A program made the translations under genes and the position numbers. This document shows positions 1-64,000 of a stretch of 64,000 nt of DNA, one piece after another. Where the stretch lies: contig NZ_WKLH01000003.1 of NCBI RefSeq assembly GCF_010882175.1, positions 744,001 through 808,000 of the forward strand. The letters run 5' to 3'. The DNA comes from Mangrovibacterium lignilyticum (lineage in GTDB: Bacteria > Bacteroidota > Bacteroidia > Bacteroidales > Prolixibacteraceae). How positions within the stretch are numbered: the first letter of the stretch is position 1; each line of letters begins with the position of its first letter. A model generated the notes under the pieces. It ran no database searches, was not told the DNA's origin, and saw only the letters and a list, made by a program, of their open reading frames with translations.

Positions 1-1398
1 GTATTCAGGGGTGCTCTGTTTTGCCACGATGGAATCTTTCAGTCCAAATTCTGTCGATTCTTTTTCAGTCAGCGGAATTGGGCGAAGCTCAGCCCAGTAG
101 GTCGAGTCGTTGTTAACGGCTTTGCCGGTCACTTTGATTCGTTCCGGAATCTCCAATGGTTCGGGAGGCAACGAATGTTGGGTCTCCTGATCCATCAGCT
201 TTTCCAGTTTGTACATTTCCCGGGTCGAGAGATCTTCTTTCTTCAGTAACTCGTTGATTTTTTGCTGGTCTTTCGAAGCGGGTTTCTCAACTTCCTGTAC
301 CACCGATTTTGTCTCTGTTAACGAATCGAGGAAGGCACTTTCGTCCTGAACATCCTGGTTCAGCCGGTCTAAAAATGAATGGTCCAGTTTGTCGTTCAGC
401 TGAATTTCATAATCAGAAACTGACGCGACATAGTCGTAGTTCAACCCGAAGCCCAAAGCGCTGACATCCATTTTAAAGTCGAAGCCGGTGGGCATCCAGG
501 TGTTTTCATCAACCAGTGAATACATTTGGCGCATGCTCACATCAACCATCGGCATCGAGAAATCGAGGTCCGCCGAATGGACATTCCAATAGGCATCGAC
601 AATGTTGATGGTGCCTTCGAAAACACCTTTTCCCTTCACCCTTGGAATGACTTTCACCTGGTTGATCAGCCGACCCTGGTCTTCAAAAACACCAAGCAGT
701 TCAAAGCGGTAAGTTCGCATCGCTTGTCTTCCCACGGGTGAAACAAGGCCGTATTCATCGACATTGTACAAATTCGTAGTGATCATTTGCATGGGGTCGG
801 TGCTGTTGTCCTCGCCCGACGAACGCATGGCAATGACCTGTTGATCGAGCTTGTCGGGCTGTTCGAAACGGATCTTGTTGATCGATTCCGTCACAAACGG
901 TTTATCTTTTTCGATGCCCTCTTTTTCCATCTTCGTTTTAAACAGGCCCGGAACTTTGTAGACCACGCCGGTTCCTTTCAAGTAGACTTTACACGCGTAG
1001 CTTGCCACCTGTTTTTCGTAATAGGGAGCCATGGCAATGGCGTGTCGCATGACGTAATACGCCGGGTCTTCACCCGAGGCCAGCACTTTGATTTCGCTCA
1101 ACCGGACATTCTGCGGCTGCAGCGTGATCGCGAGTTCCCTGAACGCGGTATTGATGAGGACTTTTTTGTTGACGGATTGGTAGCCGATGTATTGAAACAG
1201 GATTTCCCATTCACCTTTGGGAAGTTTCAGCTCGAAGAGACCATCGATATTGGAGGTGGTTCCGGTTTTAAGCGCCGGCACATAGATGTTGGCGTAGGCG
1301 ACGGCCTGTTTGTTGGAATCGGTGATGGTACCGCGGATGCCCTGGGCAAACAGGGTAGCTGAAAGACACACAAACAAAAAGGTGAAAAATGGTTTCAT
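1..1398 (-). CDS. DUF5686 / carboxypeptidase-regulatory-like domain protein (3' end outside window)
   Basis: Translating the minus strand from the ATG at 1396-1398 gives an uninterrupted frame that runs off the window start, about 466 residues. It opens with a signal peptide (MKPFFTFLFVCLSATLFAQG), followed by a CarboxypepD_reg-like beta-sandwich at about 22-100 (GTITDSNKQAV...YANIYV, then EILFQYIGYQS). The rest matches the layout of DUF5686, a Bacteroidota family of large surface or outer-membrane-associated proteins of unknown role; the phrase YVMRHAIA at about 125 is typical. The family usually exceeds 800 residues, so the C-terminal barrel-like part should lie outside the window. No frameshift is visible. 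The family call is from memory of its architecture; the function is unknown. Confidence 0.8.
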   Translation of the reverse strand, partial: MKPFFTFLFVCLSATLFAQGIRGTITDSNKQAVAYANIYVPALKTGTTSNIDGLFELKLPKGEWEILFQYIGYQSVNKKVLINTAFRELAITLQPQNVRLSEIKVLASGEDPAYYVMRHAIAMAPYYEKQVASYACKVYLKGTGVVYKVPGLFKTKMEKEGIEKDKPFVTESINKIRFEQPDKLDQQVIAMRSSGEDNSTDPMQMITTNLYNVDEYGLVSPVGRQAMRTYRFELLGVFEDQGRLINQVKVIPRVKGKGVFEGTINIVDAYWNVHSADLDFSMPMVDVSMRQMYSLVDENTWMPTGFDFKMDVSALGFGLNYDYVASVSDYEIQLNDKLDHSFLDRLNQDVQDESAFLDSLTETKSVVQEVEKPASKDQQKINELLKKEDLSTREMYKLEKLMDQETQHSLPPEPLEIPERIKVTGKAVNNDSTYWAELRPIPLTEKESTEFGLKDSIVAKQSTPEY

Positions 1399-1482
1399 GG
1401 CAAAATGATCGGTTTTGTATGCAATTTATGATAAACGATCGTATTGACCATGTTAACCGGACTTAAAACCACTTCGGCGGTG

Positions 1483-2814
1483 TCAGTATTTTTTCACCAA
1501 TTGGGCTCCTCTGAAATAATGTTCCAAAATTTGTTGGTAGCTGTAGCCTTTTTCGCCCATAACTGCCGCACCGATTTGGCACAGGCCAACACCATGTCCC
1601 CAGCCAGCTCCGGTGAGGATAAATTTTTGCGGGATTCCAGTTTGAATGTCCCGGTGATCGATCACAAAAGCGGAACTGTATAAGTGCGAGCTTGACAATG
1701 CCCGGCGGATTTCCAGTTCCTTGCCAATGGTCATCGTGCGTTTACTTCCGGTAATTTTCAGCTTGATTATCCGTCCCGAATGGCCTCGGCTGATAGCCTC
1801 CAGTTGAATGATTTCACCGAAATCGATTCCGGTGCGATTCTGAATTAAGCTTTTCAGTTCGTCTTGGGAATAAGTGACTTTCCAGCGATAGAAATCCTGT
1901 GTCTTCTGGTCGAAGTCGGGGAGGACCTGCGACAAAACCTGTTGGTCGGTGGTGTTGCAAAAGGCACCGGGTGATGTTCTGATCCAGCTTTCCGCTTCCT
2001 CTTCCTGTCGTAAATCGACACAGGTAGTGCAGGCATTTTCCGAATCGACAATTTTACTGAGATAACGATGGTAAACCGGTTCCCAAACATTTTCGAAGTT
2101 CTCGGAAATGCCTCCGCAGCATTTCGAAAAACGGGCGTCACAAATGTTGTCGTCCGACATCAGGAACTCGCCAAAGGTCGCTTCGATCGCTGCATTGGCT
2201 TTCTCGCTGATGATTTTGGTGATGCCCTGATAGCGCTGGCAATGGTCGTCGGCACAAACGTCGAATTGGCTGTGATCTTCGCGATCGTACCAGCGAACGC
2301 GCTCGTCATCGCTTTCCATAAAGGTCTGGTAATTGCTTTGTTCGCTTTCCAGTTTTTTGCTTTTGACGATTTGCGCCATCAGCCAGCTACGCGAAATAAC
2401 AGCATGGGCTTTCAACAGCTCGGGTGAACTCGTTGCACTCATTTCCGACGAGATGACCGAACGTAAATATTCTTCCAACGGAACGATATTTACAGCACGA
2501 ACTTTGCCGTCTTCAATCAGTAATTTTAAGCTGCCCCGAAATTCCTGGTCCTGCTTTTGTTCCCAATGGAAATTGATGCCGATGGTTACATCCTTCAGTT
2601 TAAATGAATCATCAGCAGATGGACACAGGAAGGTAAATTCGGCAGAAGCAGATTGATTTCCGTCCGCATCGTGCAAAACGATGTTCTGGTCTTCGATGGT
2701 AGCCGAAAATACCTTTCCCCGGATCGCAGCAGGAGTCAGGTAACTACCGTTTAATTCAAATTGAATCTGTTTTTCGGCCATAATGCCGACTTGTATTTCG
2801 GGTTGTGTGTTCAT
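1483..2814 (-). CDS. SpoIID/LytB domain protein (amidase-enhancer-like)
   Basis: About 443 residues. The SpoIID/LytB core is visible as EEYLRSVISSEMS, then HAVISRSWLMAQ (the A..RSy.l signature, about residue 140), and a C-terminal GAGWGHGVGLCQIGAAVMGE followed by GYSYQQILEHYF. In Firmicutes SpoIID is a peptidoglycan lytic transglycosylase and LytB enhances an amidase; in Bacteroidota the role is uncharacterised but cell-wall glycan is the expected substrate. There is no signal peptide, so it may act in the cytoplasm on imported fragments, which fits the neighbouring genes. The reading frame extends to a GTG at 2886, but the ATG at 2812-2814 (MNTQPEIQVGIM) matches the usual start of this group. 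Cysteine-rich middle part (CDARFSKCCGG, CTTCVD) could bind a metal. Confidence 0.85.
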   Translation of the reverse strand: MNTQPEIQVGIMAEKQIQFELNGSYLTPAAIRGKVFSATIEDQNIVLHDADGNQSASAEFTFLCPSADDSFKLKDVTIGINFHWEQKQDQEFRGSLKLLIEDGKVRAVNIVPLEEYLRSVISSEMSATSSPELLKAHAVISRSWLMAQIVKSKKLESEQSNYQTFMESDDERVRWYDREDHSQFDVCADDHCQRYQGITKIISEKANAAIEATFGEFLMSDDNICDARFSKCCGGISENFENVWEPVYHRYLSKIVDSENACTTCVDLRQEEEAESWIRTSPGAFCNTTDQQVLSQVLPDFDQKTQDFYRWKVTYSQDELKSLIQNRTGIDFGEIIQLEAISRGHSGRIIKLKITGSKRTMTIGKELEIRRALSSSHLYSSAFVIDHRDIQTGIPQKFILTGAGWGHGVGLCQIGAAVMGEKGYSYQQILEHYFRGAQLVKKY

Positions 2815-2926
2815 TCTTACAAAATAAATGTGCGATTTCCAGCGGACCCCATCCCTAAAGGTTGGCTGTAAATCGGCGCTATTCACGATTAAGTCTTTGT
2901 TCGGTTTTAAGCTTTGAGCTTGCTCT

Positions 2927-2968
2927 GATTTTTCTTTCTCCCCTTAGGGCCGGGGTAAAAGAAAAATC
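2927..2968. terminator. Hairpin between DUF4922 and SpoIID genes
   Basis: Arms 2927-2936 (GATTTTTCTT) and 2959-2968 (AAGAAAAATC) pair perfectly and are continued by CCCC/GGGG at 2940-2943 and 2952-2955. It lies just downstream of the DUF4922 stop codon on the minus strand, so it may end or attenuate that transcript before the SpoIID gene. There is no free T-tract after the stem, so the terminator call is tentative. Confidence 0.5.
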
Positions 2969-3001
2969 TTCGTCAAGATTCAATATAGAGATCGTTTTTC
3001 G

Positions 3002-3949
3002 TTAATCATTCCGGATCTTCGCTTTTATTCGATTGAAAGCCTCATCATTCAAACTAACCTGCTTGTAAATGTCCGCTAAATCTGCTTTCGTGATCTTTTC
3101 AAAATCCTCTTTGCGCGGCAGGATGGCCAGTCCACCCATTTCAACGGATGCCGGGCTCATGAGGATTTGCTCCCTTCCTTCCCGAAAGTATTGGCAGGGA
3201 CGCTGCTTTTCCCGCGGAAAGAGCAACACTTGCCATTGTGCGCCGTCGAAGTTGACCAGAACGTTCATCATCGGTTCGTCGTCAGTTTCGTTTTGTGGCA
3301 ACAGTTGAAGTATTTTTTCCACCAGCAAGACGAGTTCACCTTGATCGGTCGATTGAAGAACGATCAACTTCCGCAAATAGCTTTCAGCCAATGCAAAAAC
3401 TTGTGTTGATGGCAGACTGACGAGTAGTTCAGCGTTCGATTTCAATAAATCGTTCAGTTCAAGCTCAACGGGCATTGCGCCTTTTTGTCCGGCCTGAAAG
3501 TGAAAATGGTCGGGGGCTGAAGCGCCGCATTTAGGGCCGTTGTAAAAGATGGTGAATTCGGGCAACGCTTCAGCCAGCGCCAGCATATCCCGTAAACGCC
3601 CGTCAAAATGTTGCGGCACATGTTCGTAGCCAACGATGGTGAGGTGTTGCTCAAAAATAGGGTAAGGATTGACGAGAATCTCGTACTTGCCCTGAAAGTC
3701 AATTCCCAGTTGTTCTTCGGGGCGATTGGCTTTGCACAAAAAGCAGGGCCGTTCGCTAATCGATGTCCGATCGGTTTTGGCAGCCGACGACCGAATTCGT
3801 CCGGGATTGAATTGGGCAACAACCCGAAACCCATCAAAAACGAAGTTGCGTTTTTCAATGCTGCCCAAATCGGCATAGTTCTTCCGGGCAAGCTCCCAGT
3901 TGCGGGTTTGATCCTTTGTAAACCGGTCTATTTTCTTTTCAAGTTTCAA
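3002..3949 (-). CDS. DUF4922 HIT-like nucleotidyltransferase/phosphorylase
   Basis: 315 residues. The decisive motif is NGPKCGASAPDHFHFQAG at 138-155: a histidine cluster (H148, H150) preceded by NGP.CGAS, as in the HIT/GalT superfamily branch containing GDP-L-galactose phosphorylase and AP4A phosphorylase. A CFLC pair at 69-72 could hold zinc. DUF4922 proteins are conserved in Bacteroidota without an assigned reaction; by superfamily, one expects phosphorolysis or nucleotidyl transfer on a nucleotide-sugar or dinucleotide through the histidine. No ATG lies near the N-terminus; the frame begins at a TTG (3947-3949) just before MKLEKKIDRF-like sequence, and the next internal Met is far inside the conserved region, so TTG (or another weak start) is probably used. 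It sits between SpoIID and a glycosyltransferase, on the same strand. Confidence 0.75.
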   Translation of the reverse strand: MKLEKKIDRFTKDQTRNWELARKNYADLGSIEKRNFVFDGFRVVAQFNPGRIRSSAAKTDRTSISERPCFLCKANRPEEQLGIDFQGKYEILVNPYPIFEQHLTIVGYEHVPQHFDGRLRDMLALAEALPEFTIFYNGPKCGASAPDHFHFQAGQKGAMPVELELNDLLKSNAELLVSLPSTQVFALAESYLRKLIVLQSTDQGELVLLVEKILQLLPQNETDDEPMMNVLVNFDGAQWQVLLFPREKQRPCQYFREGREQILMSPASVEMGGLAILPRKEDFEKITKADLADIYKQVSLNDEAFNRIKAKIRND

Positions 3950-4029
3950 TATTACAGGTGTTGAGTTATCTCTTTACTACAGAGAAAACAGGGTTCTGAA
4001 CAGCGTTCACAAATAAAACGAATGACTGA

Positions 4030-5469
4030 TCACTGCAACTTTTTCATCCTCGCCTTTAGCTCGAATGTCCGCAAGGCATCCTTGTATTGATTATGTGCGT
4101 TTTGTTTGGCAATATCAAGCGAGGCATCGGAGTTGTCTTCCCAACGGCGGCACCGGTATATTGGCTTGTAGATGCGTCCTATTTTCCAGTGGCGCGAAAT
4201 GGCCAGCCCCATCGCATAGTCTTCACCATAGCTGGTATTTGGAATCCGGATTTCGCGGAAGATCGGTGTGTAGAATGCCCGTGGTGCACCAAGTCCGTTG
4301 ATTCGGAGTGCATTATTGGGCCCGTTCTCCGGTGTCCATTCTTTGTGGTCAATCAATCCCGGCGGAATTTCCTCGAGTTTGAAATTACACATCTGGTAGG
4401 AGCCAATGACCATGGCACATTGCTCTTTGTGAAACGTATCAACCACCTGTTGCAGCGTCGTATCGTCGTAATACAAATCGTCGCTGTCCAATTGAATGGC
4501 AAAACGACCGCATTGCGAATGAAAGACCGCCTCGTTCCAGCAACCGCCGATACCAAGGTCGTTCCGCTCGGGCACCACGTGGATTAATCGTTCGTCCTTA
4601 TAGCTTTGGAGTAATTCAGTTGTTCCGTCGGTGGAATGGTTGTCGACAATAATCAGGTTGAACGGGAAATTGCATTCCTGCGACAAGACTGAATCCACGG
4701 CATCTTTTATGGTTTTGATTCGGTTTCGAACCGGGATTACCACGCTTGCTTCTACCGGAAAACCGTCGGCAAAATCAACTTGCTGAAAGTCGGGTTTCAG
4801 AAAAGCACCGATCTTTTGCAGGTGAACGGTACAGGCCTGCTCCAGTTCAATTTGGCGTTCGCGGGCCGAGCTGGTCACGTAGTCGAACTGCTTTTCGCCC
4901 GATTTGCGGGTGTCCGTTTCCGTCATGGTAAACAGCAATTCCGGAACACGAAGAAGTTCTCCCATGCGCGAAGCAAGCAGGCGCAGTGCGTAGTAGCCCG
5001 CATGTTTCCAGTCGGCAGTTACAGCTGCTTCAAAGGTTTTCAACACATCGGCGCGGTAAAGCTGTGCCGGGCCAAAGTTGAAATCGTCGCGCAGGCTTCC
5101 TTCCTGGTAGGTAATCACCGGGTGAGCAGCAAACACGGCTTCCTTTTGCTCGTAATAATCGGCGTAAAGCATGGTGGCATCGCTGTTTTCGGCTAGTTGC
5201 AGCAACCGCTCGATGGCAAACTGACCAATACCGAGTTGACTATTCTGCAACAGCAACAAAGCGTATTCGCTTTGCGTGCGTTCCGCAATAGCTTTCATAC
5301 ATTGCGTGGAATAGAGCTCTTCGACCTCAATGACATCCGTCGCTTTGACTTGAACTGCTTGCGGCGCAAGTACGAAGATTGATGCGACGGACTGCGATTG
5401 ACGAAGTTGGTCAATCAGGTTTTGTGTGTTTTTCTGACCACACCAGGCAACAAAAATATCTGTTTTCAT
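4030..5469 (-). CDS. Glycosyltransferase family 2, probable tandem GT-A protein
   Basis: 479 residues. The C-terminal half (about 240-479) is a standard GT2 domain: [11 protein letters not shown] nucleotide-binding strand, then [12 protein letters not shown], and the metal-binding acidic motif [10 protein letters not shown] (D328, D330, D331). The N-terminal half (1-230) has an alternating Rossmann-like pattern ([26 protein letters not shown]) that resembles a second, degenerate GT-A domain whose DxD is replaced by QNSQ; this part may be structural. No membrane segments or signal peptide, so cytoplasmic. It is followed after 6 bp of spacing by the GHL10 gene upstream (stop/start at 5476/5469), which indicates co-transcription. 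Donor and acceptor cannot be read from sequence. Confidence 0.8.
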
Positions 5470-5475
5470 GTTCGT

Positions 5476-7011
5476 TTACCATTTTATTGTTTCCGGCAGG
5501 GTAGCCGAACTTTCGTTATTTAAGCGGTCGAGTGCTGTCACCCGAAATTCAAAGCGTTCTTTTTTACCTTTTCGCCGTTCGAGCTTTATTGCTGTTCCGT
5601 CGGTGATCGTATAAATGGAACGGACATCGGCTTCATTCAGTTGCTCGCCGACTTTGTTTTTATAGACAATGTAACGTTTTACTTCGTCCATCTCGTTTTT
5701 GAATGCGGGTTTTTCCCACTTCAGCTTACGCCCTCTTTTATTGAATTTGACCGGTTTATTAGGCGGCAGAAAATCAATCCAGGGCATCGACGGCGTTAGA
5801 GCGGTGTAGTTATACAATTGGTGTTGCAAGGTGTCCTGAAGTCCCAACAGATTCCGTTTCAGTTGAATGGCGCTGAAGAGCACGCTGCCGTGAACGTTGG
5901 GATTCTCGCGGGTCATTTCAATTTGTTTGGGTACTTGGTTGGGATCCGTCCATTCAGGGATACTCGATTTCGCATCAATTTTGTAAAGGCCATGGCCGAT
6001 ATAAACATCGCGGTTGAACCCGTTTTTGCTCCACCAGTCAAGCAGTGTAATGTAGTTGACTGCCGGATGGCCGATTCGCCAGTAAAGCTGCGGAGTGACA
6101 TAGTCGATCCAGCCATATTGCAGCCACTTTAAAATGTCGGCATACAAATCGTCGTAGTTTGAAACGCCGGCTTTGGTCATTGATCCGCGGGCATCTTTGT
6201 CGATATTTCGCCAAACACCAAAGGGGCTGATGCCAAATTTCACCCAGGGTTTGGTTTCTTTAATTGTTTTTGAAATCAATTGAATGGTCAGATCCACATT
6301 GTTCCGACGCCAGTCTTCCAGCTGGTCTGCGTTGAAATGCCTTGGGTTCTTGGTGAACTGAATGACATCGGGAAAGGCTTCGCCGGCCACCGGGTAAGGA
6401 TAAAAATAATCATCCATGTGGATGGCGTCAATATCATAACGGGAAACCACGTCTTTTACAACCTGCACAATAAACTGGCGTGTTTCGTCCAGGGCCGGGT
6501 TGAAATACAATTTGCCGCCGTATTTGATAATCCATTCCGGATGTTTGAAGGCGATGTGCGAAGCGGCTAATGGTTCATCAGCCTTTTGCGCTACCCGGAA
6601 CGGATTCATCCAGGCATGAAACTCCATGTGGCGTTTGTGGCATTCATCAATCCAAAACTTCAGGGGATCGTAGCCCGGATCTTTTCCGGGTGTTCCGGTC
6701 AGATAGCGCGACCAGGGTTCCAGTGTTGAAGGATAAAACGCGTCGGAAGTCGGACGAATTTGAAAGATGACTGCATTCAGTCCGTTTTTGACCATTAGAT
6801 CAAGCAGGTCGATGGCTTCGGCTTTCTGCTCTTGAACGGTTAGCCCCGATTGCGACGGCCAGTCGATATTATTAACGGTTGCTACCCAAGCGGCCCTGAA
6901 TTCGTATTTTGGCTGGTTTCGGGCTTGAACGAATGTGGCAGCACAAAGCAGCAGCGTGAGCAAGAGGGTGTATTTTCGCATCTTCAAAATGAAATTGATT
7001 TTAGTGTTCAT
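5476..7011 (-). CDS. Family 10-like glycosylhydrolase (GHL10/DUF187), exported
   Basis: 511 residues with an N-terminal signal peptide (hydrophobic LLLTLLLCAATFVQA). The core at about 30-400 is a TIM-barrel of the GHL10 type: EFRAAWVATVNNIDWPS, GLNAVIFQIRPTSDAFYPS, IDAIHMDDYFYPYP (catalytic-side acidic residues), IDYVTPQLYW. A fibronectin-like C-terminal domain follows (RYIVYKNKVGEQLNE...FEFRVTALDRLN). GHL10 enzymes include bacterial hydrolases thought to cut peptidoglycan or other glycans lacking peptide substitution. Two in-frame ATGs are possible, 7011 and 6981; the latter (MRKYTLLLTL) gives the more compact signal peptide, the former adds an n-region. It heads the minus-strand cluster and is divergent from the sugar kinase at 7198. 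Confidence 0.88.
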   Translation of the reverse strand: MNTKINFILKMRKYTLLLTLLLCAATFVQARNQPKYEFRAAWVATVNNIDWPSQSGLTVQEQKAEAIDLLDLMVKNGLNAVIFQIRPTSDAFYPSTLEPWSRYLTGTPGKDPGYDPLKFWIDECHKRHMEFHAWMNPFRVAQKADEPLAASHIAFKHPEWIIKYGGKLYFNPALDETRQFIVQVVKDVVSRYDIDAIHMDDYFYPYPVAGEAFPDVIQFTKNPRHFNADQLEDWRRNNVDLTIQLISKTIKETKPWVKFGISPFGVWRNIDKDARGSMTKAGVSNYDDLYADILKWLQYGWIDYVTPQLYWRIGHPAVNYITLLDWWSKNGFNRDVYIGHGLYKIDAKSSIPEWTDPNQVPKQIEMTRENPNVHGSVLFSAIQLKRNLLGLQDTLQHQLYNYTALTPSMPWIDFLPPNKPVKFNKRGRKLKWEKPAFKNEMDEVKRYIVYKNKVGEQLNEADVRSIYTITDGTAIKLERRKGKKERFEFRVTALDRLNNESSATLPETIKW

Positions 7012-7161
7012 TCGAAATAAGGACTATAAAAGGACAAAAATGTTTTGAATTTCCGGGGTTTTCAAGTTTTAGCACTACAAAAGCGTGTTGCTTGAATCAA
7101 CGTAAACAAATCTAATAATATTTTATTGGACTAAAACCGGAGCGAACTCAGGAGGATGAGC

Positions 7162-7169
7162 TAAATTTG
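7162..7169 (+). promoter_or_regulatory. Putative -7 box of the sugar kinase gene
   Basis: TAAATTTG fits the Bacteroidota -7 consensus TAnnTTTG and lies 28 bp before the ATG at 7198. No good -33 TTTG is seen at the usual 19-21 bp spacing, so support is partial. Confidence 0.4.
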
Positions 7170-7197
7170 AGCACCTTTTCATTAAAAATTGACAGAT

Positions 7198-8034
7198 ATG
7201 ATTTTGCTTGCTGATAGTGGTTCGACGAAAACAGATTGGTTGGTATCGGATGATTTCGGGGAAACCCGCCGGTTTCAAAGTTCAGGAATTAACCCGTTTT
7301 TCCGGTCGACTGACGATATCCTTGCTGAGTTGAAGCCGCTCTTTCAGGATCAACACCTACCGGTTGAGGAGATTTATTTTTACGGTGCAGGCGTTGTCAA
7401 CGAGGAAAAAGCAGCCGTCATCAGGCAGGCTTTGGTTGCTTTGTTTGGCGACATTAAATGTGAAATTTCGAGCGATGTATTGGGTGCTGCCAGAGCCGCT
7501 TGCGGTCATGAACCCGGAATTGCCTGTATTATGGGCACCGGCTCGAATGCCTGTTATTACGACGGCTCAACAATTGTGAAGGGTATTCCTCCGATGGGTT
7601 TCATCTTAGGCGACGAAGGCAGTGGGGCAGTTATTGGCCGGCAGCTGATCGGCGATTATTTTAAAAATGTCATGCCGGATGAGTTGCGGACGAAGTTTTA
7701 TCAGCGATTTGGGGTAGAGAAGGACGCCGTGCTGGAGCGTGTTTACCGGACCGAAAAACCGAACAAGTATTTGGCTTCTTTTACCGTCTTCTTGAGCGAA
7801 GAGGTGGAGCATTCGTATTGCAAAAAGTTATTACAAGATCAGTTTCATGCTTTTGTTAGTCGGAATGTGGTGCAAATGGTTGAAGCAAAGAACGTCCCGG
7901 TTAATTTTATCGGATCTATTGCTTACCATTTCCAGGATATTTTAAAAGACGAATTGCAAAAGAAAGGTTTGACAGCCGGTATCATTCTGAAAGAACCCAT
8001 TGAAGCATTGCTGGATTATCATTTTCAACATTAA
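7198..8034 (+). CDS. BadF/BadG/BcrA/BcrD-type ATPase, N-acetylglucosamine kinase-like
   Basis: 278 residues from the ATG at 7198 (a TTG three codons earlier is less likely). The ASKHA fold is clear: phosphate-1 loop LADSGSTKTDWLV at 4-16, phosphate-2 region CIMGTGSNACYY at about 112, and GFILGDEGSGAVIGRQLI at about 132-149, the signature of the NAGK-like branch of the BadF family. Such proteins phosphorylate amino sugars such as GlcNAc, GlcN or MurNAc with ATP in the cytoplasm. The gene is divergent from the GHL10-GT-DUF4922-SpoIID set and would supply sugar phosphates from released cell-wall glycan (inference). Length is usual for the Bacteroidota family. Confidence 0.87.
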   Translation: MILLADSGSTKTDWLVSDDFGETRRFQSSGINPFFRSTDDILAELKPLFQDQHLPVEEIYFYGAGVVNEEKAAVIRQALVALFGDIKCEISSDVLGAARAACGHEPGIACIMGTGSNACYYDGSTIVKGIPPMGFILGDEGSGAVIGRQLIGDYFKNVMPDELRTKFYQRFGVEKDAVLERVYRTEKPNKYLASFTVFLSEEVEHSYCKKLLQDQFHAFVSRNVVQMVEAKNVPVNFIGSIAYHFQDILKDELQKKGLTAGIILKEPIEALLDYHFQH

Positions 8035-8156
8035 TCAGATAAATCTGCGTAATCGATTGCACTGCAAATGAGCTGATTGAATATAAGCGTGTTAGATAAA
8101 AGTAAAAAACACGTTTAAAAAAGATTCACAATAGCCGCTCTTTTTCCAGAAATTAA

Positions 8157-8164
8157 TATCTTTG
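8157..8164 (+). promoter_or_regulatory. -7 promoter box of the 27-codon transcription unit
   Basis: TATCTTTG matches TAnnTTTG exactly, 43 bp before the ATG of the small ORF at 8207. A transcript would start near 8171 and end at the hairpin at 8311-8336, roughly 165 nt. A -33 element is not obvious. Confidence 0.5.
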
Positions 8165-8206
8165 CCGCCATAAACAAATGTGTTTGTGTTTCAAATCCAA
8201 TTTGTT

Positions 8207-8290
8207 ATGCGAACACAGAATCAAGTTGTGATCCGAAAAGCGATTTTCGGAAAGCCTCATGGTTTAATAGGTTTAGTTGGTTTAGGTTAG
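8207..8290 (+). CDS. 27-residue Gly/Leu-tailed peptide, possible leader peptide
   Basis: ATG at 8207 to TAG at 8288-8290. The peptide has a basic N-terminal half (MRTQNQVVIRKAIFGKPHG) and a hydrophobic Gly/Leu C-terminus (LIGLVGLG). It lies between a good -7 box and a rho-independent terminator, with no gene reached before the terminator. I do not recognise it. It could be an attenuator leader for the lipoprotein at 8522, a small expressed protein, or the chance ORF of a small RNA. The codon sequence contains repeated GGT TTA pairs, which might be the regulated feature. Translation is unproven. Confidence 0.4.
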   Translation: MRTQNQVVIRKAIFGKPHGLIGLVGLG

Positions 8291-8310
8291 TTTCGGGAGA
8301 CCGGAGCGGA

Positions 8311-8336
8311 AAGGCAATCGGCAGGTTGCCTTTTTT
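8311..8336 (+). terminator. Rho-independent terminator of the small ORF unit
   Basis: AAGGCAA (8311-8317) pairs with TTGCCTT (8326-8332), loop TCGGCAGG, continuing into a six-T run at 8331-8336. It follows the TAG of the 27-codon ORF by 20 bp. Confidence 0.8.
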
Positions 8337-8521
8337 CGTATCCCCTTATTGCAGTCAATTTTCGTAAATCTTTGATTGAGTTGATGATTGATTATCCGAA
8401 ATGTCTTACATTTAAGAAAGAATCGGTACAAAATATTATTTCAAACCGCCCCACAGTACCGATCTCATTTTGCTCCCGGCCAGATTTTGGCTTTAAATGT
8501 CAAACCACATAAAACCATTCT

Positions 8522-9145
8522 ATGAAAAACAAATTCAGATTTCTTTTGAGCTTAGTGCTATTCGTTGCTTTGTTTTCCGGCTGTGGAAAAGATGATGATG
8601 AGAAGGACACGTCGAATCCGTCGAACTATTTTAAGGTTGACGGCAAGTATTATGAATTGAAAGTAGGCTACCTGCAAAACTGGGGCATGGATGAAGGTTT
8701 TTACGAAGGCTATAACACGGACTTGGTTCTCGTTTCCGACGGTTTTAGTCTCGGTGGAGAAAGCCTCGATTTATCGGGAGCAGGTGACGCGTTATATTTT
8801 GAAATGTATAGTTCCCAATCCGATCAGTTGGATGTGGGGGATTACGTCTACAGTAGTTCGGAGCCCTATCCCACCGGTTCTTTCGACTACGGTGAGTATT
8901 ATATCGGTTATGACATATCGACTGATGAGTATGATGATGCCGGGTTCTTTACGAATGGGACCGTGTCTGTGAGTAAGAGCGGAAGTACTTACGAAATCAC
9001 AGTCGTTTGTACGACGTCAACCGGGAAATCGGTAACCGGCTATTTTAAGGGATCTTTGACCGTTCTTGATTTAGACCTTTTTGGAATGAGTAAAGACGTG
9101 GCCGTTAAAACGAGCTTCATGAAAAATCGTCAACTTGTTCAGTAA
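8522..9145 (+). CDS. Surface-type lipoprotein of unknown function
   Basis: 207 residues. Signal peptide II with lipobox LFSGC (Cys about 21), followed by GKDDDEKD. An acidic K-D-D stretch right after the lipidated Cys is the lipoprotein export signal described in Capnocytophaga and other Bacteroidota, so the mature protein is probably on the outer face of the outer membrane (established rule, applied here by inference). The mature part (about 35-195) is rich in Gly, Ser, Tyr and Asp with beta-strand alternation (NYFKVDGKYYELKVGYLQNW, SGSTYEITVVCTT, SVTGYFKGSL) and looks like a beta-sandwich. No enzymatic motif. It follows the small ORF unit and ends at its own terminator. Confidence 0.8.
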   Translation: MKNKFRFLLSLVLFVALFSGCGKDDDEKDTSNPSNYFKVDGKYYELKVGYLQNWGMDEGFYEGYNTDLVLVSDGFSLGGESLDLSGAGDALYFEMYSSQSDQLDVGDYVYSSSEPYPTGSFDYGEYYIGYDISTDEYDDAGFFTNGTVSVSKSGSTYEITVVCTTSTGKSVTGYFKGSLTVLDLDLFGMSKDVAVKTSFMKNRQLVQ

Positions 9146-9171
9146 GACTTTAAAAGATTCTTATCTCAAGG

Positions 9172-9208
9172 AAAGGATGCCTGTTTAAAACCCAGGGCAT
9201 CCTTTTTT
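9172..9208 (+). terminator. Terminator after the 8522 lipoprotein gene
   Basis: AAAGGATGCC (9172-9181) pairs with GGCATCCTTT (9196-9205), ending in a run of Ts. It lies 27 bp after the stop codon. Confidence 0.85.
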
Positions 9209-9232
9209 GTTTTGTATCTAAATTGATTGCTC

Positions 9233-9613
9233 ATGAAATTCAGATGTGCCCGGCATACTTCCAGGTTAAACGTATTGGAAGAATTCTATACACAGGTGTT
9301 GGACCTTCAGGTTTTGGGACGTTTTGAAAACCATGCGGGCTACGATGGTGTGTTTTTGGGAAAAGAAGGAGCAGACTGGCACCTGGAATTTACGCAGTCG
9401 GCTGATTTGCCGGAGCACCAACCCGACGACGATGATCTGTTGGTTTTTTATCCCCAAACGCACGAAGCGTACGATGCTATTTTGGCGGCTATTCGCGAAG
9501 CCGGTGTGAGACTCGTTCTGCCTAAAAATCCCTATTGGCTTGAACATGGTATTTGTGTTCAGGATCCTGATGGCTACCAGTTAATCATTAGCCACCAGCG
9601 AGTGGAAGGATAA
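9233..9613 (+). CDS. VOC family protein (glyoxalase/bleomycin-resistance fold)
   Basis: 126 residues from the ATG at 9233 (the TTG at 9227 is two codons upstream and less likely). One or two beta-alpha-beta-beta-beta vicinal-oxygen-chelate modules are visible: KFRCARHTSRLNVLEEFYTQ at the start with His8, VLDLQVLGRFENHAGYDGVFLG, HLEFTQS, and the C-terminal GICVQDPDGYQLIIS where the family places its metal-binding Glu; here that position is Gln. That substitution leaves the metal site uncertain. Small stand-alone VOC proteins of this kind have no assigned substrate. It is convergent with the BlaR1-like gene. Confidence 0.82.
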   Translation: MKFRCARHTSRLNVLEEFYTQVLDLQVLGRFENHAGYDGVFLGKEGADWHLEFTQSADLPEHQPDDDDLLVFYPQTHEAYDAILAAIREAGVRLVLPKNPYWLEHGICVQDPDGYQLIISHQRVEG

Positions 9614-9616
9614 AGG

Positions 9617-9678
9617 TTGTCCCGAAAGCTTTTAGGGGAAGTTCAACATGACATCCTCTTGTTTTGCTTTCGGAACAA
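9617..9678. terminator. Long-loop inverted repeat between convergent genes
   Basis: TTGTCCCGAAAGC (9617-9629) and GCTTTCGGAACAA (9666-9678) are complementary at 12 of 13 positions around a 36-nt loop. The position between the VOC gene and the 3' end of the BlaR1-like gene suggests a shared transcription end, although there is no strong T-tract. Confidence 0.45.
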
Positions 9679-9686
9679 GCTTCTCT

Positions 9687-11291
9687 TTAAAATTCAATCC
9701 GTACAGCGTAGTCGACCGGAACAGCTTTTCCACGTTGCTTACCGGGAGTCCAGTCTTCCATGCCGTTGACGATCAATAATGCTGCGTCGTCAGTTAATTC
9801 CGACCCACTGCTCTTAAGAATTTTTACATTAGTTACTTTGCCGTTTGCCGGAACAGTAAAACCAACTGTCGCCTCGCCGTTGAGGTTTTTTCCTTCGAAG
9901 AAATTTTGGTTTTTCATTTCCTTTTTCTTCTCGGCGATGTACTTTGCCAATGCGTAGTGCCCGTCGGGATAATGAGGCATATCTTCAACAATAATAAATA
10001 CCGGTTCTCCGTCCTTCGTATTCATTTCATCAGGGACCGGTGGTGGTGGAGGTGGTGGAACATCTCCTTCGTGATATTCGGTGGAGATAGCAGTGACCGT
10101 TCTCTCCATGACAAACTTCAGATTGAAAGATTTCTCTTTTTCGTCAATGGTCATTTCGTTTTCTTCGGTCTTGTAACCAACAAACGAGGCTACAAGGGCA
10201 AACTCAGTATTCGAAGGTACCTTTAGTGTAAACTTCCCTTCCATGTCGGCAACTGTTCCCAAGGATGTCCCTTTCATAACGATTGACGTGCCTGGAAGAG
10301 GTTCACCCTTTTCGTCGAGCACGATGCCTGTGATAACAGTCTCTTTTTCTGAGGTCATTGCTGTTGAAATGTCGGGCGTGGATTGCACTTGCGGACTTTC
10401 GGTAGTTTGATACTTCGGCTGTGCAAAGGCAAACAGTAGTCCGGCAACAATTGGTAGGATTAAAGCGAAACGCAAAAGCTGTTTGCGCGATGTTTTTTGT
10501 TTTTTCATCATGTTTAAACGGGTTGGGCCAAGGGCAAAGTTCAGGTTGTTCGACAAGCCGAGCACCTGCATGCCCATCAGCTGATTAACTAATAAAAGCT
10601 GATACCTGGCTGGTGATTGGCCCCGGGATAGTACACCTTGATCGGCCAGGTATTCGTGGTTCTGTTTAATGGCCTGTTCCAGTAGCCAGCTGATGGGGTT
10701 AAACCAAAAGACCAGCGTAAACAGTTCTATAACGAGCAAGTCGATCCAGTGCCGCTCACGAATGTGCACTTCTTCGTGAGTCAGGATGACATCCAAATCT
10801 TCCTGCTGGTGATATTCAGGATGAATGAAAATATGGTTGAAAAAGGAGAAGGGCACCGGAAAGTGCCGGTTCTCAACAATCGGGTAACTACCGGTTCTTC
10901 CTTTTTTATTGGTTAAGATGAGTCGGATGGGTTTGATGCTTTGGATCAGAAGGCGCAAAGCCAGTAAAAACAAGCCGGTGCAGTATATCGCAAGCAGAAT
11001 TGAGGACCAGTTGAAAGCCGTTTCTGTTGGCAGTAGCTGATCTTTCGCAATTGGAGTGGTCTGTCTGAAAAGCTCGCTCCAATCTTCTGTTTGCAGGGGA
11101 GTGGCCCCCTCAACCAATACCGAATACCGGTACGGGAATAAGGCGAAGACTAGCGGGAGTAAAACAGCAGCCAGCAAATACACCCGGTTTAGGCGGAAGA
11201 AGGTTGTTTTACGTAGCAGCAGCGCATAGAACGCATAGAACAGGGCGCTACCGATGCAAACGCGTAACAAAAAAGGGATGATTGTTTCCAT
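9687..11291 (-). CDS. M56 (BlaR1-like) membrane metallopeptidase with CarboxypepD_reg and TonB-C domains
   Basis: 534 residues. N-terminal M56 membrane part (1-285) with hydrophobic segments near 5-25, 37-55, 95-118 and 272-290 and the zinc motif HEEVH (172-176) in ILTHEEVHIRERHW, followed by FWFNPISWLLEQAIKQNHEYLAD. Then a CarboxypepD_reg-like domain (about 318-395, TGIVLDEKGEPLPGTSIVMK), a proline run with six or more Pro at about 415, and a TonB C-terminal-like domain (GEATVGFTVPANGKVTNVKI...). In BlaR1 systems the protease is a sensor whose activation leads to cleavage of the BlaI repressor; in Bacteroidota such fused proteins occur widely without beta-lactamase, and the inducer is unknown. 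It follows the repressor gene by 2 bp, so the two form one operon. Confidence 0.88.
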   Translation of the reverse strand: METIIPFLLRVCIGSALFYAFYALLLRKTTFFRLNRVYLLAAVLLPLVFALFPYRYSVLVEGATPLQTEDWSELFRQTTPIAKDQLLPTETAFNWSSILLAIYCTGLFLLALRLLIQSIKPIRLILTNKKGRTGSYPIVENRHFPVPFSFFNHIFIHPEYHQQEDLDVILTHEEVHIRERHWIDLLVIELFTLVFWFNPISWLLEQAIKQNHEYLADQGVLSRGQSPARYQLLLVNQLMGMQVLGLSNNLNFALGPTRLNMMKKQKTSRKQLLRFALILPIVAGLLFAFAQPKYQTTESPQVQSTPDISTAMTSEKETVITGIVLDEKGEPLPGTSIVMKGTSLGTVADMEGKFTLKVPSNTEFALVASFVGYKTEENEMTIDEKEKSFNLKFVMERTVTAISTEYHEGDVPPPPPPPVPDEMNTKDGEPVFIIVEDMPHYPDGHYALAKYIAEKKKEMKNQNFFEGKNLNGEATVGFTVPANGKVTNVKILKSSGSELTDDAALLIVNGMEDWTPGKQRGKAVPVDYAVRIEF

Positions 11292-11293
11292 GG

Positions 11294-11683
11294 TTAACCC
11301 TCCTTTTGATTGTCGTTATTCAGTTCCTGTTCGGCTTCTTTTAAAATGGCTTCGAGGTCGGCAATGTCCAGCTGGTTTTCCCGGGCAAAGAAAGTAGCCA
11401 TCTTCGGGAACGAGCCGTTGAAATAGTTCTTCAGCAAAGAGCTGAACTGGAATTTCGTGTAGTCGGCTTTACTAACGGCGGGAAAGAAGAGATTCGTGTT
11501 GCCAATCTTTTTCCGGCTCACAAAGCCTTTTTTCTCCAGTACGGTGAGAACCGTTGCAACGGTTGTATAGGCCGGTTTGGGATCGTCAAACTGATCAACA
11601 ACGTCTTTAACGATCGTTTCTTTCAGTTTCCACACGTATTGCATCACTTGCTCTTCTGCTTTGGTCAATTGAATCAGTTCCAT
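11294..11683 (-). CDS. BlaI/MecI/CopY family repressor
   Basis: 129 residues, the usual length of the family. The winged helix is at about 1-75: ELTKAEEQVMQYVWKLKET, then TVATVLTVLEKKGFVSRKK, the recognition helix and wing. The C-terminal part (80-129) is the dimerisation region with a potential cleavage site for the partner protease. It is the first gene of the operon with the M56 protease (2 bp apart). Three TACTA-N6-TAGTA type sites lie directly upstream, one on the promoter, so it should repress its own operon. Confidence 0.9.
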   Translation of the reverse strand: MELIQLTKAEEQVMQYVWKLKETIVKDVVDQFDDPKPAYTTVATVLTVLEKKGFVSRKKIGNTNLFFPAVSKADYTKFQFSSLLKNYFNGSFPKMATFFARENQLDIADLEAILKEAEQELNNDNQKEG

Positions 11684-11701
11684 CCGTCTAAATTTAAATT
11701 C

Positions 11702-11717
11702 TACTACAAATATAGTA
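11702..11717. promoter_or_regulatory. BlaI-type operator 1, overlapping the -7 box
   Basis: TACTACAAATATAGTA: TACTA-N6-TAGTA dyad, resembling known BlaI/MecI boxes (TACA/TGTA-type palindromes). It covers CAAATATA (11707-11714), which on the minus strand reads TATATTTG, a perfect TAnnTTTG -7 box, 19 bp before the blaI start codon. Binding would block the promoter. Confidence 0.75.
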
Positions 11718-11734
11718 GATGTATTTCGAATTCA

Positions 11735-11750
11735 TACTATGTTCTTAGAA
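11735..11750. promoter_or_regulatory. BlaI-type operator 2 (imperfect)
   Basis: TACTATGTTCTTAGAA keeps the TACTA-N6-TAG(A)A layout with one mismatch in the right half. It begins 33 bp from operator 1 and 20 bp from operator 3. Confidence 0.5.
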
Positions 11751-11754
11751 TAAT

Positions 11755-11770
11755 TACTATAAAAATAGTA
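11755..11770. promoter_or_regulatory. BlaI-type operator 3
   Basis: TACTATAAAAATAGTA is a perfect TACTA-N6-TAGTA dyad, identical in the arms to operator 1, centred 53 bp upstream of it. Confidence 0.7.
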
Positions 11771-11930
11771 GAATAGGTATGAAATCGTTAGAAATCAGTG
11801 TTCTTTTACGGTCGGGAGTGTTTGTTTTCTTGTAGAATACATTATGTTAGCTTTTTGAAACGATTTTTTTGCGTGAAAGCCTGTTCTTATTTCCACGCAG
11901 GGCCTTCGTGGCTTCAGGGCATCCGGGAAA

Positions 11931-11954
11931 CAGGCAACAAGATCTGGTTGCCTG
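11931..11954 (-). terminator. mfd terminator hairpin
   Basis: CAGGCAAC (11931-11938) and GTTGCCTG (11947-11954) are perfect arms abutting the mfd stop codon. Read on the minus strand the stem is followed by TTTCCC, so the T-run is short. Confidence 0.6.
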
Positions 11955-14900
11955 CTAGATTTCGTTCAGAATCTTCTTGGCTTTCACAACAGAACTAACT
12001 TCTTCGAACCGCAGGCTCAATTTATCCATCTTTTCTTTCATCCGGCATTTCCCCGGATTGCTTTGTACAAAAGCCAGTACTTTTGTAAAGGCCTCGGATT
12101 GATAATAGGGCGATTGTTGGTCGGCAACGAAATAGCAAATCATCTTTTTGTTCTTCAAAATAATTCGTTCAATACCGAGTTCAATGGCGACCCAACGCAG
12201 GCGGACAACCTCGAGGAGTTCAAGACTGGGTTGAGGGAGTTTCCCAAAACGGTCGGCTAAACTTGCTTCAAATTGCTGCAGGTTTTCTTCATCTTCCATG
12301 CTGTCGAGTTGCCGGTAGAGCAGCATGCGTTCCGACACACTTTGAATGTACGAATCGGGAAACAGCAATTGCATGTCGGTGTCGATTTGGCAATCGTTGG
12401 TGAATTTATTTTGCAGGAAGGCTTTTCCGGCAGCTGCCGTTTGTTCTTCCTCAAACAGGTCTTTGTATTCGGTTTGCTTCAATTCCTGAATCGCTTCGTT
12501 CAGAATGCGGTGATAGGTTTCATAACCAATATCAGCGATGAAGCCGCTTTGCTCGGCTCCCAGCAAATCTCCGGCTCCGCGAATATCCAGGTCGCGCATG
12601 GCAATGTTGAACCCACTGCCGAGTTCGGAGAACTCTTCAATGGCCTGCAATCTTTTGCGCGCTTCAGTACTTACCAGAGAAAGGGGTGGTGTGAGCAGGT
12701 AACAGAAAGCTTTTTTGTTCGATCGTCCAACGCGACCGCGCAACTGGTGCAAATCGCTCAATCCAAAGTTTTCGGCATGGTTAATAATGATGGTGTTGGC
12801 ATTTGGAATGTCCAGCCCGGATTCGATAATGGTGGTCGCAATCAGCACATCCTGCTCACCATTGATAAAGTCGAGCATGATTTTTTCGAGTTTCGGCCCT
12901 TCCATTTGTCCGTGTCCAACGACTGTTTTTGCACCGGGAACAATGCGTCGAATAGTCGCTTCGACCTCATAAATATTTTGCACGCGGTTGTGGATGAAGA
13001 AAACCTGGCCGTTTCGGGCCAACTCGTAATTGATGGCATCGCGAATCAGATCTTCATTGAAACCGTGTAGTTCTGTAATAATGGGGTAGCGGTTGGGTGG
13101 AGGCGTTTGAATAATCGACAGGTCGCGTGCACCCATCAACGAGAACTGTAAGGTTCGCGGAATTGGAGTCGCTGTCAGGGTCAGGGTATCAACATTCACC
13201 TTTAACTGCTTCAGCTTTTCTTTGACTGTCACTCCAAATTTCTGTTCCTCATCGACAATTAGAAGCCCAAGATCGTTGAACTTCACATCTTTGCCGATCA
13301 GTCGGTGGGTACCAATTAAAATATCGACATTCCCCGCTTCAACTTCTTTTAAAATCTTTCTGACATCACCGGTTGGCCGCAGTCGGCTGATGTATTCCAC
13401 CTTAACGGGGAAATCTTTCAACCGGTCGGAAAAGGTTTTGAAGTGCTGTAAAGCCAAAATGGTTGTCGGAACCAAAACGGCGACCTGTTTGCTGTCGGTA
13501 GCTGCTTTAAAGGCTGCGCGAACAGCAATTTCAGTTTTACCAAAACCAACGTCGCCGCAAACCAGGCGGTCCATCGGAATGTGGCGTTCCATATCTTCTT
13601 TGACAGCCTGTGTTGTTTTCAACTGGTCGGGGGTATCCTCAAAAATGAAGGAAGCTTCTAGCTCATCCTGTAAATAGGAATCAGGGGCAAAGGCAAAACC
13701 TTTTTCCTGCCGGCGCTTGGCATAGAGCTTAATCAGATCCCGGGCAATATCTTTAACCTTGTTTTTGGTGCGCTCTTTCAGTTTTTGCCAGGCACCGCCA
13801 CCCAGTTTGTTGACTTTCGGTTCGAGCCCTTCTTTGCCTTTGTATTTCGAAATGCGGTGCAGCGAATGAATGCTGACCAGCAACATGCCGTTATCGCGGT
13901 ACACCAGTCGGATGGCTTCCTGCATTTTGCCGTTCACCTCGGTTTTAACCAGTCCCGCAAACTTCCCGATTCCATGGTCGATATGGACCACGTAGTCGCC
14001 GGGGTGCAGTTTATTCAGTTCTTTAATGGTGATACTTTCGCGCTGATCTTTCCGGGTCTTAATTTTGAAACGGTGGTAACGTTCAAAAATCTGGTGGTCG
14101 GTGTAGCAACAGATCTGTGCGTCGTGATCAACAAAGCCTTCATGCAAGGTGAAATTCAGATCGGTAAACTTCACGTTCAGTCCCTGATCGTCGAAAATGG
14201 CATGCAAGCGCTCAATCTGCTTTTCGCTGGTCGACAGCAGGTAGTTTTGGTAACCATTGGCCAGGTTCTGCTGCATATTTTCAGCCAGCAACTGGAAATT
14301 TTTGTTGAAGATTGGTTGAGGCGAACTGTTAAATTCGAACACGGCATCGGCGTCGAAATTGGTCCGGCTTCCGGTAGCGATCAGCTTAAACTGAAGCGCT
14401 TTTTCGCGAAACTCCGCGCCGGTTATGATTCTTCCCTGAATATCCTCGGGAACATTTTCGGCTTGAAGTGCCTGCGAGTGGCTGTTTTCGATTAACTCAC
14501 TGATCAGTTCCAGGTCGTTAAAAAAGAGGATGCTGTTTTCAGGAACGAAACTCAGAAAATTGTCTCGCAGCTCGTTGTCGAGTCCACTTTGAATGTTGGG
14601 AATGATGACAATTTTCGACAGTTGCTTCTTCGAATTCTGACTTTCAATATCGAAACTCCGAATCGAATCCACATCGTCGCCAAAGAAATCGAGGCGATAA
14701 GGGTCTTCATTCGAAAACGAATAAATATCGACCAGGCTCCCCCGAATGGAATACTGACCGGGTTCAAAGACAAAGTCAACCCGTTCGAAACCATATTCAA
14801 ACAACACATCATTCAAAAACTCGATTGACAGCTTGTCGCCTTTGTTGACCGCAAAGCTGTTTGACGCAAGTGCTTCGCCGGTAATGACTTTTTCAACCAG

Positions 14901-15299
14901 CGCTTCAGGATAAGTTACCAGGTTAACCGGGTTGCCTTCGCGAATCTGGTTCAGTACTTCAGTACGTAAAATGATATTCTCCTGCTCCAGGTGTTCGTGC
15001 TGAATAGCGCGTTTGTAGGAGCTGGGGAAGAAAAGTACATTCTCGCCGGTTTGCAGGTTGTTCAGATCATCAAAGAAGTAGGCAGCCTCTTCCCGGTCGT
15101 TTAAAATATAAATCGCGACCTGTTGCTGATTCTCTGCCAGAACAGAAGCAAAAATGGTTTTCAGGGAACCCACCAGTCCATGCAGATGAACTTTGGCTTG
15201 GGGGGCTTGAATGCTTTCCAGTACACTTTTGAAAGCCTGGTGATCCTGATAAATTTTCCGAAATTCAATTAAGTCCAAAGTACAATAATTTGCCGCCAA
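11955..15299 (-). CDS. mfd: Transcription-repair coupling factor Mfd
   Basis: 1114 residues, normal for Mfd. Domain order: UvrB-like D1-D2 (about 1-300), RNA polymerase interaction domain with HPGDYVVHIDHGIGKFAGL (about 430), SF2 translocase with Walker A MDRLVCGDVGFGKTE (about 590-604), DEEQ box LLIVDEEQKFG, LTATPIPRTL motif III, TTIIESGLDIPN and QLRGRVGRS motif VI, then the C-terminal TRCF domain. It removes RNA polymerase stalled at lesions and recruits UvrA. No ATG exists near the N-terminus: a TAA lies four codons upstream of the TTG at 15297-15299, and the other candidate is a TTG at 15276-15278, directly before DLIEFRKIYQDHQ. Weak-start use seems unavoidable. Confidence 0.95.
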   Translation of the reverse strand: MAANYCTLDLIEFRKIYQDHQAFKSVLESIQAPQAKVHLHGLVGSLKTIFASVLAENQQQVAIYILNDREEAAYFFDDLNNLQTGENVLFFPSSYKRAIQHEHLEQENIILRTEVLNQIREGNPVNLVTYPEALVEKVITGEALASNSFAVNKGDKLSIEFLNDVLFEYGFERVDFVFEPGQYSIRGSLVDIYSFSNEDPYRLDFFGDDVDSIRSFDIESQNSKKQLSKIVIIPNIQSGLDNELRDNFLSFVPENSILFFNDLELISELIENSHSQALQAENVPEDIQGRIITGAEFREKALQFKLIATGSRTNFDADAVFEFNSSPQPIFNKNFQLLAENMQQNLANGYQNYLLSTSEKQIERLHAIFDDQGLNVKFTDLNFTLHEGFVDHDAQICCYTDHQIFERYHRFKIKTRKDQRESITIKELNKLHPGDYVVHIDHGIGKFAGLVKTEVNGKMQEAIRLVYRDNGMLLVSIHSLHRISKYKGKEGLEPKVNKLGGGAWQKLKERTKNKVKDIARDLIKLYAKRRQEKGFAFAPDSYLQDELEASFIFEDTPDQLKTTQAVKEDMERHIPMDRLVCGDVGFGKTEIAVRAAFKAATDSKQVAVLVPTTILALQHFKTFSDRLKDFPVKVEYISRLRPTGDVRKILKEVEAGNVDILIGTHRLIGKDVKFNDLGLLIVDEEQKFGVTVKEKLKQLKVNVDTLTLTATPIPRTLQFSLMGARDLSIIQTPPPNRYPIITELHGFNEDLIRDAINYELARNGQVFFIHNRVQNIYEVEATIRRIVPGAKTVVGHGQMEGPKLEKIMLDFINGEQDVLIATTIIESGLDIPNANTIIINHAENFGLSDLHQLRGRVGRSNKKAFCYLLTPPLSLVSTEARKRLQAIEEFSELGSGFNIAMRDLDIRGAGDLLGAEQSGFIADIGYETYHRILNEAIQELKQTEYKDLFEEEQTAAAGKAFLQNKFTNDCQIDTDMQLLFPDSYIQSVSERMLLYRQLDSMEDEENLQQFEASLADRFGKLPQPSLELLEVVRLRWVAIELGIERIILKNKKMICYFVADQQSPYYQSEAFTKVLAFVQSNPGKCRMKEKMDKLSLRFEEVSSVVKAKKILNEI

Positions 15300-15304
15300 A
15301 GATA
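15297..15304 (-). promoter_or_regulatory. -7 box overlapping the annotated mfd start
   Basis: Plus-strand CAAAGATA reads TATCTTTG on the minus strand, a perfect TAnnTTTG. It overlaps the TTG at 15299; transcription from it would begin near 15290 and favour the TTG at 15278 as the mfd start. No clear -33 box. Confidence 0.4.
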
Positions 15305-15366
15305 CAAATTAGTTCGGTTGAACTGGTGTAATCCTTTCGCTTTGGTGGCGGAGTTAATATTCGAAT

Positions 15367-15381
15367 CTGACAGGCTGTCAG
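15367..15381. promoter_or_regulatory. Short palindrome between mfd and the thioredoxin-like gene
   Basis: CTGACAGGCTGTCAG: six-base arms around GGC, in the divergent promoter region. It may be a regulator site; nothing else supports it. Confidence 0.3.
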
Positions 15382-15442
15382 CGAAAAGAATGGCATAATA
15401 ATTGAAGTATGCAGATATCTAAATATTTAATTCGAAACAATC

Positions 15443-15787
15443 ATGCTACACACAAACTTAAAACACGTCTTGTCCAAAGAGGAACATCAAAAGTTGATCT
15501 CTGAAAATGAAAATGTGATGATCTGTTGTGGCCGGATGGGACCCATGTGCATCCCGGTATATGCAGCGATGACTGAGTTGGAAAACGAATACGATCAGGT
15601 AACTTTTGCGGATATGGAATTTGACATTCCGGATGCGGCAGTCATTCGTAATGCGCAGGAATGCCGTGGTTTTATGGGTTTGCCTTTTGTTGTGTATTAT
15701 AAGAATGGGAAGTTGGTGCATGCCACCAGCAGTATCCAGCAAAAAGGGCAGGTTGAAAAAATATTGAAAGAAAAGCTTTTAAAATAA
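15443..15787 (+). CDS. Thioredoxin-family protein with atypical active site
   Basis: 114 residues with the thioredoxin fold order: helix (SKEEHQKLISEN), strand NVMICCGRMGPMCIPVYAAM at about 24-43, strand VTFADMEFD, and the cis-Pro region FMGLPFVVYYKNGKLV at about 77-92. In place of W-C-G-P-C the active site reads C-C-G-R-M-G-P-M-C, so the two redox cysteines would be separated by more residues than usual, or only the last Cys occupies the normal helix position. Similar short Cys-rich thioredoxin-like proteins occur in anaerobes. The substrate is unknown. It is transcribed alone and followed by a terminator. Confidence 0.75.
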   Translation: MLHTNLKHVLSKEEHQKLISENENVMICCGRMGPMCIPVYAAMTELENEYDQVTFADMEFDIPDAAVIRNAQECRGFMGLPFVVYYKNGKLVHATSSIQQKGQVEKILKEKLLK

Positions 15788-15858
15788 ATCTTGAATTGAC
15801 AGAAGCTTGCTGTAAATAACAACAGTAGTTATCTGGGTTTAATTGTTTTGTAGTAGTG

Positions 15859-15886
15859 AAAGGTTGCTCTCCGGGGCAGCCTTTTT
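15859..15886 (+). terminator. Terminator of the thioredoxin-like gene
   Basis: AAAGGTTGC (15859-15867) pairs with GCAGCCTTT (15876-15884) with one G-T pair, followed by Ts. It lies about 70 bp after the stop codon. Confidence 0.65.
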
Positions 15887-15919
15887 GCATGATTTCCCCC
15901 CAACGCTATTCCCTTTCGG

Positions 15920-16495
15920 TTATAATCGTTGGTTCCTCAATACCCAATAAAGTCCCTTTTGATTCGATTTCATTTCAGAGAGAAATAGCTGAACCAGGAT
16001 GTTCTCCAGAGATGATAGGATTCCCCACCACAACGTGAAATAGTAAAAGGCCGGGAAAAAGCCGATTGTAAACAGCACAAGAAAGAACCCGCCTTGAATA
16101 TAGCCACCTATTTTCCAGGAATAAAGGTGCAAACTTGACACCCGTTTGAATTTTATCAGAGACAAAATATCTGTCGAGAAAAACAGGACAATTAAAACGA
16201 TGAAGCTGGTCATATAAGGATTAAATTCCTGCATCTTGAAGACAAATATGCCGGTGACCGCAAGAATATAGGTTCCTACATCTGCGATTGAATCGAGTCG
16301 GGCTCCGATTTCGGTCTTTTGGTTGAACGTGCGGGCGATGAAACCGTCGAGCGCATCGGTTACAAGGTTGATCACGAGAAACACGACAAAGAGGCGTTCG
16401 TCGTGGTGTAAGGCCAGGTATAATACAAAAGGAAACGAAGCCAACCGGTAAAACGACAGGACATTCGGTACGGTCAGCAGTTTTTTGTCGATCAT
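15920..16495 (-). CDS. CDP-alcohol phosphatidyltransferase family protein
   Basis: 191 residues with about five or six membrane helices. The family signature D-x2-D-G-x2-A-R-x8-G-x3-D-x3-D is intact at about 47-70: DALDGFIARTFNQKTEIGARLDSIADV, written here in pieces as DALDGFIAR, then GARLDSIAD. It transfers a phosphatidyl group from a CDP-linked lipid to an alcohol such as glycerol phosphate, inositol or serine; the acceptor is not decided by sequence. The starting MIDKKLLTVPNVLSFYRL is typical of PgsA-like members. Single-gene unit, convergent with the thioredoxin-like gene. Confidence 0.87.
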   Translation of the reverse strand: MIDKKLLTVPNVLSFYRLASFPFVLYLALHHDERLFVVFLVINLVTDALDGFIARTFNQKTEIGARLDSIADVGTYILAVTGIFVFKMQEFNPYMTSFIVLIVLFFSTDILSLIKFKRVSSLHLYSWKIGGYIQGGFFLVLFTIGFFPAFYYFTLWWGILSSLENILVQLFLSEMKSNQKGLYWVLRNQRL

Positions 16496-16582
16496 AGGGG
16501 GAGATTTAGTTAATAAACCGGTAACGAGAAAACCCGCTCAAAAGTTACCTCCGGAAAGTGTACTGCAGCCATAAAAAAGAGA

Positions 16583-16632
16583 CAGCTCCTTAAACGAGGA
16601 GCCCGATCACCGGAATGAGGCCATTGGCCACT
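16583..16632. other. Two small hairpins upstream of the TonB receptor terminator
   Basis: CTCCTTAAACGAGGAG (near 16586-16601) forms a 6-bp stem. ACCGGA near 16610 pairs with TCCGGT near 16632, enclosing GGCC-ATT-GGCC. With the next entry they make three hairpins in under 100 bp between two same-strand genes. Confidence 0.4.
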
Positions 16633-16642
16633 CCGGTTTTAA

Positions 16643-16681
16643 GCTCAGGAAAGAGTCGGTTTTAGCGGCTCTTTCCTGAGC
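16643..16681 (-). terminator. Terminator hairpin of the TonB receptor gene
   Basis: Perfect 13-base arms GCTCAGGAAAGAG (16643-16655) and CTCTTTCCTGAGC (16669-16681), six bases after the receptor stop codon on the minus strand. Confidence 0.7.
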
Positions 16682-16687
16682 CTGCTT

Positions 16688-18853
16688 TTACAACAATCGA
16701 ATCCGCACACCGCCATTAACGACAAAACCATCTGTTGGTGCCCAGATGTCGGGAAACACCGGGTTATTGTACGGAGGCAAAACCAACGGCTCGAAATCGG
16801 TCTGCTTGGTGTCGCCAAAGTTTTCAAAATTCAGGAAGACTGAGAACTTCTCAAAATGGCGCATGACCATAAATCCCATGACCCAATAGTTTGGTTTGCG
16901 GTCGTAAGCTTCGTCGTACTGCCAGCCGGTGTAGTAAAGCTCATAGCCAATCGACCATTTTTCTTCCTGATCAAACATCAAAACCGCCCCGGCGCTGTGC
17001 TTGGGAGTCAATGGCTTCTGGTTGTTCAGGTTGTCGTATTTCAGCTTTGTATTGTTTAGCGCGTAATTCACAAACAGCTTGAAGTCGCTGTAAGTGAACT
17101 TCAGGTTCGTTTCGAAACCCGAGCTCAGGATATTACCATCGGCATTTTCAAAATAAGAATCGTTGTTGGTGCCATCGCGCAGTACCAGTGCGTCCTTTAG
17201 CTGGGTGGCAAAAAACAATTGGTTAATCGAGAAGGTCAGTTTATCGAAGAACGCGGTGCGGTAGTTCAGGTCGAAGTTTCCGCCAATCGACCGTTCTGCT
17301 TTGGCGTTCTCGTTATTCAATAGTTGAATATTCCGGTAATACAAACGCTCGGCATCCTCGGTGAAAATGGTTGGCAGCTTGTAACCCAACGCACCTCCAA
17401 GTCGCATGGTCAGTTTGTCCGTCGCTTTATAAAGCAGCGAGGCTCGTGGCAACACAAACGATCCGAAATCGAAATCATAGTCGTAGCGGAGTCCACTCTC
17501 GAGGGCTGTCTTTTCATTGAAATCGGTGGTGTTTTGCACGAACGCACCCACGGTGTTATGGGTGTAACTTCGATCCTCATTATTGCCCAGCAGGTCCTCG
17601 TCAAACTGCTCGAAATAGTGGTTGGCTCCCAATTGCCAATCCGAATCTTCACCTTTCCGCAGGGTGTACAAGAGCTCGGTAAATCCCGAAAGTTGATTGC
17701 CTTTAAATTGGTAATCCGGAATCTGCAGGTCGCGATCGAAATAAGTCACGCTGTTTTTTAGGCTGAAGCTGCTTTTGTCTTTTTGGTTGAGGAACTGGAA
17801 CTGCGTTGAGAAACGCTTCGACTCGTTGGCTTCGGTAAACACATGATCAGTGTCCGGGTTTTCTTTGATTACCTGCATGTCGCCACCGGTGCGGTCGTCC
17901 ACGTTGGCATTCACCCCAAACTGGATCGTTGCATTTGGATTCAGGTAGAAATAAAGTTTCGGATTCAGACTGAATGACTTGGCTTTGGGAATATTGGAGA
18001 ACCCATCCTCATCGGCATCATAAGCCGACTGCCGGCTGGCAGAACCGTAAACGGAGACACCGATGTGGTCAAACTTTTGCGCATAAAACAAATTCCCGGT
18101 TGTTCCTTTGGCATTGGTCTGGTTAATCATTACTGACAGATCAGCTTTCTCTTCCGGCTGAATAGAGATCAGGTTAACCAATCCGGCAATGGCGCCACCG
18201 CCATATAAGGTCGAATTACTTCCTTTGATCAACTCAACCTGCCTTAAATCCAAGGGGGGAATTTGCATGATCGACAAGCCACCCGCAAAACCTCCGTAAA
18301 GCGGAAAGCCGTCTTTCAGGATTTGTGTGTAGCGACCATCAAGTCCCTGAATCCGGATACTCATGTTCCCCGAACTTAAAGAGGTTTGTTGCATTTGCAC
18401 ACCGGTTGTTTCGCTGAGCAGCATGCCAATGTTACTCGAATTCATCGCTGCCTTTTCACCCAGCTCTTCGCCGGTAATGGCTTCAATTCGTGTCGGGATA
18501 TCTTCGATGGTCCGGGACGATCGGGTGGAGGCAATCACCACTTCTTCGATTTCTTCACCTTCTTCCAGTTCAACTTCGAAGGTGTGGCCATTGTCGGCCG
18601 GAAAATGAAGAACCAGCTGTTGCGCTTCGTAACCGATAAAGCTGATTTCAACCGTCGTCTTGCCGTCCGGAAGATTGTTCAGTTGTGCTTTCCCCGATTC
18701 ATCGGTTACGGTTCCGGTTGTTGTTCCTTTCAACACAATGTTGGCCCCGACGAGCGGATTCTCATCTTCGTCGCTAACAATAAAGTTGACGGTATTTTGG
18801 GCGTACGAAGCCAAAGAGGCTAAAATGGCCAGTACAAGCAAGAGTTTTCTCAT
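16688..18853 (-). CDS. TonB-dependent outer-membrane receptor, probably metal or metallophore uptake
   Basis: 721 residues from the ATG at 18853, which starts a clear signal peptide (MRKLLLVLAILASLASYAQ); the frame extends 27 codons further without a signal-like start. Order: CarboxypepD_reg-like domain (about 23-105, NPLVGANIVLKGTTTGTVTD), plug domain (about 110-230, IPTRIEAITGEELGEK...SIRIQGLDGRYTQILKDG), then a 22-strand barrel ending in aromatic-terminated GFVVNGGVRIRLL. It lies 62 bp downstream of a Fur-family gene on the same strand, so iron, zinc or another metal complex is the likely ligand. Its relatively small size and CIrA-like plug argue against a SusC glycan importer, and no SusD gene is present. 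Confidence 0.88.
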   Translation of the reverse strand: MRKLLLVLAILASLASYAQNTVNFIVSDEDENPLVGANIVLKGTTTGTVTDESGKAQLNNLPDGKTTVEISFIGYEAQQLVLHFPADNGHTFEVELEEGEEIEEVVIASTRSSRTIEDIPTRIEAITGEELGEKAAMNSSNIGMLLSETTGVQMQQTSLSSGNMSIRIQGLDGRYTQILKDGFPLYGGFAGGLSIMQIPPLDLRQVELIKGSNSTLYGGGAIAGLVNLISIQPEEKADLSVMINQTNAKGTTGNLFYAQKFDHIGVSVYGSASRQSAYDADEDGFSNIPKAKSFSLNPKLYFYLNPNATIQFGVNANVDDRTGGDMQVIKENPDTDHVFTEANESKRFSTQFQFLNQKDKSSFSLKNSVTYFDRDLQIPDYQFKGNQLSGFTELLYTLRKGEDSDWQLGANHYFEQFDEDLLGNNEDRSYTHNTVGAFVQNTTDFNEKTALESGLRYDYDFDFGSFVLPRASLLYKATDKLTMRLGGALGYKLPTIFTEDAERLYYRNIQLLNNENAKAERSIGGNFDLNYRTAFFDKLTFSINQLFFATQLKDALVLRDGTNNDSYFENADGNILSSGFETNLKFTYSDFKLFVNYALNNTKLKYDNLNNQKPLTPKHSAGAVLMFDQEEKWSIGYELYYTGWQYDEAYDRKPNYWVMGFMVMRHFEKFSVFLNFENFGDTKQTDFEPLVLPPYNNPVFPDIWAPTDGFVVNGGVRIRLL

Positions 18854-18915
18854 AGATGGTTGTTTAATTGAAGGGCTAAAAATACGACGAATTGAAATGC
18901 AACAGGATTGCAAAT

Positions 18916-19326
18916 TTACCGGCAATCGGCGCAAATCCCTTTGATCACGTAATTGGCGCTTTCAAAATTGAAGCCTTCCGGTAAAACCGGTTGCTCAATC
19001 AGGTGGTCTTTTAAACAGGTTGTTTGTCCGCATTTCGTGCAGTAGAAATGGGCATGCAGATCGCCCAGGTTACAGGAACAGCCTTCGCTGCACAAAGCGA
19101 ATTTCGTTGCACCGGTTCCGTCATCAATTTTGTGGATGATGCAATTTTCCTGGAAGGTTTTCAATGTTCGGAAGACGGTCGACCGGTCGACATGACCGAG
19201 TTGTTGTTCAATCTCGAGCAGGCTGATCGCTTGCGGATTGTTGCGCAGAATATCCAGTACCAACTGCCGCATGGCAGTGGGCTTTATATTTTTTTGTTCC
19301 AGTAGTTCGGCTGCTGATCCTAGCAT
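18916..19326 (-). CDS. Fur-family metal-responsive regulator
   Basis: 137 residues from the ATG at 19326 (a TTG four codons upstream is less likely). Winged helix at about 10-80 (KPTAMRQLVLDIL, LGHVDRSTVFRTLKTFQE), dimerisation domain after it with the metal-ligand string HAHFYCTKCGQTTC and a C-terminal ICADCR that completes a four-Cys structural zinc site. A Cys-rich CSEGCSC loop at about 91-97 is extra. The sequence does not decide between Fur, Zur or Mur; the presence of an HAHFYC motif without extended iron-site histidines leans to Zur-like (inference). It is co-oriented with the receptor gene and preceded by a palindrome on its promoter. Confidence 0.85.
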   Translation of the reverse strand: MLGSAAELLEQKNIKPTAMRQLVLDILRNNPQAISLLEIEQQLGHVDRSTVFRTLKTFQENCIIHKIDDGTGATKFALCSEGCSCNLGDLHAHFYCTKCGQTTCLKDHLIEQPVLPEGFNFESANYVIKGICADCR

Positions 19327-19387
19327 AAATAAAAACAATTAGGCGGTCATGTTCATTAAGAACACGGCTTCTCTGCAGATTGTTCCC

Positions 19388-19410
19388 TTTGTTTACAGGA
19401 AACAAAAATA
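19388..19410 (-). promoter_or_regulatory. Promoter and palindromic operator of the Fur-family gene
   Basis: CAAAAATA at 19403-19410 reads TATTTTTG on the minus strand, fitting TAnnTTTG. The perfect palindrome TTTGTTT-ACAGG-AAACAAA at 19388-19406 covers its downstream part and the expected start site. This suggests autoregulation by the Fur-family product. Confidence 0.55.
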
Positions 19411-19426
19411 ACGAGGCTTCGAAAGG

Positions 19427-20437
19427 CTAGGGGATAAACGGTTTTCCAAGAATCAGCTTATCTCCCGACAGGTCCACTTCGAACAAATGGGGAACACGGT
19501 GATAGCGGCCATCGATCTCCTTGTGACTGTGGATGCACATCAGTAATTTGCCATCAAGGGTTTTGAAAAGCATGCCGTGTCCATAATTGGGCGGTGTGAT
19601 TGGTTCCGGCTCCTGAATCCAGGGACCATCCAGTGTTCCGCTTTCCGAGTAAGCTACTCCTTGTGTGTACACATCGTAAATCCAACTGGTCCAGATCATC
19701 CCCAGACGACCGGTTCCGGTGTGAAATAGAAAGGGCCCGTCGGTTACCTTGTTAGGCTTGTCGTTGCCATCGGCATCTTTTTCGCGGCTCCAGGGCGAAT
19801 CGCTCGCACGGAACAACAGTTTTCCTTTGCCAACCGATCCGCTTAAATCAGGTTTCAGTTCAATTTTCTCAATGGTACCGTTCCCGTTTTGCAGCCACTC
19901 GTAACAATACACCATGTACGGTTTGCCATCGGTGTCGACCCAAAAAGTGCCGTCGAGGGTTGGTTTGTCGGCTGGCAAATAAATGGAATCAGCCATTGGC
20001 ACATACGGACCATCGGGCTTGTCGCTCACCAGGATGTGGCTGGCCCGCCGTTCGATGACATTTCCGGCAACAGTATCAATCGTCACGGCCCGATTGGTGA
20101 AGGTGGCGAAGTAATAATAGTTGTCGTTGTACCGGTGAAGTTCCGCTGCCCAGATCATGGGCTTGGGACCCATCCACGAGGTGGAGTCGGTTTGCGTGAC
20201 GATGAAAGGACCTTCCCATTTTTTCAAGTCCTTACTTTTCCACATTCGGCCACCGGTTCCGGTCATGTAGTAGCTTTGGCTTGCCGAGTCGGCTAAGATA
20301 AAGGGATCGCTTAGCCGGATTGAATCCAGCGAGGTGAATTTCGTATCGTCGGTTGAGGCTGGTTTCTTCGATGTTCCGCAGCTTGCAACGATGATTGCTG
20401 CAAAAAAGGCGGCTATAAATGATTTGAATGGACTCAT
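19427..20437 (-). CDS. Glycoside hydrolase family 43 lipoprotein
   Basis: 336 residues. Lipobox IVASC gives a lipid-anchored protein. GH43 five-bladed propeller: RLSDPFIL (general base Asp, about 44), SYYMTGTG, WMGPKPMIWAAELHRYNDNYYYFAT (WAAE motif, pKa-modulating region), LDGTFWVDTDGKPYMVYC (Asp/Glu region near 165) and NYGHGMLFKTLDGKLLM. GH43 enzymes cut arabinan, xylan or galactan side chains with inversion; the exact linkage is not readable. It lies 42 bp downstream of an esterase lipoprotein on the same strand, a plausible pair for acetylated arabinoxylan or pectin. Confidence 0.88.
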   Translation of the reverse strand: MSPFKSFIAAFFAAIIVASCGTSKKPASTDDTKFTSLDSIRLSDPFILADSASQSYYMTGTGGRMWKSKDLKKWEGPFIVTQTDSTSWMGPKPMIWAAELHRYNDNYYYFATFTNRAVTIDTVAGNVIERRASHILVSDKPDGPYVPMADSIYLPADKPTLDGTFWVDTDGKPYMVYCYEWLQNGNGTIEKIELKPDLSGSVGKGKLLFRASDSPWSREKDADGNDKPNKVTDGPFLFHTGTGRLGMIWTSWIYDVYTQGVAYSESGTLDGPWIQEPEPITPPNYGHGMLFKTLDGKLLMCIHSHKEIDGRYHRVPHLFEVDLSGDKLILGKPFIP

Positions 20438-20479
20438 GAATTTAAATTGTTTTCAGTTTTTAATGAAGTCGTTTTTTGC

Positions 20480-21892
20480 TTAATCCTCTTTCCGGTTGCT
20501 TAACGCCGGCGGAACCAAATGTTGTTTGAAAAACGCGTATAGTGCGGTTAAGGAGGCTTCTGTTTGCGGAATGGCGTGACCGGTTCCGTAGTCGATCAGG
20601 CTGGAAGTGGGAACGCCCAGCGAGTCAAGTTTGGCTTTCAGATGTGCCACCTGGTCCTGGTAGTAAATTTCATCGTCCGTATTATAGAAGAACAGCACCG
20701 GCGCAGTAGCCGATGTCTCAACAAGATATTCAGAACCCATGGTTTTCCAGTGTTGGTAGTTGTCTGCGAGTGGACCCCAAACCCACGGGCAACGGGCTTC
20801 CATGTTTTTGTCTCCATCGTCGCTGGCATCATAGATTAAGGTATAGTCGAAAACGCCCGGACCGAGCGCAGCTGCCTGTACATCGTCGGAAGTACCAATA
20901 TTGAAGCCCGCATTTTCAAACTGGGGAACAGTACGGTCGCCAATAGCCATTGAACCGGCAGTCGATCCGCGGGAGAAACCAAAAATGCCGATCTTTCCGG
21001 AGAGCCCCAGCTGGTCGCCCCAAACACGTAACGTACGAATAGCTGACTTTACCTTTTGAGCAGCATCAGGGTTGGTTTCGTACGATTTGTAGGCATCGTT
21101 CGGACCATCCTTCGGCTTGCCTTTTCCCCACGAACAATATTTGGGATGATCGGCAATGGCCCAGGCAATTCCATTTGCCGGTGCTCCTTCCAAAAACGAA
21201 TCGTTGAACCCGGCCAGGGTATAATCCAGTTTCAACCGCTGATTCTGATTGGCTGCCGTGAGCATCTTTTTATCCGAGTCCCAGGTGGCATAGCTGTTAC
21301 TGTACGAAAAGGACAAAATAACCGGCACGGCCACTGATGGGTTTGCCGGGTAAACAAGGTCCATGTACAAAGAGTCGCCAACAGTGTATTCGGCCGGCGT
21401 ATTATAAACGGTTGGATCGTCTACAAAATAAGGAACGTCACGGGCCAGCCGGTAGCCTTCAAAAAGGACGTACGAGCGGTAATGCGAACAATCGCTGTAC
21501 CCGCAAAATGATCCGGCGGCTATCGAGTCGTTAATGGCGATAATGTCTTTGTTGATCGTTGGCGCAATGGCTTTCGCATGATGGGCGTAATCCAATTCAA
21601 TAACCCGATAGCCTTGTGAAAGCAGCCAGGCAACATCTTCGTCGTTACTGTTTTTCCCGATTTTCTCAAAGCCCAGGTTCTCCAGGTAGACAACCGTCAT
21701 TGGATTGCCGTCATAATCGAGCGCCGGCGACTGCGCATCTGTTGCCGTAACGCGAATCTCTTCTCCGGTTGCTTCATTGGCCCGGTTCCCCGTTGAGGCC
21801 GTACAGGCAACCGGCAGGAACAGGACTAACATGAATGATCGAAGGCGGGAGATTAGTGGCTGTGACTTTTGTTGATTGGTCGAATTTTTCAC
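20480..21892 (-). CDS. Alpha/beta-hydrolase lipoprotein (esterase-like)
   Basis: 470 residues, GTG start at 21892 giving an n-region (LISRLRS) before the hydrophobic MLVLFLPVAC lipobox; the ATG at 21832 would remove the positive charges. The hydrolase nucleophile elbow is GIFGFSRGSTAGS (GxSxG, about 310-320), acid and histidine are expected in FFYNTDDEIYYQDQ and the C-terminal DYGTGHAIPQT. Residues 60-110 contain VVYLENLGFEKI and VIELDYAHHAKA, a preceding strand set. The family resembles carbohydrate or acyl esterases of Bacteroidota polysaccharide loci. The pair with GH43 suggests deacylation of plant or algal polysaccharide (inference). Confidence 0.78.
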   Translation of the reverse strand: MKNSTNQQKSQPLISRLRSFMLVLFLPVACTASTGNRANEATGEEIRVTATDAQSPALDYDGNPMTVVYLENLGFEKIGKNSNDEDVAWLLSQGYRVIELDYAHHAKAIAPTINKDIIAINDSIAAGSFCGYSDCSHYRSYVLFEGYRLARDVPYFVDDPTVYNTPAEYTVGDSLYMDLVYPANPSVAVPVILSFSYSNSYATWDSDKKMLTAANQNQRLKLDYTLAGFNDSFLEGAPANGIAWAIADHPKYCSWGKGKPKDGPNDAYKSYETNPDAAQKVKSAIRTLRVWGDQLGLSGKIGIFGFSRGSTAGSMAIGDRTVPQFENAGFNIGTSDDVQAAALGPGVFDYTLIYDASDDGDKNMEARCPWVWGPLADNYQHWKTMGSEYLVETSATAPVLFFYNTDDEIYYQDQVAHLKAKLDSLGVPTSSLIDYGTGHAIPQTEASLTALYAFFKQHLVPPALSNRKED

Positions 21893-21923
21893 GGTTTGTT
21901 TTTTTATTAGATTGCAGAATCAA

Positions 21924-21931
21924 CAAAAATA
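21924..21931 (-). promoter_or_regulatory. -7 box of the esterase-GH43 operon
   Basis: CAAAAATA reads TATTTTTG on the minus strand (TAnnTTTG), 32 bp before the GTG at 21892. No -33 element is clear. Confidence 0.4.
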
Positions 21932-21950
21932 AGAGATTTCACTGCTGTTC

Positions 21951-23270
21951 CTATTCTTTAGCGAAGTTAAACACACCACCGCCTTGTTTTAGAATCATTG
22001 TTTTTTCGGTCGGATTAAATTCCATAACCACGCCTGCCTGTGCAAACTCAAATTTATCTTTTGCCGTGGCTTCGAGCGGGAAGGAGGCTTGTCCGGTTGC
22101 CTGGGCAATCAGCTTATCGTCTTTTAGGCTGATGGTAATTTTCATCGGAAGTTGAGCGGAAGCATACACCCCGACATATTGATCCAGATCTTCCGCTTGA
22201 GCGTCGTAAGTTGTGAACACAGGCAGTTCAAAGGGCTTATTATAGGCGGCACTCAATACAGCGATCGAAATATCATTGTTGTTCATGCTGCTGCCGTTCG
22301 ACGTTAAGGCATAAGAAACATTACCGTCGGGGAAGTGGGTGAAAAGCGAGGTAAATCCATCAATCCCTCCGGTGTGGCCAAATCCCTTTTTGTCGTAAAA
22401 CGGAAACTGAAAGAGTCCAAAGCCGAAGCCATCGGTCATGGTTTCCATTTGTTCCAGGCTTTCGCTGGTGAGCAGTTTTCCACCAAACAAGGCATCGCTG
22501 AACCGGACCAAATCGCTTGGCGTCGAAACAATGCTGCCGGCCCCCATCGGAATAGACAGATCTGTTTCTTCTTCAAGCTTCCAGCCGTCGCCGGGCTTGT
22601 ACGAGTAACACTCGTTGTTCGACGGATCTATTTTCCCGCCAAAGAAGGTGTTTGTCAGTCCGAGCGGTTTTGTAATGTATTTTGTCAGCAGATCAGCGTA
22701 CGGTTCGCCATCGATTTTCTCGAGGATGTAGCTCAACAATACAAAATTGGAATTGCTGTAGGCCGCTTGCGATCCCGGTTCAAAATCACTGCCACCCTTT
22801 GCGATGATCTCCACCATTTCCGCTTCCGATTTGGCTTCGCTATTCCAATCCAGGTAGCTTTTTTCGTTGGTGAAATTGTGAATCCCGCTTCGGTGACTCA
22901 GCAAATAGCTGATCGTTATTTTGTTTGCATTCTCAATAGCCGGGAAGTAAGTCTCAATGGTCGCATCCAAATCCAATTTGTGGGCTTCCACCGTTTTCAT
23001 CACCAAAACGGTTGTGAAGGTCTTCGAGATCGACCCGATGCGGTATTTCGAATCCGGATTTGCTTGAATCCCGTTTGACACATCCGCAAAACCAATGGCT
23101 TTGGTATACAGCAGTTGTCCATCTTTCGACAAGGCCACGCTCCCCATGAACTTGTTGTTCGCGTTAAGCACGTCAAAATACTGATCGAGCTTTGCTTTAT
23201 CGAATTCCTGGGCAAATGCGAGTTGGCAGAGTAGTCCAACGACCAGGGTAAGTAGAATCTTGATTTTCAT
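21951..23270 (-). CDS. Serine hydrolase, class C beta-lactamase/DD-peptidase fold
   Basis: 439 residues with signal peptide (LLTLVVGLLCQLAFAQ). Catalytic SxxK is SISK in YRIGSISKTFTTVLVMK (about 78-94), YSN at about 165 (AAYSNSNFVLLSYIL) serves as the YxN motif, and GHTGGIDGF near 305 replaces the KTG motif. A C-terminal lipocalin-like domain (about 355-439) follows. Family members hydrolyse D-amino acid peptides, esters or beta-lactams; stand-alone copies like this are usually peptidases or esterases of unknown substrate. Single-gene unit. Confidence 0.87.
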   Translation of the reverse strand: MKIKILLTLVVGLLCQLAFAQEFDKAKLDQYFDVLNANNKFMGSVALSKDGQLLYTKAIGFADVSNGIQANPDSKYRIGSISKTFTTVLVMKTVEAHKLDLDATIETYFPAIENANKITISYLLSHRSGIHNFTNEKSYLDWNSEAKSEAEMVEIIAKGGSDFEPGSQAAYSNSNFVLLSYILEKIDGEPYADLLTKYITKPLGLTNTFFGGKIDPSNNECYSYKPGDGWKLEEETDLSIPMGAGSIVSTPSDLVRFSDALFGGKLLTSESLEQMETMTDGFGFGLFQFPFYDKKGFGHTGGIDGFTSLFTHFPDGNVSYALTSNGSSMNNNDISIAVLSAAYNKPFELPVFTTYDAQAEDLDQYVGVYASAQLPMKITISLKDDKLIAQATGQASFPLEATAKDKFEFAQAGVVMEFNPTEKTMILKQGGGVFNFAKE

Positions 23271-23430
23271 TTTGGTTTATTTTTTTGATCCTCAATTTAC
23301 ATAAACCTATCAAAAGATAGATCCCTGTTAATCTTATTTGTTTTCGATCTGAATAAAAGGATGGACGGATAGGGAAGACAGACGGTTTTACGGGAAGAGG
23401 ATCTTTTTATAAGGAATAATTCTCCTTATA

Positions 23431-23682
23431 TAGAGAATATAATTCCTATTATAGGGATTATTAGATATTTACTGGAGAATATTAATCATACATATATGAA
23501 TAATAGGAAGGATTAAGAGAATAAACAGCATTTCAAACAGAGGATCAGGAATTTGTAAGAGAATAAATGGCATTTTTTGGAGACTATCCGGAATTTGCAA
23601 GAGAATAACAGGCATATATAGGAGATTAGACAGCCGATATTTGGGAGTATTCAGCATGTTCTTAAGAGGGTTAGGCTGAATT
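23431..23682. repeat. Six tandem 42-bp units upstream of the XRE gene
   Basis: Units start at 23431, 23473, 23515, 23557, 23599 and 23641, always 42 bp apart. The shared core is AAGAGAATAAACAGCAT (best in units 3-5); units 1, 2 and 6 are diverged but keep GAGAAT or GGAGTAT and, in unit 6, CAGCAT. Units 3 and 4 also share GGAATTTG at their ends. On the minus strand the period (14 codons) creates a 62-codon frame with a repeated LLQIPD phrase, probably by chance. The array fills most of the 515-bp stretch between the serine hydrolase and the XRE regulator. Confidence 0.75.
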
Positions 23683-23786
23683 GAAGGCTTAGTTCTCCTG
23701 TTCTACAGCAGGATCGCTTCAAATTACGGGCAGACTCTTTCGTAAGAGTTGCTTGATTGCTGTAACTTGTTGAAAAAAGGAGAACC

Positions 23787-24152
23787 ATGAAGCGACCGAA
23801 TCAATTAAGCCATCAGACTATAGGGTTGATATCTGGTAAAATGGCCGAGCAGGGCCTGAATCAGACCCAGCTGGCCCGTAAAATGCAGCTTACGGCGAGT
23901 GCTGTGACCAAAATCGTCAATCAGGGACGGGCGGTAACTCTCGATCGACTGTTTAGTTTGTCGGTGGCCTTGCAATACAATTTCTTCGAAGAAATAAGTC
24001 GGCAGCAAGAATTGCAGAACCTGGAAGGACCGCCCGCGGGGCAGCACGTGAGCAGCTTACAACAACAAGTGACCGAGCTGAGTGAACGCATACACGACCT
24101 GGAAGTGGAAAACCGGACGTTGCTGGCCGTTTTACAGCAGTCGAAAGGATAG
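23787..24152 (+). CDS. XRE-family helix-turn-helix protein with C-terminal coiled coil
   Basis: 121 residues. HTH_3/XRE at about 15-70: LISGKMAEQGLNQTQLARKM, LTASAVTKIVNQGRAVTLDR, LFSLSVALQYNFF. The C-terminus (about 86-118, LQQQVTELSERIHDLEVENR) has a heptad pattern for dimerisation. A good ribosome-binding sequence (AAGGAGA) lies just before the ATG. It follows a six-unit repeat array that could be its binding region. Target genes are unknown. Confidence 0.85.
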   Translation: MKRPNQLSHQTIGLISGKMAEQGLNQTQLARKMQLTASAVTKIVNQGRAVTLDRLFSLSVALQYNFFEEISRQQELQNLEGPPAGQHVSSLQQQVTELSERIHDLEVENRTLLAVLQQSKG

Positions 24153-24316
24153 GCGCGTTTTTAACGGTTTGGCGGGGCGCATCCACTGGGTTTCCTGTTG
24201 TTTTTTTGCGACAGCCGGAACTTTCAAGTTTCTGCGCTTCCGAAAATTCCGGGCTTGCGCGTGCCAAAGTCCCGAAAAGCCCTTAACTTTGATAGAAAAT
24301 TAATCAGCTATACGTT

Positions 24317-25189
24317 ATGAGAAAGCTTATCTATTTATGTGCACTTGTTTTGACCATCGTTTCTTGTCAGCAAGGTAAAATCAAGCAAATGCAGGCCACC
24401 CAGGATAGCCTGGCGCAAGCTGCTGTTGAAAAAGATTCTGCTATCGTCAACTTCGTTTCTGCGATGACTGCCATCCAGGATAACCTGGATTCAATCAAAC
24501 AGATGGAAGATATTGTTCGCATTGAATCGGCTAAGGTCAGCGAGGGAAAACCCAGCGACAAAGATCACATTCTGAGCGATATTGAAATTATTCATCAGCT
24601 CATGATCGAGAATAAAGAGCTGATTAATAAACTGCAGAAACAGTTGGGAAGTTCCAATGCCAAAGTTGCCCAGTTGCAAAAGGCCATTGTGGTTTTGAAC
24701 CGGCAAATTGAGCAAAAAGACGCGGACATTGCCGAGCTTAATACGCAAGTTGAGCAGTTACACCTGGATATTACAGGACTGAACACCCGCATTGATGAAA
24801 TGACTGCAGAGGGCTTGCGTAAGGATGAAGTGTTGCAGGAAAAAACATCGACCATCGAATCGCAAACGATTGCCATTAATACGGCATTCTATGCTTTTGG
24901 CAGTCAAAAAGAATTGATTGAAAATGATTTGGTGGAGAAAGCCGGTGGCTTTTTAGGCATTGGTAAAAGCTTGAAAATGAAAGAGGATTTCAATCGGGCT
25001 TATTTCACAGAGATTGATATCCGCGAATTTTCGAGCCTGGAATTGCACGCTAAAAAGGCAAAACTGGTGACTACTCATCCGGCTGGATCGTACCATTTTG
25101 AAGGAGAAGATGTCGTTGAATCGTTGGTGATTGACGATCCACAGGAGTTTTGGAGAACATCTAAATTCCTGATTGTTGTTGTGGATTAA
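24317..25189 (+). CDS. Coiled-coil lipoprotein, Cbp1-like
   Basis: 290 residues. Lipobox LTIVSC at about 13-18, followed by QQGKIKQMQ. Residues 25-185 are nearly continuous coiled coil (AQAAVEKDSAIV, IENKELINKLQKQL, QIEQKDADIAELNTQVEQL). The C-terminal domain (about 190-290) has AINTAFYAFGSQKELIEN, GGFLGIGKSLKM and EDFNRAYFTEIDIREF, features I associate with the Bacteroidota family annotated as Cbp1 collagen-binding adhesin-like; a role in collagen binding is not implied for this organism. Periplasmic or surface location. Single-gene unit ending at a strong terminator. Confidence 0.78.
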   Translation: MRKLIYLCALVLTIVSCQQGKIKQMQATQDSLAQAAVEKDSAIVNFVSAMTAIQDNLDSIKQMEDIVRIESAKVSEGKPSDKDHILSDIEIIHQLMIENKELINKLQKQLGSSNAKVAQLQKAIVVLNRQIEQKDADIAELNTQVEQLHLDITGLNTRIDEMTAEGLRKDEVLQEKTSTIESQTIAINTAFYAFGSQKELIENDLVEKAGGFLGIGKSLKMKEDFNRAYFTEIDIREFSSLELHAKKAKLVTTHPAGSYHFEGEDVVESLVIDDPQEFWRTSKFLIVVVD

Positions 25190-25210
25190 ACAGACAAGCT
25201 GTTAAAATAA

Positions 25211-25243
25211 AAAGTCCGCTATTCGGTTCGAGTAGCGGACTTT
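25211..25243. terminator. Bidirectional terminator
   Basis: AAAGTCCGCTA (25211-25221) and TAGCGGACTTT (25233-25243) form a strong stem with A/T tracts on both sides, between the convergent lipoprotein and dihydroorotase genes. Confidence 0.85.
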
Positions 25244-25247
25244 CTTT

Positions 25248-26591
25248 TTAGTACGTAAAGGCCAGGCGTTTGCCCCGAATATTGTCTTCAATGTGTCCCC
25301 GGTCGTAAGCCAGCTGACCATTGATAAATGTTTTTGATACTTGTGTCGTGAATTTGGTTCCTTCGAAAGGCGACCAGCCACATTTGTAAATGATGTTTTC
25401 CGGGCAAACAACCCATTCTTTTTGTGGGTTGACTAAAACCAGGTCGGCATAATAACCTTCGCGAATGTAGCCGCGGCGGTCGATCCGGAATAAGTCGGCC
25501 GGTGCATGGCACATTTTCTCAACAACCCGTTCAGCGGTGATCTTGCCTTGTTTGGCAAATTCTAGCATGGCTGTTACCGAATGTTGCACCAATGGTCCGC
25601 CGGATGGCGCTTTGAAGTAGGGATGCGATTTTTCGTCGAGCGTATGCGGCGCATGGTCTGTCGCAATCACATCAATTTTATCCAATAACAGGGCTTCCCA
25701 TAAGGCTTTTTTATCGTCGGCCGATTTCACGGCAGGGTTCCACTTAATGCGGGTGCCGTAAGCAATGTAATCCTGCTCGTCGAACCACAAGTGGTGTACA
25801 CAAACCTCGGCTGTAATCTTTTTATCTTTTACCGGTCCGGGTTGAAAGAGCGACATCTCATCAGCCGTAGAAATATGCAACACATGCAGCCGGGTATCGT
25901 ACTTCGATGCCAGCTCAACAGCTTTCGACGATGATTTGAAACAAGCCTCGGCACTTCTGATTTTCGGGTGGCGCGAGATCGGTACAATCTCGCCGTATTT
26001 CTGGCGGTAAATTTCAATGTTGCGTTTAATGATGGCTTCGTCTTCGCAGTGTGTTGCCACCAATGTTGGTGCATGTTTGAAAATTTCGGACAGTGTTTCC
26101 TGGTCATCTACCAGCATGTTCCCGGTTGATGAGCCCATGAAAACTTTAATTCCGCAAATTTTTGTCGGGTCGGTTTTCAATACTTCATCCAGGTTGTTGT
26201 TGGTTGCTCCCATGTAGAAGGAATAGTTCACTGCGGAAACTTCGGCTGCGCGAACGTATTTTTTCTCCAGTTCCGCCTGGGTTGTTGCTTGCGGATTGGT
26301 GTTGGGCATTTCCATATATGAAGTTACACCACCGGCTAAAGCTGCCCGCGATTCAGTGGCAATTTCACCTTTGTGGGTCATGCCTGGTTCGCGAAAGTGA
26401 ACCTGATCATCAATCGCTCCCGGAATCAACCAGCGTTCCTCTGCATCAATTAACTCGGCATGTTCCAGTTGAGATTCAGGAAGATCTCCCTTGAAAACTT
26501 TGGAGATGAATTCACCTTCAATAATAACTCCTCCCCGGAAACGCATCCCTTCGTTAATGACGATTGCGTTGTGGATGATGGTCTGCTTCAT
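25248..26591 (-). CDS. pyrC: Dihydroorotase
   Basis: 447 residues, amidohydrolase fold. Key motifs: PGAIDDQVHFREPGMTHKG at 56-74, VEMPNTNP-like YMEMPNTNPQ (about 92), GIKVFMGSSTGNML with the likely carbamylated Lys (about 148), THCED, LHVLHIST, and IATDHAPHT near 303. It converts carbamoyl-aspartate to dihydroorotate in pyrimidine synthesis. The first His of the HxH pair is Gln here (DQVHF), as in Porphyromonas gingivalis and other Bacteroidota dihydroorotases, so this is a lineage trait and not a sign of inactivity. It is preceded by a terminator for the upstream gene, so it likely has its own promoter. Confidence 0.9.
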   Translation of the reverse strand: MKQTIIHNAIVINEGMRFRGGVIIEGEFISKVFKGDLPESQLEHAELIDAEERWLIPGAIDDQVHFREPGMTHKGEIATESRAALAGGVTSYMEMPNTNPQATTQAELEKKYVRAAEVSAVNYSFYMGATNNNLDEVLKTDPTKICGIKVFMGSSTGNMLVDDQETLSEIFKHAPTLVATHCEDEAIIKRNIEIYRQKYGEIVPISRHPKIRSAEACFKSSSKAVELASKYDTRLHVLHISTADEMSLFQPGPVKDKKITAEVCVHHLWFDEQDYIAYGTRIKWNPAVKSADDKKALWEALLLDKIDVIATDHAPHTLDEKSHPYFKAPSGGPLVQHSVTAMLEFAKQGKITAERVVEKMCHAPADLFRIDRRGYIREGYYADLVLVNPQKEWVVCPENIIYKCGWSPFEGTKFTTQVSKTFINGQLAYDRGHIEDNIRGKRLAFTY

Positions 26592-26629
26592 ATAAGTTGG
26601 TTTTTATACATAATTACGATTAGAAAATC

Positions 26630-26654
26630 AAAAAGGCTACATTCCTGCAGCCTT
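26630..26654 (-). terminator. Terminator after the mannosyltransferase gene
   Basis: AAGGCT (26633-26638) and AGCCTT (26649-26654) form the stem; read on the minus strand it ends in five Ts. It separates the mannosyltransferase from dihydroorotase. Confidence 0.7.
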
Positions 26655-26694
26655 AAGCAAATATTTTAGGTGTTTTGTTCACGAACTTGGTTGA

Positions 26695-27444
26695 TTACGA
26701 AATTTTACTTTTCTGAGGCTCATAATGTTTGAACCAACTTCTGAGCTTCATTTTCAGAATACCCCAAAGTGCTTCGTTGAAAATACCACCGCTCATTTTA
26801 GAGCTTCCTTCCTGGCGATCGGTGAAAATAATGGGCACTTCAGTTAAGGTGAACCCATGTTTCCAGGCGGTAAATTTCATTTCTACCTGAAACCCGTATC
26901 CCTTCAGCCGAATATCATCCAGGTTGATCGATTCCAGCACTACCCGGCGGAAACATTTGAATCCGGCGGTGGTGTCCATGACCTTCATGCCGGTTACCAT
27001 TCGCACATAAACCGATGCGAAATAAGACATCAGCACGCGGCCAAGAGGCCAGTTGATCACATTGATTCCTTTAATATAGCGGGAGCCAATAGCGACATCG
27101 GCACCTTCTTCTTCGCAGGCTTTGAGCAGTTTTTCCAGGTCTTCGGGATTATGCGAAAAGTCGCAATCCATCTCGAAAATATAGTCGGCGCCATGCTCCA
27201 ATGCCCACTTAAAACCAGTTAAATAGGCGGTACCTAAACCTAATTTTCCTGGGCGTTGCAATAAATGAAGTTTATCCTTAAATTCAACCTGCAACTTTTT
27301 GACAATTTCAGCCGTTTTATCAGGTGAATTGTCATCAAGAACTAATATTTCGAAAGGGGTAGATAACGAGAAAACCTTGCGGATCATCCGTTCGATGTTT
27401 TCCTTTTCGTTATAGGTGGGAATGATTACCAGATTTACTTTCAC
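26695..27444 (-). CDS. Polyprenol monophosphomannose synthase (GT2)
   Basis: 249 residues. Dpm1-type GT2 without membrane helices: VNLVIIPTYNEKENIERMI at the N-terminus, FEILVLDDNSPDKTAEI, GLGTAYLTGFKWALEHGAD, the DxD region FEMDCDFSHNPEDL (about 93-106) and a C-terminal PIIFTDRQEGSSKMSGGI. It transfers a sugar, usually mannose, from GDP-Man to polyprenyl phosphate at the inner membrane for later glycosylation. The frame starts with GTG (27442-27444); no better ATG is nearby. Confidence 0.88.
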   Translation of the reverse strand: MKVNLVIIPTYNEKENIERMIRKVFSLSTPFEILVLDDNSPDKTAEIVKKLQVEFKDKLHLLQRPGKLGLGTAYLTGFKWALEHGADYIFEMDCDFSHNPEDLEKLLKACEEEGADVAIGSRYIKGINVINWPLGRVLMSYFASVYVRMVTGMKVMDTTAGFKCFRRVVLESINLDDIRLKGYGFQVEMKFTAWKHGFTLTEVPIIFTDRQEGSSKMSGGIFNEALWGILKMKLRSWFKHYEPQKSKIS

Positions 27445-27666
27445 GTGAAGTTTCCATTTTGTTCTATGCGAATTTAAACTTTTTGAGCATATCTGGATAA
27501 ACGCATCGGAATATTTTTAGAGGTCTTGTTGTCGAAATGACAGGCATGGTGTTATGATATCGTTAAAATGATACCATAAAATGATTAGTAGTTTGCAGGG
27601 TGCATTATTCTTGTAAATTTTGTAACAAAAAGAAACCGAGATCAAATCTGTTTACGCGGGAGAAGT

Positions 27667-29229
27667 ATGGAATTTAAATGCAAGAAAGCAGGAGATGAAT
27701 GTTATGGCGTAAAGGAGCTAACCCTTTTGTCCGAAATCAGTCAACGGCTCATTCAGAGTAAGGAGCTTAAAAATGATTTGTCGGTAATTCTGGAACTTTT
27801 AGTGAAGAACCTGAACGCAGAACGAAGTTTTCTGACGATTTTCAACAGGCAAAATTCAACCATTTATATTGAAGCAGCGTATGGCTATAGTTCAGCGCAG
27901 CAGGCCAGGGGAAAATACGATTTAGGCGAAGGAATTATTGGACGTGTTGTTGAGTTAGCGAGACCGATTGTGGTCGACAAAATATCACAGTCAAGTTTGT
28001 TTCTGAACAAGACACAACAGGATTTAAAATCAAAAGACGGCGAGGAGTTAACTTATGTCTGTGTTCCGGTTATGGAAGAAGGACAGGTGACAGGTGCGCT
28101 AAGTATGATTCGATTGTACAATCCGTTTATTACCAAAACCGAGAACCTTTATTTGCTGTCGGTTATTGGTGGCCTTGTTTCACGTGTTGTCAGCTCCAAA
28201 CAAGAACAAGTCGAAGAACTTGAGGTATTGCGTCAGAAAAATAAGGAATTGGAAAGTAAATTGAATGACGGACAGCGGCCAGTTAATATTGTCGGTAATT
28301 CGGGAAAAATGCGCGATGTGTATTCCCTTGTCAATATGGTAGCTGAAACGAATTCAACAGTATTAATACGGGGAGAGAGTGGTATTGGTAAAGAATTGAT
28401 TGCCGATGCGATTCATTATTCCAGCAAACGCGCAAAAAATAGCTTTGTAAAAGTAAACTGTTCAGCGTTGCCCGATTCGTTGATTGAAAGCGAATTGTTT
28501 GGTCACGAAAAAGGTGCTTTTACCGGAGCTGATAGTCGTCGGAAAGGACGTTTTGAACTGGCCGATGGCGGCACAATATTCCTGGATGAAATCGGAGATA
28601 TTCCGTTGTCGACCCAGGTTAAAATTTTGCGAATTCTGCAACAGCGGGAATTTGAGCGGCTTGGAGGAACTGAAACCATTAAAGTTGACGTTCGGATTGT
28701 TGCTGCTACGAACCGGAAACTTGAAGAAATGATTGAGAATGGGGAGTTCCGTGAAGACCTGTTCTACCGGATTAATGTATTCCCGCTATTTATTCCACCT
28801 TTGCGTGAGCGTCGTGATGACATTCCATTGTTGGTCGATCATTTTATCGAAAAATTCAATAAGCGCAACGGTACTGGAGTCAAGCGAATAACAACCAGTG
28901 CTCTGAATATGCTGATGGTTTATTCGTGGCCGGGTAACATCCGTGAATTGGAAAACTGTGTTGAGCGCGCCTGTATCCTGACAACTGACGATGTGATTCA
29001 TTCCTATAATCTGCCACCATCATTGCAGACTGCAGACTCAACAAATACGCAGGCCAGAGGAGGATTAATGTATACCGTGGAACAAGTTGAGAAGCAGCTG
29101 ATTCGGGAAGCATTGACTTCGACCAAAGGGAATATAGCGAAGGCTGCCGAGATATTGAAGGTTACCGAAAGAATGTTGGGGACAAGGGTGAAGAAATATG
29201 AAATTGATGCCTGGCGTTTCAAGGTTTGA
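27667..29229 (+). CDS. Sigma-54-dependent activator, GAF-AAA-Fis (NifA-like)
   Basis: 520 residues. GAF domain at about 20-180, sigma-54 AAA+ domain at about 205-435 with Walker A GESGIGKE (236-243), ELFGHEKGAFTGA (276-288; the GAFTGA loop contacts sigma-54), Walker B GGTIFLDEIGD, arginine finger region FREDLFYRINVFP; Fis-type HTH at 475-520 (REALTSTKGNIAKAAEILKV). This domain order is the same as NifA and FhlA-type regulators. A sigma-54 promoter drives nifH 33 kb away, so this could be NifA, but the protein has no redox CX4C linker of rhizobial NifA type, and other sigma-54 activators have the same layout. Divergent from the mannosyltransferase. Confidence 0.85.
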   Translation: MEFKCKKAGDECYGVKELTLLSEISQRLIQSKELKNDLSVILELLVKNLNAERSFLTIFNRQNSTIYIEAAYGYSSAQQARGKYDLGEGIIGRVVELARPIVVDKISQSSLFLNKTQQDLKSKDGEELTYVCVPVMEEGQVTGALSMIRLYNPFITKTENLYLLSVIGGLVSRVVSSKQEQVEELEVLRQKNKELESKLNDGQRPVNIVGNSGKMRDVYSLVNMVAETNSTVLIRGESGIGKELIADAIHYSSKRAKNSFVKVNCSALPDSLIESELFGHEKGAFTGADSRRKGRFELADGGTIFLDEIGDIPLSTQVKILRILQQREFERLGGTETIKVDVRIVAATNRKLEEMIENGEFREDLFYRINVFPLFIPPLRERRDDIPLLVDHFIEKFNKRNGTGVKRITTSALNMLMVYSWPGNIRELENCVERACILTTDDVIHSYNLPPSLQTADSTNTQARGGLMYTVEQVEKQLIREALTSTKGNIAKAAEILKVTERMLGTRVKKYEIDAWRFKV

Positions 29230-29280
29230 TGATGGGCGCTTTTCATCCCCTGATTTTTTGGTTATTTTCATCGCAAAAAA

Positions 29281-29748
29281 ATGCAATTGACTTTTGTTGA
29301 AATCGATCTGAACAATGAAGAGCATGTTGATGCTTTGATCAGTTTATTGGATTGCTATATGCTAGATCCGATGGGTAACAACGCACCAATGCCAGCCGGG
29401 TTGGGGCCCAAAATTATTTCGGGATTACGCGATTACCCATCTTATTTGGGCTTTTTGACAAAGGCCGATGAACGGTATGCCGCGCTGGCAAACTGCAATC
29501 GAAATTTCTCAACCTTTAAGGCAAAGCCTTTGATCAATATTCATGATTTTATTGTTCATCCGGATTTTCGGGGAAAAGGAGTTGGTCAATTTTTATTGGA
29601 TGAGATAGCGGCCTACGGTGAGAAAAACGGTTTCTGCCGGGTAAATCTCGAAGTGCGGCATGATAATGTAAATGCTCAAAAACTATACAGGAAAAGCAGT
29701 TTTGGCGAGTGCAATCCTCCAATGTATTTTTGGGAGCGGTCGTGGTAA
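29281..29748 (+). CDS. GNAT family N-acetyltransferase
   Basis: 155 residues. The acetyl-CoA-binding motif A is IHDFIVHPDFRGKGVGQFLL (about 81-100; R/Q-x-x-G-x-G/A), followed by motif B-like FCRVNLEVRHDNVNAQKLYRK. A PMYFWERSW C-terminus follows. The start is an ATG 51 bp after the activator stop, so the two genes may be co-transcribed. Acceptor substrate unknown. Confidence 0.85.
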   Translation: MQLTFVEIDLNNEEHVDALISLLDCYMLDPMGNNAPMPAGLGPKIISGLRDYPSYLGFLTKADERYAALANCNRNFSTFKAKPLINIHDFIVHPDFRGKGVGQFLLDEIAAYGEKNGFCRVNLEVRHDNVNAQKLYRKSSFGECNPPMYFWERSW

Positions 29749-29826
29749 GTGTTATTCGCCACATAGCGCTGTTTTTCAAACTCACCTATTTTTTAATAAT
29801 TTACTCACAGTTCGGTATTTATATAA

Positions 29827-29859
29827 AAAAATCACTCCCTCATTGGGAGTGATTTTTAA
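29827..29859. terminator. Bidirectional terminator
   Basis: AAAAATCACTCCC (29827-29839) and GGGAGTGATTTTT (29845-29857) are perfect arms with TCATT loop; serves the GNAT gene and the convergent beta-helix gene. Confidence 0.85.
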
Positions 29860-29910
29860 TTCTGTTTATCGCCCTTTTAATCTGCTATTGAATCACCGGG
29901 TATTGTTGAA

Positions 29911-32517
29911 TTAGTTTGAATTCTCTACTGAAATCAGTTTCCCTAATTTCATAAAAATACCACCGTTCACAATGAAGTTTTGGCTATCGTATGCATAGAT
30001 CCCTACAGCTTGATCGTCCACAGCGCTTGTATTGTTGCCTATGATATAGAAGTTCGATATGTTCGCTACAGCCTCGTTCTTTAGGGATATTCCGTATGAG
30101 TAACTGCCGGAAACCTGTGTTTCAGTAATGGTTACGTTTGAAAGCATAACGGGTAATTGTGTGTCTGTCCCGTTCCCTGTTACATTTATTCCGCTCGCGG
30201 TGGCTTTATTAACTCGGACGTTCGTAGCAGAAACTGATGAGTTTGAGATGTCGATTCCGGCACCTGACGCTGATTTTATCTCAATATTATTTAGCGACAA
30301 AGTCCCGAATAAACTTGAAGAAGCGTTTAGATCCGCGATGATGATGGCATCAGATCTTGAGTTTGCTACGGTAATATTGTTTAGGTTTCCGGTGCAGCCA
30401 TTTGCGATTTTAATTCCTACACCATCTGACTCGTCAACTATTAGCTGGTCGATGTTTAAGTTTTCAATGTTTCCACTAAGGTTTATTGTTCCATAAGTAC
30501 TGGCACTTTTACTTTGAGTAATATGGATCTTATTGAAGGAAATATTGCTTGTTAACTGAGAACTGATGTCGCCATTTTTTACGATTGCCTGAGCGTAACC
30601 GATAAAGTCCAAGGCTTCCAGTCTGATATTGGAGCTGCCGGAGTTAATTTGAACGCCTTTGCCAGCAGAGGTAGACTTGAACGTCAGGTCGCTGAAGGAA
30701 ACATCAGTGGCATTGATAATGAATGCAGTATTGCCGTTTGTAGAGATGGTTTTTCTAGCGCCTAAAGATTTGAGAGTTAGTTTGTATTCGATTGTTACGG
30801 TTTCGTTGAGGTTGAAATCACTGTCAATGACAAGATCTGTTAGCTTGTTTGTTATTGCTGCTTTTAATTCACTTTCATTGCTTATGTAATTGTCTGTTGT
30901 ATCTGTAATGGTAACCGTTGTTAGTGATTTCCACTCTGTTCCATCGTATCCGATAAAGTCATTTTTTAAGGTGTCGTAACGTATAACACCCGCCTCGGCC
31001 TCGAAATCACTACTGCCAGTGATTTGTATATCCTGAACCTTTGTGATCCCTTCGGTATAGGTAATTGATTTTTCGTTGCTGTCATAAACCCACCGATTTT
31101 CCGTTGTATCGATGGCTGTTGCAGTTGTTAGTGATTTCCATTCAGAACCGTCATATCCTATGAAATCATTTTTCAGCGTATCGTAGCGAATAACACCGGC
31201 TTCTGCCCCAAGATCGCTACTTCCTGAAATCTTTAAATCCAGAACTTCGGTCATTCCTTCGGTGAAGGATACTGATTTGTTACTTGTGTCATAGGTCCAG
31301 GGAGTATTAACTTCCGTTGTTGGTGCAGTTGTCAATGATTTCCATTCAGAACCGTCATATCCTATGAAATCATTTTTCAGCGTATCGTAGCGAATAACGC
31401 CGGCCTCTGCCCCAAGATCGCTACCTCCTGAAATCTTTAGATTCAGAACTTCGGTCATTCCTTCGGTGAAGGATACTGATTTGTTATTTGTGTCATAGGT
31501 CCACGGAGTATTGACTTCCGTTGTTGGTGCAGTTGTTAATGATTTCCATTCAGAACCATTGTATCCGACAAAATCTTTTGTGTCGCTGCTGTATCGCATC
31601 ATTCCTTCTTCAGGTGTCACATCGCTGCTCCCGAATATTTTAAGGTCTTTCAGTTCTGTCAAGCCTGCAGTATAGGAAATCGATTTGTTCTCTGCATTGA
31701 CCGTCCATAAGGTGTCTGCAATTGTTATTTCTGAGCTTGGAGCTTCTGTTAGAGATTTCCATTCTGCGCCGTTATAGCCTATGAAATCGTTGTTTGCTGT
31801 GTCGTACCTGATAATACCGGCTTCGGGAGTGAGGTTGCTGCTGCCGGCAATTTTCAAGTCCTGTACTTCAGTCATGCCGTCGGTAAAGGATAGCAGTTTA
31901 CTATCAAGGTTAAATACCCATGGCGTATTTGTCGATCCGCTTGATGCAGATGTCGCTGTCAGTGATTTCCACTCATTTCCATCGTATCCGATAAAGTCGT
32001 TGTTTTGGGTGTCGAAGCGGATTAACCCTGCTTCGGGAGCAAGATCACTGCTTCCAGCGATTTTCAAGTCCTGCACTTCAGTCATCCCGTCCGTATAAGT
32101 TAAAGTCTTATAGCTGCTGTCGTAATTCCAGGGATTGTCTGCAGAATGAACGGCGTATAAAGCGATCGGAACAGCTGTAATATCTGATATTCCCAGTAAC
32201 TCACCGTTCATAGTGATCCGGATTTTGTAGCTGCCGGCTCCCCAGTCAATAGCCGAAAAATCACTACTGGGAGATGAGCCTTCTCCGATTTTGAAGTTCA
32301 CAATGCCATTGTCGCCGGTGTCGATCCCGTTGTGTTGCTCCGAGTATTTGGTTTGTCCATTTAGAATTATGTCAATACTAAAGTCTACCGTTTTATTAGA
32401 CATGACCTTGCCTCTTGAGTCTCTCACGACGGCTTGGTAGTTAAATGAGTTGGGCGTTTGGGCAAAGCTTCCAATCTGGAATATTAGAAGTACCAGTATA
32501 ATTAGAATCCTGTTCAT
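29911..32517 (-). CDS. Large secreted protein: QAVVRD domain, six tail-fibre-like modules, parallel beta-helix
   Basis: 868 residues. Signal peptide at 1-19 (LIILVLLIFQIGSFAQ). Residues 20-127 form the Bacteroidota N-terminal domain that begins FNYQAVVRDSRGKVM and ends VPIALYAVHSAD, often found in front of tail-fibre-like proteins. Residues about 128-544 are six tandem modules of 68-71 residues, each ending in an IRYDT..NDFIGYDGSEWKSL phrase. Residues 545-868 are repeated short beta segments typical of a right-handed parallel beta-helix (ISTNGNTAFIINATDVSFSD, ISNSSVSATNVRVNKA). The C-terminus (GGIFMKLGKLISVENSN) carries no recognisable T9SS sorting domain. The gene lies 3 bp downstream of a small T9SS cargo gene. 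Likely a surface adhesin or glycan-binding protein; function unknown. Confidence 0.8.
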   Translation of the reverse strand: MNRILIILVLLIFQIGSFAQTPNSFNYQAVVRDSRGKVMSNKTVDFSIDIILNGQTKYSEQHNGIDTGDNGIVNFKIGEGSSPSSDFSAIDWGAGSYKIRITMNGELLGISDITAVPIALYAVHSADNPWNYDSSYKTLTYTDGMTEVQDLKIAGSSDLAPEAGLIRFDTQNNDFIGYDGNEWKSLTATSASSGSTNTPWVFNLDSKLLSFTDGMTEVQDLKIAGSSNLTPEAGIIRYDTANNDFIGYNGAEWKSLTEAPSSEITIADTLWTVNAENKSISYTAGLTELKDLKIFGSSDVTPEEGMMRYSSDTKDFVGYNGSEWKSLTTAPTTEVNTPWTYDTNNKSVSFTEGMTEVLNLKISGGSDLGAEAGVIRYDTLKNDFIGYDGSEWKSLTTAPTTEVNTPWTYDTSNKSVSFTEGMTEVLDLKISGSSDLGAEAGVIRYDTLKNDFIGYDGSEWKSLTTATAIDTTENRWVYDSNEKSITYTEGITKVQDIQITGSSDFEAEAGVIRYDTLKNDFIGYDGTEWKSLTTVTITDTTDNYISNESELKAAITNKLTDLVIDSDFNLNETVTIEYKLTLKSLGARKTISTNGNTAFIINATDVSFSDLTFKSTSAGKGVQINSGSSNIRLEALDFIGYAQAIVKNGDISSQLTSNISFNKIHITQSKSASTYGTINLSGNIENLNIDQLIVDESDGVGIKIANGCTGNLNNITVANSRSDAIIIADLNASSSLFGTLSLNNIEIKSASGAGIDISNSSVSATNVRVNKATASGINVTGNGTDTQLPVMLSNVTITETQVSGSYSYGISLKNEAVANISNFYIIGNNTSAVDDQAVGIYAYDSQNFIVNGGIFMKLGKLISVENSN
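30886..32136 (-). repeat. Six intragenic repeats, 204-213 bp each
   Basis: Each repeat encodes one WxY...LSFTxGMTEVxDLKI.GSS module. The spacing of the conserved GATTTCCATT sites is exactly 204 bp at 31133, 31337 and 31541, and units 4 and 5 are almost identical at the nucleotide level, while 1-3 and 6 are diverged. This indicates recent duplication within the gene. Confidence 0.85.
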
Positions 32518-32520
32518 CTC

Positions 32521-33087
32521 TTAAGATTTAATAATTTTAAATGTTCGCAATTTCTGATTTTCCTGATTAAAGAATTTAATGAAGTAAATTCCTTTTGGAT
32601 AAGAGGATAGATCAAGTTGTTGGGTCCCTTGATCGAAAGTTTGAGCAAAATTCAAGACAACCTTGCCGGCGATGTCGAATATGGAGATGTCCATAGCTAA
32701 ACTTTGGTCAAACGAGTAGTCAATGCTTAGTTTTGATTTGAACGGGTTAGGATAGACATTTAATTCATCGTCCATGAAGTCCTCCTCTTCAATGCTGCTC
32801 ACGATATCTTGACCATCAGTGGTTATATCACTACCATCAACAATACCTTGATCAGTCGAAGTCGATTCCGCCGTGGCTTGGTGGAAGCCTTGTGTAAGCA
32901 TCACTGTCTCTGTTTGAAATGCTTCCGTAATAGTTTCACCAACTGTAAAATCAATCGTATAGCTAGTAGATTTCAAAGTGCCGCCAGCATTACCGGTGAC
33001 CAGCAAATCAGCTTTACGATTTTGTGCCATTGTACGTATGCTCAGTATGGAGCATAATAGTACACTAAACAAAATAATTTTGTTCAT
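32521..33087 (-). CDS. Small T9SS type A cargo protein
   Basis: 188 residues. Signal peptide (ILFSVLLCSILSIRTMAQ), a middle domain with TIDFTVGETITEAF and VMLTQGFHQ (a phrase recurrent in small Bacteroidota T9SS proteins), an acidic linker (SIEEEDFMDDE, about 100-110), and the C-terminal type A sorting domain from about 111: NVYPNPFKSKLSIDYSF, IFDIAGKVVLNF, LDLSSYPKGIYFIKF and FKIIKS. Type A domains direct outer-membrane export through T9SS and attachment. The start is 3 bp before the beta-helix gene's stop-start junction (gap 3 bp), so the two are one transcription unit. Partner role for the larger protein is inference. Confidence 0.88.
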   Translation of the reverse strand: MNKIILFSVLLCSILSIRTMAQNRKADLLVTGNAGGTLKSTSYTIDFTVGETITEAFQTETVMLTQGFHQATAESTSTDQGIVDGSDITTDGQDIVSSIEEEDFMDDELNVYPNPFKSKLSIDYSFDQSLAMDISIFDIAGKVVLNFAQTFDQGTQQLDLSSYPKGIYFIKFFNQENQKLRTFKIIKS

Positions 33088-33123
33088 TTCTCTCTTTCAT
33101 TTTTTTCCACATTCCTAGCCTAT

Positions 33124-33151
33124 GTCAAACGTAATAGCGCACACGTTTGAC
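33124..33151. repeat. Inverted repeat on the promoter
   Basis: GTCAAACGT (33124-33132) and ACGTTTGAC (33143-33151) are perfect 9-bp arms around a 10-nt spacer. The left arm contains most of the -7 box, so a protein bound here, or a cruciform, would block transcription of the 33087 gene. Confidence 0.65.
33126..33133 (-). promoter_or_regulatory. -7 box of the T9SS/beta-helix unit, within an inverted repeat
   Basis: CAAACGTA reads TACGTTTG on the minus strand, a perfect TAnnTTTG, 39 bp before the ATG at 33087. It is part of the left arm of the inverted repeat at 33124-33151. Confidence 0.5.
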
Positions 33152-33174
33152 CTAATAATCCCTTACTAGTCGCC

Positions 33175-33200
33175 ACTACTGCCACTCTAAAAGCAGTAGT
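33175..33200. repeat. Second inverted repeat with identical spacer length
   Basis: ACTACTGC (33175-33182) and GCAGTAGT (33193-33200) are perfect 8-bp arms around a 10-nt spacer, 23 bp upstream of the first inverted repeat. Confidence 0.6.
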
Positions 33201-33831
33201 GTAATTAATGCGTTAATCAATGAAAAGATGAGTATTTCTATTTGAGAATCTTCAGGCCATTGGAGAAATGGCAAAGGGTGATAATTTTGAAAATTCTTTC
33301 ATTCCACTCGAAACGCTCTCTTTCCTGAAACTCCGCTAAATAATCTTACGCAAATGATTACTTAACATGAATTAATGCCGAAAGTGCAAAAAAGGTTCCG
33401 CATTGCAAATGACTTTTTTAAAATAAATACGCAATCTTAATTTAATCCAAATAGTGAAAGCACAGTTACTTAGTCGAATCAGGGGCGTAATTAGCCCATA
33501 GGTAAACATATAAATTAATAAGAATAAAAATGGATGGGTGAGAAGAGCTACAGATTGCAGGGGGCGTTATAAATAATTGGTTGGATTATTCCCAAGATAT
33601 TAAATCTAGATGAACAAAAATAAGAATACGATATATAATATGTAGTGATCTAGTGTTTGTTATCAGTTTTGTCGATTTTTTTTTAATGAACCTTGTCTTA
33701 GTTCAGAATATCTCAAGACGCAAATTTGGCTATTGCAGAGATTCAGTTTTATCACAGCGAATATTGACTTCCAGATTTACTTGATTTTAGTTCGGCGTAA
33801 TAATGTCAGTGGTCGAACAAAGAAAATAGAA
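33201..33831. other. AT-rich gene-poor stretch
   Basis: About 630 bp without a credible ORF, RNA gene or mobile-element signature. Its base composition is lower in G+C than the flanking operons. I see no repeat of the 36-kb family here. Confidence 0.5.
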
Positions 33832-33860
33832 GAGGCTTCAGTATTGGTTTCTGCAGCCCC
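33832..33860 (-). terminator. Putative terminator of the 33935 gene
   Basis: GAGGCTTCAG (33832-33841) and CTGCAGCCCC (33851-33860) pair with one mismatch; the gene stops 75 bp upstream on the minus strand, and the stem is followed by TTCTATTTT in that direction. Confidence 0.55.
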
Positions 33861-33934
33861 TTCCATCATTCGGTTGTAGAAGACGGTCTATGAAAGTGAA
33901 AACATTGTGTTGCGTAGGTCAGTTATTTGGCTCA

Positions 33935-35467
33935 CTACTCTACTAAAATCAATTTCCCCAATTTCATGAATATTCCGCCGTTAACGGTGAATTTTTGACT
34001 ATTAAGGGCATAGATTCCAACGGCACTATAGTCGGTACTTGTTGTACTAGTGCCCGAGATACAAAAATCAGAAATGCTGGCAACTGCGTTATCCTTCAAT
34101 AGGACACCGTAAGAACTGGTTCCGGACACTTTTGTGGCAGAGATATTTACATTTGAGATTTGCACTGGAGTTGCCGTAGTATTGCCCACGATCTTTATAC
34201 CACAACCAGTTGCTTGATTTACTGAAATGTTAGAGGCTGAAATAGATGAATTCGACGTAGTAAATCCAATTCCGGAGGTGTTGCTAATTGATATATTGTT
34301 TAATTGTATCCTGTTTGAGCTTTTGTCGGAGCTGCTTGTGTCAACTAAAGTCAAGCCATCGCCTTTTGTGTTCGATATCTGGACATTACTTATTGTGCCA
34401 TTGCATGCTTTTAGGACAGTTAATCCTTTTCCCACATCTTTAATGACTACGTTTTCGATTGAAAGGTATTCAATATTTTGAAGGAGACACAGTGCCGAAA
34501 TGTTTTCATCTCCTATGCAGTTCAACACATTTACGTTTTTGATGATTATTCTGGACGTGGAAGAAGAACTATAATTTTTGAAAATTCCCCTCTCAAATCC
34601 AGACATTGTTACATTCTCAATCGCTATATCAGAGAAGCCTGAGGTAATAGTACATCCTGTACCTCCTCCTGATGAATTTAAATTAATGTTTTGAATTGAG
34701 ATGTTTGATGAACTTATCGTTATACCACTAGTTCCCTTTGTGCTAATTGTTTTTCTTCCTCCGGAAGATGTTAGCGTGAGACTGGATGTAATGGTAATCG
34801 GTTTTGATATTGTGAAATCATCAACGATGATCAGATGGGAACTCCCGGCTTCAAGAGCTGCGTTTAATTCAGTTTCATTGCTAATGTATTCGTTTCTTGC
34901 GTTTTCAGTTAATGATTGCCATTTTGAACCATTATATCCAAGGAAGTCTTTATTGGTTTTGTCCCAGCGTATCATTCCCGCTTCTGCTGCCAAATTACTA
35001 CTGCCAGAAATTTTTAGGTCTAAAACTTCGGTCATCCCTCCTGTATATGAAAGGGACTTGTCGCTGGAGTTATAGGTCCAGGGGTTGTCCGCTGATTCTA
35101 CTGCATATAATGCGATGGGGACGGGGCTTATATCGGTTTCCCCGATTAGTTCATCATTCATTCTCACGCGAAGGGTATATCTGCCGGCTCCCCAGTCGAT
35201 AGCAGAGAAGTCGCTGCTGGGATATGTTCCCGCCCCAATCTTAAAGTTTATTAGTCCGTTCAGCCCGGTATTAATCCCATTGTGTTGCTCCCAGTATACC
35301 GTTGTGTTGTTGAGTCTGATTGCAACTTTAAAATCCACTGTTTGGTTTGCCAGTATGTTGCCTTGTGAATCCCTTACGACGGCCTGGTAATTAAATTCAT
35401 CTGGTGTTTGAGAGAAAGCTATCAATTGCGTTAATAAAATCGTTAATGTTAAAGCTAATGTTTTCAT
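33935..35467 (-). CDS. Secreted beta-helix protein, paralogue with a single module
   Basis: 510 residues, clearly paralogous to the 868-residue protein: signal peptide (ALTLTILLTQLIAFSQ), N-terminal domain 20-127 (FNYQAVVRDSQGNILANQ, SSDFSAIDWGAGRYTLRV, VPIALYAVESAD), but only one tail-fibre-like module (about 128-190, TEVLDLKISGSSNL...FLGYNGSKWQSL) before the beta-helix (about 200-495), which ends with the same FTVNGGIFMKLGKLI phrase. It lacks a recognisable T9SS domain as well. Start is an ATG 3 bp after the stop of the upstream T9SS gene on the minus strand. Length difference from the paralogue is explained by module number. Confidence 0.8.
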   Translation of the reverse strand: MKTLALTLTILLTQLIAFSQTPDEFNYQAVVRDSQGNILANQTVDFKVAIRLNNTTVYWEQHNGINTGLNGLINFKIGAGTYPSSDFSAIDWGAGRYTLRVRMNDELIGETDISPVPIALYAVESADNPWTYNSSDKSLSYTGGMTEVLDLKISGSSNLAAEAGMIRWDKTNKDFLGYNGSKWQSLTENARNEYISNETELNAALEAGSSHLIIVDDFTISKPITITSSLTLTSSGGRKTISTKGTSGITISSSNISIQNINLNSSGGGTGCTITSGFSDIAIENVTMSGFERGIFKNYSSSSTSRIIIKNVNVLNCIGDENISALCLLQNIEYLSIENVVIKDVGKGLTVLKACNGTISNVQISNTKGDGLTLVDTSSSDKSSNRIQLNNISISNTSGIGFTTSNSSISASNISVNQATGCGIKIVGNTTATPVQISNVNISATKVSGTSSYGVLLKDNAVASISDFCISGTSTTSTDYSAVGIYALNSQKFTVNGGIFMKLGKLILVE

Positions 35468-35470
35468 TTT

Positions 35471-36010
35471 TTATGATTTTATTATTTTAAATGTTTTAGA
35501 TTTCAGATTTTCTTGATTCAAGAATTTGATAAAGTAGACTCCTTTCGAATAATTTGAAAAGTCTAGTTGTTGAACTCCTTTCGTGTAGTCCTGGTCAAAG
35601 TTCAAAAGTAGCTTCCCTGTGCCGTCGTACACAGAAACAGCCAATTCTTGATTCTCAATGAAAGAGTAAGTAATGTTCAACGTTGTTTGGCAGGGATTAG
35701 GGTAAGCGCTTAGTTCTCCTTCTGAAAATTCCACGACTTCCACTTCGTTTAAAGTTTGTTTGTTTTTAGGAGTGGATAAGTACGCTGCTTGATGAAATCC
35801 CTGAGTTAGCATGATTGAGTCTGTTTTTACGACATTCGTAATTGCTTCGCCGATTGCAAAATCGACGATGTAGTTTTGAGTTGTCATTGTTTTTCCCGCA
35901 CTTCCCTGTAAGTCTCGTTCTAGCGCTTTAATTTTAAGGGAGCTGAGAGTTTGGGCAAAACTGGGTGATTGTATTGCCAATAACAAAAGTAAAATTAGTG
36001 TCTTGTTCAT
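35471..36010 (-). CDS. Small T9SS type A cargo protein, paralogue
   Basis: 179 residues. Signal peptide (LILLLLLAIQSPSFAQ), middle domain with YIVDFAIGEAITNVV and IMLTQGFHQAAYLS, and a type A sorting domain from about 103 (SAYPNPCQTTLNITYSF, VYDGTGKLLLNF, FSNYSKGVYFIKFLNQ, TFKIIKS). The last residues are identical to the 33087 paralogue (KIIKS). The gene is separated by 3 bp from the 35467 gene, repeating the organisation of the downstream pair. Confidence 0.87.
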   Translation of the reverse strand: MNKTLILLLLLAIQSPSFAQTLSSLKIKALERDLQGSAGKTMTTQNYIVDFAIGEAITNVVKTDSIMLTQGFHQAAYLSTPKNKQTLNEVEVVEFSEGELSAYPNPCQTTLNITYSFIENQELAVSVYDGTGKLLLNFDQDYTKGVQQLDFSNYSKGVYFIKFLNQENLKSKTFKIIKS

Positions 36011-36109
36011 CTTTTGTGATTAAGTAATTCTAGCTGTCTTCAATTCTTAGTAAAAGAGTAAATGTTAAGTTGCTTGTGTCTTTGGGGCGGACGACGTTGA
36101 TTTTTTCAT

Positions 36110-36935
36110 CTATCATTCCAATGATATCACCATGGAGACATTCATTCACAACTAAATTTTTAAAAAGCTGATGTAACATTTTAGCGTCGGAGGGAATGTT
36201 CGGAGATACGCACAGTGTTATGTCCAAAATAAATTCCACTCAAACACTACAAGACCAATCTCTGGTCAGTCAACTACATCCATTTCCTGCCGTAAACCCT
36301 CTATTTCTGACAGACCTGTTTGTGTGATAAGTCTGCTAGTATTAACCTACAATAAAATCTATCAATTGAGATCGGCTTATTGTAATTAAGGCTTCCGGTT
36401 AGCCGGAAATGTTCGTAACTAGGTTTCAGGTATCTGAATAAATATATAGTGGAGGGTGGATCAATCGGAAATACGCACATTTTTTTATCCAAAATAGATT
36501 CCACTCAAACACTACGGGCCAATCTATGGCCGGTCAAACGCTTTTATTTCCGGTGGTGCAGAGCTACTTGTTTAATATACCTGTTGAGCTTCACCTACAA
36601 TAAAATCAATCGATGGAGATTGTTTTAATGTAACAAGGTTTCCAAGTGACCGGAAATGTTCGTCATTAATTTTCAAATACCTAACGAAATATTTAGTGTA
36701 AGGGGAACATTCAGAAATGCGCACAGCTTTATATTCAATAAAAATTCCACTCAAAACACTACAGACCAATTTTAGGTCGATCAAACGAATCCATTTCCTC
36801 CAGTGAAGCCGCTAAGTTTTAGCTGATCTATTTTGTAAATAAATCAGAGATAACTTACTGATCGTAAAACCAATCAAGTAGATTGTCCTATCGCATACAA
36901 GCTTTCTGGTGACCGGAAATTTCAGTTTCTAGTCC
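36110..36935 (-). repeat. Three to four tandem units of about 246-265 bp
   Basis: The phrase TTCCACTCAAA(A)CACTAC occurs at 36234, 36499 and 36745. Preceding it each unit has a GGAAATACGCAC-like phrase and following it a small hairpin (36253-36267, 36517-36531, 36764-36778), an AATAAAATC phrase and an ending GACCGGAAATGTTCGT. A more diverged partial unit precedes the first. Each unit holds a minus-strand open frame of about 67-70 codons starting at the same place in the unit (36239, 36504 and within the frame ending 36784), with related peptides (YLK..EHFR..G.L, SID). It could be a decayed coding repeat, a structured RNA family or a mobile-element remnant. Confidence 0.7.
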
Positions 36936-37442
36936 TTTTCTCTAAATTTTAGTGCTTTTAATTGAATATAACACGAGGGTTAAGGGAAGTCGTATTTTCC
37001 ACTTTCTTTTCCACGTTTCTTAATTGCAACAGATCATATGGGATGATCCTCAAAACATCCAGTACATATAAAGACTTAGATGTCCGTTTATGTATGAGTT
37101 GGGTGCAAGATGTTCAAAATGTTCGAATGGACAATGGATTTTTTAAGAAAAATGCTCAATCTTTAATTAATGTAAATAAGGTTTGTGAAAGATGTTAAAA
37201 CGCTTTTTGTGGATGCCTATTTGAGCTGATTCTTTTGAAAAAGTATTATTTGCTAATGGTTTGACCTTTGTAAGTGATCGCGAAAATTCTATCGTGGTAT
37301 TTCTTCCTTGGGGAATTTTTTATTTTTTTGCGTTTTCTCGTTTCACCTGTGGAGTAGTAAAGTGGATTTATTTTCGATAAATTGTGAGGCTAACAATTTT
37401 AGGTGTTGTGTGTTTCAAGAAATGATTTAAATAACTAGAGTC
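36936..37442. other. AT-rich stretch before DUF423
   Basis: About 500 bp. The only longer frame (plus strand, 36962-37198) has unlikely composition and no recognisable start signal; I do not call it. No RNA gene or terminator is evident. The first part continues the end of the third repeat unit. Confidence 0.4.
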
Positions 37443-37811
37443 ATGACAAAAACTATAATAATTACTGCTGCAGGCTGTTTGGCGATAGCCGTTGCGATTG
37501 GTGCATTTGGGGCACATGGGTTAAAGTCGAAACTTTCGCCCGAAATGATGACTGTATATAAAACAGGAGTGGAATACCACTTTTACCATGCTTTAGGTTT
37601 GTTGCTGGTTGGAGTGTTGGCTCTTCAAATGCCTTCATCATTGCTCAATTTATCCGCTTTGTTTCTTTTCTTAGGAATCGTGGTTTTTTCGGGGAGCCTT
37701 TATGCGTTAGCTGTAACCGGTATTAAATGGCTTGGTGCGATAACTCCGATTGGCGGTTTGAGTTTTATCGCAGGATGGGTGCTTCTTGTTGTTGCAGTTT
37801 TAAAGAACTAG
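37443..37811 (+). CDS. DUF423 membrane protein
   Basis: 122 residues with four predicted membrane helices. The family signature is present: IAVAIGAFGAHGLKSKL at about 17-33 and VEYHFYHALGLLLVG at about 46-60, then FSGSLYALAVTGIKWLGAITPIGG near the C-terminus. YgdD-like DUF423 proteins are widespread and of unknown function. Single gene before the nuo operon, separated from it by about 480 bp. Confidence 0.9.
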   Translation: MTKTIIITAAGCLAIAVAIGAFGAHGLKSKLSPEMMTVYKTGVEYHFYHALGLLLVGVLALQMPSSLLNLSALFLFLGIVVFSGSLYALAVTGIKWLGAITPIGGLSFIAGWVLLVVAVLKN

Positions 37812-37862
37812 GTGTCACTTCCAATTGAATTCCAGGGACAGGGCAATTTTCGTCCAACGCTA

Positions 37863-37954
37863 TAAAAAGGGCGATTTCTGGGCTAAGACAGATAGGATTT
37901 GGAATTTGAGATAATCGTTTTGCCATCTTTTGTTAAGAAATCATGCCCTTTTTA
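37863..37954. repeat. 92-bp element with 10-bp terminal inverted repeats
   Basis: TAAAAAGGGC (37863-37872) and GCCCTTTTTA (37945-37954) are perfect; they continue inward as GATTTC (37873-37878) and GAAATC (37937-37942) with a 2-nt bulge. The internal 58 nt do not pair strongly. It may be a long-range terminator of DUF423 or a MITE-like relic. Confidence 0.5.
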
Positions 37955-38142
37955 TTTAGATCCAATATAAATCATAGGTTCTATAATATTAAATACATAT
38001 CCGTCTTTATATTTTTTATTACACTGTTATTTAGGCCGTATTGAAAATATATAGTGAGATTAAGTCAATTATATATCCAGATATATTGATTTGTTGTTTT
38101 CAAAAAAAAACGTCTGTTAATTTTTCGGAATAATTAAAAATT

Positions 38143-38150
38143 TACTTTTG
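38143..38150 (+). promoter_or_regulatory. -7 box of the nuo operon
   Basis: TACTTTTG (TAnnTTTG). The start site would be near 38157, leaving a leader of about 130 nt. No clear -33 TTTG at 19-21 bp upstream. Confidence 0.5.
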
Positions 38151-38160
38151 CTAGCTCATT

Positions 38161-38199
38161 TTTCATCCGAATATTAAAAATATTCAATGCCGGATGAAA
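38161..38199 (+). promoter_or_regulatory. Extended hairpin in the nuo leader
   Basis: TTTCATCC (38161-38168) pairs with GGATGAAA (38192-38199); inside, GAATATT (38169-38175) pairs with AATATTC (38179-38185) over an AAA loop, with a six-nucleotide bulge on one side. It starts just after the expected transcription start. Confidence 0.55.
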
Positions 38200-38223
38200 C
38201 CCTCATGCTTTGTGTATGTGATG

Positions 38224-38242
38224 CTCTTCAGTCTTCGAAGAG
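38224..38242 (+). promoter_or_regulatory. Second leader hairpin
   Basis: CTCTTC (38224-38229) pairs with GAAGAG (38237-38242), loop AGTCTTC, 47 bp before the nuoA start codon. Confidence 0.4.
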
Positions 38243-38289
38243 TAAGTACACTGTGTGTCCGTTTCACTGACATTACTTAAGCTTGTGTT

Positions 38290-38640
38290 ATGAGTAGTGA
38301 AATGTTAATTTTATTCTTCGTTGTAGCCATAATTTTAGTTGGAGGAGCAATTGTCTTTTCCTCTCTGGCTGCCCCCAGCTCGCTTAATCCTGCGAAGTCC
38401 GAACCCTACGAATGTGGTATTCCAACCGAAGGTCCTGCCTGGATTCAATTTAACGTTGGTTATTACCTGTTCGCAATTATTTACCTCATTTTCGATGTTG
38501 AAACCGTCTTTCTGTTCCCTTGGGCAACAGTGATGCGCAATATCGGCATGAGAGCCTTTGTCGAAATAATCATCTTCTTTTTTATTCTGGGAATCGGACT
38601 GTTGTACGCATGGAAAAAGCAAGCACTGAAATGGGTATAA
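38290..38640 (+). CDS. nuoA: NADH-quinone oxidoreductase subunit A
   Basis: 116 residues, three membrane helices, signature [20 protein letters not shown] (about 36-55) with the typical ECG motif and [11 protein letters not shown] (about 68-78). Membrane subunit of complex I near the quinone-module junction. First gene of an 11-gene operon; its stop overlaps the nuoB start. Confidence 0.95.
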
Positions 38641-39191
38641 AAATTAAATCAATGAATTACGAGGATTTCGAAGACAATGACTCTTTGGAAATCTTCAAGA
38701 AATCAGGTGGTAGCATTTTGCTGACCAGTATTGATAATCTGCTGAACTGGGGACGTTCGAACTCGGTTTGGCCACTGACTTTTGCCACCAGTTGTTGTGG
38801 TATTGAAATGATGGCAGCGGGAGCATCGCGGCACGACTTTGCCCGTTTCGGGATTGAAGTTTACCGTGCCACACCGCGTCAGGCTGATGTGATTGTGGTT
38901 GCCGGAACGATTGTTCACAAAATGGCACCAGTCCTGAAACGCCTATACGATCAGATGGCCGATCCGAAATATGTTATTGCCATGGGAGCTTGTGCCGTCT
39001 CCGGCGGTCCCTTTTACTATAATTCGTACTCTGTTGTTCGTGGTGTCGACCACGTGATTCCGGTTGATGTATATGTTCCGGGTTGCCCACCGCGCCCCGA
39101 AGCTTTGCTCTATGGTGTCATGCAGTTGCAACGAAAAATTAAGACCGAATCGATCCGGGAACCCCGGAAAGCTAACGATAACCTGCTTTAA
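38631..39191 (+). CDS. nuoB: NADH-quinone oxidoreductase subunit B
   Basis: 186 residues from the ATG at 38631, which overlaps the nuoA stop by 10 bp; a second ATG is at 38652. Ligands of the N2 4Fe-4S cluster are visible: [21 protein letters not shown], and [10 protein letters not shown]. It carries the terminal cluster that passes electrons to quinone. Upstream extension of the frame into nuoA is a shadow. Confidence 0.95.
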
Positions 39192-39200
39192 TCGAAAGTT

Positions 39201-39656
39201 ATGCAAAAACTGGAATTACTAGCCGAATTACAAAAGCATTTTCCCGAAGCAGAATTTCCCGAAAATACGCAACTCACCGAAATGGTGATTTCCAAAGATA
39301 AAATCCACGAAGTTGCGGCTGTTTTGAAAGCTGACGAGACATTGGCTTTCGATTATTTAATCAGTCAGACGGCGGTGGATTGGAAAGAAAAAATGACCCT
39401 CGTATACCACCTCGAATCCGTAAAGCATCGTCATACGCTGGTATTGAAAGCGGACGTTGCAGATCGTGAAAATCCGCAGGTTGAAACGGTTTCTGATATT
39501 TGGCCAACTGCCATTCCGCACGAGTGCGAAGTTTTCGATTTGTTTGGAATTCGATTCAACAACCATCCGGCGTTGCGCCGCTTGTTTTTGGAAGACGATT
39601 ACGGCTATCCTCTGCGGAAGGATTTCCGCGACGAAGTCAATTTCATTGAACGTTAA
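39201..39656 (+). CDS. nuoC: NADH-quinone oxidoreductase subunit C
   Basis: 151 residues, 30 kDa subunit family. C-terminal signature TAIPHECEVFDLFGIRFNNH, and RRLFLEDDYGYPLRKDF at the end. Separate from nuoD, not fused. Ten bp after nuoB. It connects the peripheral arm. Confidence 0.94.
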   Translation: MQKLELLAELQKHFPEAEFPENTQLTEMVISKDKIHEVAAVLKADETLAFDYLISQTAVDWKEKMTLVYHLESVKHRHTLVLKADVADRENPQVETVSDIWPTAIPHECEVFDLFGIRFNNHPALRRLFLEDDYGYPLRKDFRDEVNFIER

Positions 39657-39665
39657 TCTCTTGTT

Positions 39666-40793
39666 ATGAGCGAAGAAATCATTAAAGATGTCATCATCGG
39701 CGAAAGCGACGACTACATCATTAATATGGGGCCTCAGCACCCGTCAACGCACGGGGTTTTGAGACTTGAAGTTTGCCTGCAAGGGGAAACTGTAAAATAC
39801 TTGATTCCGCATGTGGGCTATATCCACCGCGGGATTGAGAAAATGTGCGAGGCCAGTAGCTATCCGCAGATCATTCACCTGACCGACCGGATGGATTACC
39901 TCTCGGCACACATGAACAACGAAGCTGTTTGCTTGTGCGTAGAGAACGCGATGCAGGTTGAAGTGCCTGAGCGTGTAAAATACATTCGTACGATTTTGGA
40001 TGAACTGAACCGTATTGCGTCGCACCAGTTGTGGTGGTGTGCTTTCGGGATGGACCTCGGAGCGCTGACTACCTTCTTTTACGGCCTTCGCGACCGGGAA
40101 TTGATCCTCGATATTTTTGAGGAATCCTTCGGTTCACGCTTGTTGCACAGCTTTAATACACCGGGAGGTTTGATGCACGATATTCATCCGAATTTTCAGA
40201 AACGGGTAAAAGATTTCATCACATACTTCCGCAAAAAGCTACCTGAATACGATCAGTTGCTAACCGGAAATGTCATCTTTCAACAACGCGCCAAAGGGGT
40301 GGGGTTAATGAGCAAAGAGAAAGCGATTGCTTACGGAGTAACCGGTCCGTCAGGACGCGGCTCGGGCTTTTCGTGCGATTTGCGTAAACACGCGCCGTAC
40401 AGCGCCTACGATAAAGTACAATTCAACGAAATTCTATATAACGAAGGCGATACGTTTGCTCGCTACAAAGTCCGTATGGATGAAATGTGGGAGTCGATGA
40501 ATATCATTGAGCAATTGATTGACAACATTCCCGATGATGGGTTCACAGCCAAAATGAAGCCGATCATCAAGTTGCCGGCCGGCGAATATTTTCAGCGGGT
40601 TGAAACGGCTCGTGGTGAGTTTGCGGTGTACATTGTTAGCGATGGCAACAAAACGCCGTACCGCATCAAATTCCGTTCGCCCAACTTTAGCAACCTGTTT
40701 GTGATGAATGAACTGGCCAGCGGCGGTAAAATTGCCGACCTGATCGCCATCAGTGGTTCGCTGGACTTGGTAATTCCTGACATTGACCGATAA
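39666..40793 (+). CDS. nuoD: NADH-quinone oxidoreductase subunit D
   Basis: 375 residues, 49 kDa subunit, related to NiFe-hydrogenase large subunit. N-terminal GPQHPSTHGVLRLEV, HVGYIHRGIEKM, and IDRMDYLSAHMNNE (here LTDRMDYLS), RGSGFSCDLRKHAPYSAY. Quinone site is at its interface with NuoB. Length is that of other Bacteroidota. Nine bp after nuoC. Confidence 0.95.
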   Translation: MSEEIIKDVIIGESDDYIINMGPQHPSTHGVLRLEVCLQGETVKYLIPHVGYIHRGIEKMCEASSYPQIIHLTDRMDYLSAHMNNEAVCLCVENAMQVEVPERVKYIRTILDELNRIASHQLWWCAFGMDLGALTTFFYGLRDRELILDIFEESFGSRLLHSFNTPGGLMHDIHPNFQKRVKDFITYFRKKLPEYDQLLTGNVIFQQRAKGVGLMSKEKAIAYGVTGPSGRGSGFSCDLRKHAPYSAYDKVQFNEILYNEGDTFARYKVRMDEMWESMNIIEQLIDNIPDDGFTAKMKPIIKLPAGEYFQRVETARGEFAVYIVSDGNKTPYRIKFRSPNFSNLFVMNELASGGKIADLIAISGSLDLVIPDIDR

Positions 40794-40805
40794 TATCTGT
40801 GTGCT

Positions 40806-41894
40806 ATGCAGTCAACGATTTATAACTTTCACGATTTAACAGGATCAATCGATTCAACCTTGCACAGCTGGTTCGGTAATACCGGAACAGTGATTGCCGA
40901 AATGGTTTTAGTAGGAATCGCTTTCCTGACATTTTATGCTTTACTGGGCTTGTTCCTGGTGTACCTCGAACGCAAAGTTTGTGCAGTCATTCAAAACCGC
41001 TACGGTCCGAACCGTGTTGGCCCGATGGGCTTGCTGCAAACAGTAGCCGACCTCATCAAGTTGTTGATGAAGGAGTTGATTTCGATTAAACGCTCGGATA
41101 AGTTTTTGTTCAACCTCGCGCCGTTTATTGTTATCATCGCTTCCTTTATGGCGATTGCGGCAACACCTTTTGCCAAAGGTTTACAAGCCGTCGATCTGAA
41201 TATTGGGGTGTTTTATGTGATGGCTGTTTCGTCGCTTGGCGTCGTGGGGATCCTCATTGCAGGTTGGTCGAGTAACAGTAAGTATTCACTGATCGGTGCC
41301 ATGCGCAGTGGGGCGCAGATTGTGAGTTACGAACTCTCGGTAGGCTTGTCGTTGTTGGCAATTGTAACCTTTGCCGGAACCATGCAACTCTCCGGAATTG
41401 TGGAAAGTCAAGCTGATGGATGGTGGATTTTCAAAGGACACATACCGGCTATTGTGGCATTTATTATTTATTTAATTGCCAGTACTGCTGAAATCAATCG
41501 TGGCCCATTCGACTTAGCTGAAGCTGAATCGGAATTGACAGCCGGATTCCACACGGAATATTCCGGTATCAAGTTCGCCTTTTTCTTCTTAGCCGAATAC
41601 ATCAACATGTTTATTGTAGCTGCTATCGGTGCGACAGTATTTCTGGGGGGCTGGATGCCTTTCCATATTGGATCGTGGGATGCTTTCAATCATGTTATGG
41701 ATTTCATTCCGTCGATGGTTTGGTTTTTCCTGAAAGCTTTTTTCATCATATACATCATCATGTGGTTCAAATGGACTTTCCCGCGTTTGCGGATTGACCA
41801 GTTGCTAACGCTGGAATGGAAGTATCTGATGCCGCTGAGCCTCATCAATATCATCATCATTGCTTTTATCGTCCTCATGGGATGGCACTTTTAA
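40806..41894 (+). CDS. nuoH: NADH-quinone oxidoreductase subunit H
   Basis: 362 residues, eight membrane helices. Family signatures: [21 protein letters not shown] (about 50-70), [13 protein letters not shown], and [26 protein letters not shown] (about 226-250) at the quinone-channel region. Twelve bp downstream of nuoD. Confidence 0.95.
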
Positions 41895-41905
41895 ACGAGT
41901 AGAAG

Positions 41906-42388
41906 ATGAATAGTGTAATCAAATATTTCAAAGATATTTTTTACGGTGTTTCCACCTTGTGGGCAGGAATGCGCGTCACCGGAAAGTATTTTGTGAGCCC
42001 GGGCCAGATTGTGACCCAGAAGTATCCGGAGAACCGGGCGACCCTGAAAATGGCTGACCGTTTCAAGGGTGAGATCATCATGCCGCACGACGATAATAAC
42101 CAACACCGTTGTACTGGATGTGGCATTTGCGAGATGAACTGTCCGAACGGCTCCATCGAAGTACTGACGAACAGGGTTCCGAATGAAGACGGTAAAGTGG
42201 TACGTGTGATTGATAAGCACGTGTATCATTTGTCAATGTGTACATTTTGCGGCCTGTGTGTGAAAACCTGTCCGTCGGATGCACTGGCGTTCGGCCAAAA
42301 GTTTGAGCATGCGGTGTTCGATCGTCATAAACTGACTAAGATTTTGAACCGCGAAGGTTCGTCACTTAAAAAGGAGGTTAAATCATGA
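41906..42388 (+). CDS. nuoI: NADH-quinone oxidoreductase subunit I
   Basis: 160 residues, two 4Fe-4S ferredoxin motifs: HRCTGCGICEMNCPNGSIEV (about 69-88) and MCTFCGLCVKTCPSDALAF (about 112-130). Bridges electrons toward NuoB. Its TGA overlaps the ATG of nuoJ by four bases, implying translational coupling. An unusual last segment (KFEHAVFDRHKLTKIL) is common in the family. Confidence 0.95.
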   Translation: MNSVIKYFKDIFYGVSTLWAGMRVTGKYFVSPGQIVTQKYPENRATLKMADRFKGEIIMPHDDNNQHRCTGCGICEMNCPNGSIEVLTNRVPNEDGKVVRVIDKHVYHLSMCTFCGLCVKTCPSDALAFGQKFEHAVFDRHKLTKILNREGSSLKKEVKS

Positions 42389-42900
42389 ATGTAGCGATGT
42401 TTTACCTGCTTTCAGCGATAATCCTGATATTCTCGGTATTGTCGGTAACCACCCGGAAGATCTTGCGCGCAGCCGTTTATTTGCTGTTTGTGCTGATTGG
42501 TACTTCCGGAATCTATTTCCAACTGAATTACGAGTTTTTGGCCGCTGTGCAGCTGACGTTATATGCGGGTGGTATTGTGGTGTTGATCATTTTCAGCATT
42601 TTGCTGACACACCATATCAGTCACAAATTTGAACGGCCGGCACTTTTTAATTTGCTGGGCGGTATTGCTGTGGCAGCGATCGGTGCTGGTGCTGTCTTGT
42701 ACACTGTTTTCGATCATCAGTTTGTCGCATCCACGGCTCCAGCTCTCGATGTGAACATGACGGCGATTGGCGAGCAGCTATTGGGAATGGATAAAAATGG
42801 CTATGTACTGCCGTTTGAGCTGATCAGTATTTTGTTGCTGGCCGCTTTGATCTCGGCAGTTGTAGTAGCGAAAAAAGGAAAAGAAACCGAAGAACTTTAA
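42385..42900 (+). CDS. nuoJ: NADH-quinone oxidoreductase subunit J
   Basis: 171 residues, about five membrane helices; FLAAVQLTLYAGGIVVLIIFSIL at 50-72 is the NuoJ signature with the conserved tyrosine-Ala-Gly-Gly. Translationally coupled to nuoI. Ends 4 bp before nuoK. Confidence 0.94.
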   Translation: MNVAMFYLLSAIILIFSVLSVTTRKILRAAVYLLFVLIGTSGIYFQLNYEFLAAVQLTLYAGGIVVLIIFSILLTHHISHKFERPALFNLLGGIAVAAIGAGAVLYTVFDHQFVASTAPALDVNMTAIGEQLLGMDKNGYVLPFELISILLLAALISAVVVAKKGKETEEL

Positions 42901-42904
42901 AATC

Positions 42905-43222
42905 ATGATAGAGGGAATTCCAATTTACCATTTTCTCATTGTCAGCACCATCATGTTTTTTGTTGGTGTGTGCGGATTCATCATCCGGAGAAACCTGATC
43001 ACCATGCTTATGGCAGTCGAACTGATCCTGAATTCGGTGAATATCAACTTTGTGGTTTTCAACCGCTATTTATATCCCGATCAATTGCAGGGGCATTTTT
43101 TCACCCTGTTTATTGTTGGAGTCGCAGCTACGGAAGCAGCAGTGGCCATTGCACTCATCATTAACATTTATCGACGCTTTAAAAGTATTGAAGTGCAGAA
43201 TGTTAGCGAGATGAAATTTTAG
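42905..43222 (+). CDS. nuoK: NADH-quinone oxidoreductase subunit K
   Basis: 105 residues, three membrane helices. Signature GFIIRRNLITMLMAVELILNSVNINF (about 23-48) with the proton-path Glu, plus AATEAAVAIALIINIYRR. Followed by a 108-bp gap that has no ORF, then nuoL. Confidence 0.94.
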   Translation: MIEGIPIYHFLIVSTIMFFVGVCGFIIRRNLITMLMAVELILNSVNINFVVFNRYLYPDQLQGHFFTLFIVGVAATEAAVAIALIINIYRRFKSIEVQNVSEMKF

Positions 43223-43330
43223 AGATTGATTATTGATTAATGAATTTGAGTCGTGAAACAGGAGTCTTAAGTAGTGAGACTCGATACTCAAGGCTCATAT
43301 CTTAATACTAAAAAAGAAAAAAATTACATC

Positions 43331-45250
43331 ATGACAGGATACGCTTATACTGTACTGATTCCGTTAATTCCACTGTGCATGTTTTTGGTGCTGGGATTGT
43401 TGACGGTGAAGTGGAAGCCCATCGTTTTTGGAATCATGGGAACCGTTGGCATGGGAACTTCATTTGTGCTCTCGCTGATTACGGCTATCAACTATTTTTT
43501 TGTAGTTGGTCCGGGGCCCAATGGATTTGAGCCGATCATCGCGACCAAAGTGACCTGGCTGCGCCTGACCGAGTTTTTGCACATCGATTTAGGTGTGATG
43601 CTCGATCCGATTTCAGTGATGATGCTGGTCGTGATAACCACAGTATCGCTGATGGTTCACCTCTACAGCATGGGCTACATGAAAGGTGAAGTTGGTTTCC
43701 AACGTTTTTACGCTTTCCTGTCATTATTCTCCTTTTCGATGCTTGGACTGGTATTGGCTACCAACATTTTTCAGATGTATATTTTCTGGGAGTTGGTGGG
43801 TGTTTCGTCCTTCCTGTTGATCGGTTATTACTACGAAAAACCTTCGGCTGTAGCGGCTTCCAAGAAAGCTTTCATTGTAACCCGATTTGCCGACCTGGGT
43901 TTTTTGATCGGTATTCTGGTTCTTTCATTCTATACCAAAACATTCGATTTTGCTGATTTAACAGCGCCCAATACAACCATTTTTGCTGAAAGTGCTTCGG
44001 TAAGTTTCATCGGCGTTTCGGTATTTACCTGGGCTATGCTCCTCATTTTTATGGGAGGTGCCGGTAAATCGGCCATGTTCCCCCTGCACATCTGGTTACC
44101 CGATGCGATGGAAGGTCCAACTCCGGTTTCAGCCTTGATTCACGCCGCAACCATGGTTGTTGCAGGCGTTTACCTAGTTGCCCGGATGTTTCCGGTGTTC
44201 CATTTTCAAGCCCCTGGTGCCCTTGAGGTGGTGGCCTGGGTTGGTGGTTTCACCTCGCTGTTTGCTGCGGTAATTGCAATGACCCAGTTCGATATAAAAC
44301 GAGTGCTGGCCTTTTCAACCTTATCGCAAATTGGCTACATGATGCTTGCTCTGGGGGTATCAGGCTATGGCGGTGAAGAAGGTTTAGGCTATATGGCATC
44401 CATGTTCCACCTGTTTACACACGCCATGTTCAAAGCGTTACTGTTCTTGGGGGCCGGTTCCATTATTCATGCAGTGCACTCGAATGATATGAACGACATG
44501 GGGGGCTTGCGCAAATACATGCCGATTACCCACATCACCTTCCTGATTGCCTGTTTGACAATCTCGGGTATTCCGCCATTCTCTGGTTTCTTTAGTAAAG
44601 ACGAGATTTTGGTGGCGGCCCATAATTACAGCAACACGCTGTTTTCGATTGAATACATCACTGCAGGTTTAACTGCTTTCTATATGTTCCGTTTGTACTT
44701 CCGTGTATTCTGGGGGAATGAACGCCATTACCATCACACACCACACGAATCGCCACTGGTAATGACCATCCCGTTGATGGTACTTGCCTTCGCATCCATT
44801 TTTTCCGGCTTTTTGCCATTCAGTGAGCTGGTAACGTCAGACAAAATTGGTTTCGAAACCGAAACACACCTGATGGTGGCATTGCCTTCAGTTTTGATTG
44901 GTGTTTTAGGAATTGTTGTAGCCTGGATTTTATACAAAAAAGAAAGCCTGGTTCCAAAATCGATCACCGAAAAGCTGGGCATCGTTTACACAGCGACTTT
45001 TAACAAGTTTTATATCGACGAGGTTTACCTGTTCGTAACTAAGCGGGTCATCTTCAATTATATCTCACGTCCGGTTGCCTGGTTCGACCGGCAAATCATC
45101 GACGGATTCATGGTGGGCATCGGAAAAGTGACAGAGAAAACATCATACGAAATAAAAGAAATGCAGTCGGGGCAGTTGCAACATTACGCATTTGCCTTTG
45201 TGGCCGGTACCTTGATTTTGGTGCTATCGCTGCTGTATTGCTTAGTCTAG
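43331..45250 (+). CDS. nuoL: NADH-quinone oxidoreductase subunit L
   Basis: 639 residues, start at the ATG at 43331; the GTG at 43274 is in frame but gives an unlikely leader. Antiporter-like subunit with about 16 helices: LHIDLGVMLDPISVMMLVV, MGGAGKSAMFPLHIWLPDAMEGPTPVSALIHAATMVVAG (about 239-277) is the Proton_antipo_M motif with catalytic Lys and Glu. A long horizontal C-terminal helix (about 540-600) is present. It pumps protons. Confidence 0.95.
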   Translation: MTGYAYTVLIPLIPLCMFLVLGLLTVKWKPIVFGIMGTVGMGTSFVLSLITAINYFFVVGPGPNGFEPIIATKVTWLRLTEFLHIDLGVMLDPISVMMLVVITTVSLMVHLYSMGYMKGEVGFQRFYAFLSLFSFSMLGLVLATNIFQMYIFWELVGVSSFLLIGYYYEKPSAVAASKKAFIVTRFADLGFLIGILVLSFYTKTFDFADLTAPNTTIFAESASVSFIGVSVFTWAMLLIFMGGAGKSAMFPLHIWLPDAMEGPTPVSALIHAATMVVAGVYLVARMFPVFHFQAPGALEVVAWVGGFTSLFAAVIAMTQFDIKRVLAFSTLSQIGYMMLALGVSGYGGEEGLGYMASMFHLFTHAMFKALLFLGAGSIIHAVHSNDMNDMGGLRKYMPITHITFLIACLTISGIPPFSGFFSKDEILVAAHNYSNTLFSIEYITAGLTAFYMFRLYFRVFWGNERHYHHTPHESPLVMTIPLMVLAFASIFSGFLPFSELVTSDKIGFETETHLMVALPSVLIGVLGIVVAWILYKKESLVPKSITEKLGIVYTATFNKFYIDEVYLFVTKRVIFNYISRPVAWFDRQIIDGFMVGIGKVTEKTSYEIKEMQSGQLQHYAFAFVAGTLILVLSLLYCLV

Positions 45251-45284
45251 AATTAGAAAATTAACACGATAAACCAGCACGGCA

Positions 45285-46790
45285 ATGAATATTTTGAGTC
45301 TGTTTGTAGTGGTTCCGGTCCTTACGATAGTGGGGATACTATTTACCAAAGATTTTAGAGGCGCCCGCGTGGTGTCTGCTATCGGCATGAGCATCCAACT
45401 GGTGCTGGCCGCTGCTCTGGTGCTGATGTACCTGGGCGCACGCAAGGCCGGTGTTACCGACGAAATGTTGTGGACTGCCGATTACATGTGGTTCCCGAGT
45501 TTGAATATCCATTATGCTATCGGGGTAGACGGGATTGCTGTGGCGATGATCGGTTTGACGGGTATCGTTGTGTTTGCCGGGATCTTCGCTTCGTGGGGAG
45601 TTGAATATTTGTCGCGCGAGTTTTTTATCTCGCTCATATTGCTGGCAACCGGCGTATTTGGCTTCTTCATCTCGCTCGATTTGTTTACCATGTTCCTGTT
45701 CTACGAGGTAGCGGTGATTCCGATGTACCTGTTGATTGGAGTTTGGGGAAGCGGGCCGAAAGAATCATCGGCCATGAAACTGACGTTGATGTTGATGGGC
45801 GGTTCAGCTCTTTTGATGGTTGGTTTGTTTGGATTGTATTTTAACTCGGCGCCCGATGGCGGTGCGCTGACCTGGAATATTATGGAGATTGCGAAAGTGC
45901 ATATTCCTGACGCAGCACAGCGCTTTTTCTTTCCGTTTACTTTTATTGGCTTTGGTGTGCTGGGAGCTTTGTTTCCTTTTCATACCTGGTCGCCCGATGG
46001 TCACGCTTCAGCGCCAACAGCTGTTTCGATGTTGCATGCCGGAGTGTTGATGAAGTTGGGAGGATACGGCTGCTTCCGCGTAGCCATGTTCCTGATGCCA
46101 CAAGCGGCTCATGAGATGGCCTGGATCTTTATTATCCTGACGACGATCTCGGTTGTTTACGGCGCTTTTGGTGCTATCTGGCAAAAAGACCTCAAATTTA
46201 TTAATGCATATTCCTCGGTGAGTCACTGTGGCTTGGTGATCTTCGCCTTGTTGATGATGAATAAAACGGCCATGGACGGTGCGATCCTACAAATGATTTC
46301 ACACGGTTTGATGACCGCACTTTTCTTTGCTTTGATCGGGATGATTTACGGACGTACCCACACCCGCGATATTCGCGAAATGGGTGGTTTGATGAAAGTG
46401 ATCCCTTTCCTGGCAGTGGTTTATATGATTGCCGGTTTCGCTTCTTTAGGTTTACCGGGATTGAGCGGTTTCGTCGCCGAGATGACCGTGTTTGTCGGTT
46501 CATTCCAGCATCAGGATTTATTTCATCGGGTAGTGACCATTATCGCAGCTTCGTCCATTGTGGTGACTGCGGTTTATATTTTGCGTGTCGTAGGTATCAT
46601 CCTGTTGGGGCCAATTAAAAATGAACATCACCTGGAGCTGACGGATGCTGTTTGGTTTGAACGACTGAGCACAATTACGCTGGTACTGGCTGTTGCCGCA
46701 ATCGGTATTGCGCCACTTTGGTTGTCGGACACTATTCAGCAAAGTCTGGGGCCGATCATTGCGAAACTGACGGTTTTCAATCCATTTTAA
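45285..46790 (+). CDS. nuoM: NADH-quinone oxidoreductase subunit M
   Basis: 501 residues, 14 membrane helices. Signatures YAIGVDGIAVAMIGLTG (about 73-90), FLFYEVAVIPMYLLIG, and GALFPFHTWSPDGHASAPTAVSMLHAGVLMKLGGYG (about 226-262) with the conserved Lys and His. Second antiporter-like pump. The GAP before nuoN is 27 bp. Confidence 0.95.
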   Translation: MNILSLFVVVPVLTIVGILFTKDFRGARVVSAIGMSIQLVLAAALVLMYLGARKAGVTDEMLWTADYMWFPSLNIHYAIGVDGIAVAMIGLTGIVVFAGIFASWGVEYLSREFFISLILLATGVFGFFISLDLFTMFLFYEVAVIPMYLLIGVWGSGPKESSAMKLTLMLMGGSALLMVGLFGLYFNSAPDGGALTWNIMEIAKVHIPDAAQRFFFPFTFIGFGVLGALFPFHTWSPDGHASAPTAVSMLHAGVLMKLGGYGCFRVAMFLMPQAAHEMAWIFIILTTISVVYGAFGAIWQKDLKFINAYSSVSHCGLVIFALLMMNKTAMDGAILQMISHGLMTALFFALIGMIYGRTHTRDIREMGGLMKVIPFLAVVYMIAGFASLGLPGLSGFVAEMTVFVGSFQHQDLFHRVVTIIAASSIVVTAVYILRVVGIILLGPIKNEHHLELTDAVWFERLSTITLVLAVAAIGIAPLWLSDTIQQSLGPIIAKLTVFNPF

Positions 46791-46817
46791 CGAATTCATT
46801 CTGAAAAATACAGAATC

Positions 46818-48242
46818 ATGACTATCGAACAATTTTTCCTCATGCGCCACGAATTGTTGCTGATTCTCGCAGCAATCATCGTGCTGATTGCCGAGCTGGC
46901 AGTCAGCGAATCGGGCAAAACAAAAATAATTCCCTTTGCCGCTGGCTTGTTTGCCTTGGTGACGGCAATTGGTTTCATTCCTGCGGAAACGGGAACGCTC
47001 TTTGGCGGTTCGTTTCAAACGTCATCGTTGACGCTGTTTATGAAGAACGTTTTGAACCTGGCGGTTCTGATTATCTTCCTGCAGTCTGAAGGTTGGTTGA
47101 AGAAACCGGAAAACAGCGAACGGATCAGCGAATATTTTATCTTGACGATTGTGACGCTGGTGGGGATGAATTTCATGATTTCATCAGGCGACTTCCTGAT
47201 GTTTTACCTCGGTCTGGAAACTGCTACTATTCCGGCAGCAGCTTTGGTTGCATTCGATCGCTTGAAAAGCCATTCGGCCGAAGCAGGTATTAAACTGATT
47301 TTGTCGTCGGCCTTGTCATCGGGGATATTGTTGTTCGGTTTGTCTCTGATTTACGGGGCAACCGGCTCCATCTATTTTGCTGATATTGTTGCAAAAATAG
47401 AACCGTCGCCAATCATCATTCTGGCTTTCATCTTTTTTGTCGCCGGTATGGGATTCAAAATATCACTGGTGCCGTTTCACTTTTGGACAGCGGATGTATA
47501 CGAAGGTGCACCGATCAACGTCACCTCTTATTTGTCGGTCGTATCAAAGGGTGCAGCAGCTTTTACCTTTAGTATTATTGTGTTTAAAGTTTTCGGAGCT
47601 CTGTTCGAACAGTGGCAGCATTTGGTTTACGCTTTAGCGGTAATGACCATGACCATTGCCAACCTGTTTGCTCTTCGGCAGGATAATATTAAGCGTTTCC
47701 TGGCATTCTCATCCATCGCCCAAGCTGGTTTCATCCTGTTGGGTATTTTGGGAGCCAACGAAATGGGAATGGCTTCAGTTGTCTATTTCGTACTGGTTTA
47801 TGTGTTTACCAACCTTGGTGCTTTTGGCGTGGCAACATCCGTTTTCAACGCTTCAGGTATCGAGACCATATCGGGCTACAAAAGCCTGTATAAAACCAAC
47901 CCAAAGCTAAGTTTGCTGATGACGGTGGCTTTGTTCTCGCTGGCTGGTATTCCGCCGGTTGCTGGTTTCTTTGGAAAATTCTTCTTGTTCACATCGGCAG
48001 CCAGCCGTGGTTACTACATCCTGGTGTTGATCGCCGTTTTGAATGCGACAGTATCGCTCTACTATTATTTGCGCGTAATCAAGTCGATGTTTATTGATCA
48101 AACCGACGAGCCAATTGCCGCTTTCCGCAGTTCAATATCAATGCGCATCAGCCTAATTATGTGTGTGTCCGGTATTTTTGTGGTTGGTTTTGCCAGCGGT
48201 ATTTTCGAATACATTCGCGAAATCAGCCAGTTATTCTTCTAA
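46818..48242 (+). CDS. nuoN: NADH-quinone oxidoreductase subunit N
   Basis: 474 residues, 14 membrane helices. LGLETATIPAAALVAF and KISLVPFHFWTADVYEGAPINVTSYLSVVSKGAAAF (about 214-248) carry the conserved Lys residues. Third antiporter-like pump and last subunit gene of the operon. No nuoE, nuoF or nuoG follows; the next gene is a small protein of unknown function. Confidence 0.95.
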   Translation: MTIEQFFLMRHELLLILAAIIVLIAELAVSESGKTKIIPFAAGLFALVTAIGFIPAETGTLFGGSFQTSSLTLFMKNVLNLAVLIIFLQSEGWLKKPENSERISEYFILTIVTLVGMNFMISSGDFLMFYLGLETATIPAAALVAFDRLKSHSAEAGIKLILSSALSSGILLFGLSLIYGATGSIYFADIVAKIEPSPIIILAFIFFVAGMGFKISLVPFHFWTADVYEGAPINVTSYLSVVSKGAAAFTFSIIVFKVFGALFEQWQHLVYALAVMTMTIANLFALRQDNIKRFLAFSSIAQAGFILLGILGANEMGMASVVYFVLVYVFTNLGAFGVATSVFNASGIETISGYKSLYKTNPKLSLLMTVALFSLAGIPPVAGFFGKFFLFTSAASRGYYILVLIAVLNATVSLYYYLRVIKSMFIDQTDEPIAAFRSSISMRISLIMCVSGIFVVGFASGIFEYIREISQLFF

Positions 48243-48252
48243 TTAAAATTGA

Positions 48253-48582
48253 ATGAAAATGGCATTAAATAAAGCACAACACAGCATTGAGGAAATTGAC
48301 GGCGTACGTTGCTCAATTATTGAAAAAGGCGTAAGCGAAGAACGTGCAGCTTTTCTGAAAAACTTGCTGGAGTTGAATAACTACGAAGTAAAAACAAAAG
48401 CTGAAGGAGAAAGCGGAACGGTAACAGTAGGCGTAACCGATATCGTTTTTAATGTGATTCTATCGGTTTACGGTCGCTACCTGAAAAGCCCGTCCGGGAA
48501 GAAAGTAACACCGGCTTACTGGTTGCAGCAATCAAACAAAGAAACGGAAATTGAAGTCAATTATTGGTCGTTTGGGAAATGA
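48253..48582 (+). CDS. Small conserved-looking protein downstream of nuoN, unknown function
   Basis: 109 residues from the ATG at 48253 (another ATG lies at 48259). No signal peptide or membrane helix. Composition is normal: a beta-alpha pattern (IDGVRCSIIEKGVSEERAAFLKNLLELNNYEVK, then GTVTVGVTDIVFNVILSVYGRYL) and an aromatic C-terminus (PAYWLQQSNKETEIEVNYWSFGK). It starts 10 bp after nuoN and precedes a terminator, so it is co-transcribed with complex I. It could be an assembly factor or small accessory protein; I do not recognise a family. Confidence 0.75.
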   Translation: MKMALNKAQHSIEEIDGVRCSIIEKGVSEERAAFLKNLLELNNYEVKTKAEGESGTVTVGVTDIVFNVILSVYGRYLKSPSGKKVTPAYWLQQSNKETEIEVNYWSFGK

Positions 48583-48606
48583 CCAATACAATCTTAAGTA
48601 TATAGT

Positions 48607-48638
48607 AGCGGCTGTCTCTTTTAGGGACGGCCGCTTTT
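48607..48638 (+). terminator. Terminator of the nuo operon
   Basis: AGCGGCTGTC (48607-48616) and GACGGCCGCT (48626-48635) pair with one G-T, followed by TTTT, 25 bp after the last stop codon. Confidence 0.8.
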
Positions 48639-48926
48639 GTTTTGGGGCAAAACAAAGATTTGTTTGAACTTGGATCGCTTTGAGAGAATGAAAATTGGCA
48701 ACTGAAGATTGTTTCTAATTATAGGGTTATTTCGGGCACGAACCAACGTAAAATGTGCTGAGTGATAACAGTTCTCTTTTTGAATAAAAAAACTAATAAA
48801 TCAAATCAGAATCAAAATCAGCTTGCTGTCGTAAAAAAGATGAAATCCTATTCGCTCTCTGTCATGTTGATTGAAGTAATAATCAATGAAAAACTAAATT
48901 CATTTAACCAGTAAAAACCTAATCTG
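48639..48926. other. Intergenic stretch without recognised feature
   Basis: About 290 bp between the nuo terminator and the NTF2-like lipoprotein gene. No ORF, RNA gene or strong promoter box is visible. Confidence 0.4.
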
Positions 48927-49739
48927 ATGGAGCAAAAAATGATTCTAAAGCAAAACGTGATTTTCTTTTTTCTCTTCTTTTTGATTCTTGGCGGTTGCAC
49001 CCATGAGCCCGTTGATGTGAGTTACGAGATAAAACTTGCAAATGGAAATTTTCAGGAGGCTTATAATAATGGTGACGCGCAGACTTTAGCCCAAAACTAT
49101 ATGGAGGACGCGAAGTTGTTTCCGGAAAATGCCGATGTTGTTCAGGGTAAAGATGCGATTGAGGAATTTTGGGCCGGAGCAATTGGTGCAGGCGGGAATA
49201 GAGTTGAGCTTGAAACAATTTCTGCCGATAAATATGGTAACGTTGCAATAGAAGAGGGGCGTTATAAAATTTATGCAGAAAGCGGACAACTGATTGGTCA
49301 AGGTAAGTATTTGGTGACTTGGGACTTTTCCACCGGGGAATGGAAAATCACCAAGGATATATGGAATTCGAGTAATCCTGCTGCTCCGGTAAGGGCTATG
49401 GAAAACGATAGTGTTTGGGTTGTCTGGAATATTATTAAACCCAACAAGGTACAACAGTTTGAGGATTTCAATTTCAACTATCTGGATCCTGCAGCCAAAG
49501 AGTTTTATCCTGAAATGAGGAATACCGTCCGCACGCTAAGGCCGGTAAAAGCCAATGACGATGGCACGTTTACTTATATATACCTGATGGACCCTGCGAT
49601 CAGTTCAGAATACAGCATGAAACTTCCTTTGGCAGCAAAGTACGGAGAAGAAAAAGCTGACGAGTATTTAAAGATGTTTGAGGATTGTCTGAAGGGTGGC
49701 AAACAACAATGGGTTGTAACCGTCCAGACAGCATGGTAA
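48927..49739 (+). CDS. NTF2-like/DUF4440 lipoprotein
   Basis: 270 residues. Lipobox ILGGC at about 24-28 (MILKQNVIFFFLFFLILGGC). Residues about 38-148 resemble the SnoaL/NTF2-like cone: NFQEAYNNGDAQTLAQNYMED, GKDAIEEFWAGAI, NVAIEEGRYKIY, YLVTWDFSTGEWKITKDIWNS. The rest (150-270) may be a second domain with no recognised relation. Function unknown; DUF4440 domains commonly appear as small binding or regulatory proteins. Terminator follows. Confidence 0.8.
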   Translation: MEQKMILKQNVIFFFLFFLILGGCTHEPVDVSYEIKLANGNFQEAYNNGDAQTLAQNYMEDAKLFPENADVVQGKDAIEEFWAGAIGAGGNRVELETISADKYGNVAIEEGRYKIYAESGQLIGQGKYLVTWDFSTGEWKITKDIWNSSNPAAPVRAMENDSVWVVWNIIKPNKVQQFEDFNFNYLDPAAKEFYPEMRNTVRTLRPVKANDDGTFTYIYLMDPAISSEYSMKLPLAAKYGEEKADEYLKMFEDCLKGGKQQWVVTVQTAW

Positions 49740-49814
49740 AAAAGTGAAATATTTAGCAGGTTGATATCCTTAGTAATCCCTGCTACCGCACGATTGTATT
49801 GTTTGGCTTTGAGG

Positions 49815-49843
49815 AAAGCCTGCTTTCTGAAAGCAGGCTTCTT
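49815..49843 (+). terminator. Terminator after the NTF2-like gene
   Basis: AAGCCTGCTTTC (49816-49827) and GAAAGCAGGCTT (49829-49840) are 12-base arms almost touching, followed by CTTT. Confidence 0.8.
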
Positions 49844-49977
49844 TACGTTAGCCGGGGAAAACCGAACTCCACTCGACCATTCAGTTTTAGTAATCATTTG
49901 ATCAATTGAATCTTAATTGGGATTCATCGCGAAACGGCAGCATAATTTAAGTCGTTTTTTTGTTTGAACTTGAATAG

Positions 49978-49985
49978 TATATTTG
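49978..49985 (+). promoter_or_regulatory. -7 box of ackA
   Basis: TATATTTG fits TAnnTTTG, 85 bp before the ackA start. Two TTTG sequences upstream are at 11 and 15 bp spacing, closer than usual. Confidence 0.5.
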
Positions 49986-50070
49986 CGGCCCTTTTAGTGG
50001 AAAATTATCGCTTGTGTTTTTTGTTTAGCAGAAAAATGGAGCATCAACCATCAAAATCGAAAAGTATTAT

Positions 50071-51303
50071 ATGATCGTATTAGTTTTAAATTGTGGTAGT
50101 TCATCTATTAAGTATCAATTGCTTGATATGTTGAGTATTGAAGATCCGGAGGTGAAGGCCATTGGCGTTGTGGAACGCATCGGCCAAGACGAGGGCGTTT
50201 TAACACATAAGCCATTGATCAACGGTGAATATCAGAAATTCAAATTCACCGGTCATATAGCGGATCATGAAGCAGGGATAAGCCTGATTGTGGATTCACT
50301 GGTTAACGAGGTGCATGGCGTAATTGAGGCTGTTTCAGAAATTCAGGCAGTTGGACATCGGGTCGCTCATGGAGGTGAGTCGTTTAGTGAGAGTGTGTTA
50401 ATTGACGATAGCGTTAAAGCGCAGATTAACAAGCTGAGTGATTTGGCTCCGTTGCATAACCCGGCTCATATTGCAGGTATTGAAGCCATGGAGAAGTTGT
50501 TGGCAGATGTACCCCAGGTCGCTGTTTTCGATACGTCGTTTCATCAATCCATGCCGCCGGAATCGTTCCTTTATGCCATTCCGTACGAATATTACAGCAA
50601 GCATAAATTACGCCGGTATGGTTTCCACGGAACCAGCCACAAATATGTAGCCGAGAAGGCTTGTGAGCATTTGGGCCTGGAAATGGACAAAATTAACATC
50701 GTGACTTGTCATTTAGGAAACGGAGCTTCTATTGCTGCCATTAAAAAAGGAAAATCGTACGATACCTCCATGGGGTTTACGCCGGTTGAAGGATTAATTA
50801 TGGGTACCCGTGTTGGTAACCTGGATGTTGGAGCCTTGTTGTTCCTAATGGAAAAAGAAGGATTGGATCTGCAGGGAGCAAACGATTTAATCAACCGGAG
50901 AAGTGGAATGTTGGGTATTTCAGGCGTTTCGTCAGACATGCGCGATATTGAAGATCAAGCGTGGAATAAAAATAATTCGCGGGCAGCCTTAGCGCTGAAG
51001 ATGTATTACTCGCGTGTGAAGCGCTATGTTGGAGCATTTTCGGCTGAAATGGGCGGAATTGATTTGATAATCTTCACTGGCGGAGTAGGAGAGAATGGCC
51101 CGGAGACACGCGAAGCAGTTTGTTCCGGTTTAGAATACATGGGTGTTTCATTCGATAAAAATGCCAACAAAGGCGTACGGGGAGAGCTTAAAGTGGTGAG
51201 TACTCCCGATTCGCGGGCAAAAGTAATGGTTGTTCCAACCAATGAAGAAAAGGTAATCGCAGTCGATACCGTCAATGTATTAAAAGCAATTGCTTTAAAT
51301 TAG
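50071..51303 (+). CDS. ackA: Acetate kinase
   Basis: 410 residues. ASKHA fold with VLVLNCGSSSIKYQLLDM at 3-20, GHRVAHGGESF, VAVFDTSFHQSMP (about 150-162), RRYGFHGTSHKYV, CHLGNGASIAAIKKGKSYDTSMGFTPVEGLIMGTRVGNLD (about 213-252), FTGGVGENGPETRE. Interconverts acetate plus ATP and acetyl phosphate, for substrate-level phosphorylation in fermentation. No separate pta gene in the window, although the following malic enzyme has a PTA-like C-terminal domain. Strong terminator follows. Confidence 0.96.
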   Translation: MIVLVLNCGSSSIKYQLLDMLSIEDPEVKAIGVVERIGQDEGVLTHKPLINGEYQKFKFTGHIADHEAGISLIVDSLVNEVHGVIEAVSEIQAVGHRVAHGGESFSESVLIDDSVKAQINKLSDLAPLHNPAHIAGIEAMEKLLADVPQVAVFDTSFHQSMPPESFLYAIPYEYYSKHKLRRYGFHGTSHKYVAEKACEHLGLEMDKINIVTCHLGNGASIAAIKKGKSYDTSMGFTPVEGLIMGTRVGNLDVGALLFLMEKEGLDLQGANDLINRRSGMLGISGVSSDMRDIEDQAWNKNNSRAALALKMYYSRVKRYVGAFSAEMGGIDLIIFTGGVGENGPETREAVCSGLEYMGVSFDKNANKGVRGELKVVSTPDSRAKVMVVPTNEEKVIAVDTVNVLKAIALN

Positions 51304-51311
51304 CATATCTG

Positions 51312-51345
51312 CAAAGTCCGGCATTGCCGGACTTTGTGTTTTTTT
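51312..51345 (+). terminator. ackA terminator
   Basis: CAAAGTCCGG (51312-51321) and CCGGACTTTG (51327-51336), loop CATTG, followed by a run of Ts. Confidence 0.9.
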
Positions 51346-51430
51346 CCTTCAGATCAAAGTTCGTGTGAGGGGAGACGAGCGCCCCATGTCTTTAAATTAC
51401 CGCCAACGGCTATCTACTAAGTCAATATAT

Positions 51431-51454
51431 TCCGCTATTGTTTAGCGGATTTTC
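51431..51454 (+). terminator. Second terminator-like hairpin after ackA
   Basis: TCCGCTA (51431-51437) and TAGCGGA (51443-51449), loop TTGTT, followed by TTTTC. It comes 120 bp before maeB and might be an attenuator for that gene or a backup terminator. Confidence 0.5.
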
Positions 51455-51576
51455 GACTTTAAATTTAACATTTTCAAATGACGCAGGCTTCCGGATTTAA
51501 AAGAGGAACTGATTAATGTTCTGGGATTTGGCGTGGTTTTGTCGTAACTTTTATAAAGAGCCAAAAATCACTAGTC

Positions 51577-53859
51577 ATGGAAAAATCTGTCTACACCGAT
51601 GCGTTGCGGTATCACGAAAAGGGGCGGCCGGGGAAAATAGAAGTTGTTCCCACCAAGCCACACGAAACACAATACGACCTTTCTTTAGCTTATACTCCGG
51701 GGGTGGCTCAGCCATGCCGGGAGATTCAGAAAAATCCGGAAGAAATCTATCATTACACCTCAAAAGGAAACTTAGTTGCCGTTGTCTCGAACGGAACAGC
51801 GGTTCTGGGGTTGGGCGATATTGGCCCTGCTGCCGGGAAGCCCGTGATGGAAGGGAAGGGGATGCTCTTTAAGATATTTGCCGACATTGATGTTTTCGAT
51901 ATTGAAGTGAATGAAAAAGATCCGGATCGGTTGATTGAAGTTGTCAAAGCCATTTCGCCAACTTTTGGCGGGATCAACCTGGAGGATATCAAAGCGCCCG
52001 AATGTTTTTATGTCGAAGAAAGCCTGAAAGCAGCCTTGGATATTCCTGTTTTTCACGATGACCAGCATGGAACGGCGATCATCTCGGGTGCCGCTTTACT
52101 GAACGCGCTGGAATTGACCGGAAAACAGATCGGGAAAATTCATGTGGTGATTAGCGGTGCCGGGGCAGCAGCTATTTCATGTGCCAAATTATACCTGAAA
52201 CTGGGCGTGCAACCGGAACATCTTGTCATGTTCGACAGTAAAGGGGCTATTTCGGAGAATCGGACTGATTTGAATCCCGCCAAACTGCAGTTTGTCTGCA
52301 AACAAAATTATGAGTCTTTGGCTGAAGCGATGCACGATGCCGATTTATTTCTGGGTTTGTCGGTTGGCAACCTGGTTTCAGCAGATATGATTCGTTCCAT
52401 GGCCGCTAACCCGATTGTATTTGCGATGGCGAATCCCACCCCCGAAATCTCCTACGACGAAGCGACCGGTGCGCGTGACGATATCATTATGGCCACCGGC
52501 AGAAGTGACTATCCCAACCAGATTAACAATGTGCTTGGGTTCCCCTTCATTTTTAGGGGTGCGCTCGATGTGCGGGCGCGGGAGATCAACGAAGAGATGA
52601 AAATTGCTGCGGTACACGCGCTTGCTTCTTTGGCTAAAAAGTACGTTCCCGAGTTGGTAACCAAGGCTTACAACATGGAAAATATTGTTTTCGGCAAAGA
52701 ATACATCATCCCAAAACCGCTCGACCCAAGACTGATAACGACGGTGGCGCCGGCTGTTGCCCGGGCAGCAATGGAAACGGGTGTGGCCCGTAAACCCATC
52801 GGAAATTGGGATGACTATGAACGGGAGCTGGGCACTCGTTTGGGGTCGGAGAATAAGTTGATTATGACGATTTGCAACAAGGCCAAGCTGAATCCGAAGC
52901 GCGTGGTTTTTGCCGATGCGAATAATTTGAAGATGTTGAAAGCAGCTCGGTTCGTTTTAAATCAAGGGATTGCTTTTCCGGTGTTACTTGGGAAACGATC
53001 GGAAATCGAGCGCATTATGGCCGACAATAAAATTGAATTGGACAATGTGCCGATCATTGACATCTTTCGGGATGTGACGGATGAAAAGCGAACCCAGTAT
53101 GCCCGGGTATTATTCGAAAAGCGGAAACGGAAAGGGATGAGTTATGACGAAGCGCTGGAGAAAATGTACAATAACGACTACTTCGGTTCTATGATGGTTG
53201 AAACCGGGGAGGCCGACGCGTTCATTTCCGGATTTTCAAGAAAGTATGCCGATACCATCCGGCCGGCGATTCATGTGATCGGGGTAAAAGAAGAATTTAA
53301 CCACATTGCGGGGATGTACATCATGCTCACCCCGAAAGGGCCTTTGTTCCTCGCCGATACAACGGTTAATTCAGATCCTGCACCGCAAACAATCGCCGAC
53401 ACCACGGTTTTAGTAGCCAACGAAGTGAAACGGTTCAAGATTGAGCCGCGGATTGCCATTTTGAGTTATTCTAATTTTGGCGCCTTCAAAGGAAAAGGAA
53501 GTCCGGTTCGGGCGGGAGAAGCGGTGAAAATTCTTCATCAAAAATATCCCGATTTAATTGTCGACGGCGAGATGCAGGCGAATTATGCGCTGAACGGAGC
53601 ACTGAGGCAGAAGAAATTTCCATTTACGAAGCTTGGCGATTCGGATGCAAACGTGCTGATCTTCCCAAATCTGAGTTCCGGAAACATTCTCTACAAGGTT
53701 TTGCAGGAATTGGGAACGGCCAAAGCGATTGGACCGATTTTGTTGGGGATGAAAAAGCCAATTCATGTCTTGCAAATGGAAAGCTCGGTTCGAGAGATTG
53801 TCAACCTGGTGGCCATTGCGGTGGTCGATGCTCAGGAAGCTGAAGAAAGAATCAAATGA
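51577..53859 (+). CDS. maeB: NADP-dependent malic enzyme with PTA-like C-terminal domain
   Basis: 760 residues. N-terminal malic enzyme (about 1-430): [55 protein letters not shown], and Rossmann motif [16 protein letters not shown] (about 189-204). The C-terminal part (about 440-760) is a phosphate acetyltransferase-like domain ([63 protein letters not shown]) which in MaeB-type enzymes regulates through acetyl-CoA and lacks known PTA activity. Produces pyruvate and NADPH from malate. It immediately follows ackA on the same strand, separated by two terminators, so probably not one transcript. Confidence 0.95.
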
Positions 53860-54021
53860 CCGGTCAACCGGATGGTTTCGCGGGGCGTCCGTTCTGTTCA
53901 GACAAGTTGATGTGTTTGGCGGAAGCCCTGTTTTCGGTCTGTCAACAGCTAATCGCGGGCATTCGAAAAGCAATATGGCGGCGTGAACAGATGGAAACGG
54001 GTTGTTCGTTTGGGTAGGTCG

Positions 54022-54241
54022 TTTCCATGCGTGCTTGCCTCGCCCGGCCGTCCGGGAAGCAATTTCCATCAGTGCTTGCCTCCACCGACGGTTCGGGAAG
54101 CAATTTCCATCGGTGCTTAGCTCGCCCGGTCATCCGGGAGCCAATTTCCATCGGTGTTTGCCTCGCCCGGTCATCCGCGAGCCAATTTCCATCGGTGCTT
54201 GCCTTGCCCGGCCATCCGCAAGCGAATTTCCAGGCGTGCTT
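54022..54241. repeat. 41-bp palindromic repeat array, five full units plus a part
   Basis: Units start at 54022, 54063, 54104, 54145 and 54186 (period exactly 41 bp) with a partial unit at 54227. Consensus starts TTTCCATCGGTGCTTGCCTC and continues GCCCGGTCATCCGGGAGCCAA. Each unit contains a hairpin around its centre; unit 4 has arms CTCGC/GCGAG and unit 5 CTTGC/GCAAG, a compensatory change. The array is G+C-richer than its surroundings, is not a multiple of three (so all frames are read through), and lies between the convergent maeB and tolC genes. Confidence 0.8.
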
Positions 54242-54417
54242 CACGGTTTCGTTTGTCCGGTTAGCTCGTCATCCGGTTATGAAACACGGCCCCGGCTGTT
54301 CGCGAAGTCGGTATTCAATGCTAACAGGCCCGGGCAGGCAGCTTCTGCTGGTTCTTCCGGCAACGGGGGGCTTGCTTTGACCCCGGCGACTGCGGTTCAG
54401 CCGGTCAATTGGGACAT
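54242..54417. other. Remaining intergenic sequence after the repeat array
   Basis: About 175 bp continuing the G+C-rich character, without repeats of the array or a convincing ORF. Open frames here are by-products of the repeats. Confidence 0.4.
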
Positions 54418-54452
54418 AAAAAAAGGCACTCCCATGGCGGGGAATGCCTTTA
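54418..54452. terminator. Bidirectional terminator between maeB and tolC
   Basis: AAAGGCA (54422-54428) with TCCC and GGGGA, TGCCTTT (54445-54451): stem interrupted by mismatches, flanked by A and T tracts. Confidence 0.7.
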
Positions 54453-54485
54453 CTGTAATTGTTTGTTTTCTTGTTTTTCTGTGTG

Positions 54486-55877
54486 CTATTTCCAGCCACC
54501 ACCCAGTGCACGGTATAGCGTGACAACAGCGGTTAGCTGTTGCAGGTGGTCGTTTACATTGCTCAATTGGGCTCCGAGGTAGCTCTGTTGTGCATTCAAT
54601 ACTTCGGTATAGGTTGCCGATCCGTATGTCAATAATTCTTTGGTGTATTCAACTGATTTTTCGAGCGACGCCAGTTGTTTTTGGCGAAGGTCCATTTTCC
54701 GGACAGATGCGTCATAGGTATTTAGGGCATCGTTCACTTCGGCGCCGGCATTCAACAGGGCACTTCTGAAATTCAGTAAAGCCTCTTCTTTTTGGGCTTT
54801 GGCGACTTCGAGTCGTGTGCGGTTTCCGCGTTTATTGAAAATAGGAGCTGCCAATCCGCCCACAACATTGGCTGCAAAAGAACCCGGATCGAGTAAATCG
54901 GCCAAATCCAGTGACTCGAAACCTCCGTTGGCGGTTAAAGTAACCGACGGATAGAAGTAAGCCTTCGCGCTGTTGGTCATTTCAAAGGCACTGATCACGG
55001 CATATTCTGCTTGCATCACATCCGGGCGGTTGTCCAGTAACTCAGAAGGAACGCCGATGGTTAGCATTTCGCTGGCTTGTTGTTGACCAAGTTCGCCGCG
55101 AACAATCGGTCCCGGTGTACGGCCGAGCAGCAGGCAAATGGTATTCTCGGTTGCCTTAATTTGTTGCTCCAAATCCGGAATAGTCACTTCAGCGGCATAG
55201 CGGGCTGCTTCACTTTGCACCACCGCTGCACCGGTAACACTTCCAAAATCTTTCAGCACTTTCATGGTTTCAACCAGGTCGGCATTCGTTTGCACGGTCT
55301 CTTTGGTAATCGCCAGTTGGCTGTCGAGGCCAAGCAAATTATAGTAAGCCGAAGCAATGTTGGCAATTAAACTGGTTTGTACTGCTTTGCGGGCAGCGTC
55401 GGTACCCAGGTAGTCAGCGTAAGCAGCTTTCTTGGCACTGTTTAATTTTCCCCAGATATCAATTTCCCAGCTGGCTTGCAACGCCAGTTGTTGCCCTTGG
55501 TATTCCCGGGGGCCGTCAGGATAGGTCGATTCTGAATTGCGTACATAAGTATAGCCGCCTTGTGCTGTAAGACCGGGCAGCATTGCTGCTTTGCCTTGTT
55601 TAAAGTAGGCTTCGGATGCGTAAACGCGTTGAATTGCAGCTTGCAGATCCAGGTTGTTTTGCAGTCCTTCAGCAATTAAACTATCCAGAATAGGATCGTT
55701 GAACAGGCCTTCCCAGGCTTCGTTTGCCAGGTTACTGGTGCTGTCGCTGGTGACCGAACCGAAAATTCCGTTCGTAGCCTCCGAACTTCGCTCGTAATGT
55801 CTGCTGCTGCTGCACGAAAGCATCGTCGCAGTGACAACCAGCACGAGTGTTATATTTTTAAATGAATTTGTTTTCAT
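54486..55877 (-). CDS. Outer-membrane efflux channel, TolC/NodT family
   Basis: 463 residues. Signal peptide with lipobox-like ATMLSC (about 16-21), so NodT/OprM-type lipoprotein. Two repeated coiled-coil/beta halves: NEAWEGLFNDPILDSLIAEGLQNNLDLQAAIQRV (about 52-85), SVTLTANGGFESLDLADLL, and FRSALLNAGAEVNDALNTYDASVRKM (about 373-398). Forms the outer-membrane duct of the RND pump encoded just upstream. The last gene of the marR-acrAB-tolC operon, 24 bp after acrB. Confidence 0.92.
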   Translation of the reverse strand: MKTNSFKNITLVLVVTATMLSCSSSRHYERSSEATNGIFGSVTSDSTSNLANEAWEGLFNDPILDSLIAEGLQNNLDLQAAIQRVYASEAYFKQGKAAMLPGLTAQGGYTYVRNSESTYPDGPREYQGQQLALQASWEIDIWGKLNSAKKAAYADYLGTDAARKAVQTSLIANIASAYYNLLGLDSQLAITKETVQTNADLVETMKVLKDFGSVTGAAVVQSEAARYAAEVTIPDLEQQIKATENTICLLLGRTPGPIVRGELGQQQASEMLTIGVPSELLDNRPDVMQAEYAVISAFEMTNSAKAYFYPSVTLTANGGFESLDLADLLDPGSFAANVVGGLAAPIFNKRGNRTRLEVAKAQKEEALLNFRSALLNAGAEVNDALNTYDASVRKMDLRQKQLASLEKSVEYTKELLTYGSATYTEVLNAQQSYLGAQLSNVNDHLQQLTAVVTLYRALGGGWK

Positions 55878-55901
55878 ATTTCTATCAACTTATTCCGTTT
55901 A

Positions 55902-58900
55902 TTAATCCAGACTGTTCATCTCAGATATTTCCGTGATCTCCGGTTTCTTAATTTTTTCCTGCAGCGTTTGGAATACCACGTACATGGCCGGGATGATCAG
56001 GATTCCGATCATTGTTCCGATAAACATACCACCAACGGCACCAACACCGATCGACCGGTTACCATTAGCACCAACACCGCCACCGATAACCAATGGAATC
56101 AACCCAAAGATGAAGGCGAAAGAGGTCATTAAGATTGGTCTCAAACGGGCTGTTGCACCTTCAACGGCCGATTGAATGATGGTCATACCGGCCATACGTC
56201 GTTGCAAAGCGAACTCTACAATCAGAATCGCATTCTTAGCCAGCAAACCAATCAACATGATCAATGAAATTTGCAGGTAAATGTTGTTTTCCACGCCCAT
56301 AACCCAAGCGAAAATGAATGCTCCGGCAATACCAATTGGTAATGAAATTAAGATGGCCAGCGGTAGCATATAACTTTCGTACTGGGCTGCCAGCAAGAAG
56401 TAAACGAAGACCAGACAGAGAATGAAGATGAAAATCGTTTGGTTTCCCGAAGCAATTTCTTCACGGGTCAAACCGGAGAATTCGTAAGTATAACCCGGTG
56501 GCAGTGTTTGTGAAGCCACTTCGTTAACCGCTTTAATGGCGTCACCGGAACTGTACCCGATATTTGGAGCACTGTTCACCGAAATAGAGGTGTACATGTT
56601 GAAGCGGGTGATGTTTTCCGGTCCGTAAACGCGGCTTAGCGTAATAAATGACGTGATGGGTGCCATCTCGCCGGTTCCGGTGCGTACCATGATGTTATTC
56701 AGGTCGTCGGGGTTTCCGCGGTAGCTTGCATCAGCTTGCATCATTACACGGTATTGTTTACCGAAGCGGTTAAAGTCGGAAGCATAAAAGCCACCGATAT
56801 AGCCCTGCAAAGCAGAAAGCACAGTGCTGGTTGTAATACCCGACTGCATACATTTGGCAACATTCACGTCAACCTCGAACTGCGGGAACCTGGTGTTGAA
56901 CGAAGTCATTGCATACTGCATTTCGGGGCGTTGGTTGAGCGCTCCCAGGAACTGCTGTGCGATTCCTTCGAATTTTTGAATATCTCCACCTGTTTTATCC
57001 TGCAACTGGAACTCGACACCACCGGAAATACTGAAGCCCGGAACCATTGGTGGAGTGATGAACAGGATACGGGCATCTTTAATTTGTGACGCTGCACCGT
57101 AAAGACGACCAATAACACTGTTAATATCGTGGCCTTTTTCTGTTCGCTCGTCGAATGGCTTGAGGTCACAGAACATCATCCCATACGAGCTCCCTTGCCC
57201 ACTGATGATTGATCGTCCCACAACCATTGCCCTACCTTGAATTTCGGGTGTTTGTTGTAAAATTTGGTCGACCTTGTCAACGACTTCCTGTGTTTTTTCA
57301 GCAGATGTAGCCGGTGGCATGCTGATGTCAACAATTAAGATCCCGGTATCTTCCGACGGAACAAAACCTGTTGGGGTTGTTTTGGTCAAATAGACCAATG
57401 CAGCGGCGAACACAATGATTAGTCCGAATGACATCCATTTTCTTACCATGAAGAAGTGGGTTGTCTTCCGGTATTTCGCAGTCATGGTGTCGAAAGCGAC
57501 ATTGAAGGAGCTGTAAAAACGCTGCAAAAATCCTTTGTTATGTAGTTCGCTGTCTTTATGCGGTTTTAGGAATATGGCACAAAGTGCAGGACTAAGCGTT
57601 AATGCGTTAATTGCCGATAAGACAATTGCTACCGCTAAGGTAATCCCGAATTGTTTGTAAAATACGCCGGTTGTTCCGGTGATAAAGGTTACCGGGATAA
57701 ATACCGCGGCCATTACCAGGGTGATGGAAACAATTGCAGTCGAAATCTCGCTCATGGCAGAGATCGCAGCTTCTTTGGCATTTTTAGCTCCCTGGTCCAA
57801 CTTGGCATGGACCGCTTCGACGACCACAATGGCATCGTCGACCACAATCCCAATGGCGAGAATTAACGCAAATAAGGTTAACAGGTTAATGGTGAAGCCA
57901 AAAAGACTTAAGAAGAAAAATGTACCGATGATCGCAACCGGAACCGAGATCGCCGGGATTAATGTTGCCCTGAAATTCTGAAGGAAAATGAAAACCACAA
58001 AGAATACCAGGATGAACGCCTCGATCAGCGTATGAATTACCTTTTCAATCGATGAGTCCAGGAAGTTGTTCGCGTTAATCAGGATGTGGTATTTTACACC
58101 TTCGGGGAATGTTTTCGCAACATCGTCCAGCACTTTTTGTGCTTCAATGATCACGTCGCGGGCATTGGACCCCGGAGATTGGAAAACGGCCATGGCGATA
58201 CCCGGCTTACCCATCGCTGCAGTTGACGAAGCATAGCTTAATGAACCAAGTTCTACATCGGCCACATCGCGAAGGCGAAGAATATTCCCGTTTTTATCGG
58301 CTTTAATAATGATGTTTTCGAACTCATCGGGCATCGATAGTTTCCCTTTGTATTTCAACACATACTCAAACGTCTGGTTGTTTTGCTCACCAAAACGTCC
58401 GGGAGCAGCTTCCAGGTTTTGTGCACTTAATGCGGCAACAACATCCGATGGGATCAGGTTGTAGGTTGCCATCACATCCGGCTTCAGCCATATACGCATG
58501 GAATAGTCTTTCGAACCGAATACCATCGCTTCACCAACACCGTTCACCCGTTGAATTTGAGGCAGCAAGTTGATTTTACTGTAGTTTTGAAGGAAGGTCT
58601 CATCGTACCGGCCGTCTTCACTATACAGCGAGAATACCATCAACATACTGTTTTGCCGTTTGGCTGTAATTACGCCGGCACGGGTCACCTCGGACGGTAA
58701 CAAACTGGTTGCCCGAGCAACCCGGTTCTGTACGTTAACGGCAGCCATATCGGCGTCGGTACCTTGTTTAAAGAAAACCTGTATCGTAGCAGTTCCATTG
58801 TTACTGGCAGTCGACGACATATAGGTCATATCTTCAACCCCATTAATTTGCTCTTCGAGCGGGGTAATCACACTCTTCAAAACAGTTTCGGCATTGGCAC

Positions 58901-59051
58901 CGGTGTAGGTGGTCGAAACCTGGATCGTTGGCGGAGCGATGTCCGGATATTGCTCAATTGGGAGACTCAGTAAGCCAAGTACCCCCAAAATGACAATAAT
59001 GATGGAAATGACCGATGATAAAATCGGCCGTTCTATAAATTTTCTAAACAT
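55902..59051 (-). CDS. RND multidrug efflux transporter, HAE1 family (AcrB-like)
   Basis: 1049 residues, 12 transmembrane helices in two halves. MFRKFIERPILSSVISIIIVILG start, GVEDMTYMSSTASNNGTATIQVFFKQGTD, helix 4 GIVVDDAIVVVEAVHAKLDQG with the proton-relay Asp pair (D406/D407 type), LTLSPALCAIFLKPHK, and C-terminal IGLLAKNAILIVEFA with the proton-relay Lys. Pumps hydrophobic or amphiphilic compounds from periplasm with proton motive force. 13 bp after the membrane fusion protein gene. Confidence 0.94.
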   Translation of the reverse strand: MFRKFIERPILSSVISIIIVILGVLGLLSLPIEQYPDIAPPTIQVSTTYTGANAETVLKSVITPLEEQINGVEDMTYMSSTASNNGTATIQVFFKQGTDADMAAVNVQNRVARATSLLPSEVTRAGVITAKRQNSMLMVFSLYSEDGRYDETFLQNYSKINLLPQIQRVNGVGEAMVFGSKDYSMRIWLKPDVMATYNLIPSDVVAALSAQNLEAAPGRFGEQNNQTFEYVLKYKGKLSMPDEFENIIIKADKNGNILRLRDVADVELGSLSYASSTAAMGKPGIAMAVFQSPGSNARDVIIEAQKVLDDVAKTFPEGVKYHILINANNFLDSSIEKVIHTLIEAFILVFFVVFIFLQNFRATLIPAISVPVAIIGTFFFLSLFGFTINLLTLFALILAIGIVVDDAIVVVEAVHAKLDQGAKNAKEAAISAMSEISTAIVSITLVMAAVFIPVTFITGTTGVFYKQFGITLAVAIVLSAINALTLSPALCAIFLKPHKDSELHNKGFLQRFYSSFNVAFDTMTAKYRKTTHFFMVRKWMSFGLIIVFAAALVYLTKTTPTGFVPSEDTGILIVDISMPPATSAEKTQEVVDKVDQILQQTPEIQGRAMVVGRSIISGQGSSYGMMFCDLKPFDERTEKGHDINSVIGRLYGAASQIKDARILFITPPMVPGFSISGGVEFQLQDKTGGDIQKFEGIAQQFLGALNQRPEMQYAMTSFNTRFPQFEVDVNVAKCMQSGITTSTVLSALQGYIGGFYASDFNRFGKQYRVMMQADASYRGNPDDLNNIMVRTGTGEMAPITSFITLSRVYGPENITRFNMYTSISVNSAPNIGYSSGDAIKAVNEVASQTLPPGYTYEFSGLTREEIASGNQTIFIFILCLVFVYFLLAAQYESYMLPLAILISLPIGIAGAFIFAWVMGVENNIYLQISLIMLIGLLAKNAILIVEFALQRRMAGMTIIQSAVEGATARLRPILMTSFAFIFGLIPLVIGGGVGANGNRSIGVGAVGGMFIGTMIGILIIPAMYVVFQTLQEKIKKPEITEISEMNSLD

Positions 59052-59064
59052 TGTTTTCCGTGTA

Positions 59065-60249
59065 TTAGTTTTTCGCTGGATTTACTGAATCAGAGTTCTC
59101 AGCTAAACTTGGTAATTCAACTAATTTAGGCTTGATCTGTGTATCGTTGCGTAAAGACGCGATCCCTTCAATTACAATTTGGTCGTCGGTTTTTAATCCG
59201 CTTGTTACAATGTAGGAGTCTTTCAGATTACCAACGATCACGCCGATAGGAGTGCTCTGCACTTTACTGTCGCTATTAACCGTGTACACAAAATGTCTTC
59301 CCTGTAGCTCGAAGGTAACATCCTGCGGGATAATTAAAACGGAATCCATTTGTTGGGGAATACGCACCAGACCGCTGGTTCCGCTTCGCAACATGCCGGA
59401 TGTATTCGGGAATATTGCCCGGATGTTTACTGAGCCGGTTTCCTGATCTACAATACCACTGGCGGTTTCAATTTTTCCTTGTTGCTCGTAAATCGAATTG
59501 TCAGACAATACCAAATCCACTGCCGGAAGTTGTTTCAACTTTTCCGTTGTGCTTGCTCCCTGTAAGTTGCGGATCATGGTTATGAAGTCCCGCTCATTAA
59601 TTGCGAAATAGGCATACATGTTATCGGTACGCGAAACAGTCGTTAACGGCTGAGTGATACTACTGCTAACCAGGCTACCCACGCGATAAGGGAAGTTACC
59701 AATAATGCCATTCGTCGGACTGGTAATTATTGTATAATCTAAACTTGCTTTAGCGTTAGCTAAATTCGCTTGCGCTTGCGCTAGTTGCGCTTCTGCTGCT
59801 GTCAGATTGGTTTCAACTGATTGAAGTTCAAACTGGCTGACAATATTTTTGTCAACCAACGGTTTTGTTTTTTCGACATTAATATTCGCAGTCGAAACCT
59901 GGGCTTCAGCTACTTTTACCTGGGCTGCGGCTGAACGTACCTGAGCTTGAACGTCGTTTGCATTGATGCGAAATAAGATTTGGCCTTTCTTAACAAAGTC
60001 GCCTTCATCGACCAAAATTTCTTCGATGTAGCCGGCAATGCGCGGACGAATTTCTACGGTTTGCACACCCTGAAGGGTAGTGGGGTAGTCTTTAAATAGC
60101 GTCGTGCTTTGCGGCTGAACTTTTGCTACTTGATACTCCCGAACCTGGCCAGCCATTCCGGCTTGACCTCCTTTGCTGTTCGAGCACGAGTATACCGCCA
60201 ATAAAATTGCGATAAAACTGAGATTTTTTAAATGCATAATTGTTTTCAT
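59065..60249 (-). CDS. RND periplasmic adaptor (AcrA-like)
   Basis: 394 residues with lipobox AVYSC at about 19-23 (second ATG 60237 possible). Biotinyl-lipoyl-like domain GVQTVEIRPRIAGYIEEILVDEGDFVKKGQILFRI (about 60-95), alpha-hairpin with heptads (VQAQVRSAAAQVKVAEAQVSTANINV...VETNLTAAEAQLAQAQANLANAKASL), then beta-barrel and membrane-proximal domains. Connects the inner-membrane pump and the TolC-like channel. It follows the marR stop by about 40 bp. Confidence 0.93.
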   Translation of the reverse strand: MKTIMHLKNLSFIAILLAVYSCSNSKGGQAGMAGQVREYQVAKVQPQSTTLFKDYPTTLQGVQTVEIRPRIAGYIEEILVDEGDFVKKGQILFRINANDVQAQVRSAAAQVKVAEAQVSTANINVEKTKPLVDKNIVSQFELQSVETNLTAAEAQLAQAQANLANAKASLDYTIITSPTNGIIGNFPYRVGSLVSSSITQPLTTVSRTDNMYAYFAINERDFITMIRNLQGASTTEKLKQLPAVDLVLSDNSIYEQQGKIETASGIVDQETGSVNIRAIFPNTSGMLRSGTSGLVRIPQQMDSVLIIPQDVTFELQGRHFVYTVNSDSKVQSTPIGVIVGNLKDSYIVTSGLKTDDQIVIEGIASLRNDTQIKPKLVELPSLAENSDSVNPAKN

Positions 60250-60290
60250 GGTATCTGTTTGTTAATATCTTTCTGATTTGGTTGCATATG

Positions 60291-60740
60291 TCAACAGTTG
60301 CAACCTTCGTTTTTGTGGCCTGTGTTATGTTGAATTTTTTGAATTACATTTTCGAAATGAATCAGTTCTTCTTCTGTCACTCCTGTTAATAATTCAGCTG
60401 AAATTTTCTCGGCGGTTTGCCTTGCAGTAACGAGCATGTCATATCCTTTTTTAGTCAGAATCAGATTTTTTTTTCGTTTGTCATCTTTGTCTGTAATCCG
60501 GACTATATACCGCAAATCAATTAGTGTGTTTATTTGACGCAATATGATTGATTTATCTCGTAAGAAATGATTCGCCAGGTCTTGTTGTGTCAAATCTTCC
60601 TTTTCGCTGAGGTAATGAAGGATAATAAAATGCTCCAGAGTCAATTCAATACTGTTGTCTTTGAAGGTGGACAAAAGCTTTAACTTAACCATATTCATGG
60701 TTTGTCCAAGCAAATATGTTAACGGTTTTTCTGTATTCAT
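60291..60740 (-). CDS. MarR-family regulator of the efflux operon
   Basis: 149 residues. Winged helix at about 30-100: LTLEHFIILHYLSEKEDLTQQDLANHFLRDKSIILRQIN and YIVRITDKDDKRKKNLILTKKG (the DxR wing motif). C-terminus NTGHKNEGCNC carries two Cys and a His, possibly redox- or metal-sensing; not characteristic of MarR in general. First gene of the operon, with a palindrome on its promoter, so it probably represses itself and acrAB-tolC. The ligand is unknown. Confidence 0.88.
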   Translation of the reverse strand: MNTEKPLTYLLGQTMNMVKLKLLSTFKDNSIELTLEHFIILHYLSEKEDLTQQDLANHFLRDKSIILRQINTLIDLRYIVRITDKDDKRKKNLILTKKGYDMLVTARQTAEKISAELLTGVTEEELIHFENVIQKIQHNTGHKNEGCNC

Positions 60741-60763
60741 GCTTTGTTTTGCTTAACGAATCG

Positions 60764-60800
60764 CAAATATACAACGATTTAGTTGCAAAAGTCAACTAAA
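60764..60800 (-). promoter_or_regulatory. Promoter and operator of the efflux operon
   Basis: CAAATATA (60764-60771) reads TATATTTG on the minus strand (perfect TAnnTTTG), with TTG (60793-60795 complement) 21 bp upstream as a weak -33. The palindrome TTTAGTTG (60778-60785) / CAACTAAA (60793-60800), seven-base spacer, fills the space between the two boxes. Transcription would start near 60757, 17 nt before the ATG. A MarR dimer there would block RNA polymerase. Confidence 0.75.
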
Positions 60801-60933
60801 TTGAGCTTTGATAATAAATAAATAAGACCTTGATGTCTTAAGTTGTTGATTGTAATGTGATTGGTTTTTTGATTGAATGTTAACCAAATGTAATCGGCTC
60901 CGTGGAAATGGCCGGTTTTAGGTGTCGTTTCGA

Positions 60934-62010
60934 CTAGTTATTCAGATTACTGTTCTTGATTCGTTTGGACCAGCGTTCACGAGCCAGCTGCTGCATGTCA
61001 GTTTGGGTATCTCGCTCGTCAGTAATTTCCAATCCCAGGATTGTCTCAATAATGTCTTCCATGGTTAAAATTCCTTCGGTACCACCATATTCATTAATGA
61101 CTAACGCAATGTGTTCCTTTTTGACAAGTAGCTTTTCGAACACCTTGGGGATGCTAATATTTTCGTAGCAGGTTACGATCGACCGTTTTTCCTGTTCTAA
61201 TGTTCTTTCTTTTTCATCGCTCAAAAGATGCTCCAGGATATCCTGTTTTAATACATAGCCGGTTACCTGGTCTACATTATCTCTGTAAATCGGAATTCGC
61301 GAAACTTGTAGAAAGTCCTGATTCGCGAAGAATTCTTTTGTCGTTAGGTTTTCAGGAGCAGCAATCAATACCGTTCGGGGCGTCATAATATCCTTCGCTT
61401 TGATATCCTTCAGTTGAATCAGGTTAATAATGGTTTTGCTTTCCATTTCATCAAACACACCTTCTTCTCCGCCCAGCGAAGCTAGCATGGCCACTTCTTC
61501 CCGACTTACGGTGTCCGAAACTTTACCATGAGAGAAAGCTTTGGTTGTTAATTCGGATAACAGCACCAGAGGATACGTTATTATTATAAGAAACTGAATC
61601 ATTCGGGCGGCAGGTAGAGCGAGTCTTCTCCAATAGAGGGCACCAATCGTCTTTGGTATGATTTCGGAGACAATTAATATAAGTAAAGTCAAAACAGCAC
61701 TGACAATTCCGAAATAGACTTCTCCAAAAAGTTTAGTGGCTTCAGAGCCGACTCCGGCAGCCCCGATCGTGTGTGCAATAGTATTTAAAGTAAGAATAGC
61801 TGCCAGCGGACGGTCAATGTCCTGTTTGATTTTCTTTAGCAAAGAAGCAGAGCGGTGCCCTTCCTGTTTTTTCAAATAAATGAAAGGTAGACTCACTGTA
61901 AGTATAACCGATTCCAAAACAGAACATAGAAAGGATATACCTAGAGCAAGAACCAAATAGAAAATCAACATGCTAGCCATTGTGTGCCGGTTTGCTACAA
62001 GATAATTCAT
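60934..62010 (-). CDS. CNNM/DUF21-CBS membrane protein (HlyC/CorC type)
   Basis: 358 residues. DUF21 membrane domain at about 10-185 with four helices (LIFYLVLALGISFLCSVLESVIL, LLILIVSEIIPKTIGALYW, IQFLIIITYPLVLL) and two CBS domains at about 195-330 (KAKDIMTPRTVLIAAPENLT, EHIALVINEYGGTEGILTMEDIIETILGLEI). The CorC-HlyC C-terminal domain is absent or very short. The family is linked with Mg2+ or Co2+ transport, but several members are orphans. The three candidate ATGs at 62010, 61980 and 61971 differ only in N-terminal leader. Divergent from nifH. Confidence 0.88.
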   Translation of the reverse strand: MNYLVANRHTMASMLIFYLVLALGISFLCSVLESVILTVSLPFIYLKKQEGHRSASLLKKIKQDIDRPLAAILTLNTIAHTIGAAGVGSEATKLFGEVYFGIVSAVLTLLILIVSEIIPKTIGALYWRRLALPAARMIQFLIIITYPLVLLSELTTKAFSHGKVSDTVSREEVAMLASLGGEEGVFDEMESKTIINLIQLKDIKAKDIMTPRTVLIAAPENLTTKEFFANQDFLQVSRIPIYRDNVDQVTGYVLKQDILEHLLSDEKERTLEQEKRSIVTCYENISIPKVFEKLLVKKEHIALVINEYGGTEGILTMEDIIETILGLEITDERDTQTDMQQLARERWSKRIKNSNLNN

Positions 62011-62180
62011 TTTGCTGTCATATTGAAACGATAATTTAGATATTTATCGGTTAATCTACCAAAATGATGAAAGTGGGGTTTCTTACATATTTGTAACCAC
62101 TATTCCTGTCCTTCTTCCTGAACCCCCTGTAAAATGGGATATTATGCTCTATAACATAGAATGTGTTTGAATAAGGTCCT

Positions 62181-62198
62181 TCCTACCAAAATGTAGGA
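62181..62198. promoter_or_regulatory. Palindrome upstream of nifH
   Basis: TCCTAC (62181-62186) and GTAGGA (62193-62198), spacer CAAAAT, in the divergent region about 110 bp upstream of the sigma-54 promoter. A possible activator or repressor site; its ligand is unknown. Confidence 0.4.
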
Positions 62199-62255
62199 TA
62201 TTTTGACCTGTGCCAAAGCGTGCCAAAAAATAAATTACAACTCAAGTATCAGTAA

Positions 62256-63197
<942 letters not shown>

Positions 63198-63250
63198 TCA
63201 AACCCTTTTTTAAATCAACTAACTAAAACTAAAAATAGGAGAACACAGAT

Positions 63251-63577
63251 ATGTTAATGATAAGAGCAATCATCCGCCCCGAAAAATCAAGCAAAGTATT
63301 GACAACTCTTTTTGAAGCTGGCTACCCTGCAGTAACAAAAATTCCGGTTGTTGGTCGTGGTAAACAAAGAGGTATCAAAATTGGTGATGTTACCTACGAT
63401 GAATTACCAAAAGAAATGTTGATCGTGGTTGTAAAAGACGAAGACAAAGACTTCGCAATCAAAGCAATCATGGAATCAGCAATCACAGAACCTAAAGGAG
63501 CATTCGGTGACGGAAAGATCTTTGTGACTCCGGTGGAGGAAGCTTATACCATTAGCCGTGGATCTAAAGAGTTATAA
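63251..63577 (+). CDS. nifI1: Nitrogenase-associated PII protein NifI1
   Basis: 108 residues. PII fold with MLMIRAIIRPEKSSKVLTTLFEAGYPAVTKIPVVGRGKQRG (N-terminal strand-helix-strand) and FGDGKIFVTPVEEAYTISRG (C-terminal nucleotide loop). It lacks the T-loop YRG of GlnB/GlnK, as NifI does. A good purine-rich ribosome site (AAATAGGAG) precedes the ATG by 5-12 bp. With NifI2 it inhibits nitrogenase post-translationally in methanogens and many anaerobes. Confidence 0.95.
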   Translation: MLMIRAIIRPEKSSKVLTTLFEAGYPAVTKIPVVGRGKQRGIKIGDVTYDELPKEMLIVVVKDEDKDFAIKAIMESAITEPKGAFGDGKIFVTPVEEAYTISRGSKEL

Positions 63578-63597
63578 ACCCTAAAAATTCCACGACT

Positions 63598-63972
63598 ATG
63601 AAAATGATATTAGCGATTATCCGAATTGATAAAATGAACGCGACCAAGAAGGCTTTGTCAGAAGCAGGTATTACCTCAATGACTGCTACCGGAAAAGTCT
63701 TCGGACGTGGAAAAGGCCTGTGGGATGCTAAGGTGTTGGAAGGTGCAAAAAACGACCAGCCCGAAGCATTGGAACTTCTAGGAAAAGAACCAAGACTCAG
63801 ACCTCAGCGTGTTTTAAACATTGCTGTTTCTGATGAAAACGTTCAAACTACAATTGACACAATCATCGAGGTGAACCAAACACCATCTCCAGGCGACGGA
63901 AAGATCTTCGTGATGCCTTTAGGTGAAGCAGTTCGCGTTCGCACCGGTGAAACAGGTACAACAATCCTTTGA
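63598..63972 (+). CDS. nifI2: Nitrogenase-associated PII protein NifI2
   Basis: 124 residues, longer than NifI1 by an insertion in the T-loop region (GLWDAKVLEGAKNDQPEALELLGKEPRLRPQRVLNIAV), which is typical for NifI2. MKMILAIIRIDKMNATKKAL start and SPGDGKIFVMPLGEAVRVRTGE end. 20 bp after nifI1. Partner of NifI1; the pair responds to 2-oxoglutarate and ATP. Confidence 0.95.
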   Translation: MKMILAIIRIDKMNATKKALSEAGITSMTATGKVFGRGKGLWDAKVLEGAKNDQPEALELLGKEPRLRPQRVLNIAVSDENVQTTIDTIIEVNQTPSPGDGKIFVMPLGEAVRVRTGETGTTIL

Positions 63973-63987
63973 AAAAATTGAAAAGTT

Positions 63988-64000
63988 ATGGTTAAGAAAA
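63988..64000 (+). CDS. nifD: Probable nifD start (truncated by window edge)
   Basis: ATG at 63988-63990 followed by GTT AAG AAA A (MVKK). The only evidence for nifD is position: nifH-nifI1-nifI2 is followed by nifD in all known operons of this layout. Four codons are too few to confirm. Confidence 0.5.

Follow-up and report, generated by a model that had tools for sequence, protein, structure and literature searches.

The mosaic adhesive trimer (MAT) superfamily of Bdellovibrio bacteriovorus comprises the prey-recognition fibres of this predatory bacterium (Caulton 2024, PMC10769870). MAT proteins are recognised by a conserved beta-rich domain of ~130 residues right after the signal peptide, carry a fibre shaft and exchangeable phage-like tips with or without S74, and occur as several paralogues. 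According to the MAT authors, the surface element binding the N-domain is still to be identified (PMC10769870). The main text of that study contains no word starting with 'bacteroid', and other strains are stated to be in its supplementary tables. In Porphyromonas, T9SS type A cargo is linked to surface lipopolysaccharide (PMC9143113, PMC4804311). Type B CTD/PorP-like pairs, e.g., SprB-SprF (PMC9143113), consist of a surface adhesin that bears the C-terminal domain (CTD) and is held by a dedicated barrel partner. TANFOR polymorphic toxins (PMC7073777) are large, secreted-looking proteins encoded in gene neighbourhoods rich in T9SS substrates, and export by the T9SS has been hypothesised by the authors of that study. 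Among the publications listed by our literature searches, with preprints and most subscription journals outside their range, no title or opening of an abstract links MAT or tail-fibre proteins to the T9SS.

Here, a 64,000-nucleotide stretch of the Mangrovibacterium lignilyticum genome (the window) was analysed. Its ORF list contains two tandem pairs of a small and a large gene, all on the minus strand (Table 1), and the ORF coordinates confirm the 3 bp that an earlier note on this DNA had given for both pairs, from the stop of the small gene to the ATG of the large one. A third, divergent pair lies elsewhere in the genome, where the MAT N-domain model NF053851 and the q domain described below were each found at three places, which make up three pairs. 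We assign a probability of roughly 0.6 to the reading that the window holds two tandem copies of a Bacteroidota fibre-plus-T9SS-anchor cassette displaying a modular adhesive fibre. These pairs would share with SprB-SprF type pairs a surface protein held by a dedicated partner, but here the CTD is on the partner. TANFOR loci have SprB-type neighbours where the pairs have a dedicated small partner, and no TANFOR-named or toxin match was obtained from Pfam and NCBIfam, libraries that may lack a TANFOR model.

Table 1 Features of the two gene pairs and their upstream regions
Feature	Position in window	Strand	Basis
Small partner 1 (179 aa): hydrophobic leader, q domain, T9SS type A CTD	35471..36010	(-)	ORF; Por_Secre_tail/TIGR04183
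q domain of small partner 1	35780..35911	(-)	E 4.6e-17; itself a q-profile seed
T9SS type A sorting domain of small partner 1, residues about 103-179	35474..35704	(-)	Pfam 1.7e-14, NCBIfam 3.7e-12
Fibre protein 1 (510 aa): one module, T9SS domain not found	33935..35467	(-)	ORF; Pfam, NCBIfam
MAT-N-like domain of fibre 1, residues about 21-122	35102..35407	(-)	NF053851 E 4e-10, residues 10-82; alignments
Single repeat module of fibre 1	34898..35101	(-)	repeat family D1
Beta-helix tip of fibre 1	33938..34897	(-)	Pfam Beta_helix E 8.6e-4, below cut-off; Foldseek
Small partner 2 (188 aa): hydrophobic leader, q domain, T9SS type A CTD	32521..33087	(-)	ORF; Pfam, NCBIfam, model
q domain of small partner 2	32869..33012	(-)	E 3.9e-17; itself a q-profile seed
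T9SS type A sorting domain of small partner 2	32524..32757	(-)	Pfam 1.1e-16, NCBIfam 9.3e-15
Fibre protein 2 (868 aa): six modules, T9SS domain not found	29911..32517	(-)	ORF; Pfam, NCBIfam
MAT-N-like domain of fibre 2	32152..32457	(-)	NF053851 E 1.1e-11, residues 8-82
Six 68-residue modules of fibre 2	30910..32151	(-)	repeat counts; phage-family matches
Beta-helix tip of fibre 2	29914..30891	(-)	Beta_helix under its cut-off (E 9.2e-4); shares 43% identity with fibre 1 tip
GAGTGGAAT element, ~214 bp before small gene 2	33301..33312	(-)	good alignment of the flanking DNA with its counterpart in congener G003
GAGTGGAAT element, ~223 bp before small gene 1	36233..36244	(-)	repeated at 36498 and 36744

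The two small proteins are 46% identical and, as the earlier note had proposed, are T9SS type A cargo. Both match Por_Secre_tail/TIGR04183 (E 1.1e-16 to 3.7e-12), with TIGR04183 scores of 54.4 and 46.1 bits above the cut-off of 23, both carry a hydrophobic leader (read by eye from the sequence), and the modelled CTD of small partner 2 matches that of mirolase (8qb1). They differ from known type A cargo in that the remainder is a short domain without a consistent Pfam or NCBIfam match, and the load that we propose for them is a second polypeptide. This remainder, which we call q, is a domain of ~44 residues modelled at low confidence (pLDDT about 60). No consistent family match was found for the q region among 43 partner proteins (41 of 45, plus the two of the window); the CTD in 43/43 of these is by construction, as the 45 had been pre-filtered for it. 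Sequence searches of solved structures with the q alignment gave chance-level matches only (best E 0.51). The seeds of the q profile, 16 of them among the 99 q loci described below, were taken from genes adjoining MAT-N genes, and the L033 partner was excluded from set A5 because it lacks the QGF end. For the T9SS translocon of the host, the component searched for was SprA, which is present (G000:C8:1614885-1622180, 2702.5 bits, cut-off 200).

Both large proteins match NF053851, the NCBI model for the Bdellovibrio MAT N-domain, below its cut-off of 60 bits: fibre 1 at 39.7 bits (profile positions 3-77 of 162) and fibre 2 at 44.8 bits (positions 2-78 of 162). These matches span about half of the model. 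All 65 fibre relatives scanned also match it at E<=1e-3. They were taken from 88 complete fibres, the 23 omitted being mostly the longest, with some near-identical or short, and the 88 were what remained of 104 after 16 running off the locus or lying on the other strand had been excluded. Solved structures gave only chance-level matches to the MAT-N alignment (best E 0.52) and none to the 868-aa protein up to E 0.1. Given the N-domain match, albeit below cut-off, the large protein probably belongs to a known kind. The large proteins resemble MAT proteins in having a leader directly followed by a candidate for the conserved beta-rich N-domain, then a fibre shaft and variable tips, and several paralogues occur per genome in part of the genomes. 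The differences are the sub-threshold NF053851 scores, the pairing with T9SS cargo, and that trimer formation and surface location are here predicted from the genes.

In agreement with the earlier note, no T9SS domain was found on either large protein (Pfam to E 10, NCBIfam to E 1). Among the 65 relatives none has a T9SS sorting domain, TIGR04183 and TIGR04131 being absent from the 13 families listed for them. Lipoprotein anchoring of the two large proteins was rejected because there is no cysteine where the leader ends, as read by eye.

The likeness between the two large proteins at both ends, also described previously, amounts to 67% identity between their N-domains and 43% between their C-terminal beta-helices. 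Between these parts lie 204-nt modules, seven in all. The 868-aa gene has six of them and the 510-aa gene a single one, as had been counted before; modules 4 and 5 share 95% DNA identity and other pairs 56-70%. The tail-fibre motif reported for the modules is real in the 868-aa protein, since phage families match over its modules (phrog_25721, E 7.6e-21; phrog_2803, 4.7e-17), whereas the 510-aa protein has no PHROGs match to E 1. The single-chain model of fibre 1 (mean pLDDT 81.4) indicates a tailspike-like tip, for which Foldseek returned P22 tailspike, AlgE4, and phage tailspikes. Among the 65 relatives, as in MAT proteins, mosaic tips of S74 or non-S74 type sit on the conserved base: S74 in 12, collagen in 10, FISUMP in 8, Lcl_C in 8, and YadA_head in 4.

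These phage-like modules, the tips of the relatives that likewise match phage families, and a tip fold nearest to phage tailspikes might point to a prophage origin of the large genes, which would then be captured tail-fibre genes without a conserved cellular role. We consider this highly improbable: the large proteins carry an N-terminal leader, the pair is syntenic in a congener (G003) with the same neighbours on either side, the base domain is conserved across Bacteroidota alongside a T9SS partner, and inspection by eye of the ORF list at 25248-40793 revealed no other phage gene.

The congener also bears on module number. The large protein of its single syntenic pair has six modules (four found by a regular expression, and two with variant ends counted by eye), so the expansion from one to six proposed earlier is not demonstrated, and we rejected it as stated. 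When the 868-aa unit is compared with that of G003, identity is 77% between the N-domains, 68% between the small partners and 49% between the tips; the tip is what differs most, not the module number, which is six in both. Phase variation by module number was dropped, the comparison being of two species only.

The two-gene unit is widespread in Bacteroidota, in both gene orders, and its members co-diversify. In 99 q loci (all 101 q places minus two of the window's own genome), a MAT-N gene lay downstream on the same strand in 67, with 189-897 nt from the end of q to MAT-N (median 318). Among the remaining 32, the order is swapped in 11, where a MAT-N open frame lies directly upstream within 60 bp; MAT-N was missing from the fetched stretch in 17 of the 99, some at contig ends. 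Without the 16 profile seeds the counts were 51/83 downstream and 11/83 upstream, figures that still favour paired relatives because the profile was seeded beside MAT-N genes. In the forward direction, 104 MAT-N domains were examined in loci L054-L131, the 78 most similar to one seed, itself paired, and drawn from named genomes (L054 and L106 are contigs already used in the set of relatives). With a q profile iterated on these same loci, q lay just upstream of 47, just downstream of 5 and within 6 kb of 9; a CTD protein lay just upstream of 5, 14 were truncated, and no partner was found nearby for 24. A stricter first count, which set aside 8 truncated cases rather than 14, gave q within 1.5 kb upstream in 42 of 96 and a CTD within 600 bp upstream in 48.

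At the genome level, 100 relatives comprised 50 with both domains, 6 with MAT-N only, 4 with q only, and 40 with neither (Fisher 6e-17, uncorrected for phylogeny or seeds). In a phylum sample of 118 genomes, q was found in 12, all of which also had MAT-N. MAT-N was present in 31 genomes, all 31 with SprA, and q was not found at E 1e-4 in 19 of these; it was absent from all 27 SprA-less genomes, mostly of one family. The pair thus recurs widely in Bacteroidota, and the lack of conservation elsewhere that the earlier note regarded as fatal to its view does not apply. The note's small T9SS cargo and its large companion without a CTD stand as a conserved unit; what changes is the probable kinship of the large protein to MAT fibres and the place of greatest difference, which is the tip.

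Another explanation is co-expression only: the small protein would be T9SS cargo in its own right, at the surface or released, that acts in the same setting (e.g., as a second adhesin) and makes no contact with the fibre. Contact between the two is a prediction from sequence, q is fusible to other modules, and some q loci have no MAT-N neighbour and downstream genes that appear unrelated by eye. On the other hand, both gene orders occur, the gaps are near zero (-1 to 96 bp in 17 loci, those with an upstream partner among 30 read by eye), and the co-diversification is pair-specific, which together exceed what shared regulation would need. Over 76 pairs from 47 genomes that passed length filters, q and MAT-N distances correlated at 0.66, a value reached in 0/1000 within-genome shuffles (mean 0.345, maximum 0.551). 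As CTD distances correlate with MAT-N equally well (0.69), this reflects inheritance as a unit and does not point to the contact domain. Moreover, in L205/L030 a MAT-N gene still follows a q gene whose C-terminus is different and in which the profile finds no CTD. Co-expression alone is quite unlikely in our judgement. The small secreted partner probably anchors the fibre at the cell surface.

In the fibre-plus-anchor reading, the large protein would be a Sec-exported MAT-like fibre for which no outer-membrane sorting signal was found, built from a conserved N-terminal base, a shaft whose length varies (one or six tail-fibre-like modules here), and a divergent beta-helix tip of tailspike-like form, which would bind a glycan or other surface ligand. 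The small protein would be exported by the T9SS via its type A CTD and then linked to surface lipopolysaccharide, and its q domain would bind the fibre N-domain, so that the fibre is held at the surface. Trimer formation and passage of the fibre across the outer membrane are likewise predicted steps. In this way the gene pair suggests an answer to how MAT-like fibres stay on cells. More tentatively, Bacteroidota may have split MAT-like fibres into a CTD-less fibre and a small T9SS adaptor, with q as a dedicated MAT-N receptor giving the outer-membrane export or anchoring signal in trans. The adaptor would then be the sort of 'surface element' which the MAT discoverers left unidentified, with the T9SS exporting or displaying proteins that lack a T9SS signal. 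We place somewhat less than even confidence in this reading as a whole.

In a rival reading, the partner is an escort as well as an anchor: the CTD-less fibre would bind the small CTD protein in the periplasm and cross the T9SS translocon with it. The contrast between 0/65 fibres matching a T9SS sorting model and a CTD on the q gene in 93/99 loci is consistent with this, as are SprA in every MAT-N genome of the phylum sample and the export hypothesised for the large TANFOR toxins. Nevertheless, we regard such export as unlikely. Trimeric fibres of several hundred to >1000 residues would be a large folded load. Bdellovibrio displays MATs at its surface and is not known to have a T9SS, so a T9SS partner cannot be the sole display route. 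Furthermore, in its available part, a review of T9SS effectors (PMC10202324) does not contain the terms 'CTD-less', 'devoid of', 'co-secret', or 'partner'.

With a conserved partner gene in another phylum, the question of the MAT surface partner is now testable. If the anchoring by the small partner is true, more surface proteins should depend on the T9SS than carry a CTD themselves, since fibres lacking one would rely on partners that have it, and q would be a domain for finding them. Many Bacteroidota proteins that resemble stray tail fibres would then belong to a modular adhesion system.

Rfam gave zero matches in the window at gathering scores. The GAGTGGAAT pattern, whose count over the whole window is at chance level, occurs upstream of both small genes (Table 1).

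Two gene pairs stand in tandem in the window, and in both of them a small open reading frame is followed after 3 bp by a large one (table below). The small gene encodes a type A C-terminal sorting domain (CTD) of the type IX secretion system (T9SS), preceded by a recurring stretch of about 44 residues, here called q; the large gene encodes a fibre protein whose N-domain is here called MAT-N. Including a third pair elsewhere in the genome, a q/CTD gene lies directly upstream of 3/3 MAT-N-like genes.

Gene pairs in the window and in the rest of the same genome
Feature	Position	Strand	Remarks
Small partner 1	36010-35471	(-)	179 aa, ORF
Large protein 1	35467-33935	(-)	510 aa, ORF
Small partner 2	33087-32521	(-)	188 aa, ORF
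Large protein 2	32517-29911	(-)	868 aa, ORF
Third pair, divergent	C9, 1660.0-1661.0 kb (outside the window)		gap 12 bp

The small proteins consist of a hydrophobic N-terminal leader, a short middle part and the sorting domain, which scored well over curated cut-offs. It was modelled at a pLDDT of about 95, and its closest structural match (8qb1, E 5e-4) was the C-terminal domain of Tannerella mirolase. The q stretch ahead of it has the consensus ..G......S.T.GE.V..T........TQGFHQ and was predicted, at low confidence, to form four strands. Because the frequent family matches of 43 partner proteins were T9SS-related only and, in the cases listed with positions, fell on the CTD, q appears to be a domain without an existing family model; the remaining matches were weak and confined to few members. 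At one locus (L205/L030), a q gene with a different C-terminus and no CTD by our own profile nevertheless stands upstream of a MAT-N gene. The q genes of L203, L205 and L207 all have other C-termini, none with a CTD by this profile; read by eye, their terminal repeats are dockerin-like (D.N.DG.VD.DDF) in two of them and of the form GWN..G in the third. At L136, q is placed at the end of a long protein.

The large proteins comprise a leader, the N-domain, 68-residue modules (one in the 510-aa protein, six in the 868-aa protein) and a C-terminal beta-helix. Searches with Pfam to E 10 and with NCBIfam to E 1 found no T9SS domain in either. NF053851 (Bdello_MAT_N, 'mosaic adhesive trimer family chimeric fiber protein') matched residues 8-82 of the 868-aa protein (E 1.1e-11, 44.8 bits) and residues 10-82 of the 510-aa protein (E 4e-10, 39.7 bits), in both cases below the cut-off of 60 and over about half of the model. 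It also matched 65/65 scanned relatives, which had been collected with our own profile of the same domain, and found three places in the window's genome and none in 14 control genomes. Given these matches, the N-domain is likely a relative of that of the mosaic adhesive trimer (MAT) fibres of Bdellovibrio bacteriovorus. In an AlphaFold2 model of the 510-aa protein, the N-domain was confident (block means 88-96 over residues 21-110), the beta-helix reached block means of 78-96 at residues 191-440 and 49-82 beyond, and the linker and module were poorly defined. The best structural matches were the P22 tailspike, other tailspikes, GH87 glucanase and AlgE-type epimerases, and a second set comprised phage tailspikes or pectate-lyase-like proteins. 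As rmsd values were large and TM-scores were at most about 0.55, these matches support the fold class and not a specific function. The neighbouring modules 4 and 5 of the 868-aa gene share 95% DNA identity, compared with 56-70% for other module pairs, and one of the two is therefore recent or converted. A 32-residue stretch in the modules of this protein (window 29914-32517(-)) also scores 39.7 bits with Pfam BP74_N, whose cut-off is 27, a match that probably arises via the common GYDG..W repeat.

The pairing recurs among relatives. In 100 related genomes, MAT-N was present in 56, q in 54 and both in 50, and in 17 of 30 loci read by eye a q/CTD gene lay upstream of the MAT-N gene, with gaps of -1 to 96 bp. 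We examined 99 of 101 q places, the two omitted being own-genome copies inspected separately. CTD was in the same frame as q at 93 of the 99 loci, and a MAT-N gene lay just downstream on the same strand at 67; 16 loci were seeds of the q profile and so paired by construction, and the seed-free count was 51 of 83. Wider stretches were fetched for the 32 loci lacking a downstream MAT-N. At 11 of them (L234-L238, L240, L242, L244, L250, L257, L260), a MAT-N frame lay directly upstream within 60 bp, and gene order is therefore reversed; at four (L243, L247, L252, L253), MAT-N was 0.5-2 kb away; and at 17, no MAT-N was found within the fetched stretch, some stretches ending at a contig edge. Genes downstream of unpaired q genes showed no mutual resemblance by eye.

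A scan of named genomes, from which the best 80 matches (78 loci) were taken, overlaps the set of relatives (L054 = G024:C26, L106 = G092:C71, L110 = G085:C2). These matches included Bacteroidales, Flavobacteriales, Chitinophagaceae, Cyclobacteriaceae and Sphingobacteriales loci, with pairs in Chryseobacterium, Kaistella, Kordia, Polaribacter, Flavivirga and Fluviicola (Flavobacteriales) and in the Chitinophagaceae and Cyclobacteriaceae (L107 and L121), and MAT-N alone in the Sphingobacteriales locus L109. Among their 104 MAT-N domains, counted with a q profile iterated on the same loci, q was directly upstream of 47 and directly downstream of 5, a CTD protein was directly upstream of 5, q lay within 6 kb of 9 (usually in fibre arrays), 14 were truncated and 24 had none. 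A stricter first count on 96 MAT-N domains from the same matches found q within 1.5 kb in 42 and CTD within 600 bp upstream in 48; a single q was found on the downstream side, at no more than 1.5 kb, and the opposite strand had none. At several Chryseobacterium loci, q was visible with the iterated profile only. An even sample of the phylum (118 genomes) contained 12 genomes with q, and MAT-N was present in all of them. Of the 20 q places in this sample (3 from the window's genome), 14 had MAT-N 290-356 nt downstream, two had it 1305 and 1625 nt downstream, three had it upstream (917-2138 nt, domain to domain) and one had none. At E 1e-4, q was not found in 19 of the 31 MAT-N genomes of the sample, reflecting either divergence or true absence. 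At L236, L264, L116, L105 and L125, two to four MAT-N fibre genes follow one another and q genes are scarce or missing; a single anchor may serve several fibres there. A q, CTD and MAT-N pair also occurs on a contig labelled Chlorobiota (L095), owing either to spread past Bacteroidota or to a misassigned metagenome bin.

Co-diversification was assessed on 76 adjacent pairs; they come from 47 genomes, of which 16 contain two or more pairs. The pairwise q distances correlated with the corresponding MAT-N distances at 0.66. In 1000 shuffles of partners within the same genome, a scheme that preserves species history, the correlation averaged 0.345 and never rose above 0.551. For CTD and MAT-N the correlation was 0.69 (shuffles: mean 0.43, maximum 0.62, 0/1000 reaching the observed value). 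Since both correlations exceed all within-genome shuffles, the pairs are inherited as units; the test is silent on which part contacts the fibre.

Between the window's species and its congener G003, the tip differs most. At the syntenic site G003 carries just one pair, flanked by the same neighbours; read by eye, these are an acetyltransferase-like gene and, at the opposite end, NADH dehydrogenase genes together with a small membrane protein. The fibre of this pair (879 aa) likewise has six modules. The N-domain of the 868-aa unit is 77% identical to its G003 counterpart, the small protein 68% and the tip 49%. Neither MAT-N nor q was found in the congeners G001 (99% complete) and G002 (85% complete). 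Among the families listed for 65 fibres (at most 25), tips included S74 chaperone (12), collagen (10), FISUMP (8), Lcl_C (8) and YadA head (4), with single occurrences of Kelch and collar domains; many phage tail-fibre families match these fibres (25 of 134 families listed). For Bdellovibrio, the MAT paper (PMC10769870) describes the same architecture, a conserved base that bears exchangeable tips.

SprA, a T9SS translocon component, was present in 91/118 genomes of the phylum sample and in 31/31 MAT-N genomes (Fisher 1e-4), an association weaker than this figure suggests because the SprA-less genomes are mostly of one family. The three SprA-less genomes among the relatives (G016, G021, G067) are all without MAT-N and q. 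Type A and type B sorting models were absent from the 13 families matching the 65 fibres. The congener G003 carries two adjacent full-length SprA genes (G003:C1:2850778-2866121), compared with one in the window's genome.

The unit most likely works as follows. Both proteins would cross the inner membrane by Sec, and the small one would then be exported by T9SS and linked to lipopolysaccharide, as type A cargo of Porphyromonas is (PMC9143113). The q domain is predicted to contact and hold the fibre base, with shaft and tip pointing outward; the fibre might cross the outer membrane by its own route, as Bdellovibrio MATs must, or together with the small protein. The small partner is a candidate for the Bacteroidota equivalent of the surface element that binds the MAT N-domain, which the MAT paper (PMC10769870) left to be identified. 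Both halves are of known kinds, namely MAT-like fibres and T9SS type A cargo, and a related idea is already in print for TANFOR toxins (PMC7073777). The stable pairing, the q domain and a sorting signal borne by the partner rather than by the fibre were found in none of the published titles and abstract openings searched.

Upstream of pair 1 (window 36200-36814) lie three degenerate repeats, non-coding and each about 250 bp long, every one containing TTTGAGTGGAAT. No Rfam family was found for them, and a 621-bp stretch of this region matched nothing in the genome other than itself. The count of this motif across the whole window is at chance level; pair 2 and the G003 pair are each preceded, at a comparable distance, by a copy with one mismatch. 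Elsewhere in the window (54022-54232), there is a tandem array of about five 41-bp units with 81% matches.
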